Shown in pieces: positions 1 to 64,000 of a stretch of 64,000 nucleotides of DNA. The stretch's first letter is position 1, and the number at the start of each line of letters is the position of its first letter. The notes under the pieces are model-generated. The model made no database searches and was not told where the DNA came from. It saw only the letters and a list, made by a program, of their open reading frames with translations. Made by a program: the position numbers and the translations under genes. Origin of the DNA: Onthophagus taurus (taxonomy: Eukaryota > Arthropoda > Insecta > Coleoptera > Scarabaeidae); assembly GCF_036711975.1 (NCBI RefSeq), contig NC_091976.1, positions 4,836,001 to 4,900,000 of the forward strand, written 5' to 3'.

Positions 1-448
1 TTTTTAAATCAAAAGGAGTCGATGTGCACTTATGATTAAAAAGTTGTGCAACTATCGTACAACTGCGATAATGCCACAGCTTCGTATTGAAGCGCACACA
101 CAGTCGATAGTTTAGTTGAAGTCTTTAGGAATTTACGTTGCGCGCGCAACCTCAAGGTCAAGTTTACTGAGAGTTGAAGTGTCTTCTCTAGTATAACATA
201 AATCAAGTTTCCCTCAATTATTTTATGATAAGTGAATTTATATCAAAAATTAAGTTAAATTATTTTCCGTTTTACTACCACAGTTAATTAATTATATATT
301 ACAATAAATATATTAAAGTAATTCAATTACATTATTTTAAAAATTTTAATTATTTCCCTTGAACTCTATCACATCATGTGATTCATGTGTTTCTGTTGGA
401 AGTTGGAATAGGTAGTACATCAAACTTTTTCGAGTGTCATTAGCAGCT

Positions 449-1839
449 ATGGAGCCACTAATAATTAATGATATGGAAAAGTTTATCGAAATGATAGAAG
501 CGCGTCCGGCGTTATATATGAAAAATTTAAAAGAGTATGCCGATGTAAACGTGAAAAGAAAGTTATGGCAAGAAATTTGTATGGAAATAATTCCTAATTG
601 GGGAGAACTGTCCTCCGAAAATAAAATAAAATCCGGTAAAAATTTTAATTTCTTAAAAATTTGTGAATCACTGGAGCTTCCATAAGCCCCAACGTCAATA
701 AATATAAATTTGTAATCAGCGTCAGTCCAAGCCATGAGACCGCATGAGAAAAACTTTTTATAATTATAGAATGCAGATCCAGAAGAAGCTGGGCAAATCA
801 TTCGGACGTGTTTACCATCTACAGCACCGATTACGTTGGGAAATTGTGTACGGCGATAAAATTCGTCAGCAACACTTATCCAATCGTCAGTAGTTTTTTG
901 AGGCATAAACAGTGATTGTAAATTGTTCCATATTTCTTCGCATGTCTTGCGTATAATGCCACTGATAGTAGAAGGGGCTATCATATATTGAAATGAAAGT
1001 GCTTTAAAACTGGATCCTGTTGCTAAGTACCTGAAAAAAAAATATTAATTAGACAAAATTCGTGAGGTTCCATTCTCACAACACTGTAAAATTCACAAAT
1101 ACATATACATAATTTTATTATAAGATTTCCTAAAGTAGTAATAAATTTTAATTATAAATTCATATGTTTAGGTCAAAATGTTCAACAAAAGTGGTTGAAT
1201 CTGCGAACCTGCTTCTGCAGAGAGCTGAAGGCTCAAAAAGACGTTAAGTCCGGGCAATCGGCGTCTAAACGGAGAAAATATATATATTTCGAAAAATTAA
1301 TGTTTCTGTTGCTCACTATTGAACAAAGGCCCACTGAAAGCAACATACCACAAGAGGAAACGGCTGAGGTGGAAGATCATAATTTAGATGAAATCCTTAT
1401 TGATACTTCTATTAGGACGCCTACTAGCTCGACAAAGAAAAAACGACGAATCCAGGACGGAGACACCGGAAATTCGGCTGTTGAGCAAGAGATACTAAAG
1501 GCCGTCCAGCAGGAAACAGATGAAGACACCCATTTTGCTCTGTCGTTAGTTTCCCAATTACGGTCTCTGTCAGAGGACGAAAAATTTGAGGCAAAAATTG
1601 ATATATTAAAAATTTTCCAGCAAATGAAACGAAGGCGATCACAAAGCTTTCGATCCACAATTGCACCACAACTGCCACATGCCTCCGCAATACATCAATA
1701 TGGCGGTTCGAATCCAGAACCACAGCAATCTGGATTTTCAATAATTCCGTCGCCAGCACACACCGACGATACGATACAATCGTATGTATCTCTATTTACT
1801 ACAGGCTCCTCTGCATCTGAAGAATTGTTGGAATTGTAA
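449..1839 (+). CDS. MADF-BESS protein of Harbinger, two exons
   Basis: Exon 1 is 449-635 and exon 2 is 1172-1839, joined at a GT-AG intron (donor CCG|GTAAAA, acceptor TTTAG|GTCAAA). The frame stays open for about 284 residues. The N-terminal half is a MADF (Adf-1-type Myb/SANT) domain; its motif QKWLNLRTCFCREL straddles the start of exon 2. Near the C-terminus is a BESS motif (FALSLVSQLRSLSEDEKF). Harbinger elements encode such a protein to carry the nuclease to DNA and the nucleus (family knowledge). An ATG at 449 precedes the MADF helix directly. The intron contains transposase exon 2 on the opposite strand. Confidence 0.75.
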
Positions 1840-2197
1840 ATCTGCTCTGAGTGATTGACATTGAACATACTATGTTTATGCTTTAAACTGTCGAAATACA
1901 AAATATATTAAAATAAATCATAACATAAAATCCATATATTTTTATAACTTACCTTAATGTAACACTCAATCTTTCTTCTGGGGATATGGCTAGACGTTTG
2001 TTAGTATTTTCCATAGAAATAGAAACAGCAATCAACTTCAATAACTCGTTGAAACTGGTCACACTCATTCTATAGTACATGAAAAACTTATCGGGATGTT
2101 GTAGAAGTTTTGTATGGAGCGTGTGGAAAATTCCCTTTCTAAGCCGATCACAATATATAGGATGAGTCCAATACCGCCGTCTAATAGCTTTTTTCAA
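640..2197 (-). pseudogene. Harbinger transposase (DDE_Tnp_4 family), truncated
   Basis: Two exons are visible: 2197-1953 (RRRYW..HP and ISPEERLSVTLR) and 1030 to about 640 (IGAVDGKHVRM, then a GLMAWTDADYKFIFID segment). The splice is 1953|GTAAGT to CAG|1030 and the frame continues across it. The first catalytic Asp lies in AVDGKH and the second in TDADYKFIFID. The third acidic residue and the C-terminal third are missing, because the frame runs into the antisense of MADF exon 1. No ATG is visible before the first exon. The 0.9-kb intron contains MADF exon 2 on the other strand. Confidence 0.75.
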
Positions 2198-2480
2198 TTT
2201 CTTTTTTTTATGTATAATAACGCAATAATAATAATACTTTTCTATTTAACATTTCTATAATTTTATTAACTGCACCACTTACAAGAACATAAAATAATAA
2301 TTTTGTCGCAGAAAGGAATTTAATATAAATACAAGTTGTTTCGAAATCGATATGTGTGTGCATACAACGCGATTTATGAACAACTAAACAGTTTAGTCGA
2401 TTATAAATTGATAATGCATCGCGATTTCAAGCCAATCCAACTAAACTGTTTCGTCGATGAATAATCGACCGTGTGTGCCT

Positions 2481-4860
2481 ACCCTTAGTGGAACGTGGAT
2501 TTAGTGTGGCTATGAACCTGATTACGAAAAAAGAAACCGACTTGATGTTAGTGCTCGTGGTGACTTATAATAATATAACTCATCAGGCTTACCCATCACA
2601 TTAAACAATATTTTCTTTAAAATAAAAACATGTCTTTTTTAATGTAGTTTTAAATATCAAAATTATAATTCAAAAAATTTTCATGCCAGCTCACCTTTAA
2701 CGACCTATGCGCAAATGAAGGATTTCCACGCTGTATTAGACGCTCCTATAATAGCATATTCTTCCTTTCACAAAATAGAAGAGTTGATTGGGGACGACTG
2801 GAGAGATGAGGTACAGTATGGAAAAAAGAAGAAAGGAAGAACTAAGTATTGTTCTTCATCTAACCCGTTTTTCTGGGGCTCGTGTATCCACAACCGTAAA
2901 ACATTTCAAAATGAATTACTGAAATAATAATAAAACTTTATCTGGCGGAGGCTAGCGATCAAATCAAGACATGGGTTATCTACAAACTGCAGTAGACTTT
3001 TCAGAGGTCGTAGATCCCAGGGGAGAAGAGTTTACTAAAATACTAGAGCTGATACATATAGATACAAACAGTTGTAACGAAGTTACATTATTTTTATTTT
3101 TCAAAAACCGAATATTCCGAAAAATTACCGAAAATTAAATATATCCGAGTATACTTCCCACACTACCTCGATACGTTACAGTTTCCACCCGATTTGTAGA
3201 AATTCCGAAAAAGATATCTTATCTCCTTATCACCGCCCGTTTATGCAACCCAATTCACATTTTATTAATTTTGATAATTTTTTTAATTAGACTTTGATTT
3301 TCTCCGTTTTCCATTTCGAAACCGTTATCTTAAATTCCAACAACGTTCCCTGACCGAATCATCAATAAATGAAAGTAATTAATAAAATTGCTGAATCACG
3401 AAAACATGTGCGTTCCGAAAAATTATTATCAAATAATTAAATAATGCCGAAATTAACAAATTTCCAAACAAGATACGACAAGCCACATGTTTCTATCAGT
3501 CCAGCCGATCGTCCCGAGGAAGTTTCAGCAGCCAGCGAGCTACCGTCGAGCTACCGTATAGCGACTATTTTTTTATGATGCGGAATTAGAAATCATAGAC
3601 CGATCAAACCGATTTCAAACATTTAAATATATCATGAAATAACCGTTGAACGATTCTAAAGATGATCCGCTTATTATTAATACAATAATTCACCGAAAAT
3701 CAGCCCGCATCGTAATTAATTAAATTACTCCATTCCTGATGGTCATCCGTTGAAAATATTGCCCATGTAGGATTGCCCCGAACATCGCCCAACTGCTGGA
3801 ATTGTTTTGTGTTAAGGTGCGCGTAAATTAATACCGATTAATTGGTTTTAACGTGAATCACGTGGTCGGGAAAACGTTTGTGAATATAAGTGCCGTAAAC
3901 AGGGGCCGATTTTGTTAAAAATATTTTTGTAATTTTCCGTATAAGTAAGGGTATCTTTTGATTTGTGTTATAATTTTTCCGTTAATTATTGTTGATTAAT
4001 TGTTAATTACTCCGCCGTTCTTTAACCGATTTTACCCGTTCAAAAACTGTAATTATGTAATTTTATGTCCCGCATCCGATAGCGCCGTCAGAATTTTTCT
4101 ATTTTTGTTAATTAGCGCCGCGCATTGTAAATTAGTCGTTGATAACTTGTACTGGTACGATCCCCCACGCGGAAAAATCCAGATTTCGCCCCAAAATGGT
4201 ATAAATAGCCGGCCAAAATTCTGATTTACAACAGTTCTTCATCAGTACTACGACCGTCTTTAACAAGTACTACAACAGTCTTCGTCAACAGTTAATTTCC
4301 GAAATATCCGTATTTCAGTTTACCGTAAGTCCAATTTATTTTGATAGACTTTGATTTTATTTTGCTGTTAATTTTCATTATTTGTTGTACATTTTGTCCC
4401 AACCTTAATACTCTTGGAAGGTTCTTCGAGTATTCCGTTCCTTTGCACCTTAGGAAGGTTTCCAGGTGTATCCCATACCTCCGCCTCATTTTTTTTATTT
4501 GTTTAATTTAAATTCATTTATTATAAAGTCAAAGTCTTGTCAATTTATTCCCACCGTCCCCATTCTCCGACCGTGGTCACAAAGCAATAAACTGCCCTCC
4601 TATTTGTTTATTTTATTATTAATAAAGTTGATAGTTATTTGTTTTCCCAATTTTTCTTGTTTTCTTCTTTCCCATACCGAATCCCTGGATCTCCGACTGT
4701 AACCCCCAAAAGTTACCTGGAGGCGAAAGAGTTCCTTAACTCTTTAAACATAAGGTGGCGCCCGAGACCGTTAACATCCCGAACACATAACAGGGCACCA
4801 AGACCCCTTTTCCTAGGACCGAACCAGGATAGGTCGTCGCACAGTCAAAAATAGTTTAGA
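2481..4860. other. No intact gene; hAT-like scrap and possible gypsy primer site
   Basis: Around 2490-2570 a plus-strand frame reads ERGFSVAMNLITKK, resembling the C-terminal dimerisation segment of hAT-type transposases; too short to be sure. A 70-residue frame at 2715-2927 is unrecognised. The remainder is AT-rich with no convincing coding. At 4756-4765 the sequence TGGCGCCCGA matches a lysine-tRNA primer-binding site, and a TATAAATA at about 4200 lies upstream, so part of 3.8-4.75 kb could be a solo or truncated gypsy LTR. No partner LTR was found. Confidence 0.3.
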
Positions 4861-4864
4861 ATGA

Positions 4865-5757
4865 TCTATCTGAAGAATTGAAAAAGAAATTATTCCCAGG
4901 AGTTAGAAATTCTGAAAATGCAATGGAACGACTTGAATCGATGAATACACTTAAAGCTATTACATTAACAGTTACTAAGTATTGCAATTCACAAAGGGCA
5001 CTTTAGTTCAGATGGAGTACCGTCGATAACCGTTCATTGTGATGGAGGAATGCTCTGTCTGGCACGGTGCGTATAATAGTATCTGAAAATAATCGATGAT
5101 GGCGATTCCAGCATTTACAGTAAAATTAGATATAACGTGAATTATGGTATGGAGGTAGATAAAATAGAACGTGTAAATCACCTAATAACAAACTTTGAGA
5201 AAAGTTTATATAAAATAAAGACGTCAACAACAAATAACGGGGTATCATCTCTAGCTCGAAAATGTTAACGCATGATAAAATTAAACAATGCAACAATTTA
5301 TTATGTATCGAGATAAAATTAATGAAAATCCTGAACATCTAAAAACTGACATTGCTAATTCGATAAATCATATTTATGGGAACCACAGTGATTGTGTTTC
5401 ACATTACTATAACACCCCAGGATTTATAAATGCGACACTAGCAAATAAACTTATTGGTTCAGGATCAGTATATCATTTAAGAAGTAAGTATTTATATTTC
5501 TGCCACAGATTGATTTTATCTTTTATAAAATCGTTATAGGTGCTATGGAACCGGTGCTGGCAAAAGCGCATAAACTAGTAACTTATGAGAATAATAATAA
5601 GGTAGAAGTTTTTATATCTCTTGTAAGAAAATTAAATTGCGGAAAACGCTTAAATTTGATTCAAAGGCGATCTTTCGAAGTACGATCTTACCTCTCAACA
5701 TTGAAATATAATTCGGGTAGTAATATGTTCATTATTATATTGTTTTTATTGTAAAAT
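4865..5757 (+). pseudogene. MULE-type transposon relic, YqaJ-associated
   Basis: Frames at 5288-5539 (SINHIYGNHSDCVSHYY) and 5545-5754 (NKVEVFISLVRKLNCGKRLN) resemble conserved blocks of insect proteins that pair a Mutator-like transposase region with a YqaJ exonuclease. The frames are interrupted and end in AT-rich sequence. Order and content agree with the YqaJ fragment 0.4 kb downstream and the transposase C-terminus at 7.3 kb, so one old element may have been split. Assigned by recall of the family, not by a search. Confidence 0.45.
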
Positions 5758-6136
5758 ATGTTTCAGAGACTAGTTAGCAACCGGAGTCGTTACAAATGTT
5801 TGCTAGTTTAGAAATAAGCGAATATATTAGACATACGCGTTAACATGATCAAAAGAAAAAGGAAAGAATAACAAAAGGTAGAAATCGACGACAACAACTA
5901 CAAAAAGGTACAGATTTAGATTATGGTGAAAAAACACACCAAGCATTACTGAACACAGCAGAATTTAATTCAGAGTATAATAGAACATTACAGTCTTTAT
6001 AGGTATTTACCAATTTTGATCATCCTCATATAAAATAATAACATTAATTCTTAGAAATAAAATATTATAAATAATGATATGATCATTGAGCATTTTATAT
6101 CGTCTCACTGTTTTTTTAGGTCACTGAAGAAGAACA
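5758..6136. other. AT-rich gap between MULE/YqaJ fragments
   Basis: Short broken frames only. The stretch probably belongs to the same decayed element as its neighbours. No RNA gene or repeat was seen. Confidence 0.3.
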
Positions 6137-6547
6137 ATGGCAATTGGCGATTGCAACAATAGGGCCACCAATTCAGTAATGCAATTATACATACAGGAAA
6201 GACAGAAACGTTTAACATCGTCTAATTTTGGAACAATTACTAAACGAAAATTGCAGACTTCATATTTACCTCTCTTAAAGAACCTTCTATATAAAAGAAA
6301 TATAATAACTCCAGCAATGGAATATGGAAAACGATGTGAAGAAGTCGCCAGAAGGAAATTTGAAGAAGTAATCGGTATGTTTATCCAGAATGCAGGCTTA
6401 TTTGTACACACGGAATATGGTTTCCTAGCAGCGTCATCTGACGGTAAGGTTTTCATTTATTTTTATTGTGTTTTATTTCATGGCAAGCATTTAATATAAC
6501 TAGGTTTGGTAGGAGAGGATGCAATTGTAGAAATTAAGTGTGCTTAG
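6137..6547 (+). pseudogene. YqaJ/lambda-exonuclease-like nuclease fragment
   Basis: The frame contains RQKRLTSSNFGTITKR, then MEYGKRCEEVARRKFEE, then FLAASSDG, the order seen in YqaJ viral-recombinase nucleases. A likely short intron (G|GTAAGG at about 6443, AG near 6504) leads to VGEDAIVEIKC, which supplies the E-x-K catalytic motif of this fold. An in-frame TAG follows directly. It is the recombinase half of a transposon protein; an N-terminus and later residues are missing, so it is probably non-functional. Confidence 0.55.
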
Positions 6548-6889
6548 TCTTTGTATATAAAGAAGCAGTCACTTCATAGTGTTATACAAAGTAATAAGTA
6601 ATTTTATTTGATGTATAAGGAGGACCAACCAACTCTAAAACATAATCACAACAATTATTTCTATCGGGTATTTTTAAAATATACAGTTTCTTAATGACGT
6701 GCTATAAAACAAGTATATAGCAGGCAAAAGTGTGAAGTTTCGACGCAGACTACTCCAAATAGTCCAGATTTAAAGTTGGTAATAGCCAGTAAATTAATCG
6801 CGGAACCAGCCGAATGGTACTCCCATTACTGTAACTTTTTTGTAAACGTAGTTCCCGAATCCCTGAGCATAGCCTTTGGTTGGATTGGA
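6548..6889. other. Non-coding spacer
   Basis: No open frame, repeat or RNA gene recognised between the YqaJ fragment and the LINE scrap. Confidence 0.3.
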
Positions 6890-7285
6890 CGGATTCTTTA
6901 ATGCGAGTATGTATTTTTATAATGTTACCTATTGTGTCAAAGATGATGGGAGTAATCAAAAATCTGAAAAACACCTACAGTGTTGGTCCTGATGGCGTCC
7001 ATGTCGGCTGTGTCAAGTTTCTACGAGATGTCTTAGCCCCACCTCTAGCAATGATTTTAAATCGACTTGCAACACGATTCCCGTATATAAAAGGGGAAGC
7101 CCGTCGGATATCTCAAACTACCGCCCTATTTCTTTAAATAGTGTTTTTTTCCAAAATCTCGACAAATTCAATATTTTGTCAGATGCTTAGCATGGATTTC
7201 GTGACAGGTCTTCCACCGAGACGGCCACGATCGATTATTTCAGATTATTTCACTACAGCTCAACAGACGACAATCCGCAGCACGA
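6890..7285 (+). pseudogene. Non-LTR retrotransposon RT fragment
   Basis: One frame gives GPDGVHVGCVKFLRD followed by APPLAMILNR, the N-terminal fingers block of jockey/R1-type reverse transcriptases. A second frame contains NYRPISLNSVFF and later HGFR..SST, the next conserved blocks. Frameshifts and a stop separate the pieces and no YADD region remains. It is a short dead LINE fragment. Confidence 0.55.
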
Positions 7286-7765
7286 GAAATGCCCGTGCGG
7301 CGAAGACTCATGGTGTGAATGGCAGAAAGCTGTAGCTTCAAATGCCCTGCAGTCATTCAAACAAGCTACACTGCACTTCCCACTGATGTTTTAAATGCGA
7401 TTCAACCGATTTATACGGATTTAAGCAAGGACGCACTTTTGCAGCCTCAACCAGCTTATTTGGAAAATTTCTCCAAAATCAGTAGGTGGTACTTCAACCA
7501 TTGTTGAAATTGCAGCTCATGTAGCAGAATGTACTTTTAATGAAGGCTGTTTTGATTTGTTGACTTTTATGCGAGAAATGCAGATCGGTACAGGACCAAG
7601 TTCTCACGAATGGGCACGCACAGTGGACGATTTGCGAATTAGCAGAGCACAGGAACAAGCTGAGAAACATGATAGCAAAGAAAGAATTTTACGAAGACAA
7701 GAACAGAAAGATGCTTTAGACATTCTAGATGAAAGCTCTTTACTTTATGGACGACGACGACTCTG
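7286..7765 (+). pseudogene. C-terminal fragment of MULE-type transposase
   Basis: Pieces in shifting frames read CPCGEDSWCEWQKAVAS, then DVLNAIQPIYTDLSKDALL, then VEIAAHVAECTFNEGCFDLL and HEWARTVDDLRI. Together they resemble the end of the Mutator-like protein common in arthropod genomes. At least two frameshifts separate them, so it is dead. It may be the other end of the relic at 4.9-6.5 kb. Confidence 0.45.
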
Positions 7766-8317
7766 TGTGAGTATAAAAGAATTATCGAGTTTTATTTTGG
7801 ATTTTTTAGTGTGCAAAACTTTAAAGCGTTCTTCTGAAACTCGTCATTTTTTAAGTCTAATGCACCGATTCTTTTAAAATTTTGTATACTATTTCTACAC
7901 ATGAACCACCAGGTAACGCTGTCGAATTTTTTTAATTTATAATAATTTTTTATTTTACAATAACAAATTTGCAGATTTTTTTAGCGACAATCGCGTCTTT
8001 CACTTCCAAGTGCTAACGAAAAGGAAAAAAGCGATTAAAAAAAAACTCAACAGCGTTACTTTGAGAAACATATCACCTAATAAACGCATTTTGATCTTTT
8101 TGTTTCAGATAATCCAGTGACGAGCTGTAGTGTACACCGCAAACTCACTTTTTTTTCGAGGCGCCTGTGAAAATTTACTGCCAACGGCTTGTTTATAAAT
8201 ATTTTGCATTAAAAATTTAGGAAAATATAGATCAAATGTTGTATTATTATATGAACATTAATACCCCATATAAATACCCCAGCATTACGTGTATCGTCTA
8301 AAAAAATTCTTGAGAAT
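7766..8317. other. AT-rich gap, no gene
   Basis: Only short frames. Runs such as ATTTTTTTAGCG are low complexity. No recognised feature. Confidence 0.3.
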
Positions 8318-9557
8318 ATGTTTCTTTTTCACCGAATTAACTATACCCTCTCCTTAAAACAGTCTGTAAAAAACTTACGATCTGAACATGTCAAGGTGAG
8401 AAGATTACTTATGTATGCAAGTACTACTAACAAAACATGCACTCTACAAGTTTTCGACAATTATTGTGATAGTTTTTTTCCCAACAATTTGACAAGTTTT
8501 ATAAAAATACAGGCGAGGTTGTGCAACATAACATCATCAAAAAGAAGATACTACTACATACAAAGAGTTCAGTATGCAATTATATTTTTTGGGGCAGACT
8601 TTATTTTATTTGCCTTCAACAAGGACCTTAAGAAAGTTTACTGAAAATTAAATTTGTGCCTGGCCTCAACAACATAGAACTGTATAAGGCATTGGAAATT
8701 AAAGTTTCTTCTATGGGATATTTAGACAAGGATTGCATCCTCTGTATCGATGAAATGGCCCTAAAAGAGAATCTGTTTTATCACATTGGAAGAGACGAAG
8801 TTGTTGGTCTCGTAGATATAGGAGACAATAAAACAGAGTACATTTCAGCACGAAATGCAAATGTTTTTATGATTAGAGGGCTTACAAATAATTGGAAATT
8901 ACCTCTTGGTTATTTTTTTATTAAAACATTTACAGCACCAACATTAAAAGAAGAGATTGAGCAATGTATTCAAAAATTAAAAAACATTGGGCTCCGAGTA
9001 CGATGTGTGGTAACAGATATGGGAAGTAATTTTATTCAATTACATAATATTTTAAAAATAACACCAGAGACCCCATGAATTTGTTAAATGGAGACACAAT
9101 TCCTTTAATTTTTGATACTCCTCACTTGTTAAAAGCTACCAGAAATAATATAATTAAACATAATTTTGTGTTTAATGATAAGAAAACATTTTGGGAGTTT
9201 ATTTCAAGTTTTTATAACATGCATGTTCAACAAAGAAACAGATTGGCACCAAAATTGACTCCTGCACACATCAACCCAACCAACTTCTAAAAAATGAAGG
9301 TAAAATTAGTAGCCCAAGTAATTAGGCATACATATATTAGGAGTGGAGATATTTGGAAGTTTATTTTAAAGCGCTTCCATCAGAATGTATTGGAACAATA
9401 GAGTTTATTGAAAAATTCAATAAGCTATTTGATGATTAAATTCAAAAAAATATTCTGGCGAAGACGACTTCTTAAATGAAATGTTTGATATTACTAAAAA
9501 TTTAAAGGTTATTAATGGAAAAGGACATGATGTAACAAAATCAATAAAATGTTTAAA
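8318..9557 (+). pseudogene. P-element transposase relic (THAP9-like)
   Basis: The frame at 8656-9078 includes CILCIDEMALKENL and RGLTNNWKLPLGYFF, and the frame at 9075-9290 includes LIFDTPHLLKATRNNI. These are the central RNase-H-like blocks of P-element transposases, with catalytic Asp in CIDEM. The same blocks occur in the open copy at 12.6-13.7 kb (LLFDEM, LFDAPHLLKGLRNN), though the proteins are clearly diverged. Frames break at about 8640, 9070 and 9290. Further remnants (LPSECIGTIEFIEKFNKLF) run to about 9420. No THAP domain is left. Confidence 0.7.
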
Positions 9558-9561
9558 GTTT

Positions 9562-9680
9562 AAAATTTTGATTTCTTCTTGCGTTACTGACCCCGCCGAT
9601 ATAATCGCTTGTCGACTTTTATTTATACCAAATTTTTCGACAAAATAAAATTTATCATTAATGTTCAATGTTTTATACAG
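9562..9680 (-). pseudogene. Short Polinton penton fragment inserted in the P-element relic
   Basis: The minus strand reads NDKFYFVEKFGINKSRQA followed by TQEEIKI, closely matching the penton of copy C near 56.36-56.47 kb (DKFYFTEKFPINKSRQA, then EDEIKI). Only about 35 codons remain and both sides are unrelated. It shows an additional, more decayed Polinton outside the three main segments. Confidence 0.6.
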
Positions 9681-10860
9681 GGTGCCCATTATGTATGGAA
9701 TATAGTGTATATCTTGGTAGGTATCAACTTTATAAAAAAACATTTTATACAAAAGTTGTTTAATTTACCATAATAAGACAGCATTCAATTGTTTTTATTT
9801 CAGAAAACAAATGAGCAACGAATAACACTTGAAGTTTTTTAAATAGCAATGTACCCTGTCGTTAGGCTCATTTAATAGAGATTTTTTTTCTCTTTACGAT
9901 GCCGTAAAATTTTAGTACCCTTACATCAGAAAATTTTTGAAAAAAATGTAAAAATTGTTTATTAAGAAAATTTAACTAATAACATTAATCTAGATATCCG
10001 AGATCGTCAAGTACCTCGCAGTACCTCGAATTATTGGAGATGTACACTAATTTTTCGTTTATTTGTTTTATTTTGTATGTAAATTTAATTTACAGTAATA
10101 ATTCGAGGTACTTTACAAATGCTTATTTACGAAAGATAAATTTTTAAATAAAATAGATAACTGCGGTTATCGACTGAAATATCGATATTAGAGAAAACCC
10201 GTTTATTATTTGAGAGAGAGAGAGTAGGATAAAACTCGTTAGAACCGTTCTTTGAAAATAACAAATGGCTGACTTCTTAAGTTGTCATCAAACTCGTTGA
10301 AGAAAAATAGAATTAAATAAATGAACGTTATTCAAGAAAACTAATAAATCTTTACCCACAAGTAAGTATTCATCAAAATTATAGGAAACTCTTGTGAGTT
10401 GATCTTTGAGTTTGATTCTTTGATTTTTCTTTTTGTAGGTTATGTTAAATAATAAAATAAAATTATCATCCGACTCACTGTGTAAAAGAAAGGATTGGAT
10501 TATGGATTGTCTCTTGTGTTCGGGGCACTAACTAATTTTCTGGATTGTCTACAGGATTCTTCTTACGGGAAATTGAACTGTTTGTTCTTCGGAAATAGGG
10601 TCTTGGATGATCTTGAAGAAGTATCAGTAGTTTTCGGAATAGGTTGTAGGATGATTCTCTTTTTATTTTAATATTGTAAGTTGGTTTGACTTTTTTAAAA
10701 AAAATTATCTTAAATTTTTGAGGTTATCTCTTCAAAAATTCTTCTATCTGACGACGCGGATTCGACGCTGGTCCGACGACGACTCTCTCACCATAGATTA
10801 AATAAATATATATACTTATATAGATGGCGTGTTCTCCACCTTTAGATTTAACGCTGTTTT
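9681..10860. other. Non-coding, with a short inverted repeat
   Basis: AT-rich with no gene. A 16-bp perfect inverted repeat (AGTACCTCGAATTATT at 10020-10035 against 10097-10112) bounds about 93 bp, compatible with a small MITE or hairpin. The phrase ACAGGGTGCCC near 9678 resembles ends of dispersed insect repeats, but no partner was found. Confidence 0.35.
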
Positions 10861-13800
10861 TAGTTGTGACCCGCGATACCAATGGCGCTAGTGAACATGC
10901 GCGGGAATTTTTAAAAATCTTTCAAATTTGATTTCCTTGATTTTTGAAAACTGCATGATAAAATTAAACAGAAACAATTTTCGCTTATAGCGAATTTGTT
11001 TCTGCAAAATTTCAACATACACAGTTATCAAAAAACAATTATATAGTGTAACAGGTATTATATTGTTAATAATAAAACAAAATTTGATAAAATAAATTAC
11101 ATACAAGAAAAACAACAAAATAAAACAACATATAAAATGAAGTAAAAAAAGTATGTAATAAAAAACTATAATTAAATTACAAAATTATTTTATAAATAAG
11201 CACAATTCACTTGGTTGTTTGGAAAAAGACACATATCACCCCTGATTTTTTTAAATGTAAAGAAAAATACAAAGAATTATGAAGGCGAGTTTTGAATAAA
11301 AAAATGGGCATTAAATCGTAGATGTGCCCTTTTCTAAATAACCTATTCAATTCACAAAAAAACTAAAATTAAAATAGGAGAATTAAATTTGTAGCTGTTT
11401 TACTTCCGCGATTTTTCTTTTTTTCGTACGCATTTTCTGACATTTTCTTAAGGCAATAGATTTCAGGGTATCATTAATATTTCTTGTGTCATTACCTTTA
11501 AGAATAGCGTTTACATTTTTTATCCACATATTAACATAAAATTTTACAAATATATCACAAAATAATTCAAATAAATTATGTTCATCACAATTAAATGGTG
11601 GGATATCAACATTTTTTAAATAAGCTAGTAATCTTTTTTTTATCAAACATTTATTGGCAATTTTTGGCAACTTACTGTGCATAATTGCATTGGCCTTCGA
11701 AAAAAAACTTAAAAATTTTTCGTTTGGTTTCAATAACGCTTTAGGACAATATGCTCGTTCTTCAATTAGTGTGCCATGTACATTACTCGACGAAATTAGT
11801 TCACTTCGGCACGTTGCACACTTGAGCTTTTGCAATAGTTTTCGTGCCATATAACCAGCAATATACGCATGGGTGTTTGCTGCTATATCACTCGTGCTGC
11901 TGCTTTCACCTTCAACTTCTTCTGGGTCCTCTTCTTGCTCTTCATGCAATTGCTTGTTGTTTGTTTTTGTAATGATCGTAACAAATTTTTTTAATTTTTC
12001 AAAGGCTGGCCGGCTGTCGTCTTCTTCACAATTTGCCCCTGGTGAATGGGAGGAGGCGAAATTATTGACCAACAAGGTTTTATAGCTGTTCTTAAACGCT
12101 GTGCATGTCGGATTAATGTTACGTACACCGTGCATGCGAATACAGCCAAAAAAATTTTCCAAGGGATCCTGGTTCAAATTTCTTGGCAAGAGAAATTTAA
12201 AACCAAGACCTTGTAGTTTCTTCCATAACACATTTAATCCCTGAAGTGTTTTAATCCAATTTTGTATTGTCGGAGGCACAAATTGTTTTTGTTCAATGTT
12301 GTTCTTGCTTAGAAATTTAATAGTCCTTAAAACATCGATTGCCTCTTTCCAAAAAGTTAAGTGAGACGACGAGTTGGTGATAGCACACCGTAACATTTTA
12401 CCACTTTGAGGATTGATGGTTGATCCGTTTACTGAGTCAAAAAGTTTGTCTGCAAATAACAAAAACTTTGCAGTACCCTCTGCCGTTGGTGGTAATTTTC
12501 CAGGTGCTAAAATTATAAAAACAAAAAAACGCAATTACTTAAAAGTTAAAAAAACAGTATTATTTAAAATATTTACCTAATCTGTTTATTGCTGTTAAAG
12601 TAGATGACACTCGTCTAGACAAAACTTGAGCGGCAATCTTCACTTTCATGCTTTTTATCTTTCCCGGTATGACGTGGGCCTCTGTTAAATGGTTTAACAT
12701 TTTAGTGTCAAAATCGCCAACATCCAGTTCATATAGTGTAGTAATATCTTTCCATGAGCCTCTCATTGGTGAGTCTGTCTTCCATACAAAGGAAACGTCA
12801 TGAGTTAATAAATTATTCCGCAAACCCTTCAGAAGGTGAGGAGCGTCGAAAAGGGAAATAATGTCCTTATTATCAATGGAAAAGCCTACACTTTTGTACT
12901 CATTTCCTCTGCGAAGAGCTTCCGATTGTGAATCTAAGCGCAGTTGATTAATCGCTTTAACGTTTGTGCTCATCTGATCACAGACAGTGGCTATTACATG
13001 GAGGCCAATTTTTTCGCATGCTCTTATTGCCTCTTTAATGTTGCGCATGACATCAGCAACTGACATACCATGTTCTGTGAAAAAGTTGGCAATTGGTTGC
13101 TTCCATTTTTTGTGTATTCCCCTTAGCATAAACACCATAGCATGGTCGGCAAATTTCAGACATTTTTCTTCGCCACAATCTACAAACCCTTCAATTGCAT
13201 CTCTCTTCACATCATAATACAAACTAGGTTCTATCGCCATTTCATCAAAAAGAAGAATACAATATTTATCAAATTGTTTCATGGTGGGCACTAATTCTTC
13301 CAAAGTCTTCAGGACAGCCATATTTATACCGGTGTTGAAAGGAACTTTATTTAGCAGTGTCATCAAAGTTTTACGGCTGGGAAGAGCAAACATTTTCCTT
13401 AACAAAGTGTACGCTTTAGGACTTTGCTTAGCCAATGTCAAGGCAAGAATCTTGTCATCCAAGGTATATCGACGCCCAGTCTTCTTTCTCTTCTGATTTA
13501 CCAACTGATTCATAAAAAATGTGTAAGAGGCGTCATTGACACTCGCCTTAACAAATTTTTCAGTAATAGATAATTTCATGGCCTTCGTTATTCTTGTCTT
13601 GTTGGATAACTTCTGGTAACGTCGCGCACTTCGCTTGTAACGCAAGGCTAGTTCATAAAGTTTCTGTGCATGCACACTTTTGAATTTCTTTTTCTGGGTA
13701 ACGTTTACCCTTGCCAAAATGGAATCTAGAAGAAAAAAGAAAACAAAATTATATTAATTTATAAGTTCATTAAACACTTATTAAACACGGACAAATTACT

Positions 13801-14995
13801 AATAAAATTTAATAAAATACTTGATATTAAATCTTTCTACATTTACCTCTTTTTAGTTGAGGAACAAATTTGGTAATGGGATCTATTTGACTTTCACCAG
13901 CCTTGGGTGTACTGGCCCGGGCACTATCTTCTATCGGCGCTTTCCCAGAATTCGTAAATACATCTTGCTGTACATCATTACCATCATCATCTTGCTGTTT
14001 TGGATTTCTAACCACTAATAACTGAACCTCACTGTATTTGGAAAATCCTTTTGGTACTGAAAAATATTATTTTATAAATTAGTGCTCTTCAAAATCACCA
14101 ACATATGTTACCTTTATTCTTGCAAACATAAAAATAAAATACAAACATCCAAAACGGACAACATAGTTGGAAAGAGTAAAACTTTAAATTTAGAAAATCC
14201 CCGAAAAATCCAAGAAAATATACAGTACAATATTAAATAAATCATAAATTCACAGTACTTACAGTTCAAGTGAAGATTTGGAACTGCTGTAGCCTTTAAA
14301 CCAGTTGTACCACTCTTTTGATATCGCAGCTCCATGGAAAAATGCATGTCACATATTCTCCGATTCTTCCTAACTACTTCGAAAGGTTTTTTCAATAAGT
14401 CATTATTGTCAATTTTATCTAACCATTTCTTAAACAACTGAAATATATTATATTGTTAAGTTACACTGTTGATTTGAGATAATAATCTAATTCCTCTATC
14501 ACATAGCTAATAAGAACCACTTTTTTTTAAAATTTCAAGTTGTAGTGATAAATGGTTCTAATAGCTCTGGTTTCTTGAGAAAGCATTTTACTCACCTCTT
14601 CATCACGTGGGAACACATGCATGGTAACACTTTTCCCATTGGAAGGACAATTTGGCACACAACAGTAATTAACCATTTTGCAAACTAAAACGAAATAAAA
14701 ATTATACAAAATAAAACTATCACTAATATAAGCTAAAAAACATCAACCTTAATTGTTCTTTTAGTTACTCACTTCATTAATCAATCTTAACATTAACAAT
14801 ACTTTCCTTTTCAATCTTCTTGTCACTCACTTGTCACTATTCGTTATAAATAAACTACAAGCCTGCTATAAACAGTTTTTAGATTATTTCTTAGACAACT
14901 AAAAATCAAAAATGTGAACATTAATTCAATCGGTAAAGAAGCTGTTCTTGTGTTGTATGCTATCAGCGCCAAAGGTATCACGGGTCACAACTAAA
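10861..14995. mobile_element. P element, about 4.1 kb, apparently open transposase
   Basis: Terminal inverted repeats are visible: TAGTTGTGACCCGCGATACC at 10861 and, complemented from 14995, TAGTTGTGACCCGTGATACC, continuing into TGGCGCT. One mismatch falls in the first 20 bases. They bracket a five-exon transposase on the minus strand. An 8-bp target duplication was looked for and not found, so the outer edges may have drifted or been mis-set by a few bases. About 0.5 kb of non-coding sequence follows the stop codon. Confidence 0.8.
11383..14676 (-). CDS. P-element transposase with N-terminal THAP domain, five exons
   Basis: Exons read 14676-14596, 14437-14263, 14056-13847, 13725-12577 and 12506-11383. 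Every junction is GT-AG and phase is kept, giving about 912 residues with no internal stop. The N-terminus is a C2CH THAP zinc finger (MVNYCCVPNCPSNG; W in KKWLDK; CDMHF). It is followed by a coiled-coil-like region, then the RNase-H-like core with LLFDEM (first Asp), TVCDQM and LFDAPHLLKGLRNN, and a C-terminal Glu-rich domain with QDPLENFF. In Drosophila P the THAP domain binds internal repeats and GTP is a cofactor (family knowledge). Germline-specific retention of the last intron cannot be judged here. Confidence 0.85.
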
Positions 14996-16007
14996 TTTAT
15001 TATTGACGCATGCTTATACGGAATTAACACAGCATGTCTCTCACTCCCTGTTCGCGATCTCCTTATATACCCCGGCACTCCAACTGTTTTTTCCTTGTCT
15101 CTGATTGGCTCTTAGCTTCGCGCCCTTTTCAAAATTCAAAATTCTTGCTTTGAAACTAGAGTCATCTCTTGATTTTTCTCGGAATTAACCTTCAAAATTT
15201 AATTTTTTTTTCGTTGATTTCTCCCTTATTCCTTTATGAAACGTAATAAAACTTCGTATTCAACGTTGTCTTTTCTTGTTTTTGAGAACAATGAGTAAAG
15301 TTAGAAAAATTCAAATTTAAATCAAGGATTTCTTCCTCAAAATAACGTTAAAACCTCAAACGATGGATGAAAAATGTGCTTTAGGAGCTGAACTATAATA
15401 ATTGATACATTTGGAAGTAAACAAAACGGTTTAAGATAAGATTTTCACCAACAAAAAATCTCTCTGTCACAAATTCTAGGTTATGTTCTCTCGGTGAACT
15501 AAGAGAATGTTAAAATTATCACAATACATAATACTTACTTGTTATAGGAATTGAACTGATAGCTGCAAGGAGAAATCTAGAAACTGTAAAGTCAATAAAC
15601 CACCAAACCACCGAAACCTTTCCAGTTTAATGCTTAGCAGTTGAACAGAACAAATAAGAAATAAAAAACTTAAAAATTTTATTAATATTTGCTTCGCAGA
15701 CTTAATTACTAAAAAAATTCATGTAACGTTATAGAATTCAGATACAATTAATATAAAAAATTTTTATTAGCAGTTGAACAGAACAAAAAAGAAATAAAAA
15801 AGAAAAAATTTTTCTTAATATTTGCTTCGCAGACTTAATCACTAGAAAAGAGAATCAAAAAACAATAGTATAGTTTTGAAATGTTTTTAAAAAATTTTGT
15901 TCACATTTTACTTTCAGAGTGATTAAACGCTGTGATAAAACAACCTTACACATTAAATGTTGATGATGTAACAATGCAATTTAATAATTTAATGCAATTT
16001 AATAATT
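14996..16007. other. Non-coding flank with a tandem ~75-bp duplication
   Basis: No gene. Two copies of a segment beginning GCAGTTGAACAGAACAAA and ending TTGCTTCGCAGACTTAATNAC lie at about 15646-15720 and 15769-15845. The GCTTCGCAGACTTAAT word also occurs inside the small coding region at 43.55 kb, so these may be scraps of the same Polinton gene. The stretch ends at the PolB stop of copy A. Confidence 0.45.
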
Positions 16008-17636
16008 TTAATTATTAATACTATGATGACCCCAAGCTAATGTATCAATCCCGTCATTACGAATACATCGCTTGGTATCATTTGGTGAAAGAACCAATTT
16101 ATTTTGTAACATAGTAAAAATTATGTGATGAAAACTCCTAAAAGATAATTGCTTTCTAAACAAAACGGCTTTAGAATTTAAACATTCGATATAATTTTCA
16201 AAAGTAATTTTACGTTTCACGATAGCCTTTTTTACACCTTTGGATTTTTTAGTAACCCGTCCATCAGTGACTCTGTTAGCATACACCTTCGATCTTAAAC
16301 CCACAAATTCTTTCATAATTTCACCACAATTCTCATCCTTCATGAGACCTAAAACTGCTTTATTTTGTAACGGGACGTCAAACTGATTATCAGGACTGTA
16401 GTTAGACGTGTCAAATTTATTTAAATTTAATTTTACATCTGTATAAACATCATTGAAATTAATTAGAACGGTGAAGCTATCCGTATTCATGTAACATAAC
16501 CGAATACCTTCACCATACTTTGGTTTTAAAAAACATAAAAAAAAGTTGTACATTAATAATTTCGACAACTCTAAAACCGTAAAACCAACGTATAAAGGTT
16601 TATCGTAAACGATATGAAGACGTTCCATTTGAATAGCCGAAAATGTTTCCGTGAAAGTTTTAATATTCTTAAAATTTAATTTAGCGATTAAGCTACGCGC
16701 CCCTAATTTTGGTCTACCCGTTTTCATACATATATCTTCCCAACTGGTCACTAATCTTACATCGACTCTCTTATCAACATTTTCCATAGTTTTACCGAAA
16801 ACCGCGTTATTCAATTTAAAAAAGTCTTTTTCAAACGCATTTCTAGCTGATTGACGTAGTTCAGTATTTTTATCGATGTAAGACTTCAACCACGCAGACT
16901 GTTTAAACGATAAAACTATTAATTTTGCAACCTTTAAGACCGTGAGCAACGGCTTGTTTTAAATTTCTATAGTGTACGACATAATTTTTCTTATTAAATA
17001 AATTTGGAATTAATCTTTTATCACTTTCACATTTACCGTTAGGTGGTAATAGGTTTTCAGCTAGGAACGGGAAATCATTATGTAGATCGTGCATAATTTC
17101 GGGGTATTCAATATCAACGTCTAAAATATACCCAAAATCGGCAATATCAGGTATATTATTAAAATCTAAATTTTCTATTTCGTGTTCAGACATCCATTTA
17201 AAATCGGAAACGGGCATAAATTGAGACATCGCCCACCCATACAAATTATTAGCGTCCCAATACATTAAAAATTTTGAGCGTGAATTAGCATCATAAGTTT
17301 CCATATACTTATTGTTTGCTTTAGCATGTCGTAGGGAGCATTGTGAAATACCCCCTCGGATACCTTTTTTAACGAAATGAACTTGATCTATATCCGTTAA
17401 CAATTCCAATTTAATTTTCGTAAATTTTAACATGGCATCCCAAGAAAGTCCCGGTGCCGTATAATAATGAGCCGGATCCAAACCGTACGTTTTAAAACAT
17501 ACACGTCTAAATTTCTCGAAAACATCGGCTAATAAAAGAACATCAGTCTTTAAGTACAAGTCGGAATATTCTTTTAAGTTTTGACAATTAAATTCTTTCC
17601 ATACATGGTGAGCGTGTAAATATTGCTCATCACTTA
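16008..17636 (-). pseudogene. Polinton DNA polymerase B, C-terminal (polymerase) half
   Basis: Protein-primed family B polymerase. Read on the minus strand: YLKTDVLLLADVFE, motif A in WDANNLYGWAM, motif B region with NAVFGKTMEN, then motif C. Motif C reads YMNTDS rather than the usual YxDTDS, so one of the metal-binding aspartates is Asn (codon AAT). A frameshift lies near 16905-16950, where two overlapping frames exchange. The conserved thumb/terminal block FVGLRSKVYA is present and the C-terminus is intact to the TAA at 16008. The gene continues beyond the gypsy insertion at 21.34 kb. Catalytically dead as read. Confidence 0.85.
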
Positions 17637-18326
17637 TGTGGCGTTACCGTCACAGAACCCACCTGATGTTAAATTAAAATATTTGTAAAATCACTATACC
17701 ATGACGTCATGAAAATTTATTATTGTTTACATTTTAATAAAACTTGAGTTCATTTCCATCACTTTCATAACGAAACACGTTTTGTATATTTATCCTTAAA
17801 AAGAGGTTATAAGGATATATTTTATTTAATTCACAACCAAACAACCTCAATTGGTGACCCCGACGTGATGTCTTTTAACTTTTCAACATAAACAATTATT
17901 ATACAAATACAAATTAAATTAATTTTGAAAAGTATTTTTGACAACGGAATATTACATTAAAGATTTTATAATTTTGGAATAATTTTGGAAATTTTCGATT
18001 AACCACCTATTAAATTTAATTTTTGGATGGACCGAATTTTACCCTTTGATCTTACAAGTATGTAGAAGATTTTTATTTTGGTCTTCTTGGATATTGAAAT
18101 TTTGGCCCTTTTGAAGATTTCCCGCTTTCGTCGTTGTAACAGGTGGAGTATCTACGTCAGGTACGTTATAGATGTATCCCTGTGTAAGGTATTTTGCCGT
18201 GAGAAGGAATAAATAAATAATTGTCATTAATTGTCAATTGTCTTTTTGACGGACATTTAAATTTCAAAATTAAAATTTTTTTCAAAATTATAATTATCCA
18301 CAAACTTTATTAAGGACTTTATTAAA

Positions 18327-19430
18327 ATGAATGATCACAGTGGTGATGCTAACAATTTAATTGAAGAAAATGTGTCTTCTATTAAATTACCACCTTTCTG
18401 GGTAAGTAAACCAGAACTGTGGTTCATTCAAATTGAGGCGCAATTTATTATTTCGAGAATACATGCTGACAAGACAAAATATAACCTTGTTATAACAAAT
18501 TTGCCTACTGAAGTTATCTCAACCATTTATGATGTTATTTCTAACCCACCTTAACGCGATGTGTATAATTTCCTCAAAAACACTTTAATAACTAGGCTTT
18601 CACAAAGTGAGGAAAAAAGGTTGGACGAATTATTGTCTGGAACAGAAATGGGTGACCAGAAACCATCCGATTTCTATAGAGGAATGTTAAGCACTGTAGG
18701 CGGATCTCAAATGGTTAGCCAAGATCTTTTATTAAAACTTTGGAAACGTAGGTTACCTCAAACCATTTCTGTTGCATTATTAGCGTCCGGTAAAGACAAT
18801 ATTGTTGAACTTCTTTCTATTGCCGATAAAATTTGGGAATCATTTAATTCTTCTCTTTCTAAACCTTATAAAATTTCGGAAGTTTCTTTTTCAAACTCTA
18901 AAAATGATTCCGTTCAAAATAATTTTGATTTAATAAAAGCTTTTTCTGAATTTAGTTTGTCGTGTCAATCGATGTTACAATACTTAACGCAAAAACAAGT
19001 ATCAATGGAAACACAAATTAACGCGTTACAACAACAGATAAATTCAGAAAATTCCTCAACAAAAACGGAATTTTGTTCAAATTGTAAAGGCCAATTCAGA
19101 AACAGATCAAAATCTAACTCACGTAATCGTTCACGTTCACCTGCACGTTCTTCAAAAATTTGCTTTTATCATAGCAACTTCGGCGATAAAGCGTTGAAAT
19201 GTCCGGACTGGTGTATTTTTCACAATTCATTTAAAAAAGAACATTCAAATGTACCAATTCACAAAAAGAGTTCTCGACTTTTTATCCTCGATCATCAAAA
19301 CAAACTTCATTTTTTGATAGATACAGGTGCAGACGTATCTGTTATTCCTCGTAATACGTTTTTGCATTACAAAAAAAATAGACTCTTTTCTTACAGCAGC
19401 CAATGGTTCAATTATTGCTACTTATGGTAA
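18327..19430 (+). pseudogene. gypsy gag with unusual Cys-His box, plus start of protease
   Basis: The reading frame starts at ATG 18327 and is cut by an in-frame TAA at 18552-18554, then continues open to 19430. Early residues (LPPFWVSKPELWFIQIEAQF) match the capsid start of CsRn1/Kabuki-type gag. A zinc-knuckle substitute with pattern C-x-x-H and two further Cys (CFYHSNFGDKALKCPDWC) lies near 19160-19215. The retropepsin motif LIDTGADVSVIPR lies at about 19314-19352, just before the frame breaks. Confidence 0.75.
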
Positions 19431-20589
19431 AAAATGTTAACAATAAATTTGAATCTTCGAAGAAATTTCCCTTTTATTTTTACTGTTGCTGATATTTCAA
19501 GACCTATTATTGGTGCAGATTTTCTTAACAAATTCGGTATTTTGGTAGATATTAGAAATCAATGTTTAGTTGATTCAACTAAATTGACATCATCAGGTCC
19601 ACTTATTAACTCAAATTGTTCCAACTCCAAAATTATTCATTGTCGAAACAAAATATACTCAATTTTTTAAAAAATAACCCAATTTAATTTCAACTCCAGA
19701 TTTTTCCAAACCTGTGAAACATTCTGTTGAACATAAAATTGTTACGAATTCACATCTCTTTTTTTGCCGTCCAAGACGTTTGGATTCCACTAAATATACA
19801 ATAGCAAAAACAGAATTCGAACAAATGGTTGCCCTTAGCATTTGTAGGCCATCTTCGTCTTCTGTAGCCTCTGCGCTTCACATGGTTCCCAAAAAAGATT
19901 GTGATGATTGGAGACCATGTGGAGACTACCGTCAATTGAACTTAGTTACGGTGCCGGACAGATATCCGTTACCGCATATACAAGATTTTAATTTACATTT
20001 GCACAACTGTAAAATCTTTTCTAAAATAGATCTTGTACGGGCGTACCACCAAATACCAATTGCCGAGGAAGACGTTTATAAAACTGCGATAACTACCCCT
20101 TTTGGTTTATTTGAGTTTACAAGAATGCCTTTCGGTTTGAGAAATGCTGCTCAAACGTTCCAACGTTTTATCAACGAAGTTACTTCTGGCTTAAACTTTA
20201 TCTTTGTTTACTTATATGATATTCTAATTGCAAGCAAAAATGACGAAGAACATAGCTCTCATTTAGATATACTTTTTAATAGGTTAAATGATTTTGGAAT
20301 TTCAATTAAACCTTCTAAATGCATTTTTGGTGTGCAATCCATAAATTTTTTGAGCCATCACATTTCTCCTCAAGGCATTCGTCCTTCAGATGATAGAATT
20401 AAAATTATTAAAGAATTTCCAATACCAAAAACCCTTAAACAACTACAAAGATTTTTGGGTATGATAAACTTTTATCATAGATTTGTTCCAAATTTTTCAA
20501 ATATACACCTCAAATCAAAAAGTTATAATTTTATAATTTCAATGCAAAATAAAGAGAAATCCATTGGCGAATTAAAATTTTATATTTAA
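19431..20589 (+). pseudogene. gypsy pol fragment: reverse transcriptase only
   Basis: From 19434 a short frame carries the protease flap end (RPIIGADFLNKFGI). RT runs from 19714 with [26 protein letters not shown] and [18 protein letters not shown]. The active site reads YLYD (20209-20220) instead of YxDD: the first Asp codon GAT is TAT. The thumb block [15 protein letters not shown] is present, then the frame ends without RNase H. Inactive on two counts: altered active site and missing domains. Confidence 0.8.
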
Positions 20590-21238
20590 ATTACAATATA
20601 ATTACACTAAAAACCCCTGTCCTCGTCTTCTCCGGGATGGCCCTCACAGGTTGGGTTGGGTTGGCCGTTTTTGTCTGTGGTTTTCAATTGATAAAGTACA
20701 TATAACAAAAAAGCATTATAACAAATAAATGTTGGTTATCAAACACCAACTGCTTCTTACCCTAAGTGACACGGTGTTATCAAAAATTTGAATACTATTG
20801 AAATTAAAAATTAATATAATTAAAATACTAACCTGTCCTTATTCTTGGGAAAACAAAATAATTTTCCAACTTCATCTTCGCTACATCCACACACAATGCA
20901 AAACATTTTTACAATAATTATTCTCGAAAATTATTCGTAAAAAATACAACGCAAAAATAGATAATAAGCACAAATAAGACAATAAACGCAAAAGGACTGT
21001 GTGACATGTGACATACATAAAATGTCAAAACCGCTTAAACAAAGTCAACAGCTTTCTGTAATATTACTAACGACATGTACAACGCCATCTACTAAGGATT
21101 TCTATCAAGATGCCAAAGAGAAAATATCGGTATTATGATGTGATAATAAGAGATAGAGAATGGCCTATCATTTTCCCGGTCAGCTAACTCTCTGCCTTAC
21201 TCTGTGCCAATTTCATTAATACGAGTGACTGTTGCATG
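20590..21238. other. Unassigned sequence inside the gypsy element
   Basis: No coding recognised. It begins near GGGATGGCCCTCACAGG with a GGTTGGGTTGGGTTGG run at about 20650, continues AT-rich, and ends at the truncated 3' LTR. It could be the end of another small transposon that replaced the pol 3' half. Confidence 0.3.
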
Positions 21239-21337
21239 ATTTCCATCACTTTCATAACGAAACACGTTTTGTATATTTATCCTTAAAAAGAGGTTATAAG
21301 GATATATTTTATTTAATTCACAACCAAACAACCTCAA

Positions 21338-23328
21338 CTTATATCTTCTAAAGTTAATTTGTTGTAATACTTTTAGATGGTAGTGAGGTATCATTAATTC
21401 TTTAATAAATAAACGGCAATCGTAGCCGCTAAAATTGTGTAAAAATATTGGAATAATGTTTCGAAGTTTGAAATTTAGATTACAATTGAAATGGGCGGGG
21501 CCGCGGTATTTACCGCTTATGTGACAATGATCGCGAACCTTAACCTGATCGGATGTGAAAGGATTTTGACAAATAAAACAATTTTTAGCCGAATCGAAAT
21601 TGCGTTGCTCATCGATCGTTAGAGGTAGCATTGGTTTTACGGTTTTGAAGTATTTGTCGTAAATAAATTTGACATCATCGAGTAATTTTGAAATAAAAAC
21701 TTTAGACGCATCGAGTCCCGTATACGTTTCGAATTTATTGAAACTGCTATCAACGGTGGAAACGATGTAATAAGCGAAACTGTAGGGCTGATGCATCTCA
21801 ACTTTTTCGGTAAAAGATTTGGATGAGTTGGGCTCGCAAAAGTTGATGGGTTGTAGAATCGATTCAAAGTCAGCATAAATCACGAACGGAGCCATCTGTG
21901 TGAATTTATAATTATTAAATTCTAAAATATTTTCGGGGGTATATAAACCGAAATAATTAGGATTTGATTTTAAATTTTTTGTGGGAATAATTGTTTTGAT
22001 ATGATTGCAATCATGATTTTAATGTGCAATCAATTTTTCGTTTGATGAAAATCGCGTTAAACATCCATCGCAAAGGTGTATAGAGCCGTTACGGTTCGTG
22101 CACTGACTTGATATAAGCCTGGATAGGTTCTTAATTAATACAAAATGACCCTTACCGTTTTCGTATAGATGAAGCAAATTTATATGAATCTCGCGTCTTT
22201 GTTTCGTAAAATAAATTGGTCCTTCCACCGCATACTTATCTAAATTCTGAACTAATTCATACACATTAATACTTAAATTATTTAATTTTTCTATTTTAAT
22301 AATATCCTTTAAAATAATGGGAAATGTAATCCCTTGCAAATGAAGTGCTTGACTATAATGAGGGTAGCTCGAAGTCCGGTCTTGATGAAGGTTCGCGGGA
22401 TGAAGAGCCGCCGTCAAACACCACGCAAGACATGCATCGTCTTCATAGTTTTTAATATTGATGCATGCCTTTTTATTAGCGATTTCTTGAGGTAAACGGA
22501 TATATGATGACCCTGGTATAGGTTGAAATTTGTTAATGTTAAGGAGTAGGTGAGATATTGAGTAGAAAGCCCACCCCGACCCACGCTCCTGAAACTCCTC
22601 GCTTTGGGTTAAAATATTATGAGTCATCTCATCATATACCTCATTCAACGGGAGTAATTATTTTAAATTTGGTGTTAAAATTTTTTTCTGACGCAATAAT
22701 TTCTTCATTACCATCTTCATCAAACCCGGACTTAATAAAAATAGCTAATAACTCAATCTAAGCTTTAATCGAACCATATTTACCGAGATGCTGTTCAATC
22801 AGTCTGTTGACTGTTTCACAACATTTCAATAAAAATGATGGTATATCATCATCATCAGATTGAGCTCCACTAATTTTATAACAAACTACCCTATTTTTAT
22901 AGCAAGACATCATTTTTTCAATATTCTTGTCAATTAATTCAACATATTTCGCTCAAAGATGGGTTTCAAGCGAGGTGAGTGATGGTAAAAATTCATCACA
23001 AACCTCACATATCGCACCTTTGTTATTCTTCTTGTTAACTGAAAGTGGCGGTGATGTTGAATCTCGACAGCGTTTAGTAGTAGTAGTAGATGATGATGAT
23101 GATGTTGTAGGAACTTGCATCTTTGTAGTTGATGATGGTGGTACTTGACGTTTAGACACAATTGACAATCCATGAAACGATCGTTGATGTGCGTTCAATT
23201 TATCACTCCTTGACAAATATTTCCCGCATATCGAACAATCGAATTTGGGTTGATTATGTATTGTTCGTATATGTCGGTCAAGATTATGTTTAAACGAAAA
23301 ATGACTGGCAGCGTTCGCAGATAAACAT
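21338..23328 (-). pseudogene. Polinton DNA polymerase B, N-terminal and exonuclease half
   Basis: ATG at 23328 begins a C2H2 zinc-finger region (MFICERCQSFF, then CSICGKYLSRSDKLNAH). A frameshift follows within the first finger. Next is the conserved arthropod PolB leader (EFQERGSGWAFYSISHLLLN; NIKNYEDDACLAWCLTAALHP). An in-frame TAA (22019-22021) interrupts it before the exonuclease. ExoI is YADFES, with a knuckle-like RDHCHISGKYRGPAHFNCN and ExoII FLHNFSGYD. A run of roughly 80-100 codons between ExoII and the block preceding the polymerase domain is missing near 21370, independent of the gypsy insertion. A TTACGTAA promoter motif lies upstream. Confidence 0.8.
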
Positions 23329-23500
23329 TTTTGTGTCTTAACACGCTGGAGAACTATTGTAAACTACAAGATAACGATGATAATTCATCGCTCTTAAGAG
23401 GTGGGGATTTGCGTTACGTAAATTACGTGAATTTAAAGTCATGAATTTACGTTTAAATATTCATTATCAAAGCAAGGTCAATACTCAAAGTCACCACAAA

Positions 23501-23520
23501 GTTGCTTACGTAAGTTAGCG
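23501..23520 (-). promoter_or_regulatory. TTACGTAA-core motif upstream of PolB (copy A)
   Basis: GTTGCTTACGTAAGTTAGCG, about 170 bp upstream of the PolB ATG. The same 20-mer or a close variant occurs upstream of PolB in copy C and three times at 44.4-44.8 kb. The core is a palindrome matching the general consensus of PAR-type bZIP sites (family knowledge); binding is inferred only. Confidence 0.55.
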
Positions 23521-23570
23521 TTATTTTTGTTAAAAAAAATATAAAGTATTTGAAATTAAAATAAATTTAT

Positions 23571-24086
23571 TTAAATGAGATTTTTAACATAATATTTATT
23601 TAATATACTTAATCTATATGAAATTAAACAATCTAAATATAAAATATAATGAACTTCCGACATAACAATTACAATAGGTATCAAAGAGGTTCTCAAATTT
23701 CCATCAACATCGAAGTCTTCACATCTAATGCATAGTACGTTCTCACTCACGCGGGTAATATTTAAAATTCCTTCTGCTAAAGGTATTGTGTAACTTGAAA
23801 TCACCTCCTTGCCGAAGTAAAATTGTTTGAATATATAAATTAAATGTTCCCAATCTTCATGGTGAAGACAAATTTTGTTTAACTCGTCATTACACGATTT
23901 AAAAATTAACTCTACACATGGTATAAAACCTCTAACAACACTAATACCAACTTTAATGTTAAATTCACCTACAGAAAATACACTTTCATCAATAAGTTTA
24001 ATTTCTTTCTTTAGATCCTCTTTGAATTTTATCCACAGTTTGTCAATTAATCACCAAAAATCTAAACTTACACCGTCGACGCTCAT
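23571..24086 (-). pseudogene. 171-residue conserved Polinton protein, copy A (nonsense codon)
   Basis: Nearly identical to the intact protein at 60816-61331. Codon 13 here is TGA (24051-24053) where copy C has GGA, directly after LDFW, so the start is disconnected from the remainder. After this the frame stays open to 23571 (ILNITRVSENVLCIRCEDFDVDG). I do not recognise the family; there is no signal peptide, membrane segment or catalytic motif. It lies between the MMP and PolB in both copies, implying a stable role. Confidence 0.7.
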
Positions 24087-24181
24087 GTTTCAGAGGATGT
24101 TATATACTAATTAAAATGAAATTTACACATAAACATGTACCCAATATCTAATATTAAATAAGAATGGGGGATTTTACAACT

Positions 24182-24800
24182 TTACCAAGGTACAGATATT
24201 TTAGATGATGAACTTATTTTTGATAATAGAAATTTTAGTTGATCTATTATAGATGTATAGGGACAAGATATACCTAATATTGATAAACTTTTATCTACGG
24301 TATCCACAGTCTCTCTTAAATACCGTATTTTCTCGAATCTAATCCGCACCCTTTTTACAAATTTTGTATGCTCTAAAATCAAATGCGGATTACAATCGGA
24401 TGTGGATTACATTGGAAAACCAACTTTTTTTACCATCATTGCATTTTTAAAATCGAGGTGCGGATTAGATTCGAGTGCGGATAAGATTCGAGAAAATACG
24501 GTATTCATTATATCGAACTATTTTATTACCAACAAAAATATTCAATAAACCATCTGAAGATTTATAAACACCATCAAAATGACTCGGTATCCCTGGAAAC
24601 TCATCAGCAACTGACGTTATAAGTTGTCGTGTTTTAACATGTTGATATTCCACTTGAACAGCATAGACACCATCGAAGAATATAAAAGGTGATCCGTAAT
24701 TACTTGTCACAACTCCTGTAATATTAGTATGATTGTTAAATCCCAAACCAGTTGCTTCAAAATCCCATTTGTGGCGTATCGACATACTCCTAAGTTCAAT
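24182..24800 (-). pseudogene. Matrix metalloproteinase, hemopexin end only (copy A)
   Basis: Matches the C-terminal part of the MMP gene in copy C (SMSIRHKWDFEATGLGFNN; FPGIPSHFDGVYKSSDGLLN; SLSILGISCPYTSI). The hemopexin-like repeats are split by a 179-bp MITE (24323-24501). The peptidase domain and propeptide are absent: similarity ends at about 24800, where unrelated transposon sequence begins. Several residues differ from copy C, so the two were separate insertions or are old duplicates. Confidence 0.7.
24323..24501. mobile_element. 179-bp MITE with 27-bp inverted ends and TA duplication
   Basis: It starts CCGTATTTTCTCGAATCTAA and ends with the complement (26 of 27 end bases pair). TA flanks both sides (24321-24322 and 24502-24503). 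Copy C provides the empty site at about 60553, where the two halves join around a single TA. TA duplication and end sequence fit the Tc1/mariner-pogo superfamily. No coding inside. Confidence 0.85.
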
Positions 24801-25066
24801 TGAATCGGGGCATACAGAAAGGGCACATGTCAATATTTGGATGAATTGACATTTAACGTAAAATGTGTTTTCTAATGACAGCCGCATCGGATTATGCATA
24901 AACGGCTCATGACCGCATCCTCTATGAGTTAGAATTATCGGGTATTGCTACTAAACGTTATGCATAAACGGCACATGTCAGTGACATGTTCCCTTTATGC
25001 ATAACCTCTACATCTATTTCTTAGTTTGTTGTTGATGCCATCGCAACTAACACGTGTAGACCCAAA
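24801..25066. repeat. Transposon end with imperfect palindrome
   Basis: Contains GTTATGCATAAACGGCACAT (about 24958) and its near-complement ending at about 25006, plus related words at 24815 and 24890. Probably the terminal region of the transposon encoding the next gene. Family not recognised. Confidence 0.4.
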
Positions 25067-26075
25067 ATGGTGGGCAATAGTGAAATGCGCGGCAAAAAAT
25101 GTAAAAGTGATCCTACTAAATACGACCGTCATATTAGAAAAAAAGCAAGGGTAGAAGCGACGTGTTATACAAGTTCCAAAGGTAAAAATATTCCTGCAAA
25201 GCAAGTAGAAGGCCCCCCTTGCAGGTAAGTTGTATAAAGGATTCTTTTATAACAGAAAATCTAACCTTATATTATTTTAGTTGTAGGCTAAAATGCTATG
25301 AGAAGTTTAGTGAAGATGATAAGTTGCAAATTTTCCAACGATTCTATTCTCTTCACACCAAAGGCGAACAAGACATCTTTCTCCAGGGTCTTATTCAGGT
25401 ATTAAATATAAAGCAGAGACGGCCTCGGCAAGGTGAGAAACACAAACCGAAATCAGTTAGTTTCAAGTTTTATGTATTTAAAGGATCTGCTAAAACTGAA
25501 GTTTGTCTTAAAGCTTTCATGTCTTTACATGCAGTTACTCATAAACGTGTTAGAAGAATCGAAAGTCTAGCTCAACAGGGCAAGTCACCTAGAGATTTAC
25601 GCGGAAAACAACCAAGCGCAAATGCCTTTTCTGAAGAAGTCAGAGAATTAGTGCGAGACCACATTCATTCCCTGTAAAACTAAGCCACTACTCTGGAACA
25701 GACAGGAAATATTTGGATAGGAATTTAACCATTTCTACTATGCATAAGCTTTTTCAACAAAAACACCCAAATGTCGTGTTGAGTTTCTCTTTTTATAGAA
25801 GTTATTTTCGTGAAAATTTCAACTTTTCCTTCGGTAGACCCCAGGTTGATGTGTGTTCGACTTGCGAACTGCTAAACAATAAAATAAAAAACAAGAACCT
25901 AAATGATACTGCTAAACGGACAGCAGTAGCTGAATTGATGGTCCACAAGTGACGAAGTAAGAAATTTTACTCAAAAGTAAAAAGTGAAACCGAGAATCAT
26001 GCAGATTCAGAAAATGTCTTGGCTTTGGCATTTGATTATATGCAAAATATCCAGTTGCCAAAGTCACCAGAGTAG
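25067..26075 (+). pseudogene. Transposon-type protein of unrecognised family, decayed
   Basis: Exon 1 is 25067-25224; a GT-AG intron leads to exon 2 at 25281. Exon 2 reads SCRLKCYEKFSEDDKLQIF and later KPKSVSFKFYVFKG. A frameshift near 25668 changes to LSHYSGTDRKYLDRNL and FNFSFGRPQVDVCSTCE, and a TGA at about 25950 precedes ALAFDYMQNIQLP. This architecture (Cys pair, FGRP..D.CS.C, FDYQQNLPLP-like) is common in high-copy insect elements, but I cannot name the superfamily. At least two breaks make it non-functional. Confidence 0.5.
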
Positions 26076-26224
26076 ATAATAAATAATAAATAATAAGTTC
26101 TGGACCGGAAATGAAAGAGAAAATTACAAAAAATTAAAGTTAATACATATTTATATTAAAAATTTAAATTAAACATACTCAAAAAAAGGATACTATTTTC
26201 TACTTAAACTACTTAAATATATTT

Positions 26225-26527
26225 AAACGTTATTCGAAATAGTGGTAAAATGACACCAAGCCAATGTTTTAATACCATCGGCATCGATACATCGCTTGAA
26301 ATCATGTGGGGAAAGGGCCAATTTGTTTTGTAAAACGGTAAAAACCGTGTGGTTAAAACTTCTAAATAATAACTGTTTTCTACACAAGACGGAATTTGAA
26401 TGTAAACGGTCGAAATAATTTTGAAATGAAAGCTTTTGTTTAACCACAGCTTTCTTAATACCTTTAGATTTTTTAGTAACTCGCCCATCAGCGATCCGAT
26501 TTGCGTACACCTTCGATCTAAGCCAAT
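26225..26527 (-). pseudogene. Isolated PolB C-terminal fragment from another Polinton
   Basis: Reads LRSKVYANRIADGRVTKKSK and ends TLAWCHFTTISNNV, clearly homologous to but distinct from the end of PolB at 16.0-16.3 kb (LRSKVYANRVTDGRVTKKSK). About 100 codons with no internal stop. As copy A already has its own PolB end, this is either a fourth element or the left terminus of copy B after loss of the intervening genes. Confidence 0.75.
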
Positions 26528-26771
26528 AAATTCGACCATTACGTTTCCACAATTTCTTATACAACTTCTTATACCGATTGGTAACTTTAATTTTAGGAGG
26601 TACACCCAACACGGACGTACGTATAAGTATACGTGTGTGTGTATATTCGGTGTCGTTAAGTGGGGGATAAACAAGCGTAGGGGTAATGCACAAATTGAAT
26701 CGTTCATAGATTGTTGAGAGGCGAAGTTGGTCGCATCGCTTTGCAGTTAACCCTAGCAAAAAAAAACTAAG

Positions 26772-27720
26772 ATGTTGTTTACTGTAGCGGAAAAGGTACA
26801 GATTATAAAATGGTTTTATGGTGGCAATTCTGTAGCCCAAATAATTAATTTGTTTCCTGTGGCCTATGAAAACAGATCAATTCCTAGTCGCGGAACAATT
26901 TCAAATATTATTAAAAACTTTGAGCGACATGGATGTGTGTCTCCACAGAAACACAAATTACGAAGGGGTAAAAGAGATGAGTTACGTGATACGATGATAT
27001 GTGCTGATGTTGAACGTAATAAAAATCAGTCAAGCAGACAAGTTGCGGAGACGTTTGCTATCAGCCATGTTGCCGTCCTAAAAACATTAAAGAAACACGG
27101 GTACGGGTCGTACAAGGTACAAAAAAGTCAGAAACTCTGCGAGAACGATAATATTACAAGGGCGGAATTTTGCTTTACTATGATGGAAATGGCCAACGGA
27201 AATGTTGATTTTATAAAAAACATTTTATTTACCGATGAATCTACATTTCCTTTGCATGGTCGGCATAATCCCAGCGTTGCTCGATATTGGAGTCGTGGCA
27301 ATGAACACAAAGTTTATGCGGCTCGTACACAATATCCCCAAAAATTAAATGTTTGGGCTGGCTTAGTAGGTGACCATATTATCGGTCCTTTTTTCATAGA
27401 AGGAAATTTAAATGGTCATAAGTATTTAAACATTTTGCAAAATGACGTAATCCCATCGCTTCAACAATTAGACAATGTTCAATTTGGAAGTATCTGGTTC
27501 CAACAAGATGGTTGCCCGGCTCTCAACAGCCGGCAAGTTAAAGAGTATCTTAACGCACAATTTCCAAATCGTGTAATATCTATTTACGGAACGTTAACTT
27601 GGCCGCCTAGATCACCAGATTTAGCCCCCAATGATTTTTTTCTATGGGGATATTTAAAATCGAAAATTTATGGTTTTGATGAAGAAAGGACAACCAATCT
27701 GGATGACACGATGGAACAAT
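26772..27720 (+). pseudogene. Tc1/mariner transposase (DD41D-like), C-terminus lost
   Basis: ATG 26772. The N-terminus is a helix-turn-helix region (VAEKVQIIKWFYGGNSVAQI; RQVAETFAISHVAVLKTLKK). Catalytic residues: FTDES, QQDGCPA and PPRSPDLAPNDFFLWGYL. By my count 41 residues separate the second Asp from the Asp of APND, which fits the DD41D group. The reading frame enters unrelated sequence after about 27720 (LDDTMEQ), so about 45 residues are gone. A matching C-terminal end of this family is at 63870-63998. The QQDG motif has Cys-Pro-Ala where most relatives have APAH. Confidence 0.75.
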
Positions 27721-29289
27721 GTTTACATCTAGCGTCTCTCACGCGAGTCCTCGACCGGCCCAGGGTAGAAGGGAGGGTTATTTATTAGGCGCCACACAGT
27801 TGCTCTCGCGTGGTTCACGAACTGTGACGTGTGATGTTAAGAAGGGATGCAAACATAACACAACACAACAGAAAGGTGAAATAGAATTTTTGAGTTACAA
27901 TAACTTAAAAAAAAAATAATCAAAAAGAAAACAATGACAATAAAGGTAAGACAAAATGAATATATTATGAAATAATAAAAAAAAATATAATATAATAAAG
28001 TAAACAAAACCTAGTATTTATCTTCTTTTTTTTTTTTAGGTTAACTCGATGTATTCAATATATAAAAAAAAACAAAAAAAAATTATCAATGTTAGCGAGT
28101 AAATAAATTGAAAGAAAACTTTACCGGAAGCAAATCAAATAAAAAAAAATAAAACTGACCATATGAAAAGAAATTAAATCACGCCTCGACCCCGTAGAAC
28201 AGCTTTTTTTTTTTTTTTTTTTTTAAACTTTAATTGAACTGAACCAAAAAAAAAATTGAATAATCTTCTCAGTGAGAACCCAAAAGTGGTATTATGGTTC
28301 TCCAACAAACTAAAGTGTTGAAGTTATCTGACCTTTAAGTTCGTAGAATCTTCTGAACTGGCTTGGAGGCAAATTTTTCTACAGCAGCTCCTCTGGTATA
28401 GGTCAGGAAGGTAAGGTACTTTGTTTGATTCCTCCTGATGAGGTTGATGTTATAATTGTTGTTAGTTCCAGTGAGTATCGGAGAAGAAAGTCCTCTCGGA
28501 ACAGGTAATACCACCAGGTTTATGGGTCTCCGAAGAGAAGTCAGAATGGAATTGTTTTCCTCCACAACAAATCGTTCACGAAATTTGCTCCCCACAATAA
28601 AACCTGGATAAATTACAGTAGAATAAGAAAATAAGAAGATTAGATTTTAGGATAGATTAGGATTTTTGTTTTTTTTTTTTTTTGTTTTAACTTTAGGATG
28701 ATTGGGATGAATGAATTGATGAACGGTGGTTGAATGGTTAAAAAAGAATGAAAGGGTGCATGAATGAAAAGAAACTTAGAAAACTTACCTCAGGTGTTCG
28801 AGGTTTTAAACCAGATGAAAATGTGTTAAATGGAAAATACTTAGAAATCCGGATATACCGAAATATATGAGAAATAATAATCACTTTTCTCACAATCAAA
28901 TCACGGGTGATTAATCCCAAACATATGGATTTAGAAAAATCACTAAATACTCCAAAAATGGCGACCACACCAAAAATTTCTTAACTCACTCGTGATTAAG
29001 TCTTCCAAATCTGGTTTTGAAAAGAGGTCGAGGAGACCTTTGAACACAGTTTTATAAGAATTGGGTTCAAAAAAAATACACCTGCGCAAAATGAAGTCAA
29101 CACACTCTCAACATGAAAGAAATAAATTCGAACAATTCGGTAACTGCCAAAAGGACAAGAAAGGAAAATTTAGGGATGCCAGAGGGATACTGCTGTAAAA
29201 AAAATTAATATTAAAAATAAACAAATGTAAAAATTAATGAACCTTTATTAATCCTAATCAAAATCCCGAAGTTATGCAACTCAAAACTC
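27721..29289. other. Unassigned repeat sequence with one 86-residue frame
   Basis: It follows the truncated transposase abruptly. It holds T- and A-rich runs (T22 at about 28203) and a minus-strand frame at 28335-28595 (VLPVPRGLSSPI; LIRRNQTKYLTFLTYTRG), which I do not recognise. The character (end of transposase, poly-purine/pyrimidine runs, short frame) suggests part of a retroelement. No LTR pair or tRNA primer site was found. Confidence 0.25.
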
Positions 29290-29868
29290 TTATAGACAAC
29301 ACATAAAAGGACAAATTAAAATTTTGAACTGTAACACACGTCTATGCAAATTACATAAAAAATTCTTTAAAATTATGGCGTTATTTTGCGAGCAAACTGC
29401 GGGAGCATCGTTGTGGAACCAGCATGGATTGGAAGTTGCCGTCAATTTAGTATCTTCTTCAACCTCCTTCTCAGAAAACTCCGAGGCAATATCCCTAACC
29501 GTTAAATTCCGATGCCGGTACCGATGCCGGCACCGGTACCGATAATAGGGTCTACTTTCCAAAAACTCCCTCTTCTGGCTACCCTTCACATACACCTCAT
29601 CATAGAACGACAGTATATCATCCAGTAAATTTAACCCCATCGACAGATCCATCCATCCTCCAACATACAATAGTTTATGGTGATTTCGCTCTAAATACTT
29701 GGCGGAACGTTGATCTTGAACCGATAAGCATCGAAAGGGTCTGTCAGCCTTGAAGTGGAGATGTACGGCATAGTCGGTGATAAGGTCCAGAAGTGTGAAT
29801 TCTTTAACTATGAATTCAGAGTCTATATAGAACCCCTGTATATCAACTACCGCTCTACGTAGCTCCAT
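29290..29868 (-). CDS. Conserved Polinton protein, possible RNase-H-like nuclease (copy B)
   Basis: 192 residues, ATG at 29868. It begins RRAVVDIQGFYIDSEFIVKE and ends with a Cys/His block (CWFHNDAPAVCSQNN). The early DIQGF followed by KEFTLLD and a later Asp suggest a DEDD-type fold, but the full catalytic set was not confirmed; treat as a conserved unknown. An Arg/Tyr-rich expansion (YRYRCRHRYRHR) derived from a GGTACCGATGCC-type repeat near 29505-29545 is absent from copy C. Gene order after the capsid is conserved in copy C at about half amino-acid identity. Confidence 0.6.
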   Translation of the reverse strand: MELRRAVVDIQGFYIDSEFIVKEFTLLDLITDYAVHLHFKADRPFRCLSVQDQRSAKYLERNHHKLLYVGGWMDLSMGLNLLDDILSFYDEVYVKGSQKREFLESRPYYRYRCRHRYRHRNLTVRDIASEFSEKEVEEDTKLTATSNPCWFHNDAPAVCSQNNAIILKNFLCNLHRRVLQFKILICPFMCCL

Positions 29869-29900
29869 AACTCAGACTATGATGCGCAATCGAAATTGAT

Positions 29901-31147
29901 TCAATTAATAACGATTGAGACCTCCCCACTCAGCGGCTTATAGGTATACATAGATTCATGTATTAGGATACAGTATGCCTTCGTGTTGGCGGGAAAATCT
30001 TTATCACTCTGAATTTCAAGCCGTACTTCACATGATGCAGATGGCGTCGCTTCCTCATCATTATTCTTTGTGGTATCAATTACGAATAGAGGTCTTTTCT
30101 TGAATCTGTTTCTTTTCTGAAATCCATTATCGGTTGTTTTCGATTAGATTCCCAAATGTATGGTTGAAATTCCGTATACATTTTATATAGTTCAACGTAG
30201 TTTTCCTTCGTAAAATCCAAATTCATAGACTCGAATGGGTAGGAATATGAATTTAAATAGACTTTAAGATCTATAATGTTCAAGTGGTCAAACAGCGTAC
30301 AATCAGAATTCGGCTGATCCTTTCGATTGGTTTGGAATGCCACTATAACATATTGCGGTCTACCCCTGTTTGTGGTTGAGGTGACAGGCCAAATCTCTTT
30401 ATTCCCCCGTCTCATAGATGGCAATTCATAAAACGTCCATTTACGGAATGGTACAGCTATATTCGAATTTTTATTTAACCCATCCAAAAGCCTAATCTTT
30501 ATCGATGGGCTGGGATAAACATGCTTCGCCAGCAATGACACTGTCTTTAGGGTAAACTCTCCAGTGCTGGGGTCGGCTTTCGTCGATATAGATTTAGAAC
30601 AGTTTGAATCTGTACGGCTTCTAACAAACCTAAACTTGAAACGACCTCTCATAACCTGATTGTAGTCTCTAAATAGTCCAAAGATGTGCACAAGTGGGAT
30701 TTGAAATACAAAGTTATCGTTTACGCCGTCCACTGTGGGTAAGGCTCCTTCTGGAGGCCATTTTAACCCGGCAATCTCCAATGATTTACATTCCACATCG
30801 TTATGATGTAGAAGGGTTCTAATTAGCGATGTGAGTCCTGGTTCGCGAACCCGCTCTATTTCAACACCATTATGTTCGAACGCGATGTACTCAAATAGAA
30901 ATGCCGGTAAATTGTGCGTTAAACTTACGCTATCTGCAACATCCTTTAAATTTTTAACATAGTTACCCTCAATTCGTATATAGCTCTCGAAAAAGTAGAA
31001 TAAAACATCTTCTTGGTTCAGTTCGATGGTGAACATATCGTTGTTTTGAAACGAATTTGTTGAAGGATGGTAACTATGAACCTCTTCCCTAGCGATGGAA
31101 TTATCCACGATAGGATCTCTATATATGTTTAATTTTTTTGTTGACAT
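29901..31147 (-). pseudogene. Polinton major capsid protein, copy B (C-terminal frameshift)
   Basis: Start MSTKKLNIYRDPIVDNSIAR at 31147. The long body is nearly collinear with copy C (57160-58392), at close to 90% identity by eye, including FLFEYIAFEHNG, GLKWPPEG and STTNRGRPQYVIVAFQTNRK. A frameshift near 30110 replaces the last ~70 residues; in the other frame the remaining codons continue to a TGA at 29901. Length (about 410 aa) and position between penton and nuclease-like gene support major (double jelly-roll) capsid identity; fold assignment is inference. Confidence 0.7.
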
Positions 31148-31328
31148 GGTACCCCAAATCTTGAAGGAAACGAACGTTGTCAGGTCGCAACGAAGTCTTT
31201 CTGCAGACTGATCTAGACGTTCTCTTACGTTTGCATTTATATCCTTTACCCTTTTCCAAGGTAAGTTGTGGTGGTGGTGGTGGTGTGCGATACGTTCCAC
31301 CAACAGGTGTTTCAAACATAAAACCCAT
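31119..31328 (-). CDS. Small basic Polinton protein (copy B)
   Basis: 69 residues, ATG 31328 overlapping the penton stop as TAATG; its end overlaps the capsid start by about 29 bp. Contains a proline run (TYRTPPPPPQ) and a Lys/Arg-rich centre, then SLRPDNVRFLQDLGYHV, which is conserved in copy C (57000-57206: SLRADNRRFLKHSGYHV). Basic composition and placement suggest a virion-internal or DNA-binding component. The tight overlaps point to translational coupling or a dense viral layout. Confidence 0.6.
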   Translation of the reverse strand: MGFMFETPVGGTYRTPPPPPQLTLEKGKGYKCKRKRTSRSVCRKTSLRPDNVRFLQDLGYHVNKKIKHI

Positions 31329-32104
31329 TATAATGCCACACGTTTCAGCTCTAACCTAATTACAATTTCCTCTCCTCGAAAGTTTACCAATCTACCGCGC
31401 TGATCGAGAAGTCTAAGCGTAATGTTCGTTATCGGTCGATCGGTGTCGACTGAAAAATAAATTGGGTTCCTAGGCTCTATATTTATACTGAAGCCAGGAT
31501 CGACCGCCGGTGTAAATTCAAATAGCGTATGTGACAGCTTATTGTTGTAATATGATCCCGAAATTATATTGCACTCCACACGAACGGACGTCACGCGCAT
31601 TATATTTACTGGGAGATCGGATCTGTGTAATTGTCCGGGTTTCAGTGTACGTTGAGAGAATCCTAAAATCGAAGCAATCGAATCGGATCCTGTGAAATCA
31701 ATCTCCAAGTAGTCACTGCTAATCTCGCACTGTAAGGTATTGTTATTGGCCTTGAGCGACAATAGACCGTCAGGTCTATCTATCTTATCCAATCCGGTCA
31801 GCCGTCAAATCTCCTTTTGCAAATATTTTTCAATGTCTGAAATTTCGTATGCGCCCGTAGGAATCCCGATTACCTCTTTTGAAGTCTTCTTAGACCCCTG
31901 CTGCTGCTGCTGTTTATTGATGGGATTTATTATGGTAAAGTGGAATTTATCGTTAATCCCCTCTTCAATGTTGGGTATGCTGTTGTATGTATACAGACCA
32001 ATCAACCCCAATGAATAGTTAAAGTTAGGATCCAATTGTATAGGTGGAAAGTATTCTTCAGAAATTTCGCTCTTTGTACTAACCAGTGTGAACGTCTGCG
32101 ACAT
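31328..32104 (-). pseudogene. Polinton penton (minor capsid) protein, copy B, one nonsense codon
   Basis: ATG at 32104 (MSQTFTLVSTKSEISEEYFP). The N-terminal half ends at an in-frame TGA (31805-31807) after IEKYLQKEI. The same frame then continues to 31328 with LKANNNTLQCEI, RVTSVRVECNIISGSYYNN and DQRGRLVNFRGEEIVIRL, the hallmark C-terminal single jelly-roll of Polinton minor capsid proteins. Copy C has a sense codon at the equivalent position. A glutamine run (about 31903-31918) lies mid-protein. Confidence 0.8.
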
Positions 32105-32106
32105 CG

Positions 32107-33004
32107 TTATACATATGACCCGTTTCCTGTTTGAAGTAGGAACTTTATACATAAATGCCGGCAATTGTACTGATTGTCCTTCTGATAATTATCGTGATTG
32201 TATATAATTTGAGTGTCTTTAAAGTACTTTAAAAGTTCCTTAGGGGGTTTAAGATCCCCATAACTATCAAAATATAGCACTCTATTGTCAGATTTTCTAT
32301 AGGCTACCCAATGCGTTCCATCTCCACTTTGTTGATCTAAATTCACCACCGCCGCTTTATCCCTTTTTGGTCCCCCTTTAGGCAATGCGATTCGCATATA
32401 TACACCGCGGAATTTTGGGATATTTAGAGATTTAGCGTAACGTACTATATCGAAATTGGTTAGAGGTCTCTTGGGTAGCCGCCTTAAAAGTTTTTTTTGA
32501 GTCTCCTTCTTTTTTTTTGTTAAATATATACCCAATCCCTTTTTATACCTTTTAATGTAAATACCACTCCCTGTCTTTCCGATTGCAATGTCCTCCATTG
32601 CTTTATTGTGACGTTCAGCTTCTTTCATTTTATCCTTCGACTCTTGGGTTTTCTTTACTGCTCTATAGACTCCAGCCGCGCCTCCGGATAGTGCGCTGAG
32701 GGCTGACAGTCCGGCAAATATCGCAGGTAAAAGTGGTAATATTCCCCCCCCGTTTAATTGGAATTGGGATTGTGCGCGGAATTTTAACTTTTCTCTTTCC
32801 GCCTACGGACTTTACGGCTATGCGAGCGCCTTTCAACGCCAATCGAGCCGCTTCTCGTAAACTATCGGTGTTTTTCGGTAAATCATTTCCTATACGCTTA
32901 ACTATCCCCTTTTGAAAGGTCACCTGTTTACCGCCACTTTTCGATTTCAATGATCCACCTCGACGTTTTCGGCGGCTTTTACCACCTTTACGCTTATGCC
33001 CCAT
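32107..33004 (-). pseudogene. Fused pX-like core protein and adenain-type protease (copy B), frameshifted
   Basis: ATG 33004 opens a Lys/Arg-rich leader (MGHKRKGGKSRRKRRGG). After KIPRTIPIPIKRGG the frame breaks in a C8 tract (32744-32751); one frame over, a hydrophobic Gly/Ala/Leu-rich segment and a charged helix lead into the protease. The protease (about 32107-32480) has GDGTHWVAYRKS (catalytic His), VLYFDSYGDL (acidic residue) and NCRHLC (nucleophile), the C5/adenain set that matures the virion. Ends GNGSYV at 32107. The hydrophobic segment recalls adenovirus pX/pVI-like membrane-active peptides; that comparison is inference. Confidence 0.75.
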
Positions 33005-33011
33005 ACCTAAT

Positions 33012-33368
33012 TTACGTTTCGCGTTTCGCTTTCGCGTTTGTACCTAACCACGCCGCAGTCTTTTCACCAAGCGATGAGTCTTTCCCCTTCACCCTTCCCC
33101 AAGCGGTATCCTCTAAACGTCTATCGGCCTCGTGACGCTGATCTAATGTTTTATTATCTCTATAGGCTAAATCGTGCTCTCTACAGGCTTGATCTAACGG
33201 ATTTATACCTTTGTCACCTTGTGCCAAGCGTTTATTCAACTTTGTTCCGGGCCCGCAGAATTGATATCCGGGAATGTGTAACTCTACGGGGAGTTTGTTG
33301 ATAATTGAATTTAAAATTCCTCCACCTCGAATTGAAGCTACTGTTGATGTATTACCTTGAGTGAGCAT
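33012..33368 (-). CDS. Phospholipase A2-like virion protein (copy B)
   Basis: 118 residues, ATG 33368 (MLTQGNTSTVAS). Core: PGYQFCGPGTKLNKRL gives the Gly-rich calcium loop and DQACREHDLAYRDN the catalytic His-Asp, as in parvovirus VP1 and other virion PLA2 domains, where the enzyme helps breach endosomal membranes. The C-terminus is basic. It is directly upstream of the core/protease gene (7-bp gap) and diverges head-to-head from the ATPase, with only about 90 bp between the two starts, implying a shared bidirectional promoter. Reads intact. Confidence 0.8.
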   Translation of the reverse strand: MLTQGNTSTVASIRGGGILNSIINKLPVELHIPGYQFCGPGTKLNKRLAQGDKGINPLDQACREHDLAYRDNKTLDQRHEADRRLEDTAWGRVKGKDSSLGEKTAAWLGTNAKAKRET

Positions 33369-33455
33369 TACTCTCAAGTGATACAATTTCAAACACAACC
33401 GGGACCTTTATATATGCGTGCAGGTACGTTAAAGTCTCAGTCAATTTTTGACAAC

Positions 33456-34145
33456 ATGCGTGTAGTGAAGCACCCTTCTCTAACTATGCCATTGACTGAT
33501 CTCGATCGACTGGTATCAGCAACGGAGACGAAGAGTAGACATAGTGATTTAATACCCAACAGTTTACGCGCAATTGTCTGCGGACCTTCTGGCTGTGGGA
33601 AGACCAATTTAATTTTGAATCTAATATTTGATGAAAATGGCTTGACATTCGACAGTATCTACATTTACTCAAAGTCACTGGAGCAACCAAAATATGAACT
33701 TTTAAGTTTAGTTTTGAATCGACTTCCGGAAATTGGATTCTATCGATTCAGCGATAATGACGCCGTACTGGACCCAAATGAAGCTAAGGAGAATTCAATT
33801 TTTATATTCGATGATGTGGCGTGCGATAAGCAGGATAAAATTCGAACGTACTTTTCTATGGGTAGACATAGAAACGTAGACTCTTTCTACCTGACGCAGA
33901 CCTATACCCGCATACCTAAACATCTAATTCGGGATAACGCTAACGTGTTAGTCCTTTTCAAACAGGATGAGGTGAATTTGAAACATGTATACGATGAACA
34001 TGTAAATACCGATATGAGGTTTGAAGAATTTAAAGATATGTGTAGACATCGTCAGCGTCGTAACAGCGACGCCATCATCGTTTCAACGAAGGTTATTTTA
34101 TTGGAGGCGTTCACGGTAGTTTTGGTCCTCCGTGGAATGTCTTAA
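33456..34145 (+). CDS. FtsK/HerA-type packaging ATPase (copy B)
   Basis: Start chosen at MRVVKHPSLTMPLTDLDRL, conserved in copy C. Walker A is CGPSGCGKTN; Walker B is FIFDDVACD; then a sensor-like FYLTQTYTRIPKHLI. This is the genome-packaging motor typical of Polintons and adintoviruses. The last ~25 residues (after CRHRQRRNSD) do not resemble copy C. The adjacent frame has RFNEGYFIGGVHG, so the C-terminus may be frameshifted or replaced near 34065. It is transcribed away from the virion genes, as in copy C. Confidence 0.8.
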   Translation: MRVVKHPSLTMPLTDLDRLVSATETKSRHSDLIPNSLRAIVCGPSGCGKTNLILNLIFDENGLTFDSIYIYSKSLEQPKYELLSLVLNRLPEIGFYRFSDNDAVLDPNEAKENSIFIFDDVACDKQDKIRTYFSMGRHRNVDSFYLTQTYTRIPKHLIRDNANVLVLFKQDEVNLKHVYDEHVNTDMRFEEFKDMCRHRQRRNSDAIIVSTKVILLEAFTVVLVLRGMS

Positions 34146-35085
34146 TAGTGTTGAACGATTATCAACCCACCAATCGACGAGATCATCTTCCCCTTGGTAA
34201 AGAATTTTAGTGGAAGAATTTTTAGAACGTCATCTTGAAACTGCGCCATCGAAAGTCGTTTGAAAGTCATTTGAAATCTGTTGATGACAGATTTGGGTCA
34301 TCCATAACCTCAATATTTTGGTACCTTTGTTATCTGTTTGGAGAAGATTATTCTGAATTGGATTGGAATTGGAACCGTGGGATGCTGTTTGGGCCCGTAG
34401 AAGATTAAGGCTAAGTTGTATTTTTTTTGTTTTATGTGAACATCAACTTTATTATTTTTTTTGTATAAAATCTGAATTTTGATCAGAGAAGTTAGAGTTA
34501 CTCAACTTCTAAAATCTGATATATTAATTGTTAATTTTTTTGTTGTCTTGACAATTCAAAGTATTTTTTTTATTATTTACATTTTTGTAAGGGTAATTGC
34601 ATTTGGGGTTATAATTCTTTTTTTATCGTTTATTTTTGATATCCCCTTACTGTTCAAATTGGCCAATCTGAAAAGTTTTCGCGATAATGTTTTTTTGTTC
34701 ATTTATTCTAAATAAAGTTAGGATCGTAATTGTGTAACTTACGATACAGGGGGGTGCTATATTTTCTTTTTTTGTATGCGATTACAGCAACATTTTGGTT
34801 AAGTTGTATAAACTTTATTCTTATAATTTGAGAACTTTGTTCCAATTGTCATTACATATTTTTTTATATACCCACGTATATTTACATGTGTATACATGAA
34901 TGTTTTTCTACGATTACATATAATATAGATACTCTTTCTTCAGTTCCAAATGTGGTTGTTGGTTATTTGTTCTCATTCCTTTCTGTAACTCTAAGTTCGG
35001 ACTTGATTAGGGTGTGGTCAAGTACGTTCGTAAAGGTTTTATATAAGTCCATGGCGCCCATTAACATCTTTGAATATTACTTTAA
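34146..35085. other. AT-rich gap, possible LTR remnant
   Basis: No gene. Long T runs between 34400 and 34650, and a GGGGGG tract at about 34750. TGTAACTTACGATACAG at about 34733 has the look of an LTR start, and a TATATAA lies at about 35041. It could be the left part of the 5' LTR of the gypsy element at 37.75 kb, displaced by piggyBac; unproven. Confidence 0.3.
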
Positions 35086-37721
35086 CCTTTAACTGGTGAC
35101 GTATGGGTCTCTGGGACCCGTGCCTGTTAATTTTGGTTGCTGAACAACATATACAAACACTTTCAGACCTAACTCTTCAATACCTTCCTAAAACATAGCA
35201 ACTTACTCAGTCGGTAATGTTTTAATTGTTTACGGCGTGTATTGAGCCCACGACAGCGACTCTTGGGTCCCAGGGACCCGACGTCGTCGTAAACGTTATA
35301 TTTAAGGTAGATGTTGACAAAAAATCCAAATAGGCTTCGTTTCAAAATTATCCAAGTAGGCTTAGAAAAAAAACGATTTACTGTGCATACAAACAAATTT
35401 ATAACAGTTGATTTTAAGCGTCCTTACTGTAAGCATCATCTTTGTCTAAACTATTCAATTTCTGAATATAATCTGAAGATACTTTATGAAAAGTCATTGT
35501 TGTGGTATCCGGGTGCATTTAACTAATTGTAAATAGAAAATATTATCAAAGAACATAAATTAAAAAACAATGGCCTCAAAATGTTATCTCGAATCTACGA
35601 GACCGGATGATCCAAGATTTCCTGATTTTGAACGTCCTGAAGTGGATGAAAATGCAAGTGATATAGACGATTGTCCTAGTGATCACTACTCTAAAAGTTG
35701 CCATAACTCTGACTCTGAACAAGGTGACAGTGATATAGATGATACCTGCGCAGTACCTGTACGAAACGTACAATTACTAAACGATGAAAGTGAGAAAAGT
35801 AACCGAAAGGAGAGCCGCGTCAAATATTTTTATGGGAAAAATAGATTGAAGTGGGCCACACAAGAGAAAAAAAGAACAACAAGAGTGTCCGCCTCTAATA
35901 AAGTAACCATAAAACTACCACGCGTCAGAGGACCTGTAAAAAATGTTCAGGATTCTTCACGTATCTCCGATATTTGGAATTGTCTATTCTCACAAGAACT
36001 CTCCCAAGAAATAATTTCCAAAACAAACCAAAAGTTAGAAGCCCATCGCGAAACATTTCAAGGTACAACTCACATAGAAATCCGAAATGTGGATGAGATC
36101 GAATTTCAAGCGCTATTAGGGTTGCTCTTGTATAGTGGGGTCTTCAAGTCAGGACATGAAGATTTGAGTTCACTGTTTGCGACAGATGGTACTGGCCGTG
36201 ATTTATTTCGCTGTACGATGTCACTGAAGCGGATATTGACGTTATTAGCATGTCTTCGATTCGATGATTCAAACACAAGACAGCAAAGAAGAAAAGATAA
36301 TGCTGCAGCACCTATATTTTGGTGTTTCGAAAAACTAGTGTCAAACTTTCAAGATAACTATATATAGAATATAGAATATGTCTGTGTAGACGAAATGCTA
36401 GTAGGATTTAGGGGTCGCTGCAGTTTCAAAATGTACATCCCAAACAAACCGAATAAATATGGGATAAAAGTGATGATACTTACCGACGCCAGAAATAATT
36501 ACTGCTATAATGCATACATATACAGTGGGAGAAATTCAGATGGTAGGGGATTGGATACAAACTTATTGACTCTAAATAAACCGACCCAAGCTGTTCTTCG
36601 ACTTGCACATCCAATTTATGGCTCCAATAGAAATGTTACAGCCGACAATTGGTTTACATCGGTTGAACTTGTAAATGAACTTACAAAGAGAAAATTAACG
36701 TATGTGGGCACAATGCGAAAGAATAAAAGGGATATACCGATTGCATTTTTATCAAATAGAAGACGCACCGTGGGCTCAACGTTGTACGGGTTTCACGGAA
36801 ATATGACTTTGGTTTCTCATGTACCTAAAAAATCCAAGGTTGTTATTGCACTTTCTTCTATGCATCAAACATCTGGCATTGATCAAGAAACAAGGAAGCC
36901 CGAAATAATAGCGTTATATAACATGACTAAAGGCGGAGTGGATAGTTTAGATAAAAAATGTGCGAATTATTCCGTCAATCGCAGAACTCGTAGATGGCCT
37001 ATGGCAGTTTTTTACGCAATGATTAACATGTCTTCCGTTAACTCATATATTTTATACAACTGTTTACCAAATAGAAAACAAATCAGTCGGTTAGATTTTA
37101 TCAAGCAATTGGCAAGAGAGCTGATACTACCCGAACTGAAACGTCGTACATATAATGATAGGTTACCATCCCAACTTCGGATAACGATCAATCGGATTTT
37201 AGGACCTGATGCTCCTGAAACACTACCTCTAGCAGCTGTAGAAAATACTGTAGAGCGTTCCAAACGCAAACGGTGCTACATGTGCCCAAAAAATATGGAT
37301 AGAAAGACATCATATTACTGCAAGGACTGTAAACATCCCATTTGTCTACAATGTTCGGACATGCTCTGCAGAAATTGTGAAAATAGAACCTAGAGTGCCA
37401 TTTTTAATTTTATTTTGTTATCATATATATGTTAAACAATATAGACATCATAGATGTGATCCTTATTTAGTTTATTTGTATTTCTTTCTCTAAGAATAAA
37501 ATAATACCTTCTTTTGTAGGCTATTGCTGTTTATTTAATACCGCCCTTGTTAATAGTAATAAAATGAGCAGAATCCACTTTTCTAATTAAGTAAGGTATG
37601 AAGTGAAGCATAAAACGGCAAACTAAAAGAAAAATATACCAAAGGCTCTTAAAAAGACATGGGTCCCTAGGACCCAACGTCACCACGCACGTCCCTCCAC
37701 ATGCACGTCACCAGTTAAAGG
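35086..37721 (+). mobile_element. piggyBac-family transposon, 2636 bp
   Basis: TTAA at 35082-35085 and 37722-37725 flanks inverted ends: CCTTTAACTGGTGACGT on the left and ACGTCACCAGTTAAAGG on the right, a perfect 16-bp match beginning at the ends apart from one inner base. Sub-terminal GGGTCYYNGGGACCC palindromes occur near both ends (about 35107, 35265 and 37665). One gene on the plus strand fills most of the interior. Ends and target duplication are intact. Confidence 0.92.
35570..37393 (+). pseudogene. piggyBac transposase with one in-frame stop
   Basis: ATG 35570 opens an acidic N-terminus, then the DDBD core. A single TAG (36365-36367) interrupts the frame, which is otherwise open to 37393. 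Catalytic region: VCVDEMLVGFRGR (first Asp), ILTDARNNY and TADNWFTS, then TKGGVDSLDKKCANYS (last Asp), as in the piggyBac D268/D346/D447 set. The C-terminus is a cysteine-rich RING/PHD-like finger (CYMCPKN, YYCKDC, CLQCSDMLCRNC). About 607 codons, the usual family length. Stop readthrough is possible in principle; a nonsense mutation is simpler. Confidence 0.88.
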
Positions 37722-37753
37722 TTAAATCCACGCCGTCTCCACTGTCTAAAGGC

Positions 37754-40700
37754 TGGCTGAGGTAAGTAAACCTTTACGTAACCTTGACATCGTCTGGTGT
37801 TTTGTTTGCCCTTTTGCTTGTTTAAAAAGAAGTGCCACACATTTTTGGCGCCCAACGTGGGGCCAGATTTCTTTGGAGGCCAGATCATTTTGGAGGCCCA
37901 TATCGTTTTGGAGCCCTCGTCGTATTGTCTTGGAAGCCCTTAATTTTATCGGAGCCCTTATTTGTATCGAAGACACAAAGTGACTTCGATTTGTGTCTTA
38001 ACTCCATTCCAATTACTTCGACTCTTCGGTTCCCTGTTTTCGATTTGACCAATCTCTTCTCTGGTTCAAGGAGAGATCAACTCATTTAGGATGGCTCTTA
38101 AGGTCACGGTTAATTACCTTTCTAAGGAAGAATTGAGTTACGAATTTGCTGTCCGAGGTTTGGATCCCTCTAGTGTTGATGAGATGCGTAGGTTGTTTGC
38201 TTCTTTACTACAGAAAGAGAAACTTAACCCTGATTTAGTCAACGATTACCCGGATAACCCTTACACAGAGGAGGAAGATTTGTTAGCGGTTGGGGACAAA
38301 CTGGCCGAAATTACCACATTGTTAGATGATTTTCGATGTAAGAATGCTAAGAAGGTTGAAACTAAGATTTGGCATATTTTGGGGCGAATAAGGCGTATGA
38401 GTGAATTATGTGAGGATAAGTTTTTGAAGGATAAGTTAATGAAGGCCATTGCTTCCGTTTCTAGGCCAATTGAGTTGGAAGCCCTTGAAAGATCCCTGAA
38501 CGTATCTTTGGGCGGGGGCGCTGCTTCATCTACCCCTGTGACAACTAGTCCTCCACCTTTGATGTCTTCTAAGGCTATTCCTGTACATAAATGGGACCTT
38601 AAATTTTCTGGAAGGACGGGTATATCGGTGGGAGCGTTTTTAGAACGAGTACATGAATTGTCCGCAGCTCGAGGTGTTTCTCTTCGAGAAGTTTTTGTGT
38701 CGGCTCTTGATTTATTTGAGGGTCCCGCCCTACTTTGGTTCCGTTCCGTCAGGGATGAGGTTAGTTCGTGGGGAGAATTAGAGGTGTTATTGAGGGGGGA
38801 ATTTTTACCTTCCGACTACAACGAACAATTGTTGGATGAGATACGTCATAGAACCCAGGGTGAGCGAGAGCCTATTACAATCTACGTCGCCAATATGTTA
38901 GGTTTATTCGGTAGACTCACTTGTCCACTTTCCGAGGAGGCGAAGGTTAAACTTATCCGTAAGAACCTCTTACCTTATTTTCAAACCCAACTAGCTCTTC
39001 ACACTATTGATACGGTTTCTGATTTGAAGGTCAAGTGTAAGCAGTTGGAGGAGTCTAGGCGCGCGGTAAAGGAATTTCAGCCACCTAAAATTCGTAATAA
39101 GACTTTGGAACCCGAATTAGCTTATTTAGGTTGCGTGAGCTACCCCCAAAGTTCAGATTTTTCTGCGGTTGAGTCAAGTCCTGTTAAGTGCTTCAATTGT
39201 GGAATTTTGGGTCAGATGGCTCGTGGTTGTCCTAGTCCCAAGAGACTGCATTGTTTTAAGTGTGGAAATGAGGGTTTTACTACAAAAAATTGTCCTAAAT
39301 GTTCCCATGGTAATAGGAAGTCTTCGGGGAAATGCCAATCGTCGTCACTAGGTCGCCGGCTAATTGACATTGAAGACGAAAAACCGGCTGATAGGATTTC
39401 TTCTGTGTTGGAGTTCGTTTTGGATGGTTGTAAGAAGGATGAAAGAGCTTATCTGAAAATATCGATATTAGGTAGAGAGTTACTAGGTTTGTTAGACACT
39501 GGTGCCTCTAGAACTATATTAGGAGGTGTGGGATGGAAAGTCGTGTCCGATTTAGGATTTCATTGTCGTCGCGTTAGTTCTTCGGTCAGAATAGCTAATG
39601 GACAATTGGTTGAGAGTTTGGGTGTGGTTACGGTTCCGGTTACTTTGAGGGACAAAATTACCCTTATTGACATGTTGGTGATACCTACACTTCCCCAAAC
39701 CCTTATTTTGGGTGTTGATTTTTTCAAGTCCGTTCGAGTAGTGCCTGACCTTAGAAATGACTCTTGGAATTTCGCGCGCGAGACTGTTTTCGAGATAGAT
39801 TCTCTTGATGATGATTTGTCCCCTTCTAATAAGCAACTTTTAGAAACCATGGTTAACTCTTTTAAAGCTAAAATGGGTGACGGTTTAGGGTGTACTCACT
39901 TGGTGAGTCACGTAATTAGAACTTCTGCTGATCCCATTAAACAACGCTATTATCCCGTTTCTCCGGTTATGCAGCAGCACATTAATAAGGAACTTGATAA
40001 CATGTTAGAGCAGGGTGTTGTCGAGCCCTCAATGAGTGCCTGGTCTTCCCCAATCCTGTTAGTGAAAAAGAAAGATAACACATATCTATTCTGTGTTGAC
40101 TATCGTCGTCTGAATGCGGTGTCGGAACGTGATAGTTATCCGCTCCCGTATATTTCCGCAACTCTTGATAAACTCAGGAACGCAAAGTTTTTGTCTTCCC
40201 TGGACATTAAGTCTGCTTTTTGGCAACTCCCCATGGAGGATGCTTCTAAGGCTTTTACTGCTTTTACGGTGCCCGGTAGAGGGCTATATCAATTTACACG
40301 CATGCCTTTTGGCTTGCACAATTCTCCTGCCACTTGGCAAAGGCTTGTTGATAGGGTCTTGGGTCCTGAGTTGGAACCTAATGTGTTCGTTTATTTGGAC
40401 GACGTTGTTATTGTTACCGATACCTTTGAAAAACATCTTGAGATTCTGTCGAGTGTGTTTGAGAGATTGCTCGCTGCTGGATTGAGGGTCAGTTGGGATA
40501 AATGTAGGTTGTGCAGATCTGAATTGCGTTACCTTGGCTACGTCGTTGATAAATACGGACTTCACGTAGACCCTGAAAAGGTTAACGCCATGCTTAAGAT
40601 TCCTGTTCCTAGGTGTCAGAAAGATGTTAGACGTATGCTCGGTACCTTTTCATGGTACAGACGGTTTATTCCCGAATTCTCGACTTTGATTTCTCCGATT

Positions 40701-41357
40701 ACGAACCTACTGAAAAAGAATAAGCCAGTTGAATGGACGGATGAATGTGAAAGATCTTTTAGAATCATTAAGGAAAAGCTTGTATCTGCTCCAATCTTGC
40801 GATGTCCTGATTATTCGCTGCCTTTTGAGTTGCACACGGATGCCTCTGGTGTTGGTTTGGGTGCCGTGTTGTTGCAACCTGGTGAGGATGGTGAACAAGT
40901 GGTGGTATACTTGAGTAGGTCATTAAGTCCGGCCGAACGTAACTACTCGGCCACAGAACGCGAGTGTTTGGCAGTGATTTGGGCTGCGGAAAAGCTGAAA
41001 CCTTATCTTGAGGGAGTCCCGTTCACGGTGGTTACTGATCATTATTCTCTCCTTTGGCTTTTAAAGTTGAAAGTTCCTACTGGGCGTATCGCGAGATGGG
41101 CAATTAGATTGCAACAATTCGACTCTGTCGTTAAACATCGTAAAGGCTGTGAGAACGTTGTGCCTGACTTACTTTCGAGAAATTCTCTGATACTTCTGAC
41201 GTGTGGTATAGAAGGCTGAAAGAAAGAGTTCTGAATTTTCCCGCTAAACACCCCTTATTTAGAGTAGAGAATGGCTGAGGTAAGTAAACCTTTACGTAAC
41301 CTTGACATCGTCTGGTGTTTTGTTTGCCCTTTTGCTTGTTTAAAAAGAAGTGCCACA
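37754..41357 (+). mobile_element. Ty3/gypsy retrotransposon with Lys primer site and identical 86-bp end repeats
   Basis: The 86-bp segment TGGCTGAGG...AAGTGCCACA is identical at 37754-37839 and 41272-41357. The primer site TGGCGCCCAACGTGGGGC (37846-37863) complements tRNA-Lys1,2. Between lie gag-pol codons and a small integrase scrap. Either the LTRs are only 86 bp (TG...CA) or both are truncated at the same base. No target duplication was seen. The right end abuts the middle of the Polinton DUF8207-like gene. Identity of the repeats implies recent insertion or conversion. Confidence 0.75.
38091..41219 (+). CDS. gypsy gag-pol polyprotein lacking integrase
   Basis: 1042 residues, ATG 38091. 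Gag has two zinc knuckles (CFNCGILGQMARGC; CFKCGNEGFTTKNC). Retropepsin is GLLDTGASRTILGG. RT has [36 protein letters not shown] and the intact active site VYLDDVVIV. RNase H has LHTDASGVGLGAVL and SATERECLAVIWA. The frame ends soon after NVVPDLLSRNS; one frame over, a short LKERVLNFPAKHPLFRVENG resembles the linker before integrase and runs straight into the 3' repeat. So integrase was deleted and the element is non-autonomous for insertion. Confidence 0.88.
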   Translation: MALKVTVNYLSKEELSYEFAVRGLDPSSVDEMRRLFASLLQKEKLNPDLVNDYPDNPYTEEEDLLAVGDKLAEITTLLDDFRCKNAKKVETKIWHILGRIRRMSELCEDKFLKDKLMKAIASVSRPIELEALERSLNVSLGGGAASSTPVTTSPPPLMSSKAIPVHKWDLKFSGRTGISVGAFLERVHELSAARGVSLREVFVSALDLFEGPALLWFRSVRDEVSSWGELEVLLRGEFLPSDYNEQLLDEIRHRTQGEREPITIYVANMLGLFGRLTCPLSEEAKVKLIRKNLLPYFQTQLALHTIDTVSDLKVKCKQLEESRRAVKEFQPPKIRNKTLEPELAYLGCVSYPQSSDFSAVESSPVKCFNCGILGQMARGCPSPKRLHCFKCGNEGFTTKNCPKCSHGNRKSSGKCQSSSLGRRLIDIEDEKPADRISSVLEFVLDGCKKDERAYLKISILGRELLGLLDTGASRTILGGVGWKVVSDLGFHCRRVSSSVRIANGQLVESLGVVTVPVTLRDKITLIDMLVIPTLPQTLILGVDFFKSVRVVPDLRNDSWNFARETVFEIDSLDDDLSPSNKQLLETMVNSFKAKMGDGLGCTHLVSHVIRTSADPIKQRYYPVSPVMQQHINKELDNMLEQGVVEPSMSAWSSPILLVKKKDNTYLFCVDYRRLNAVSERDSYPLPYISATLDKLRNAKFLSSLDIKSAFWQLPMEDASKAFTAFTVPGRGLYQFTRMPFGLHNSPATWQRLVDRVLGPELEPNVFVYLDDVVIVTDTFEKHLEILSSVFERLLAAGLRVSWDKCRLCRSELRYLGYVVDKYGLHVDPEKVNAMLKIPVPRCQKDVRRMLGTFSWYRRFIPEFSTLISPITNLLKKNKPVEWTDECERSFRIIKEKLVSAPILRCPDYSLPFELHTDASGVGLGAVLLQPGEDGEQVVVYLSRSLSPAERNYSATERECLAVIWAAEKLKPYLEGVPFTVVTDHYSLLWLLKLKVPTGRIARWAIRLQQFDSVVKHRKGCENVVPDLLSRNSLILLTCGIEG

Positions 41358-41884
41358 ATATGTACGGCAAACGGGATTCAATTGATCTTAGAATGGGTAT
41401 AAGGTATGATTCTAAATCCGATGGATGGAAGATCGGTTCAAAACCTGTTGAATTTACCGACACACACATATCACTTGACGGCGGTAAATTAAATATTTCA
41501 ACCAGTCCGGGTTTATATGAGCTCATACAATTAAAGGGACCTAAAAATTTTACGGAGGAGGATCTTCGGAGGTATAAAGAAATCCTAACGTTTACGGGAG
41601 CCCATAAACAGAACTATACCGGACCTATAGCGAGTAATCGTTCTGAAAAATATATTAGAATGATTAAACCGCTATATAATAGCGCGGGTGAAACCGCGGG
41701 GTCAGTTCTAGAGGTCAATTCCAATCGGATTCAGTATAAATACTGGGATGATGTTAACGAATTAGTAGATCGATTGAGATTGTTGCGCGCATCGTATGCG
41801 AGTAGTATAAAAATTAGAGTTCTGGAGCGGAAGTTAATCCCCCAATCCCCCTGTGACGTCTACGCAAGCGCGCGCAGGAAGTGA
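41352..41884 (+). pseudogene. DUF8207-like Polinton protein, copy B, N-terminus lost
   Basis: From YGKRDSIDLRMGIRYD through SPGLYELIQLKGPKNFTEEDL, FTGAHKQNYTGPIASN and YKYWDDVNELVDRLRLL it matches copy C (52163-52747). The part upstream of YGKR is absent, replaced by the gypsy 3' repeat. The last ~30 residues also differ and continue into repeat DNA. Function unknown; it is a widespread insect Polinton protein placed beside the integrase and ATPase. Confidence 0.75.
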
Positions 41885-43340
41885 CGTCACAGCGCGGAAA
41901 TTCAAAATTTAAAATGCACGTGGCGCCATCTGGTGGTGTGTAGTGAAACTAAAAGCATGTCATGTTGGTTGCCTGGCTCGTGGGGCACCACCTAGCGGTG
42001 GAACTCGCATGGTGAATAGACGACGCGCGCCCACCTAGCGGTGGCCTGATGGGCGATAGATGGCGCGCGTAAATTTAAAAAAATGCATGTGACGTTAAAG
42101 AATTAAGATACAATTATTTTGGTAGTATTAAAATACATGTAGCTTTAAAATTTATGGGCGTTCTAAATCAAAATCCCATAAGGTTTAACATCCAAAAGTA
42201 CTTTTTATCCCCACCACTACCTCCTTCTGACCACGCACACTTTTTAAATTCATCTGATGAGCGATAGATGGCGCGCGTATAGCTATAGGCGTTCTGGACC
42301 AAAATCCCATAAGATTTAACATAGGGAGGTCCGAAATCACATTTTATTCCCACCACTCCTTCTGGCCACGCCCACATTTTAAATTCAACCAATCAGCGCA
42401 GCATTCTCCCGTCGATACATGTGAACGCAAAGCGTTAATTACATACAATTTAGACACCTCTAATTCAGATATGTTTTTCTTAAAAAAATTAATTTAGATA
42501 TGTTCTTCAATAAATTTTATTAAGGTTTTTTTTACAAAATCGATAAAAAAATTTTATTAACATTTTTACTTTATAAGGTTTTTTTTACATTTATTTACTT
42601 TAGTAGTGTAGAAAGGCCGATTCTGGACAGGAAGTGATCCTGATCCTCCCTCGCGCATGCGCAGTGAAGCGGATATGACGTCAGCGCATGCGCAGTACGT
42701 GCATGTAATGTTGGTTGCCTACCTCGTGGGGCGCCACCTAGCGGTAGATAGCGGAACTAACCACCTAGCGATGGGTGGTGGAACTAACGCCATGTTAGTT
42801 GCCTACTTCATGGGACGCCACCTAGCGGTGGGTGGTGAAGCTAACGCCATGTTGGTTGCCTACTTCATGGGACGCCACCTAGCGGTGGATGGTGGAAGTA
42901 GCGTCATGAGCGGTGGATGGTGGAACTTAGCGGTTTAGAGTTCTGTAGGGCGCGGTAAGGGGGTTGGGTGATAGATGGCGCGCGTAAATTTAAAATCGTT
43001 ATCGAACAACGTGGTGTCACCTAGCGGTGGAACGTAGATATGTTGAGTGATAAATGGCGCGAGTCTGGGCGTTCTAAATCAAAATCCCATAAGATTTAAC
43101 ATAGGGGAGTCCGAAATCACATTTTATCCCTACCACTACCTCCTTTTGAGGTTCTGACCACGCCCACATTTTAAAGTCGCAAGAACCCTCTTTTTGCCTG
43201 GAAGAAATGATTCTGATTGGAAAATTAGAAATAAGAACAAAATTTATTAACATTTCTATTTATTTACTTTCTACGTTTTTACAAAGTCGATAGAATGCGC
43301 TTACTTGCTAACGTTTTTTAGTCGATGAGAACATTTTAAT
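41885..43340. repeat. Repeat-rich block: CACCTAGCGGTGG minisatellite and a ~105-bp unit in three copies
   Basis: A tandem array at about 42700-42930 repeats GGACGCCACCTAGCGGTGG with GTTGGTTGCCTACTTCATGG. Single CACCTAGCGGTGG words also occur at 41986, 42030 and 43019. A second unit, beginning GGCGTTCTAAATCAAAATCC and ending CACGCCCACATTTTAAA, occurs at about 42153-42250, 42281-42386 and 43063-43172. The 93-residue frame at 42657-42938 is only the translated minisatellite. In copy C this position holds integrase, which is absent here. Confidence 0.7.
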
Positions 43341-43706
43341 TTATTTACTTTCTAACGTTTTTACAAAGTCGATGAGATGCGCTGGATTCCCTTTTCCAAC
43401 ATCTTTCACTCCTTTGAAAATTAAGCTCATACCTCCTAGCTCAGTAATTTCATCATCTGTAATCACCTCCGCGATACGTTTTGGTAAAAATACGGAGAAA
43501 CCATCCTCCAAATCAACAACAACTGATGGCCATGTACATGATGTAATCCGCTTCGCAGACTTAATCGCATATAATTTATTCACCTCTAATTCAGATATGT
43601 TCTTCTTCGGGGAAAATTGACACTGTCCTAACCGACTTAACTGTGACATACTAATAGCTTTTGTGAGCGATGAGAGTAGTAGTAGAAAGCAGTTACTGAG
43701 TTCCAT
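43341..43706 (-). CDS. Small conserved protein, possibly ssDNA-binding
   Basis: Probable starts at 43706 or 43649 (MSQLSRLGQCQFSPKK). It contains ISELEVNKLYAIKSAKRITS, VVVDLEDGFSVFLPKRIAE and LGGMSLIFKGV, a pattern of short beta strands that I associate with OB-fold-like proteins frequent in arthropod mobile DNA; not confirmed. No stop interrupts it. Words from this gene (GCTTCGCAGACTTAAT and CACCTCTAATTCAGATATGT) recur at 15.7, 15.8 and 42.46 kb, so several scraps of it exist in the window. Confidence 0.5.
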   Translation of the reverse strand: MELSNCFLLLLSSLTKAISMSQLSRLGQCQFSPKKNISELEVNKLYAIKSAKRITSCTWPSVVVDLEDGFSVFLPKRIAEVITDDEITELGGMSLIFKGVKDVGKGNPAHLIDFVKTLESK

Positions 43707-43802
43707 ATACAAATTTTAACCGTTTATATACCATCGAGAAAAACCTTGAAAAATTTTAGAATGCGAGTTGCGCAGGACAACAACTTAAACGTTTATACGC
43801 AA

Positions 43803-44234
43803 TTAAACAAATATAAAATTTAATAATAAGGTAAAATTAACAAATATAGTATTCACATTACGGTACACATGCCAGTAGTTATAATTGTAATAACAATCGT
43901 TAATATATTCAAAATCAGACAAATTAATATCACCATCAATAATTAATTTAGCTGATTCGTTATCGAGAAAGTATCCATTATCTTTTAGGAAATCTTTAAA
44001 TTTTTGATGAATTTCAAAGTCATCATCACTACCAACATACAGAATATCACCCTTTCGATAAAATCTCCATGTATTATTGTCAAATTCACAAAACTGTACA
44101 AATTGCGAATCGATCATTTTATCACCATCGAGGTCTTGTATTTCTAGAAGTACCAAATCAAGCTGGGTAATTTCTTCTGGGAAATCTGTGTTTAAGCACT
44201 GCTTCAAATGGAGACGGAAGTCAGTCCAAGACAT
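43803..44234 (-). CDS. 143-residue acidic protein, unrecognised
   Basis: ATG 44234 (MSWTDFRLHLKQCLNTDFP). Rich in Asp, Asn and Tyr (DDDFEIHQKFKDFLKDNGYF; NDCYYNYNYWHVY); the C-terminus is hydrophobic (IFVNFTLLLNFIF), perhaps a frame extension. No motif I recognise. It has upstream copies of the TTACGTAA motif that also precedes PolB, the nearest 168 bp before the ATG, which suggests co-regulation with replication genes. Confidence 0.5.
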   Translation of the reverse strand: MSWTDFRLHLKQCLNTDFPEEITQLDLVLLEIQDLDGDKMIDSQFVQFCEFDNNTWRFYRKGDILYVGSDDDFEIHQKFKDFLKDNGYFLDNESAKLIIDGDINLSDFEYINDCYYNYNYWHVYRNVNTIFVNFTLLLNFIFV

Positions 44235-44339
44235 TATAACGGTGATGTGAACACTTTAATTTTTAATAGTCAACTGAGACAAATATGATTTAAATTTACA
44301 ATTAAATAATAAACTGAGCCATAAAAACGCATTTTAGTA

Positions 44340-44960
44340 CAAGGTTATTTGCATATTTTAAAGTTAATTACGTTAAAATGCATTTTTTAGTGTAAGATTA
44401 AGTTGCTTACGTAAGTTAGCGTGATCTCATCAACCGCATACCAACGTTATTTGCGTTTTAATATAAGTATTTATAATTGAGTAAATATGTATTAGATGCG
44501 TTAAGACTCTTTAGAGAATTACCAATATATTATGTATTTTATTTTCTTGAATCTACGTCGCACCTCGATTTATGTACGTACACTATGCAAATAGAAATTT
44601 AAAATGCATTTTTAGTGCAAGATTAAGTTGCTTGCGTAAGTTAGTGTGATCTCATCAACCATTACCAATATATTATGTATTTTATTTTCTCGAATTTACG
44701 GACAATATGCAAATAGAAATGCAAATGAAAATATAAAGTTTCAATGCATTTTTTAGTACAAGATTATGTGTACATCTTAAAGTTGCTTACGTAAATTAGC
44801 GTGATCTCATCAACCACATACCAACGTTATTTGCGTTTTAATATAAGTATTTATAATTGAGTAAATATGTATTAGATGCGTTAAGACTCTTTAGAGAATT
44901 ACCAATATATTATGTATTTTATTTTCTTGAATCTACGTCGCACCTCGATTTATGTACTAT
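44340..44960. repeat. Partial tandem repeats of a promoter-like unit
   Basis: Three diverged copies of a unit containing GTTGCTTACGTAAGTTAGCG then GTGATCTCATCAACC occur at 44402, 44627 and 44782. A longer ~125-bp block (CGTTTTAATATAAGTATTTA through CACCTCGATTTATGTAC) is exactly repeated at about 44452-44576 and 44832-44956. The duplicated part includes TATAA-like sequence. The repeats stand upstream of the minus-strand 143-residue gene. Confidence 0.75.
44402..44801 (-). promoter_or_regulatory. Three TTACGTAA-type motif copies
   Basis: Copies at 44402-44421 (exact 20-mer of the copy A PolB motif), 44627-44646 (GTTGCTTGCGTAAGTTAGTG) and 44782-44801 (GTTGCTTACGTAAATTAGCG). Orientation matches the leftward gene at 43803-44234. 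Confidence 0.55.
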
Positions 44961-45059
44961 CGGCCAAACCTTATTTACTACATGGCGTAAGGGACAGAAA
45001 ACAAATCCCCCGCACGGTCGCTTTGCCGAGTACGGCCGAAGAATCGAAGACTGGAGGGG

Positions 45060-45877
45060 CGTACTCATTTTCTCTCGAACCTTTGCTCTAGCCTTGTCGT
45101 CTCTTCAACCCTGAAGTGCCGGGCGCCCGATGCCAGCTTAAAGTCGAGCGCGCCTTGGATTCGAACAAAAATACACAATTTCGTTTTTACAATTCAAATA
45201 ACTGTACCAATGTTATGACGTAGTCGATTTTAAAAATTCATAAAATAGTCAAATATATTCATTAAAATAAAATAATTGAACTTTAATAAGTGAAAAAAAT
45301 TGTTTCTTAATTTTAAATACGTTTCTGTACTGTATATCTTCGTAAAGTTAAAGAATTTAGTTAAAATTCGATGTAAAAATCGTCTCTTAATTTCCATTAG
45401 TAATATTTTTTTTCTAATCTCATTTAAAATGGCATTTTAACCGTTTAATATTATAGAAAGTCTCAATAATTTCAAGCCATTTACGACCATTAATGCGTTT
45501 ACGCACCGTTTCTTCACATTTTTTTGCGTATTTTTGACATAAGGCTTTTGCGAATTTTTTTTTCTTGAGTTGATATATTTTTTTTGTATTAAGTCTTAAA
45601 ATTTTACAATAATTTCTCACCGTCATCGTAAATGGGTAAACAATAAACTTTTTATTTTTTGTACACTTTAGTAATGTTAAAAAATTTATTACCTTATTCA
45701 CATAAGGTAATATAAAATTTCTGTTGAAACTACCTGTAAACTGAATTTTATAGATTGTTATTTATGAGCATGATAATATTCCATATTATAATGAAAAACC
45801 ATTTGATTTTGAGTATATAATTCATTTATTTACAAAGAAAATTTTATTAATAATAAAACATTTTATTATATATATAT
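45060..45877. repeat. Long inverted repeat, left arm (~818 bp)
   Basis: Complementary to 48456-49275 with only a handful of differences by eye (for example GCCCGATGCC against GCCCTATGCC). It contains a minus-strand frame at 45420-45626 (ATG; KKKKFAKALCQKYAKKCEE), Lys-rich and unrecognised, duplicated in the other arm. The outer edge (45060) coincides with the last codons of a small spliced gene in the right arm; the left arm retains the same terminal codons and the TAG (45089-45091). Confidence 0.85.
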
Positions 45878-46465
45878 TTATTATTATTTATGTTATTTAT
45901 TATTATAATAAATATTTAAAAAAAAAGTATTAAAAATAGTTTATTGTAATTATTATTGTAACGTTTCCTTTTGATTGAAAATTATTATCTGTCAAAATTT
46001 TACGGAATTCCTTAATTAAATCATTCATAATAAAATACAACAAAATATTTATTTTCATTTTCGTTTAGAGTTTGTCAGCTGTTACCATCCAATTCTGGGA
46101 AACATCCCCGTCTCTTTAAATGTCGCGCGGTAAGATTTTACAAAGGGTTTGCGATGGTCATAAAAAAATGAGATAACGCAATTACCTAGAATTTTAATTT
46201 TTTGATGGTATTTATTCTTTTAAGTTTCGTTTGGACATCACTTTGCTTTTGGCGATCGTGAGCGGTTGTTGATAGTGTTTTGCTATTTTTTGCTGAGCGT
46301 TTTCTTCTTTATATTTGATTTTGATAGTCTTACGACTGCGTTATTTTTATATTAAGATAGTATTAATTTATTGTTATTTTTCGTAGCGGTTTCTTGTTTT
46401 TTTTGCTTTTGATAGTGTTAAATTAGAGTATTAAGGTAGTGATAATTTAGCGTTAAGTATTCACG
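45878..46465. other. AT-rich sequence before the Tc1-like gene
   Basis: Begins as TTA/TAT repeats, then unique sequence with TTTGTCAGCTGTTACCATCC at about 46071. It includes the presumed 5' region of the spliced transposase. Terminal repeats of that transposon could not be matched. Confidence 0.3.
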
Positions 46466-47970
46466 ATGAAGGTGTTAGGTCAACCGGAAAGTAGTTTTGC
46501 GCAAAGACTGCGAATATGTGCTCTGGCCGAGTGGCCAGTGGTAAGTGAATTTGTCGGTAAGATTGAATAATTTTGAATATTATGATTATATAGTAAGCTT
46601 AATTCCGATTTTATCATCTACCAATTACAATTATTTTGACAATGTAAATACACAATAGTTTAACTTTTAATAAAATAATTTTGTGCTTTTGATCTGCCCA
46701 TCAATTTTGTTTTTAGAAGGCAATAAAATCTGTGTGAATTTGCAGTAAAATTTGCCCGATTTTAAATGAAACTTGGGTGTATTTTAAGGAGCTCTATAAT
46801 AATCATTTTGATTTGCCAAGAATAATGGAATACATTAATCAAAAGGGTTACTTGAATTATTTTTGAAAACATGAAATTCTTTGTGGTTCTATTTTTCGCT
46901 TTGTTGGTAGAGATGGACAGTAAACAAATGGATAAGGCGAGGCGCTTTGAATGGCGAGAGGGGTTTAAAGAGCACACGAGTAGTGCCAAGAAAAACAACT
47001 GCCGATGAAGATGAGCGAATTGTCAATTATGCTCGTATGCACCCAACTTGCCCATCAAGAGCTATCCGGCAGGAATTAATAGTCGACTGCTCCCTTCAAA
47101 CCATTCGAAACCGTTTAAACGAGAATGGTATTTTAAAGTAATACATAGAAAATAGCAGAAAGACTAAACAATTTTAATAATTTTAAAGGTTTGCGGGCTA
47201 GAATACCGGCAGAAAAAATTCAGCTGTCACCCCAGAATGCCCAGCACAGATTGAGATTTTGTGAAGAAAATATAAACCGGGATTGGCGAGGTGTCATATT
47301 TTCGGATGAAAAGACGTTTTTGTCATCCCAAAATTCGAAACAGCGAGTTTGGCGTCGTAGTGGGACGAGATATGACGCCGAAAATGTCGTTACGATGGCA
47401 ACCAGTGGACGAGTCTCACTTGGTAAGCTCTAGAACCTTGTAACTACTCTATGATGATGTTATCTGACGAATTACTACAATTACCACAATAACTGTTTAT
47501 CAGGTGTATGGGGTTGGATCAGAGATGCCGGGCCTGGAGCGTTGTTTAAAGTTTCGCCCCCAACATTTACTGCTCGGCATTATGTTGGGGTTTTGGAAGA
47601 AATTTTTATTCCAAGTGTGAGGGCAGTATATCCTGAGGATGAGGTGGAGGTTCTAACATTTGTACAAGACAACAGCCCCATCCATACCGCTCGGTTAGTC
47701 GAGGAGTGGTTTCAAGACAATAATAACGTAGAACGATTAAAATGGCCTCCACGCTCGCCCGATTTAAATCCCATTGAAGAGGTGTGGGGTTATATGGTAC
47801 GCGGGTGGGAATTTGACGAACGATTTCGGGACCGAGCTATTTTAGAAGAATACGTTATGCGGAAATGGGATAGTCTTCGTGGCGGGGATTTATGTCAGCG
47901 ATTGGTCGGCTCAATGACATCCCGATTAGAAGAATGTCAAAATAATAACGGGTTATACACCCATTATTAA
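46466..47970 (+). CDS. Spliced Tc1/mariner-type transposase, four exons, open
   Basis: Exons 46466-46540, 46911-47137, 47202-47422 and 47504-47970 join at GT-AG introns in phase to give about 329 residues without a stop. Exon 2 supplies the DNA-binding helix-turn-helix (RWTVNKWIRRGAL; VVPRKTTADEDERIVNYA). Catalytic residues are IFSDEKTF, FVQDNSPIHTAR and SPDLNPIEEVW; about 35 residues lie between the second Asp and the Glu. Tc1/mariner transposases usually lack introns, so three introns are unusual, though spliced members are known in some lineages. Introns are 370, 64 and 81 bp. The acceptor at 47201 was chosen because the nearer AG at 47188 gives a stop. Confidence 0.78.
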
Positions 47971-48239
47971 ATTTTGACATAACAAATTTTATTCATTATT
48001 AAGTAGGTATAATTTTTATTATTAAAGTGTTCTTAATATTTGATGAAATCTTTTTAATTTTTTCAATGCTGACCGACAAAACCAAGTGAGAAGAAACAAT
48101 AAGCGCATACCTGGCTGTGGTCCTCAAGACGAAAAAGATAAAACTCTTCATCCCGCGGGATGAAGAGTCCCTTCCAAAGCCGGTAAGTTGAGACAACCTT
48201 AATAAAATTAATATTAACCATCAATATTTTTTTTCTTGC
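47971..48239. other. 3' flank of the Tc1-like gene
   Basis: AT-rich. A CATCCCGCGGGATG palindrome lies at about 48150-48163, inside CTCTTCATCCCGCGGGATGA. No gene. Confidence 0.3.
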
Positions 48240-48435
48240 AATTGAATCCTGGATATAACGACTTCCGCAGAAATCCGGGTGGTCCGGGAGAAGAGAGGGG
48301 GGGTTTTTAGTGGATAGCAGGTGCTAATTAATTGTAGTCCCACACTCCCGGCCGAAATACGATTTTTCCGACCCACGAACTATAGGCGCCATCAGTAGGC
48401 CGGGGTGCGTAAGGCATTTTCCCCTCCTCTGCGCA

Positions 48436-48453
<18 letters not shown>
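48240..48453 (+). mobile_element. 3' tail of a non-LTR retrotransposon with poly(A)
   Basis: GC-richer segment with GGGTTTTTAGTGGATAGCAG and CCCACACTCCCGGCC, then CTCCTCTGCGC followed by about 19 A (48435-48453). This resembles the 3' untranslated end of R1/I-group LINEs. 5'-truncated to about 200 bp and abutting the right inverted-repeat arm. Confidence 0.55.
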
Positions 48454-48455
<2 letters not shown>

Positions 48456-48467
<12 letters not shown>

Positions 48468-49275
48468 ATAAAATGTTTTATTATTAATAAAATTTTCTTT
48501 GTAAATAAATGAATTATATACTCAAAATCAAATGGTTTTTCATTATAATATGGAATATTATCATGCTCATAAATAACAATCTATAAAATTCAGTTTACAG
48601 GTAGTTTCAACAGAAATTTTATATTACCTTATGTGAATAAGGTAATAAATTTTTTAACATTACTAAAGTGTACAAAAAATAAAAAGTTTATTGTTTACCC
48701 ATTTACGATGAAGGTGAGAAATTATTGTAAAATTTTAAGACTTATTACAAAAAAAATATATCAACTCAAGAAAAAAAAATTCGCAAAAGCCTTATGTCAA
48801 AAATACGCAAAAAAATGTGAAGAAACGGTGCGTAAACGCATTAATGGTCGTAAATGGCTTGAAATTATTGAGACTTTCTATAATATTAAACGGTTAAAAT
48901 GCCATTTTAAATGAGATTAGAAAAAAAATATTACTAATGGAAATTAAGAGACGATTTTTACATCGAATTTTAACTAAATTCTTTAACTTTACGAAGATAT
49001 ACAGTACAGAAACGTATTTAAAATTAAGAAACAATTTTTTTCACTTATTAAAGTTCAATTATTTTATTTTAATGAATATATTTGACTATTTTATGAATTT
49101 TTAAAATCGACTACGTCATAACATTGGTACAGTTATTTGAATTGTAAAAACGAAATTGTGTATTTTTGTTCGAATCCAAGGCGCGCTCGACTTTAAGCTG
49201 GCATAGGGCGCCCGGCACTTCAGGGTTGAAGAGACGACAAGGCTAGAGCAAAGGTTCGAGAGAAAATGAGTACGC
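48456..49275. repeat. Long inverted repeat, right arm (~820 bp)
   Basis: Mirror of 45060-45877, beginning in an (AT)n tract. It carries the plus-strand frame 48633-48914 homologous to the left-arm frame with two residue changes (LRLIT for LRLNT; MKVRNY for MTVRNY). The outer edge lies within exon 2 of the small spliced gene at 49243-49523. Confidence 0.85.
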
Positions 49276-49523
49276 TGATCCTCCGGGAACTGGCCCCCAA
49301 TAAAGGACATTACCCCCCTCACGGAGGATGATATCCTCTAATTCCTCCACCGACGTTATGAATACGGAGGGCTGTAAATTGAAAGGACTATGTATTATTA
49401 TTACAATTCGGAAGGAATAATGATCAATAAAATATCACTTACATTTTCACATACGAAAGAACAAATTGTAAAAATTATCCCAATCACATGATACGGTATC
49501 ATCGATAGCTGTATTGACGGCAT
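49243..49523 (-). CDS. Small spliced gene 1 of a variable-exon family (69 aa)
   Basis: Exon 1 49523-49443 (MPSIQLSMIPYHVIGIIFTI) and exon 2 49371-49243, joined at AAT|GTAAGT...TTTACAG|CCC in phase 0, ending at TAG. Exon 2 contains VLYWGPVPGGSAYSFS, which aligns with IIFCGPFYEGSLRIS and IIFCGPFLGGSSRIA of the two other members, and a preceding ITSVEELED block aligns with their TD region. No signal peptide is certain, though exon 1 is hydrophobic. Promoter TATATATAAAGAGGAT lies 50-65 bp upstream. Function unknown. Confidence 0.65.
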
Positions 49524-49555
49524 TTTAGAAAACAATGTAGCGCCGCTATGCAGCT

Positions 49556-49660
49556 TAAAAGCGCGTATATCCTCTTTATATATACTATGGGACATCGTTT
49601 ATGTAAATAGGTTTTTAATTAATGTCGATTGAAAGAAGCGTAGAAGTTTAAGCGTAGAAA
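49556..49660 (-). promoter_or_regulatory. TATA promoter unit of small spliced gene 1
   Basis: On the minus strand: AACTTCTACGCTTCTTTCAA, then TTTACATAAACGATG, CATAGTATATATAAAGAGGA, then TTTTAAGCTGCATAG before the ATG. The same ordered blocks occur at gene 2 (50253-50312, 50506-50525) and in a gene-less unit at 50530-50606. Confidence 0.6.
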
Positions 49661-49828
49661 AAAAAAACATATATATTAAGCAATAAAATATATATTTAAT
49701 AATAATAATAATAAAATATAAAATTAATTATCTAACTATATTTAATACTAAAATAAGATCATAAAATTAAACTTACTAAAATAAGATCATAAAATTAAAC
49801 TAAACTTAATAAATAAAAAATTTGATGA

Positions 49829-49882
49829 CTGAAAAAATTAAAATGTGAAATTATAAAAGTATATAAAAATCAATAACTTACC
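49829..49882 (-). other. Extra duplicate intron downstream of gene 2
   Basis: GTAAGTTATTGATTTTTATA...TTTTTTCAG, 54 bp, closely resembling gene 2 intron 2 (49925-49984). It follows a 42-bp exon-sized segment (49883-49924), so the intron-exon unit appears tandemly duplicated. Confidence 0.6.
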
Positions 49883-49901
49883 CAGACGCTTCTCAAAACA
49901 A

Positions 49902-50234
49902 TTACGCATTTGGGGGCAGCTTCACTGAAAAAGTAAAAATGTAAAATCCACTTTTTCAAAGTAAATAAAAAATCAATAACTTACAGCAGACGTAGAGCTT
50001 GTCGTCGTAGTGGGGGTCTCTCGATATTCGCAGCGACCCCTCATAAAAGGGGCCGCAAAAAATGATTTCCCACCCCCATATTTGCATTAGTGTCATTTGA
50101 GTGTCTGTCACTTCATGTATTATACACTGAAAATAATATAAAAATAAAATTTAAAATTAAACGAGTATGGAATTAATACTTACATTTTGCCATACGGCAT
50201 TGCACATATCTTGAACGAGTTGTGGTAAAGGCAT
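49902..50234 (-). CDS. Small spliced gene 2 of the variable-exon family (71 aa, three exons)
   Basis: Exons 50234-50184 (MPLPQLVQDMCNAVWQN), 50126-49985 and 49924-49902, with introns of 57 and 60 bp. Phase is kept and translation ends LPPNA-stop. Exon 2 holds TLMQIWGWEIIFCGPF and RISRDPHYDDKLYVC. Its two introns are about 90% and 93% identical to those of gene 3 (63.5-63.8 kb), whereas coding exons are only about 61-62% identical. A further intron-like copy (49829-49882) follows the stop, so alternative 3' exons are possible. No known family recognised. Confidence 0.7.
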
Positions 50235-50331
50235 TTTGTTAAGAAGAAGAAGAACTAGTTGAACTATGCGGCTTAAAGGCGCATTTATCCTCTTTATATA
50301 CTATGGAATACTGTTTATGCAAAGAGGTTAA

Positions 50332-50502
50332 CCCTTCCGCGTGGAGTGTCGTACACGTGTACGTCATGCATAAAATTATTTCTACTGCGGAAGATCACAT
50401 TAGAGTAGATAGCATAGAGTAGATCACACTCACACATCTCACGTAGATCGCACTCACGCATCTCACATAGTAATTGAATTTTTTAACTTCCACGCGGAAG
50501 GG
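50332..50502. mobile_element. 171-bp piggyBac-type MITE in the gene 2 promoter
   Basis: TTAA at 50328-50331 and 50503-50506. Ends CCCTTCCGCGTGGA and TCCACGCGGAAGGG are inverted repeats (one inner mismatch). Internal direct repeats of ACTCACRCATCTCAC and a GTACACGTGTAC palindrome. TTAA duplication identifies piggyBac-superfamily mobilisation; the ends differ from the 35-kb piggyBac. It splits the conserved upstream block of gene 2. Confidence 0.9.
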
Positions 50503-50529
50503 TTAAAAGAAGCGTAGAAGTTTTCCTAA

Positions 50530-50610
50530 TGATAATGTATAGAATACGGTTTATGTGAACAGGTTTCCATTATGTAATATCGATTGAAAGCGTAGAAGTT
50601 TTATTTACAA
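50530..50610 (-). promoter_or_regulatory. Third, gene-less copy of the small-gene upstream unit
   Basis: Contains AAAACTTCTACGCTTTCAAT and TTCACATAAACCGTATTCTA in the same order as the upstream regions of genes 1 and 2, but no TATA-proximal half or coding exon follows. It suggests a lost member of the array next to integrase. Confidence 0.5.
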
Positions 50611-50623
50611 AATAACATAAAAA

Positions 50624-51556
50624 TTAAACAATATTATCTTTAGAAATCCAACTGTTATGTGATGAATCGAATCCTAACCACTTAACGTACACTTTATTCT
50701 TTTTCCTTTTCAACACTTTTTCAACAAGATATACATCAGGTTGTTTTGATTTTTGAAGTTCAAATTCATAAAAAGCTCCTTTAATAGGCTGACCATCCAT
50801 ATCCTCTAATAAATAAGAAATTGGATTCGTAATTTGTCTTTTAACTATTTTAAATAATTCGGTGGTCCAGTTGGGTAAATATCCTTTATCGAAAACGTGT
50901 TTATGCTTGCTAATGCGAACTACATCTCCAATTTTAAAGTTTCCCTTACCAGCAATTTTAATATGATTGTACACCGTATTGAGAAGTTTATTTTCTATAG
51001 ATTTCGAATTTATTTGAAATGGCTTCATTTTCGTTGTTGAATGCTTTGAATTGTTATATTGAGTTGTAATAGTATCCAATAAATGTAGCCATTTATGATT
51101 TCCGTAAAGACTAAACATTTTATATAACTTTTGTTTTATGGTTCTAATTACACGTTCAGCTATTGAAGCCTTCATTACACTATAGGTTGAATAATGATTA
51201 ATTTTAAATTCCATCATCAACTTTTTAAAGTGAGTATTGTAAAATTCTTTTCCTTGATCTGTTTGTAGATTTTTAGGTAGACGACCTTCAGAGAGAATTG
51301 AACGTAACGCGTGTGTTACATCCGTTGAAGATTTATTTTTTAACGGTCGCATCCAGAGATACTTCGAAAAACAATCGATAACCACTAATATGTACTTATG
51401 TCCGGCATTGAATTTACCAAATTCAATCATTTCAATAAGATCAGCTTGCCATAAATCATCAATCCCCTTCAATATAGTTCTTCGTCTGGAAAATAAACGT
51501 CTAGCAGGCCGATGAAGTTCTTCAACTATAGTTTGTTTTGCTTTCGATACCTGCAT
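50624..51556 (-). CDS. Polinton retroviral-type integrase with chromodomain
   Basis: 310 residues, ATG 51556 (MQVSKAKQTIVEELHRPARR). rve catalytic core: first Asp in DLWQADLIEM, second in LQTDQGKEFYN, Glu in SIAERVIRTIK; 33 residues by my count between the last two. After the core an SH3-like segment (GNFKIGDVVRISKHK) and a C-terminal chromodomain (YLVEKVLKRKKNKVYVKWLG). It cuts and joins Polinton ends; the chromodomain may steer it to chromatin. The N-terminal HHCC zinc domain is absent or short. Frame intact, the only complete integrase in the window. Confidence 0.9.
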   Translation of the reverse strand: MQVSKAKQTIVEELHRPARRLFSRRRTILKGIDDLWQADLIEMIEFGKFNAGHKYILVVIDCFSKYLWMRPLKNKSSTDVTHALRSILSEGRLPKNLQTDQGKEFYNTHFKKLMMEFKINHYSTYSVMKASIAERVIRTIKQKLYKMFSLYGNHKWLHLLDTITTQYNNSKHSTTKMKPFQINSKSIENKLLNTVYNHIKIAGKGNFKIGDVVRISKHKHVFDKGYLPNWTTELFKIVKRQITNPISYLLEDMDGQPIKGAFYEFELQKSKQPDVYLVEKVLKRKKNKVYVKWLGFDSSHNSWISKDNIV

Positions 51557-51564
51557 TCTTACGC

Positions 51565-52135
51565 TTATGGATTAGGTACAACTTTTTTCTCTAATGCGTC
51601 TAGTCGGGAATTTATACTGTTTTCTGTATCAAGCATACGATTTGCAACATCCTGTATTCCATTCTGTAGATTGGTTGTGAGTATATCAATTGTATTTAAA
51701 TTAGAAATGAATGAACTTTTTAGAGCTGAAGTTTGCTGTTCGTTTAATAGGATTCCCGCGTTAATTTTTGTAATGTCTTCTTTTAAGTTTTTGCTCGATT
51801 CTATTGTAAGATCCTTGTAGAGACGATATATCCGATTGATTTAATTTAACTTTCGCTATTATGACGGCAATTTCGTTTAAGATTGTAGCTTTCAATTTTT
51901 CACAAATTTCATCTACGTAAATTTTTATCGCACAATCGTTTTCATCCGTCGGTTGTTGAACGTTAGTTAGTTTACGTCCCTGGATATCATAATCACCATC
52001 TATGGTTAAAGGTAAACCAATACTGCGTTGAAATGTAGTTATATTCTCATCACTCAAGAATCTATTCCGTGAAGAACGAAATGTACGACCAAACTTATCA
52101 ATGCTCACACTACTCACGCTTGACCCACTGTTCAT
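51565..52135 (-). pseudogene. Fiber-like coiled-coil Polinton protein, frameshifted
   Basis: ATG 52135. After a Ser-rich N-terminus comes GLPLTIDGDYDIQGRKLTNV and a heptad-rich region. Near 51815-51840 the frame shifts: the first frame stops at 51761 while the neighbouring one continues as a coiled coil (TINAGILL-type heptads, SSFISNLNTIDILTTNLQN) to a TAA at 51565. The DYD-x-GRKLTNV block recurs in insect Polinton proteins, and its stalk-like composition suggests a spike or fiber; inference. Confidence 0.55.
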
Positions 52136-52162
52136 TGGTATACATAAATTATTATTTTTTTA

Positions 52163-53109
52163 TTATGATATAACACCGCTCTCTTTCAGTTCTTCTATAA
52201 TAGATGTAATTTCATTGATATGGGAATTGTTTCCTGCCGCATGTGGCGCGTACAATAATCTTAATCGATCTACCAACTCATTAACATCATCCCAGTATTT
52301 ATACTCAACGATTTTCGAGTTCACTTCAAGATGTCTTCCGGATATTAATCTACCTCCTGATTTATTAGATGTAAATAAAGGTTTAATAATTTTAGTATAC
52401 TTGTACGATTTATTTCCAACAATTTGACCCGTAAAATTTCGCTTATGCGCACCCGTATACTCTAGAATCGATTTGTAACGTTGTAGATCTTCTTCAGTAT
52501 AATTTGTAGGTCGTTTTAACTGTATAAGTTCATATAACCCCGGAGTGTTTTGAATACGTTTTTCACCTCCAAGGATAATATGGGAAGGTTTAAATTGAAC
52601 AGTCTTCGATCCAATCATCCAATTGTTTTCATCAGCATCATAACGTATACCCATTCTCTCATCAATTTCTTCTCTTTTACCAAACGTATAATATAAATCC
52701 CGAATTTGTAACGGTAGATTTTCTATAGGTAAATCCTCCACTTTCAATTTTTGTTTTACATCCGGCGTTTTATATTCATCATCGCTTTCAGGAAATGTTA
52801 ATTTTTTCCTAAATCCTGGAGTTTTAAAATCAGTTTCATCAAATTTTTTTTTACGTCTACAGCAGTATCATCAGAATGTGGATAGTGGTGATGATAATGT
52901 ACAGAAGAAGATTTCGCGTCACTTAATTTATTAGTTATATCTTTCAATGAGTCGCTTAAAGGCTGATGGAGTTTAGCGATAAGACGATCATCGCTTTCTC
53001 GACCGAGTTTAAGCGCTAAATATTTTTTCTTAATAGTATTTGTTATGTTAATTATAGCTTTATCTCTTTCACGAATGGAACGCTTAGTCATTTCATCACC
53101 ATGTGACAT
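52163..53109 (-). pseudogene. DUF8207-like Polinton protein, copy C, homopolymer frameshift
   Basis: ATG 53109 (MSHGDEMTKRSIRERDKAII) opens a charged helical N-terminus; the C-terminal half (52747-52163) has FGKREEIDERMGIRYD, YTGAHKRNFTGQIVGN and YKYWDDVNELVDRLRLL. The two halves lie in different frames that exchange at a T9 tract (52844-52852), so a one-base length change accounts for the break. Function unknown. Always adjacent to integrase or ATPase in these elements. Confidence 0.75.
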
Positions 53110-53146
53110 GCTTACTTTCGTAAATACTAGATAACAATGTAATAAT

Positions 53147-53848
53147 TTAGTCTGGGTAAATATATTTATCCATTCCTATACGATACCTTCCATCTTTTAA
53201 TTCAAAATCTTTCATAATAATCATAGGGTTATATTTATCATCATTCCAACACCGTTTACAAGCTTCCTTCAAAACATTAAACTTCATATCGGTGTTAACG
53301 TGTTCATCATACACATGTTTTAAATTAATCTCATCCTGTTTGAATAGAATTAGGACGTTTGCGTTGTCTCGAATTAGGTGTTTAGGTATTCGTGTATAGG
53401 TTTGCGTAAGATAGAACGAATCAATATTTTTATGTCGCCCCATACAGAAAAATGATCGAATCTTATCCTGCTTATCACATGCTACATCATCAAATATGAA
53501 AATTGAGTTTTGTTTAGCTTCAGATGGATCTATAACTGTATCATTATCCGTAAATCGATAAAATCCTATTTCCGGTAATTGTTTCATAATCATCTCTAAA
53601 AATTTATATTTCGGTTGATGTAAGGATTTTGAGTATAGATAAATATTTTCAAAAGTTAAACCGTTTTTATCGAAAATGAGATTTAACATCAAATTGGTTT
53701 TCCCACATCCGCTCGGACCGCACACTATTGCTCGTATACTGTTCGGTATGAGGTCACCATGTCTACGTGTTGTTATCATCTTCGTCATTATCAGCCGATC
53801 GAGATCGGTTAATGACATTGTGACAGATGGATGCTGCACTACACGCAT
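53147..53848 (-). CDS. FtsK/HerA-type packaging ATPase (copy C)
   Basis: Likely start MRVVQHPSVTMSLTDLDRL at 53848, another ATG lies at 53878. Walker A CGPSGCGKTN, Walker B FIFDDVACD, then FYLTQTYTRIPKHLIRDNAN. The C-terminus ends IGMDKYIYPD. Complete frame of about 234 residues; the best-preserved ATPase in the window. It diverges from the PLA2 gene with about 80 bp between starts. Confidence 0.88.
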   Translation of the reverse strand: MRVVQHPSVTMSLTDLDRLIMTKMITTRRHGDLIPNSIRAIVCGPSGCGKTNLMLNLIFDKNGLTFENIYLYSKSLHQPKYKFLEMIMKQLPEIGFYRFTDNDTVIDPSEAKQNSIFIFDDVACDKQDKIRSFFCMGRHKNIDSFYLTQTYTRIPKHLIRDNANVLILFKQDEINLKHVYDEHVNTDMKFNVLKEACKRCWNDDKYNPMIIMKDFELKDGRYRIGMDKYIYPD

Positions 53849-53929
53849 TGTGGTATTAAAATGAGTTTTAATCTTCATGTACAGATACTATATAATAGAT
53901 GTGAAAACATAAATTATACTTAGTTGAGT

Positions 53930-54038
53930 ATGTTGTTCATTCGAGATAGTACATCTACGACAGTGGAAGGAAACGGAATACTTAATACACTTATCAATAA
54001 ACTACCCGTTGAGTTACACGTTCCAGGTTATCAATTTT
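53930..54038 (+). pseudogene. PLA2-like virion protein stub (copy C)
   Basis: ATG 53930; contains GILNTLINKLPVELHVPGYQ, matching the start of copy B PLA2. It stops just before the calcium loop, where LINE sequence begins, so neither active-site motif remains. Confidence 0.75.
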
Positions 54039-54039
54039 C

Positions 54040-56285
54040 TTAAAACACCAGATAACTTAGTTAAAAATATTAAGAGGCTATATGAAAAACACTCCGTTAT
54101 GATAGACGGGAATATAGCGAATCGCAAGCCACTCTACTGGTGGAATGAGAACATAGCCAGGAAAAGAAAATAATGTAATAAAATAAGAAGAAAACTAACA
54201 CGGTGCAGGGGCGACAACCGTGGAAACTTGGAAGAGATCGAAAATCTGAAATCAAAACATAAAATAGCTAGAAAGGAACTAAGAAAGCTAATAGGGAAAA
54301 GCAAAAAAGATAAATGGATAGAGTTATGTGCGGAGCTGGAAAGCGACATTTGGGGAAAAGCTTACCAAATAATAACCAAGAAGCTAAAGCTGAAACCTAG
54401 AACTAATATAGACCCGGAAAAAGTGGAAGAACAAATTAAAAAATTGTTTCCGGAACATGAAAGATTCGAATGGGAGACCAATGATAGATCTATAGAAATA
54501 CAGCCTTTTACGGAAGAGGAGTTGTTAGCCGTTGTGTCAAAAATAAAGAAAAAGAAAGCCCCGGGACCGGATGGTATACCGGCCGAACTATTAAAAGTGC
54601 TAATACCTAAATATACAAAAGAAGTCCTAGAAACCTACAACGGTTGCATATCCACAGGAATCTTTCCAAAAATATGGAAAAAAGCAAAACTGGTTTTAAT
54701 AGAAAAGCCAAAAAAATCGGGGTTGACCGCTACATACAGACCAATCTGTCTTATAGACACAACAGGGAAGATACTGGAAGGCTTATTGAGGGAAAGGTTG
54801 CAGGCGGAAGCCGATAATAAAGGACTATTGCACGAAAATCAATATGGTTATAGGAAAGGGAGGTCAACAGTACAAGCCATCGCAAGAGTGCAGAAAATAG
54901 TTGATGACATAAAACAAAAAGCGTTGAATAACAGAGAAGTCTGTGCGTTGGTCCTCCTAGATATAAAGAACGCTTTTAACTCCGTACCATGGAGGGAAAT
55001 AATAACTGCGATGGAGATAGGAAATGTCAGTCCATACTTGATCGAAATGGTGAAAGCGTATCTCTCTGATAGAAACATAATTTCCTCTGATGGAAAGATC
55101 TACAGAGTTTCTTGCGGTGTACCACAGGGATCTTTATTGGGTCCACTGCTGTGGAATTTGTACTACGACCGGATTTTAAGAATGGAACTAGAATCTGGAG
55201 TGAATCTCATAGCGTACGCGGACGACCTCGCTCTTGTTGTAAAGGGTGCAGATGCGAGACAGCTGGAAGATAAGGCTACTTACGCTGTTCAACGAGTGGT
55301 TACAAAATTGAAGGCGATGGGATTGAACATCGCTTCCCAAAAAACGGAATTAGTGCTACTGCAGGGGCGACGAAAGCTAACAACTCTTAACCTGTTAGTT
55401 GACGGAACTGAGATTCACAGTTTAGATAAAGTTAAATATTTGGGAGTATATCTTAATAAGGATATGACTATGACAAAACATGTAATCCAGATAACAACCA
55501 AGGCAATCTACATGTGCAACCTTATACTAAGGCTGATGCCGAGAATGGGGGGTCCGAGGTCGAGAAAAAGAAAGTTACTTTCTACAGCAGTGACCTCGGC
55601 AATTTTGTACGCTGCACCAACGTGGCAAAGATGCCTGAAATACAAGCGTTTCCAGAACATGCTAACCATGGTAAACAGAAGACTAGCGATAGGCATTACG
55701 GCGGCATATCGTAGGGTTCGAGCAGAAAGTATTGAGGTCATAGCGGGTCTACCTCCCATAGACCTTGTGGTACAAGAAAGGTCAGAACTATATAAAGGGG
55801 GAAAGGAATTAAAGACGCAATGTAAAGAAAGGACTATGCCTGCTTGGCAGTTAAGATGGACAAACCAGGACAGCTGGACAAGGACATTAATACCGAAAAT
55901 AGAACCATGGACCACGAGAAGCTGGGGCGAGGTGGATTACTATCTCACTCAAGCGCTCACAGGACATGGGGTGTTTAAAAAATACCTATGTAAAATCAAG
56001 AAGTCGGAGTCCGAAGATTGTTGGTTCTGCGAAAATGTCGACACAGCTGAGCACACTGTTTTTGTGCGATGAATTCAATAGACAAAGATTTGAATGTGAA
56101 AGAAAATGTAGAGTGAAATTGAATAGAAACAACATGGTCACAATAATGCTAGAGAGCGAAGAAAATTGGAACGTAGTTAATGAAATGGTAACCAAAATAA
56201 TGAAGATAAAAGAAACACACGAAAGGGAACTTGAAAAGAGAAGACAGGAAGAGGAGAGGGTGCGTTAGGCAGAAGGAGTTAGTAA
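54040..56285 (+). mobile_element. R1/LOA-like LINE, 5'-truncated, inside Polinton C
   Basis: Starts within the linker between endonuclease and RT (ANRKPLYWWNENIARKRK) and ends soon after the zinc knuckle region. It sits between the PLA2 stub and a 5'-truncated penton, with a deletion of the intervening Polinton genes. No poly(A) or target duplication was seen at its right end, so deletion or recombination after insertion is likely. Confidence 0.75.
54228..56272 (+). pseudogene. R1-like reverse transcriptase
   Basis: RT domain about residues 100-380: KKKKAPGPDGIPAELL, TYRPICLIDTTGKILE, YGYRKGRSTVQAI, LLDIKNAFNSVPW, CGVPQGSLLGPLLWNL and intact active site AYADDLALVV. A C-terminal CWFCENVDTAEH is the CCHC-type knuckle. 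A frameshift near 56050 moves to a frame reading CDEFNRQRFECERK to 56268. No endonuclease domain is present; another frameshift precedes 54228. Not able to move by itself. Confidence 0.85.
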
Positions 56286-57000
56286 CGAAATAGATCCTAA
56301 CTCAAGTTACTCACTTGGTCTTATTGGATTCTATACGTATAACAGTATACCAAACATTGAACGAGGAGTTATTGACAAATTCTATTTTACCGAAAAATTT
56401 CCAATAAACAAAAGTCGACAAGCGGTTATAACTTCGGCGGGACCATTAACAGAAGATGAAATCAAAATTCCTACTGGTGCATATGAAATAACGGACATTG
56501 AACTTTATTTGCAAAAAGAGATTTTACATCGTATCGGATTAAATACAGTTGATGACCCTGAAACATTTTTTTCACTTAAGGCTAACAATAATACCTTACA
56601 ATGTGAAATAAAAAGCGATTATTTTGAGATAGATTTCTCTACACCGAACACAATAGCTTCGATATTGGGGTTTTCCAATCGCAAACTAGATGTATCGATA
56701 AAGCATAAATCAGATCTTCCGGTAAATATAATACGTGTAACATCCGTTCGAGTGGAATGTAATATAATTTCTGGTTCGTATTACAATAATAAATTATCAC
56801 ACACCTTATATGAATTCGCTCCAACCGTAGATCCAGGTTTCAGTATAAATATAGAGCCAAGGAACCCCATTTATTTACCAGTCGACACCGATCGTCCGAT
56901 ATCGAACATTACACTAAAATTACTTGATCAGCGTGGTAAATTGGTTAACTTTCGCAGAGAAGAAATAGTTATTAGATTAGAGCTGAAACGAACTTCATAA
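56286..57000 (+). pseudogene. Polinton penton protein, copy C, N-terminus lost
   Basis: Begins within the N-terminal half (YSLGLIGFYTYNSIPNI) right after LINE sequence. It is then open through KIPTGAYEITDIELYLQKEI and LKANNNTLQCEI to VIRLELKRTS-stop at 57000. It carries a sense codon where copy B has TGA. The single jelly-roll half (56509-57000) is complete. The stop overlaps the next ATG (TAATG). Confidence 0.8.
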
Positions 57001-57206
57001 TGGGGCTGTTGTTCCAATTAAAAACTGACCCTCAAACGCAATCATCATCTATCAAAAGAAAACATTATAACTCAGCTGGAAAGAAAACGTTTAGAACAGT
57101 TAACAGAAAGACTTCATTGCGAGCGGACAACAGACGTTTCCTCAAGCATTCAGGTTATCATGTCCACACAAAAGTTAAATATATACCGCGAACCCATCGT
57201 AGATAA
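57000..57206 (+). CDS. Small basic Polinton protein (copy C)
   Basis: 68 residues (MGLLFQLKTDPQTQSSSIKR), Lys/Arg-rich, sharing KTFRTVNRKTSLRADNRRF with copy B. It overlaps the penton stop by one base and the capsid start by 47 bp. Conserved overlaps in both copies support a real gene. Probably a virion component; function unknown. Confidence 0.65.
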   Translation: MGLLFQLKTDPQTQSSSIKRKHYNSAGKKTFRTVNRKTSLRADNRRFLKHSGYHVHTKVKYIPRTHRR

Positions 57207-58392
57207 TTCGATTGCCAGAGAAGAAGTGCATAGTTATCATCCATCTACAAATTCTTTTCAAAACAACGATATATTCACCATTGAGCTGAACCAAGAAGAT
57301 GTTCTATTTTCATTCTTCGAAAGTTATATACGTATTGAGGGGGATTATAAAGAAAAATTAAACGATCCAACTGATACCATCCAATTGACACACAACTTAC
57401 CAACATTTCTATTTGAGTATATCGCATTTGAGCATAATGGTACTGAAATCGAACGGGTACGTGAACCGGGTTTAACATCCCTCATTCGAACCCTACTTCA
57501 GCAAAACGAAGTGGAATGTAAATCTTTAGAAATAGCTGGTTTAAAATGGCCACCCGAAGGAAATTTACCCACAGTGAGTGCGAACAAGGATTTTATGTTT
57601 CAAATTCCTTTAAGTCATATTTTCCGATTATTTAGAGACTATAATCACGTTATGAGAGGTCGCTTTAAATTTAGATTTGTTAGAAGTCGTACTGACTCCA
57701 ATTGTTATAAATCCACATCAAAAGCTGATCCTAGCACCGCAGAGTTTACCGTAAAAACGGTTACATTGTTAGCGAAACATGTGTACCCCAGCCCATCGAT
57801 AAAGATGAAGCTATTGGATGGTTTAAATAAAAATTCAAACATTCCTGTACCGTTTCGGAAATGGTCTTTTTATGAGCTACCTTCTATGAGAAAGGGAAAT
57901 AAGGAGATTTGGCCGGTCACGTCAACAACTAACAGAGGTAGACCTCAATATGTTATAGTCGCATTCCAAACCAATCGAAAGGATCAGCCGACTTCTGATT
58001 GTACACTTTTCGATCACTTGAACATTATAGATCTTAAAGTATATCTAAACTCATACTGCTATCCGTTCGAGTCGATGAATTTGGAGTTTGCAAAAAAAAA
58101 TTATGTTGAACTATATAAAATGTTTACTGAATTTCAACCGTATATTTGGGAAACATCTCGAAAACAACCGATTATGGATTTCACAAGCTTTAAAAAGAGA
58201 CCTTTATTCGTGGTGGATACCACTAATAATAACGATGAAGAAGCCGCTCCGTCCGCATCATGTGAGGTGCGTATCGAAATTCAAAGCAGTAAAGATTTTC
58301 CACCTGATACAAAAGCATACTGTATACTACATCAAGAATCCATGTACACATACAAACCTTTGAGTGGTGAGGTATCTATAATTATAAATTAA
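57160..58392 (+). CDS. Polinton major capsid protein (copy C)
   Basis: 410 residues, ATG 57160 (MSTQKLNIYREPIVDNSIAR), uninterrupted. Conserved blocks: NDIFTIELNQEDVLFSFFES, FLFEYIAFEHNGTEIERV, MRGRFKFRFVRSRTDSN, STTNRGRPQYVIVAFQTNRK, and a C-terminal YKPLSGEVSIIIN. Length and synteny next to the penton fit the Polinton major capsid (double jelly-roll) family; the fold is inferred and could be tested by structure prediction. The only complete capsid gene here. Confidence 0.75.
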   Translation: MSTQKLNIYREPIVDNSIAREEVHSYHPSTNSFQNNDIFTIELNQEDVLFSFFESYIRIEGDYKEKLNDPTDTIQLTHNLPTFLFEYIAFEHNGTEIERVREPGLTSLIRTLLQQNEVECKSLEIAGLKWPPEGNLPTVSANKDFMFQIPLSHIFRLFRDYNHVMRGRFKFRFVRSRTDSNCYKSTSKADPSTAEFTVKTVTLLAKHVYPSPSIKMKLLDGLNKNSNIPVPFRKWSFYELPSMRKGNKEIWPVTSTTNRGRPQYVIVAFQTNRKDQPTSDCTLFDHLNIIDLKVYLNSYCYPFESMNLEFAKKNYVELYKMFTEFQPYIWETSRKQPIMDFTSFKKRPLFVVDTTNNNDEEAAPSASCEVRIEIQSSKDFPPDTKAYCILHQESMYTYKPLSGEVSIIIN

Positions 58393-58473
58393 ATTCCAAC
58401 ATGAGTTTGGGTGGGGAGGTATCTATAAATGAATAAATTCCAACATGAGTTCATATTCATATTAGATTTCAAT

Positions 58474-58971
58474 ATGACGTTCAGAAGTGCGGTTGTAGAC
58501 GTTCAAGGGTTTGACGTCAACTCTAAATTCGAAGTTAAGGAATTTACTCTTCTGGATATCACCAACACCGACTACACTATACATTTACACCTTAAGCCTA
58601 GTATACCATTTCAACGATTAAATGTTCAAGATCGGAAGACAGTAAGATATTTGGAACGCAACCATCACAGGTTGTTATATAACGATGGGTGGATAAATCA
58701 ATCTGATGGTCTAAATGTAATTGATCACTTAATTTCCTCCTACGATCAAATTTTTGTTAAGGGGAATCAAAAGAAGCAGTTTTTGGAAACACATAACCAT
58801 AATAAATCAATAATAACGGATATCGCATTAGAATTTGCGGAAGAGGATGAGACTAAATTAAATTCAACCTCCAATCATTGTTGGTTTCATATTGGCTCTC
58901 CAGCAGTATGTTCACAGAACAATGTTTTAATTTTAAAAAAAATTTTATGTAAACAAAATAAAGTTACTTGA
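58474..58971 (+). CDS. Conserved Polinton protein, possible RNase-H-like nuclease (copy C)
   Basis: 165 residues, ATG 58474 (MTFRSAVVDVQGFDVNSKFE). Homologous along its length to 29290-29868, including RYLERNHHRLLY and the terminal CWFHIGSPAVCSQNN. It lacks the Arg/Tyr repeat seen in copy B. The conserved Asp near the start (DVQGF) and a later Asp leave room for a nuclease; not established. Located between capsid and MMP. Confidence 0.6.
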   Translation: MTFRSAVVDVQGFDVNSKFEVKEFTLLDITNTDYTIHLHLKPSIPFQRLNVQDRKTVRYLERNHHRLLYNDGWINQSDGLNVIDHLISSYDQIFVKGNQKKQFLETHNHNKSIITDIALEFAEEDETKLNSTSNHCWFHIGSPAVCSQNNVLILKKILCKQNKVT

Positions 58972-59088
58972 ATTGTAAATAAATTTTTAGAAAGTTGGTT
59001 GTAGTTTTATAATAATAATCAACACCCAATTCACATTTAATCATTTAGTTGTAAACTATCATACAGTGTGGACGTAAAGTCACGAATC

Positions 59089-60697
59089 ATGAAAGCAATA
59101 ACTATTTTTCTTTGGACTTGTATGTTGACACATACATTGGGAACGATAAGTGAACGTGATGAAGAAATTTATATGCTTCTCGATAAATATGGGTATATCG
59201 AACGAGAAACTAATGTGAGTCAAAGTGATTTAAATGCGGACCAACTAAGCTTATTGAAGAAAGGTATATCTCGCTTTCAAAAATCATTTAATCTTCCAGT
59301 GACCGGTAAAATAGACTTTAGAACCGTAGATTTACTTGGTAAGCCTAGATGTGGTAATGAAGATTCTTTCGACTTTCTGAAATCAAGCGATCAAAACCGA
59401 AAATGGAGTTCATTAAATATTAAATGGGGTATATACGGTGATTATCATCCAAACGGTTTTACCGCGATTGTGCAAAAAGCGTTTAACATTTGGTCTAACC
59501 ACGTCAGTTTACATTTTAGGAGAGTAATATCAGACGCTAACATTTTGATCGCTTTTAAATCGGGTAAACATGGAATTATTAGAAATGATAAAGCATCATG
59601 TTTAGGTCGCTTCGATGGTATGGGAGGAATCCTTGCGCACGCCGACTACCCTGACATTTACAAAAACGCAATTGAAATTCATTTAGACAAAGACGAGGAT
59701 TGGGATTTAACTAATACTGCATTGGCAGGCAAAACTAATCTATTCCTAGTTCTGGTACATGAAATACAGCACGCATTAGGATTAGATCATAGTAATGAGT
59801 TTGATTCTATCATGTTTCCCAGTTATGGATTCGTTCATATTGAAAATTTCACATTAAGTCAGAATGATATTCATGCGATACAGAAAATTTATGGGAATTC
59901 AACTTCAGCACATAAAGTATCTACTACTACTACTACGTTAAAACCTACACCCAAAATTGAAACTACATCCCATGAAACTATAGCTCCCTTCACCTTATCT
60001 CACATCTGCGATATTGATGATAAGTTTTCAGGATTTTTAATATATAAAAAAGTAATTTATATACTTTATAAACAATGGGTTTGACCAATTGATTTAAAAT
60101 CTAAAATGCCAACTCGTTCCACACCTATAAACATTGTTGATTGGTAAAAGCCTTTGAGAGGTGTTTTAGAAGCTACGAATTATAATTATAAGGTTTCCTT
60201 TGGTTCTAATGGTAACCTTATAGTTATTATAAATCATTCAATTTATATAATTGAAATTAGGAGTATGTCGATACGTCACAAATGGGATTTTGAAGCAACT
60301 GGTTTGGGATTTAACAATCAATTTAACAAATACTAATATTACAGGAGTTGTGATAAGTAATTATGGTTCACCTTTTATATTCTTCGATGAGATCTATGCT
60401 GTTCAAGTGGATTATCAATATTTTAAAACACGGCAACTTATGACGTCAGTTGCTGCTGAGTTTCCAGGGATACCGGGTTACTTTGATGGTGTTTATAAAT
60501 CTTCAGATGGTTTATTGAATTTTTTTGTTGGTAATAAAATAATTCGATACAATGATTATTTAAAAGAGACTGTGGATACCGTAGATAAAAGCCTATCAAT
60601 ATTAGGTATATCTTGTCCCTATACATCTATATTAGATCAACTAAAATTTCTATTATCAAAAATAAGTTCAACATCTAAAATATCTGCACCTTGGTAA
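59089..60697 (+). pseudogene. Matrix metalloproteinase carried by Polinton C
   Basis: ATG 59089 starts a signal peptide (MKAITIFLWTCMLTHTLG). The propeptide has the peptidoglycan-binding-like helix block and a cysteine switch PRCGNED. The catalytic domain has the zinc site HEIQHALGLDH and Met-turn DSIMFP. A Thr/Pro hinge follows (STTTTTLKPTPK). Hemopexin-like repeats begin at HICDIDDKF, but the frame ends at 60084. Later repeat codons lie in other frames (60154-60336, 60251-60697), with the C-terminal Cys in ILGISCPY. The peptidase part is open; the hemopexin part has at least two breaks. Probably a captured host gene that cleaved extracellular matrix. Confidence 0.85.
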
Positions 60698-60815
60698 AGT
60701 TGTAAAATTTGTATAATTTTAAAATCTAAATCCCCCACTCCTATTTAATATTAGATATAGGGTACATGTTTATGTGTAAATTTCATTTTAATTAGTATAT
60801 AACATGCTCTGAAAC

Positions 60816-61331
60816 ATGAGTGTCAACGGTGTAAGTTTAGATTTTTGGGGATTAATTGACAAACTGTGGGTAAAATTCAAAGAGGATCTAAAGAAAGAAA
60901 TTAAACTTATTGATGAAAGTGTATTTTCTGCAGGTGAATTTAACATTAAAGTTGGTATTAGTGTTGTTAGAGGCTCTATACCTTGCGTAGAGTTAATTTT
61001 TAAATCGTGTAATGATGAGTTAAACAAAATTTGTCTCCAGCATGAAGATTGGGATCATTTAATTTATATATTCAAGCAATTTTACTTCAACAAGGAGGTG
61101 ATTTTAAGTTACACAATACCTTTAGCAGAAGGAATTTTAAATATTACCCGCGTGAGTGAGGACGTACTATGTATTAGATGTGAAGACTTCGATGTTGATG
61201 GAAATTTGAGAACCTCTTTGTTACCTATTGTAATTACCATGTCAGAAGTTCATTATATTTTATATTTAGATTGTTTAATTTCATATAGATTAAGTATATT
61301 AAATAAATATCATGTTAAAAATCTCATTTAA
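60816..61331 (+). CDS. 171-residue conserved Polinton protein (copy C)
   Basis: ATG 60816 (MSVNGVSLDFWGLIDKLWVK), intact to 61331. Mixed alpha/beta composition with FNIKVGISVVRGSIPCVELI, ICLQHEDWDHLIYIFKQFYF and VLCIRCEDFDVDGNLRTSLL. No signal, membrane span or enzyme motif seen. Nearly identical to copy A, much more so than PolB next door, hinting at recent exchange or strong constraint. I do not recognise a family. Confidence 0.7.
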   Translation: MSVNGVSLDFWGLIDKLWVKFKEDLKKEIKLIDESVFSAGEFNIKVGISVVRGSIPCVELIFKSCNDELNKICLQHEDWDHLIYIFKQFYFNKEVILSYTIPLAEGILNITRVSEDVLCIRCEDFDVDGNLRTSLLPIVITMSEVHYILYLDCLISYRLSILNKYHVKNLI

Positions 61332-61686
61332 ATAAATTTATTTTAATTTAAAATATTTTATTTTTTTTTTTTATATTTCACAAATAACGCTAACTTACGT
61401 AAACAACTTTGGAATTTATGTGACGACTTTAAATATTACCTTTGCTTTGATAAATGAATATTTAAAACGCAAATAACCTCGGTAAATTCCCTCACCCTAT
61501 TGACTTTCAATTCAATTTAGTAATTACTTTAAGCAATCACAGTGCTCGTTTGCGAGTTGTGTAACGCAAATAACCTCAGTAAATCCCCACCCAGGAACAA
61601 CAACAGCTTTCACTTTGAGTATTGATAATAACACGTAGATTCGCGACATTCAATTCACTTTAGTAATAACTTCAAACGAATTCACA
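61332..61686 (+). promoter_or_regulatory. PolB upstream region (copy C) with TTACGTAA motif
   Basis: CGCTAACTTACGTAAACAAC at 61388-61407 is the same motif, same orientation toward PolB, as in copy A. Two copies of AACGCAAATAACCTC follow at about 61468 and 61563. Flanking words (TTTGCTTTGATAAATGAATA) also match copy A upstream of PolB. No TATA box is obvious. Confidence 0.55.
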
Positions 61687-62895
61687 ATGTTCGTTTGCGA
61701 GTTATGTCAAAAATCTTATACGTTAAAAAATAATCTCAATCGTCACGTACGGAATGTACATAAGATCGTACTCAACAAAGTCAAAACATTTTTACGAAAC
61801 GATAATCTAATTAAACATAAACGAAAAGTACATAAGATTATTGTAGAATCTCGTCAATCGTCATCTCCACCTCTTACGATGGAACAATTATCATCGTTAT
61901 CGCTACCATCAACTTCTTCTTCAACACCAGCTCAACGTTTATCAACATCTTTATCGAGAGCGTGTAAGATTTGTGGTGAGTCCTTTACATCATTTTTCAC
62001 TTTACAAACACATCTTCGCACAAATTATACAACAACTATTGAGAATGGCGTGGAAAAGATTGCATCATGTTTTAAGAATCGGGTTGTCAGCTATAAAATT
62101 AGTAAAGTTCAACCAGATGATGATATATCTTCCTATCTCACACGATTGCGAGAAACGGTCATTACACTTATTAACAACCAAATTACATTAAGTGGATCAG
62201 TTAAAATACAAATTGAACTACTATCTAATTTTATAAAATTTGATAATGATGAAGCAGATATGAAAGATGAAGAAGAAGATAAGGTAGTGTCTGAAAAAAA
62301 TTTTAATACGAAATTTAAAATCATAACAACAGCTACAATTTTGGAAGAGATTTACGATGAGATGATGGGGGATATTATAACTCAAGCGGAAGAGTTCCAG
62401 GAACGTGGTTCCGGTTGGGCATTTCACTCAATTTCTCATCTTTTACTAAACATAAATAAATTCCAACCGATACCTAGTTCATCGTACATACGTCTACCGG
62501 AAGAGATTGCAAATAAACATGCGTGTGTCAACATAAAAAATTATGAAGATGATGCGTGTTTGGCATGGTGTCTGACGGCAGCCCTTCATCCTGCGAATAG
62601 ACATTCAGAGCAAATATCTAGCTACCCACATTACAGTCAGGTTTTAAACCTACAAGGTATTCATTTTCCAATTAATTTAAAAGATATAGTTAAAATTGAA
62701 AAATTAAATGGTATAAGCATTAATGTCTATGAATTAGTTTATAGGTCAAAAAAATATTTGGTGGAAGGACCGATTTATTACACGAAAAATCGATGTGATA
62801 CTCACGTAAATTTACTCTATTTATACGACATGGGACGGGCTCATTTCGTTTTAATAAAAAATATATCTAGACTAATTTCCAAACAAATTGGGTGA
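61687..62895 (+). pseudogene. Polinton DNA polymerase B, N-terminal leader only (copy C)
   Basis: ATG 61687 (MFVCELCQKSYTLKNNLNRH), C2H2 fingers, CKICGESFTSFFTLQTHL, a Ser-rich linker, then EFQERGSGWAFHSISHLLLN, NIKNYEDDACLAWCLTAALHP and FVLIKNISRLISK, the arthropod PolB leader. A TGA at about 62893-62895 ends it exactly where similarity to copy A stops; exonuclease and polymerase domains are absent. The 5' end lacks the frameshift seen in copy A. Confidence 0.8.
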
Positions 62896-63317
62896 ACATG
62901 AAGAGTGTGTTGATAACGAAAATCTATTGTGCATTGAATTGGAAACATTTAAGTTTAGATTACCTCACAGAATTCACTGTGTCCTATTCAGGGATCCAGT
63001 ATTGTACAGGTAAATTAAAAAACATTAAATAAAGTGTGATGTAATTTTTATAAAACCTTAGGGATGATTTATTCTTCCAATCGTTTGGTTATACAGGTGG
63101 GGTATTGTGTGTATGGGTTACGTATATCGAAACAGAACGTAGTCGTGTATGTGAAGAGTGTTTCGAGGATTATAATGATCTTGTTATACGGGAACGACGC
63201 TTTTTTGAAAATACAGAATTTAAAGAAATGGAAAAAGATGTAAGACTACATCATACAAGAATTGTTAAATCTGAATTTATAGATTTAATAAAACGGGTTG
63301 ATATACTAATGTATTGA
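62893..63317 (+). CDS. Unrecognised spliced Cys-containing protein
   Basis: After the PolB break a frame reads EHEECVDNENLLCIELETFK and HCVLFRDPVLY to about 63009. A plausible intron (AG|GTAAAT at 63009 to CTTAG|GG near 63061) joins it in frame to FQSFGYTGGVLCVWVTYIET, VCEECFEDYNDLVIRERRFF and a stop at 63317. Cys pairs (C..C) might bind metal. No start codon is clear and the upstream end may be missing. Both exons are free of stops over about 115 codons. No family recognised. Confidence 0.4.
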
Positions 63318-63401
63318 AAATACATTAGTATGGTATTTGTTTTTTTTTAAATATATTTAGTAGGAATGCATTTATGGTATTTTAAAAATTGGGATACATT
63401 T

Positions 63402-63433
63402 GTTAGGTATCTCATGTATCTCATGTATCTCAT
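63402..63433. repeat. GTATCTCAT short tandem repeat
   Basis: About three and a half copies of a 9-mer (GTATCTCAT) just upstream of the TATA box of small spliced gene 3. Confidence 0.7.
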
Positions 63434-63439
63434 ACCGAA

Positions 63440-63515
63440 TAGTGTATGTATATATAAATACGAGCGACGCGTTTTCTAACATACAGCTGATTTCATATTC
63501 CGAAACAAAAAAAAA
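63440..63515 (+). promoter_or_regulatory. TATA promoter of small spliced gene 3
   Basis: GTATGTATATATAAATACGA at about 63443-63462, then GCGACGCGTTTTCTAACATA and a CAG-rich leader. Spacing from TATA to exon 1 resembles genes 1 and 2. Confidence 0.5.
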
Positions 63516-63828
63516 ATAAGTTTACCGGCTTTAGTTTTTCAAATATGCGAAGCGATATGGAAAAATGTAAGTATTAATTTCATACTTGTTTAATTTTTAA
63601 TTTACTTTTATATTATTTTCAGCCTGACGTGCATATTATAACCGATTATTTTATGACCTTACTTCAAATATGGCAATGGGACATTATATTTTGCGGCCCA
63701 TTCTTAGGGGGATCCTCGCGAATAGCAAGGGATCCTGACTTTAATAATCTACTTTACGTCTGCTGTAAGTTATTGATTTTTTATTTACTTTTAAAAAAGT
63801 GGATTTTACATTTTCACTTTTTTCAGGA
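63516..63828 (+). pseudogene. Small spliced gene 3 of the variable-exon family (start codon lost)
   Basis: Exon 1 63516-63566 (51 nt, same length as gene 2 exon 1), intron 63567-63622, exon 2 63623-63764 (142 nt, identical length to gene 2 exon 2), intron 63765-63826, then an immediate TGA formed across the last splice. The position of the gene 2 ATG is ATA here. Exon 2 reads MTLLQIWQWDIIFCGPFLGG and RIARDPDFN. Exons match gene 2 at about 61-62% of bases by hand count, introns at about 90-93%. Orientation mirrors genes 1 and 2 at the other end of copy C. Confidence 0.65.
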
Positions 63829-63838
63829 GCCATAAAGG

Positions 63839-63874
63839 CTTATGGCTGCCTTTAATTCTAAAGGCAGCCATAAG
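63839..63874. repeat. 36-bp perfect palindrome
   Basis: CTTATGGCTGCCTTTA, 4-base ATTC loop, then the exact complement. It lies at the junction between small gene 3 and a Tc1/mariner transposase end. It would form a 16-bp stem hairpin. Confidence 0.9.
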
Positions 63875-63998
63875 ACAACAAATTGCCGCAATTCCCCAAG
63901 AAATGGTTCATCGGGTAATGACGCGCTTCCGTGAACACCTACAAGAGTGCATCGACAATAATGGCCGTCATTTAAAAGATATCATTTTTAAAAAATAA
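63870..63998 (+). pseudogene. C-terminal end of DD41D-like Tc1/mariner transposase
   Basis: Reads IRQQIAAIPQEMVHRVMTRF then NNGRHLKDIIFKK-stop, the typical end of the same transposase family whose N-terminal 90% is at 26772-27720. The rest is missing here. The window ends 2 bases after the stop, so any terminal repeat is out of view. Confidence 0.7.
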
Positions 63999-64000
63999 CT

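Follow-up and report, generated by a model that had tools for sequence, protein, structure and literature searches.

Slowly changing introns in a family of tiny two-intron genes at both ends of a Polinton in Onthophagus taurus

Introduction

Why should the introns of a small gene remain nearly unchanged while its exons drift apart? The question is raised by two genes, here genes 2 and 3, that lie at opposite ends of a Polinton in the window, the stretch of 64,000 nucleotides of Onthophagus taurus DNA analysed as a whole. An initial annotation, made from the sequence alone, named diversifying selection on the proteins and end-to-end conversion of flanks and introns among the possible explanations, and suggested that the products could be host-interaction or anti-defence factors. 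Here we re-examine the gene models and weigh what may hold these introns in place.

Gene structures

The features discussed are collected in Table 1. Exon lengths are equal in genes 2 and 3, as claimed (51 and 142 nt in each), and all four introns share the pattern GTAAGT...CAG. Aligning the two genes reproduced the hand-counted exon matches, 31/51 in exon 1 and 88/142 in exon 2, and bore out the high identity reported for the introns (52/56 with one gap in intron 1; 58/60 with two gaps in intron 2). Identity changes sharply at the start of exon 2, in which 28/47 residues are identical, and the 110-nt flanks are unalignable (48/109 and 23/49 identical, with 122 gap columns). The contrast between exons and introns in this pair is real.

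Gene 3 has ATA at 63516 where gene 2 has its ATG, and it is truncated: a repeat that starts somewhere within 63827-63859 interrupts its exon 3, and the 42 nt from 63859 onward recur exactly at three other places. Gene 1, originally drawn as 49243-49523, does possess exon 1 and intron 1, but is truncated at 49276, where an inverted-repeat element has its outer end. Other gene 1-type copies continue past this point and carry roughly 0.7 kb of further Polinton sequence (L027 932-1621), of which no counterpart was found to the left of that element.

Table 1. Positions in the window of the small genes and neighbouring features
Feature	Position	Strand	Remarks
Inverted-repeat element truncating gene 1	45059..49275	.	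840-nt arms, 99%
Gene 1 exon 2	49277..49371	-	truncated
Gene 1 intron 1	49372..49442	-	71 nt, 5' core conserved
Gene 1 exon 1	49443..49523	-	27 codons
TATA unit, gene 1	49556..49588	-	26/33
Third intron-like stretch, gene 2 3' untranslated part	49829..49881	-	similar to intron 2; genome-search matches at query 309-379
Gene 2 exon 3	49902..49924	-	coding end and stop
Gene 2 intron 2	49925..49984	-	60 nt, conserved; both splice sites paired in the predicted fold
Gene 2 exon 2	49985..50126	-	142 nt, 47 codons, GPFYEGS core
Gene 2 intron 1	50127..50183	-	57 nt, conserved
Gene 2 exon 1	50184..50234	-	51 nt, ATG start, 17 codons; counterpart in 12 copies compared
TATA unit, gene 2	50274..50306	-	32/33
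Polinton integrase, gene 2 neighbour	50624..51556	-	rve E 1.5e-13; chromo just below cut-off
Control intron in gene P, just inside gene 3	63010..63061	+	
Gene 3 exon 1	63516..63566	+	51 nt, begins ATA
Gene 3 intron 1	63567..63622	+	56 nt
Gene 3 exon 2	63623..63764	+	142 nt
Gene 3 intron 2	63765..63826	+	62 nt; predicted to fold like its gene 2 counterpart
Repeat replacing gene 3 exon 3	63859..63900	+	exact at three other genome places, on C8, C7, C6 (query 430-471)

The gene models are predictions that rest on a conserved frame: when spliced, all 8 gene 1-type copies in the tree set keep it open and have comparable endings (five FTPQ, and one each of CTPQ, FIPH and FTPL), and the products measure about 65-80 aa. 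The statement that these products belong to no recognised family agrees with our searches of Pfam, PHROGs, PDB, a protein database and viral contigs, none of which matched one. Profile searches gave no Pfam match at E 1, a best PHROG match at E 0.21 and a best PDB match at E 0.93; a word-limited search of the protein database found no relative, and none of 46 pattern matches in the viral contigs was confirmed. An AlphaFold2 model of exon 2 computed with two sequences (pLDDT 63.6, pTM 0.34) was set aside. No description of this terminal Polinton gene family was found in the literature and database searches made.

The family and its Polinton

Across the genome we count 13 loci of the gene 2 type and 29 of the gene 1 type. 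The placement of a small two-intron family at both Polinton ends not only holds but extends, with both types found at each end: a gene 1-type and a gene 2-type gene beside the integrase on the left, and on the right gene 3, of gene 2 type, followed just beyond the window by a gene 1-type copy at C11:4900239-4900425. The element further encodes a Pox_A32-type packaging ATPase (E 2.3e-7), a double jelly-roll capsid protein (DJR-like; E 3.7e-58), a matrixin-type metalloprotease (59068-60084) and an ORF with zinc finger matches only (61687-62895). A DNA_pol_B_2 polymerase fragment at 16903-17559 belongs to a neighbouring element, in which 32107-32628, considered as an adenovirus-type protease, matched no Pfam family at E 0.01. 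The tandem-repeat end region at 44027-44957 is common to other copies and was not seen as an inverted pair. A full-text literature search returned no paper on an insect Polinton with a metalloproteinase.

Rates of change and trees

Diversifying selection finds no support as the source of the deep contrast, which goes with purifying selection. Genes 2 and 3 have dN 0.389 and dS 2.258 in their exons; dN/dS is 0.08-0.25 in the five deep gene 2-type pairs with finite dS (in the sixth it is infinite), and the deep gene 1-type pairs have dN below dS (0.24-0.46, against values from 0.59 to beyond saturation). Among 9 gene 2-type copies, tree length is 0.531 at codon positions 1+2, 1.898 at position 3 and 0.116 in introns; the corresponding exon values for 8 gene 1-type copies are 0.947 and 3.591, with 0.331 in intron 1 and 0.305 in intron 2. 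No gene 2-type copy had introns diverging as fast as its exons, a pattern that the initial annotation had set against its own reading. In gene P, the intron taken as a control evolves slowly too (0.51 vs 1.42, 2.8-fold), and part of the slowness may therefore be general to Polinton introns.

The gene 1-type tree set comprises 8 of 18 stretches, near-identical C11 copies not being added. It leaves out copies with a broken frame or deletion (4312, 4919b, 3884, C8b, 4058, C1), the truncated window copy, 4900 (without an intron 1 match), and 11580 and C10_13745, the protein of the latter two being identical to that of C10_13740. For the gene 1 type, the maximum-likelihood trees of introns and exons are identical in topology; for the gene 2 type, they agree in their deep branching order. 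Only topologies were used, as the AU p values against the exon tree (0.016, 0.0002) are void, both trees having log-likelihoods within 0.001. The agreement of these trees, together with the unalignable flanks, argues against the proposed end-to-end conversion.

Where the conservation sits

In the gene 2 type, intron positions 8-30 show 10/230 and 4/220 pairwise differences across five lineages, against 274/640 at third codon positions. In gene 1-type intron 1, likewise across five lineages, columns 48-56 vary (17/46) while columns 8-30 (18/214) and 31-47 (10/162) are held, so that the constraint is local. In divergent copies found by protein alone, only the tight intron cores persist. One such divergent gene 1-type copy, C8_13830, differs from the five lineages at 14/71 to 21/74 sites in intron 1 (0.20-0.28) and 8/55 to 12/50 in intron 2, with exon pS of 0.69-0.81 and pN of 0.28-0.38; because it keeps the cores only, sets found by DNA make the gene 1 type look more conserved than it is.

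Genome searches allowing up to three mismatches, which would miss more diverged copies, traced the gene 2 intron 1 pattern to 13 places, every one of them a family copy, the intron 2 pattern to 11 family places plus 3 uninspected three-mismatch places, and a further intron pattern to 11 places within the family only; each reversed control gave 0. A core pattern of just 21 bases lacked specificity because of its shortness (53+63 matches vs 42+49 in controls). Intron sequence of the kind that introners, or mobile introns, would leave in unrelated genes was not seen, the matches lying at family places save for the 3 uninspected ones.

Gene 2-type intron 2 folds beyond shuffled sequences in gene 2 (z -4.15), gene 3 (z -2.90) and copy 4055 (z -3.14), and weakly in copy 4312 (z -0.61). 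Of the 17 pairs in the fold, just 1 has a two-sided change. Neither intron 1 of the gene 2 type (z 0.31, -0.55) nor the introns of the gene 1 type (z 0.61, 0.19) gave an outstanding fold, and RNAalifold returned no consensus pairs for gene 1-type intron 1. Since three of the four intron classes lack a fold, structure is not the common cause of their conservation.

Close element pairs

Closely related elements differ more in the small-gene exons than in the other stretch compared: 4/193 vs 11/2057 between the window and 3220 (p 0.034), 8/193 vs 14/1133 between 4109 and 4070 (p 0.009) and 20/193 vs 34/1895 between the window and 4109 (p 1.5e-8), p values that are uncorrected and concern regions picked after looking. 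In these comparisons the gene 1 intron/exon 2 border was misplaced by 5 bases and either border of the third intron-like stretch by 2, which affects the background counts only. The excess affects synonymous and nonsynonymous sites alike; between the window and 4109, dS is 0.179 in these exons and 0.039 in the integrase. Exchange of end cassettes may explain it. Element 4327 is a mosaic: its integrase differs from those of the window and 4109 at 24/573 sites, the sequence around its gene 2 is almost identical to that of 4109, and its gene 1-type gene is a different one, which means that such exchange can yield an exon excess.

What holds the introns

Taken together, the pattern suggests control signals within the introns that the element cannot lose. 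The ends of this Polinton lineage carry cassettes of predicted tiny two-intron genes, whose proteins are maintained by long-term purifying selection even as their synonymous sites near saturation. Passed on along with their own exons, the introns change roughly 3 to 16 times less than synonymous sites or third codon positions do, and fixed sequence signals within them would be what holds them back. Judged from sequence, these cis-acting signals most likely act on splicing, and the small genes would be under regulated splicing. Intron 2 would join exon 2 to the short final exon bearing the stop; in the gene 2 type its fold could pair both splice sites, such that production of the full protein might be confined to particular cells or stages. 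We hold this whole account, of purifying selection on the proteins and introns slowed by fixed signals most likely serving splicing control, tentatively and at slightly less than an even chance. Its bolder form, in which elements in both introns are conserved switches, constrained no less than the proteins and placing diverging tiny effectors under one splicing-based control, is possible but rather doubtful.

The signals might instead be DNA elements, parts of an intronic enhancer or promoter acting with the TATA unit on transcription. The TATA unit is conserved too (the 30-nt bin that holds it has 0.97 identity between the window and 4312) and the cores of intron 1 are situated in part at a distance from splice signals, but the sequences are fixed in strand and position within introns and the genome pattern searches revealed no free-standing copy, the 3 uninspected places aside; we consider this unlikely. 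It is distinctly improbable that diversifying selection acts on exons beside near-neutral introns, as the close-pair excess and C8_20515 vs C8_13830 (dN 0.048 above dS 0.030, from 7.5 nonsynonymous and 1.5 synonymous differences) might suggest: synonymous sites are raised as well between the window and 4109, deep dN/dS is well under 1, cassette exchange can produce the excess, and in one element pair the spacer differs at 30/99 sites where introns differ at 5/117. The same fast spacer, with the variable stretch of gene 1-type intron 1, speaks against an acceleration of exons at all sites beside ordinary introns, for instance through escape from host small-RNA silencing that sees the mature mRNA. 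That reading, which we also regard as having little probability, would fit the excess at both site classes, but exon 3 and its 3' stretch show none between the window and 4109 (1/45 and 1/49).

Conservation above that of exons and lengths of 52-81 nt would suit introns that encode small functional RNAs, as in inside-out genes. This is less probable still, given purifying selection on the exons, the restriction of folding to gene 2-type intron 2, and the lack of any intron match to Rfam at E 1 or less in 49000-64000, where two matches at 54892-55172 lie far below the gathering score. Very improbable, finally, is homogenisation of introns among copies by gene conversion or reverse splicing (homing): the sharp shift at exon 2 is what it would produce, but the flanks are not homogenised and the intron trees follow those of the exons.

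Comparison with known systems

The rve integrase, A32-type ATPase and double jelly-roll capsid protein liken this element to the adintovirus-like Polintons/Mavericks, from which its terminal cassettes of tiny spliced genes and its metalloprotease gene set it apart. The cys-motif genes of polydnaviruses, which are virus-derived and small, likewise have introns more alike than their exons, but differ in that their products are cysteine-rich and secreted.

The viperid three-finger toxin genes subject to ASSET have two introns, three exons and mature products of 64-68 residues, with intron segments more than 85% identical while some exon segments differ, having been replaced by different ones (PMC2474615). 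The likeness extends to gene layout, product size and introns more alike than exons; the difference is that the exons of genes 2 and 3 align gap-free, with the exon 2 identity given above, under purifying selection. We thus found no exon switching of the ASSET type, and constraint on introns appears to be the main driver here. In Drosophila short introns, which are similarly short, GT-AG and AT-rich, positions 8-30 are taken to approximate neutral evolution (PMC10946897); the same positions are here conserved like the remainder of the intron. Introns that change more slowly than first and second codon positions in a coding family invert this neutral yardstick, and offer a compact, testable case of what may be intron-borne control in a Polinton.

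Genes at the two ends of the Polinton

Genes 2 and 3, tiny spliced genes at the left and right ends of the Polinton respectively, have exons of 51 and 142 nt, as the initial annotation stated, and its hand counts of identical bases (31/51 in exon 1, 88/142 in exon 2) proved exact. By alignment their introns are identical at 52/56 (1 gap) and 58/60 (2 gaps) positions; exon 2 encodes 47 residues, of which 28 are identical, and the 110-base flanks are unalignable (48/109, and 23/49 with 122 gap columns). Gene 3 starts with ATA instead of ATG and is interrupted by a repeat after intron 2, features that probably mark it as a dead copy. Gene 1, the neighbor of gene 2, is truncated at 49276, where an inverted-repeat element ends. 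The proteins of all three genes are without relatives in any library searched, which bears out the earlier statement that they belong to no recognised family; a role in host interaction is a guess.

Features of the window
Feature	Position	Strand	Description
Gene 2	50234-49902	minus	
Gene 3	from 63516	plus	
Inverted-repeat element	45059-49275		4.2 kb; 840-nt inverted arms (99%), 2.5-kb middle
Reverse transcriptase ORF	54228-56072	plus	614 aa, RVT_1; within the Polinton
Matrixin ORF	59068-60084	plus	PF00413, E 6e-37; intact-looking, with PG_binding_1 stretch; metalloprotease gene within a virus-like element
Blocks shared by two Polintons	23532-24730; 60330-61370		92-96% identical

Copies in the genome

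The genome (290.8 Mb, 33 contigs), in which the window spans C11:4836001-4900000, was searched for gene 2-type loci, a class that includes gene 3, with two protein queries, a route independent of the introns. Either query yielded 13 loci; all were inspected, and 12 carry both conserved introns, the remaining locus, on contig C8, consisting only of part of exon 2 and intron 2. DNA searches returned the same 13 loci and two decayed or fragmentary places (on C6 and at C11:4910743). Searching with the gene 2 introns, as had been proposed, recovered family copies: the intron 1 pattern occurs at 13 places, every one a family copy, and that of intron 2 at 11 places within the family, with 3 three-mismatch places counted apart (reversed controls, 0 for each). 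Intron 1 of the C6 copy differs from that of gene 3 at 1/56 positions plus a gap, though its exons are barely recognisable.

The gene 1 type is larger, with 29 loci (30 rows) on C11, C10 and C8 by protein search, to which a DNA search added a further locus on C1. Its intact layout comprises exon 1 (63-81 nt), intron 1 (66-79), exon 2 (139-148), intron 2 (52-59) and a short last exon, and intron 1 is present in 17 of 18 stretches examined.

Rates and inheritance of introns and exons

By the NG86 method, genes 2 and 3 differ with dN 0.389 and dS 2.258, and the gene 2-type copies 4109 and 4312 with dN 0.068 and dS 0.824, the introns of the latter pair being identical at 54/57 and 58/60 positions. 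For nine gene 2-type copies (three of them pseudogenes) on one tree, tree length was 0.531 at codon positions 1+2, 1.898 at position 3 and 0.116 in introns. The corresponding values for eight gene 1-type copies, those with open frames and both introns out of 18 stretches (one, 4126, without ATG at the position used), were 0.947, 3.591, and 0.331 and 0.305 for the two introns. Introns therefore evolve at about one sixteenth (gene 2 type) and one eleventh (gene 1 type) of the third-position rate, and also more slowly than positions 1+2. Between the window and 4312, a spacer differs at 30/99 positions and the introns at 5/117. Constraint is uneven along gene 1-type intron 1, with differences across five lineages of 18/214 in alignment columns 8-30, 10/162 in 31-47, 17/46 in 48-56 and 21/180 in the last 18.

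Maximum likelihood trees of introns and exons share one topology in the gene 1 type. For the gene 2 type their deep order agrees (4312, followed by 4055/4073 together with gene 3), and the sole disagreement is the placement of 4109 among zero-length intron branches; introns thus travelled together with their own exons. Conversion or homing confined to introns is not needed, given these matching trees.

Search bias and the control intron

A DNA-based search is biased toward copies with conserved introns. Four gene 1-type loci from the protein search were absent from the DNA listing (C8:13830760, C8:20515988, C11:11557021 and C11:11578339): two whole, one rearranged and one partial. Compared with five lineages, copy C8_13830 shows 14/71 to 21/74 differences in intron 1 (0.20-0.28) and 8/55 to 12/50 in intron 2, with exon pS 0.69-0.81 and pN 0.28-0.38 in the same comparisons. 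Its intron divergence lies under the synonymous and near the nonsynonymous rate, and tight conservation is confined to cores, namely the opening 32 bases of intron 1 (2/32 or 3/32 differences in four comparisons; a 4-nt deletion in the fifth, which differs at 14/32 when left ungapped) and the stretch GAATATTAATCATAATTAA of intron 2 (identical in 4/7 rows, one change in 2/7, an insertion with changes in 1/7).

The intron of gene P, the neighboring gene just inside gene 3, served as a control and is also slow: over 10 copies, two of which have damaged frames, its tree length is 0.51, 2.8-fold below the 1.42 of third positions. Slow introns may therefore be partly general here, the small genes being the extreme. 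Gene P also occurs in tandem, as complete and partial copies adjacent to those of the gene 1 type, at C11:11577221-11579954 and C10:13739071-13747110.

Close element pairs

Between close elements, gene 2 exons carry an excess of differences over the rest: 4/193 vs. 11/2057 for window-3220 (Fisher 0.034), 8/193 vs. 14/1133 for 4109-4070 (0.009) and 20/193 vs. 34/1895 for window-4109 (1.5e-8), all uncorrected and post hoc. Both site classes are raised in the last pair (gene 2 dS 0.179, dN 0.097; integrase dS 0.039, dN 0.011). Cassette exchange can explain this excess, given slow introns; true exon acceleration might also be involved. The element 4327 (L030, C11:4325500-4330000) is a mosaic Polinton end: relative to 4109 the gene 2 surroundings show 0/86, 0/123 and 0/45 differences, the integrase shows 24/573, and the gene 1-type gene is a different one. 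End cassettes have thus likely been exchanged between elements.

Among the pairs compared here, dN exceeds dS only in the close gene 1-type copies L093/L094 (C8:13830400, C8:20515630; 0.048 vs. 0.030, few sites) and in gene 1 of the window vs. 4109 (2 nonsynonymous, 0 synonymous). The blocks shared by two Polintons (table), whose other matching blocks are 75-84% identical, reflect either recent exchange or a shared insertion.

Possible role of the conserved introns

We favor splicing control, which the conserved intron sequences would serve, as the reading of the intron constraint, because two intron sets, unlike in sequence but alike in gene architecture, are both constrained partly in stretches outside the splice signals, and because of the C-terminal frames and the predicted pairing of intron 2. 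In the gene 1 type, removal of intron 2 yields a common C-terminal end (FTPQ and similar), and its retention continues the frame into intron-coded residues. Of the introns, only gene 2-type intron 2 folds better than shuffled versions of itself, with exceptions among its copies; in its predicted fold the pyrimidine tract and the 5' splice site are both base-paired, with two-sided change in 1/17 pairs. The main rival to splicing control is that the conserved sequences are an intronic transcription element.

Among the matches listed in the literature, titles and abstract starts hold no description of this gene family, most subscription papers lying outside that scope. An ant venom-gene paper, considered as another intron-over-exon case, makes no clear such statement in the parts examined (PMC10800049). 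In Drosophila short introns, according to one study, positions 8-30 serve as a neutral proxy (PMC10946897). In contrast, the same positions of gene 2-type introns fall far below third-position divergence, with 10/230 and 4/220 differences vs. 274/640 across five lineages.
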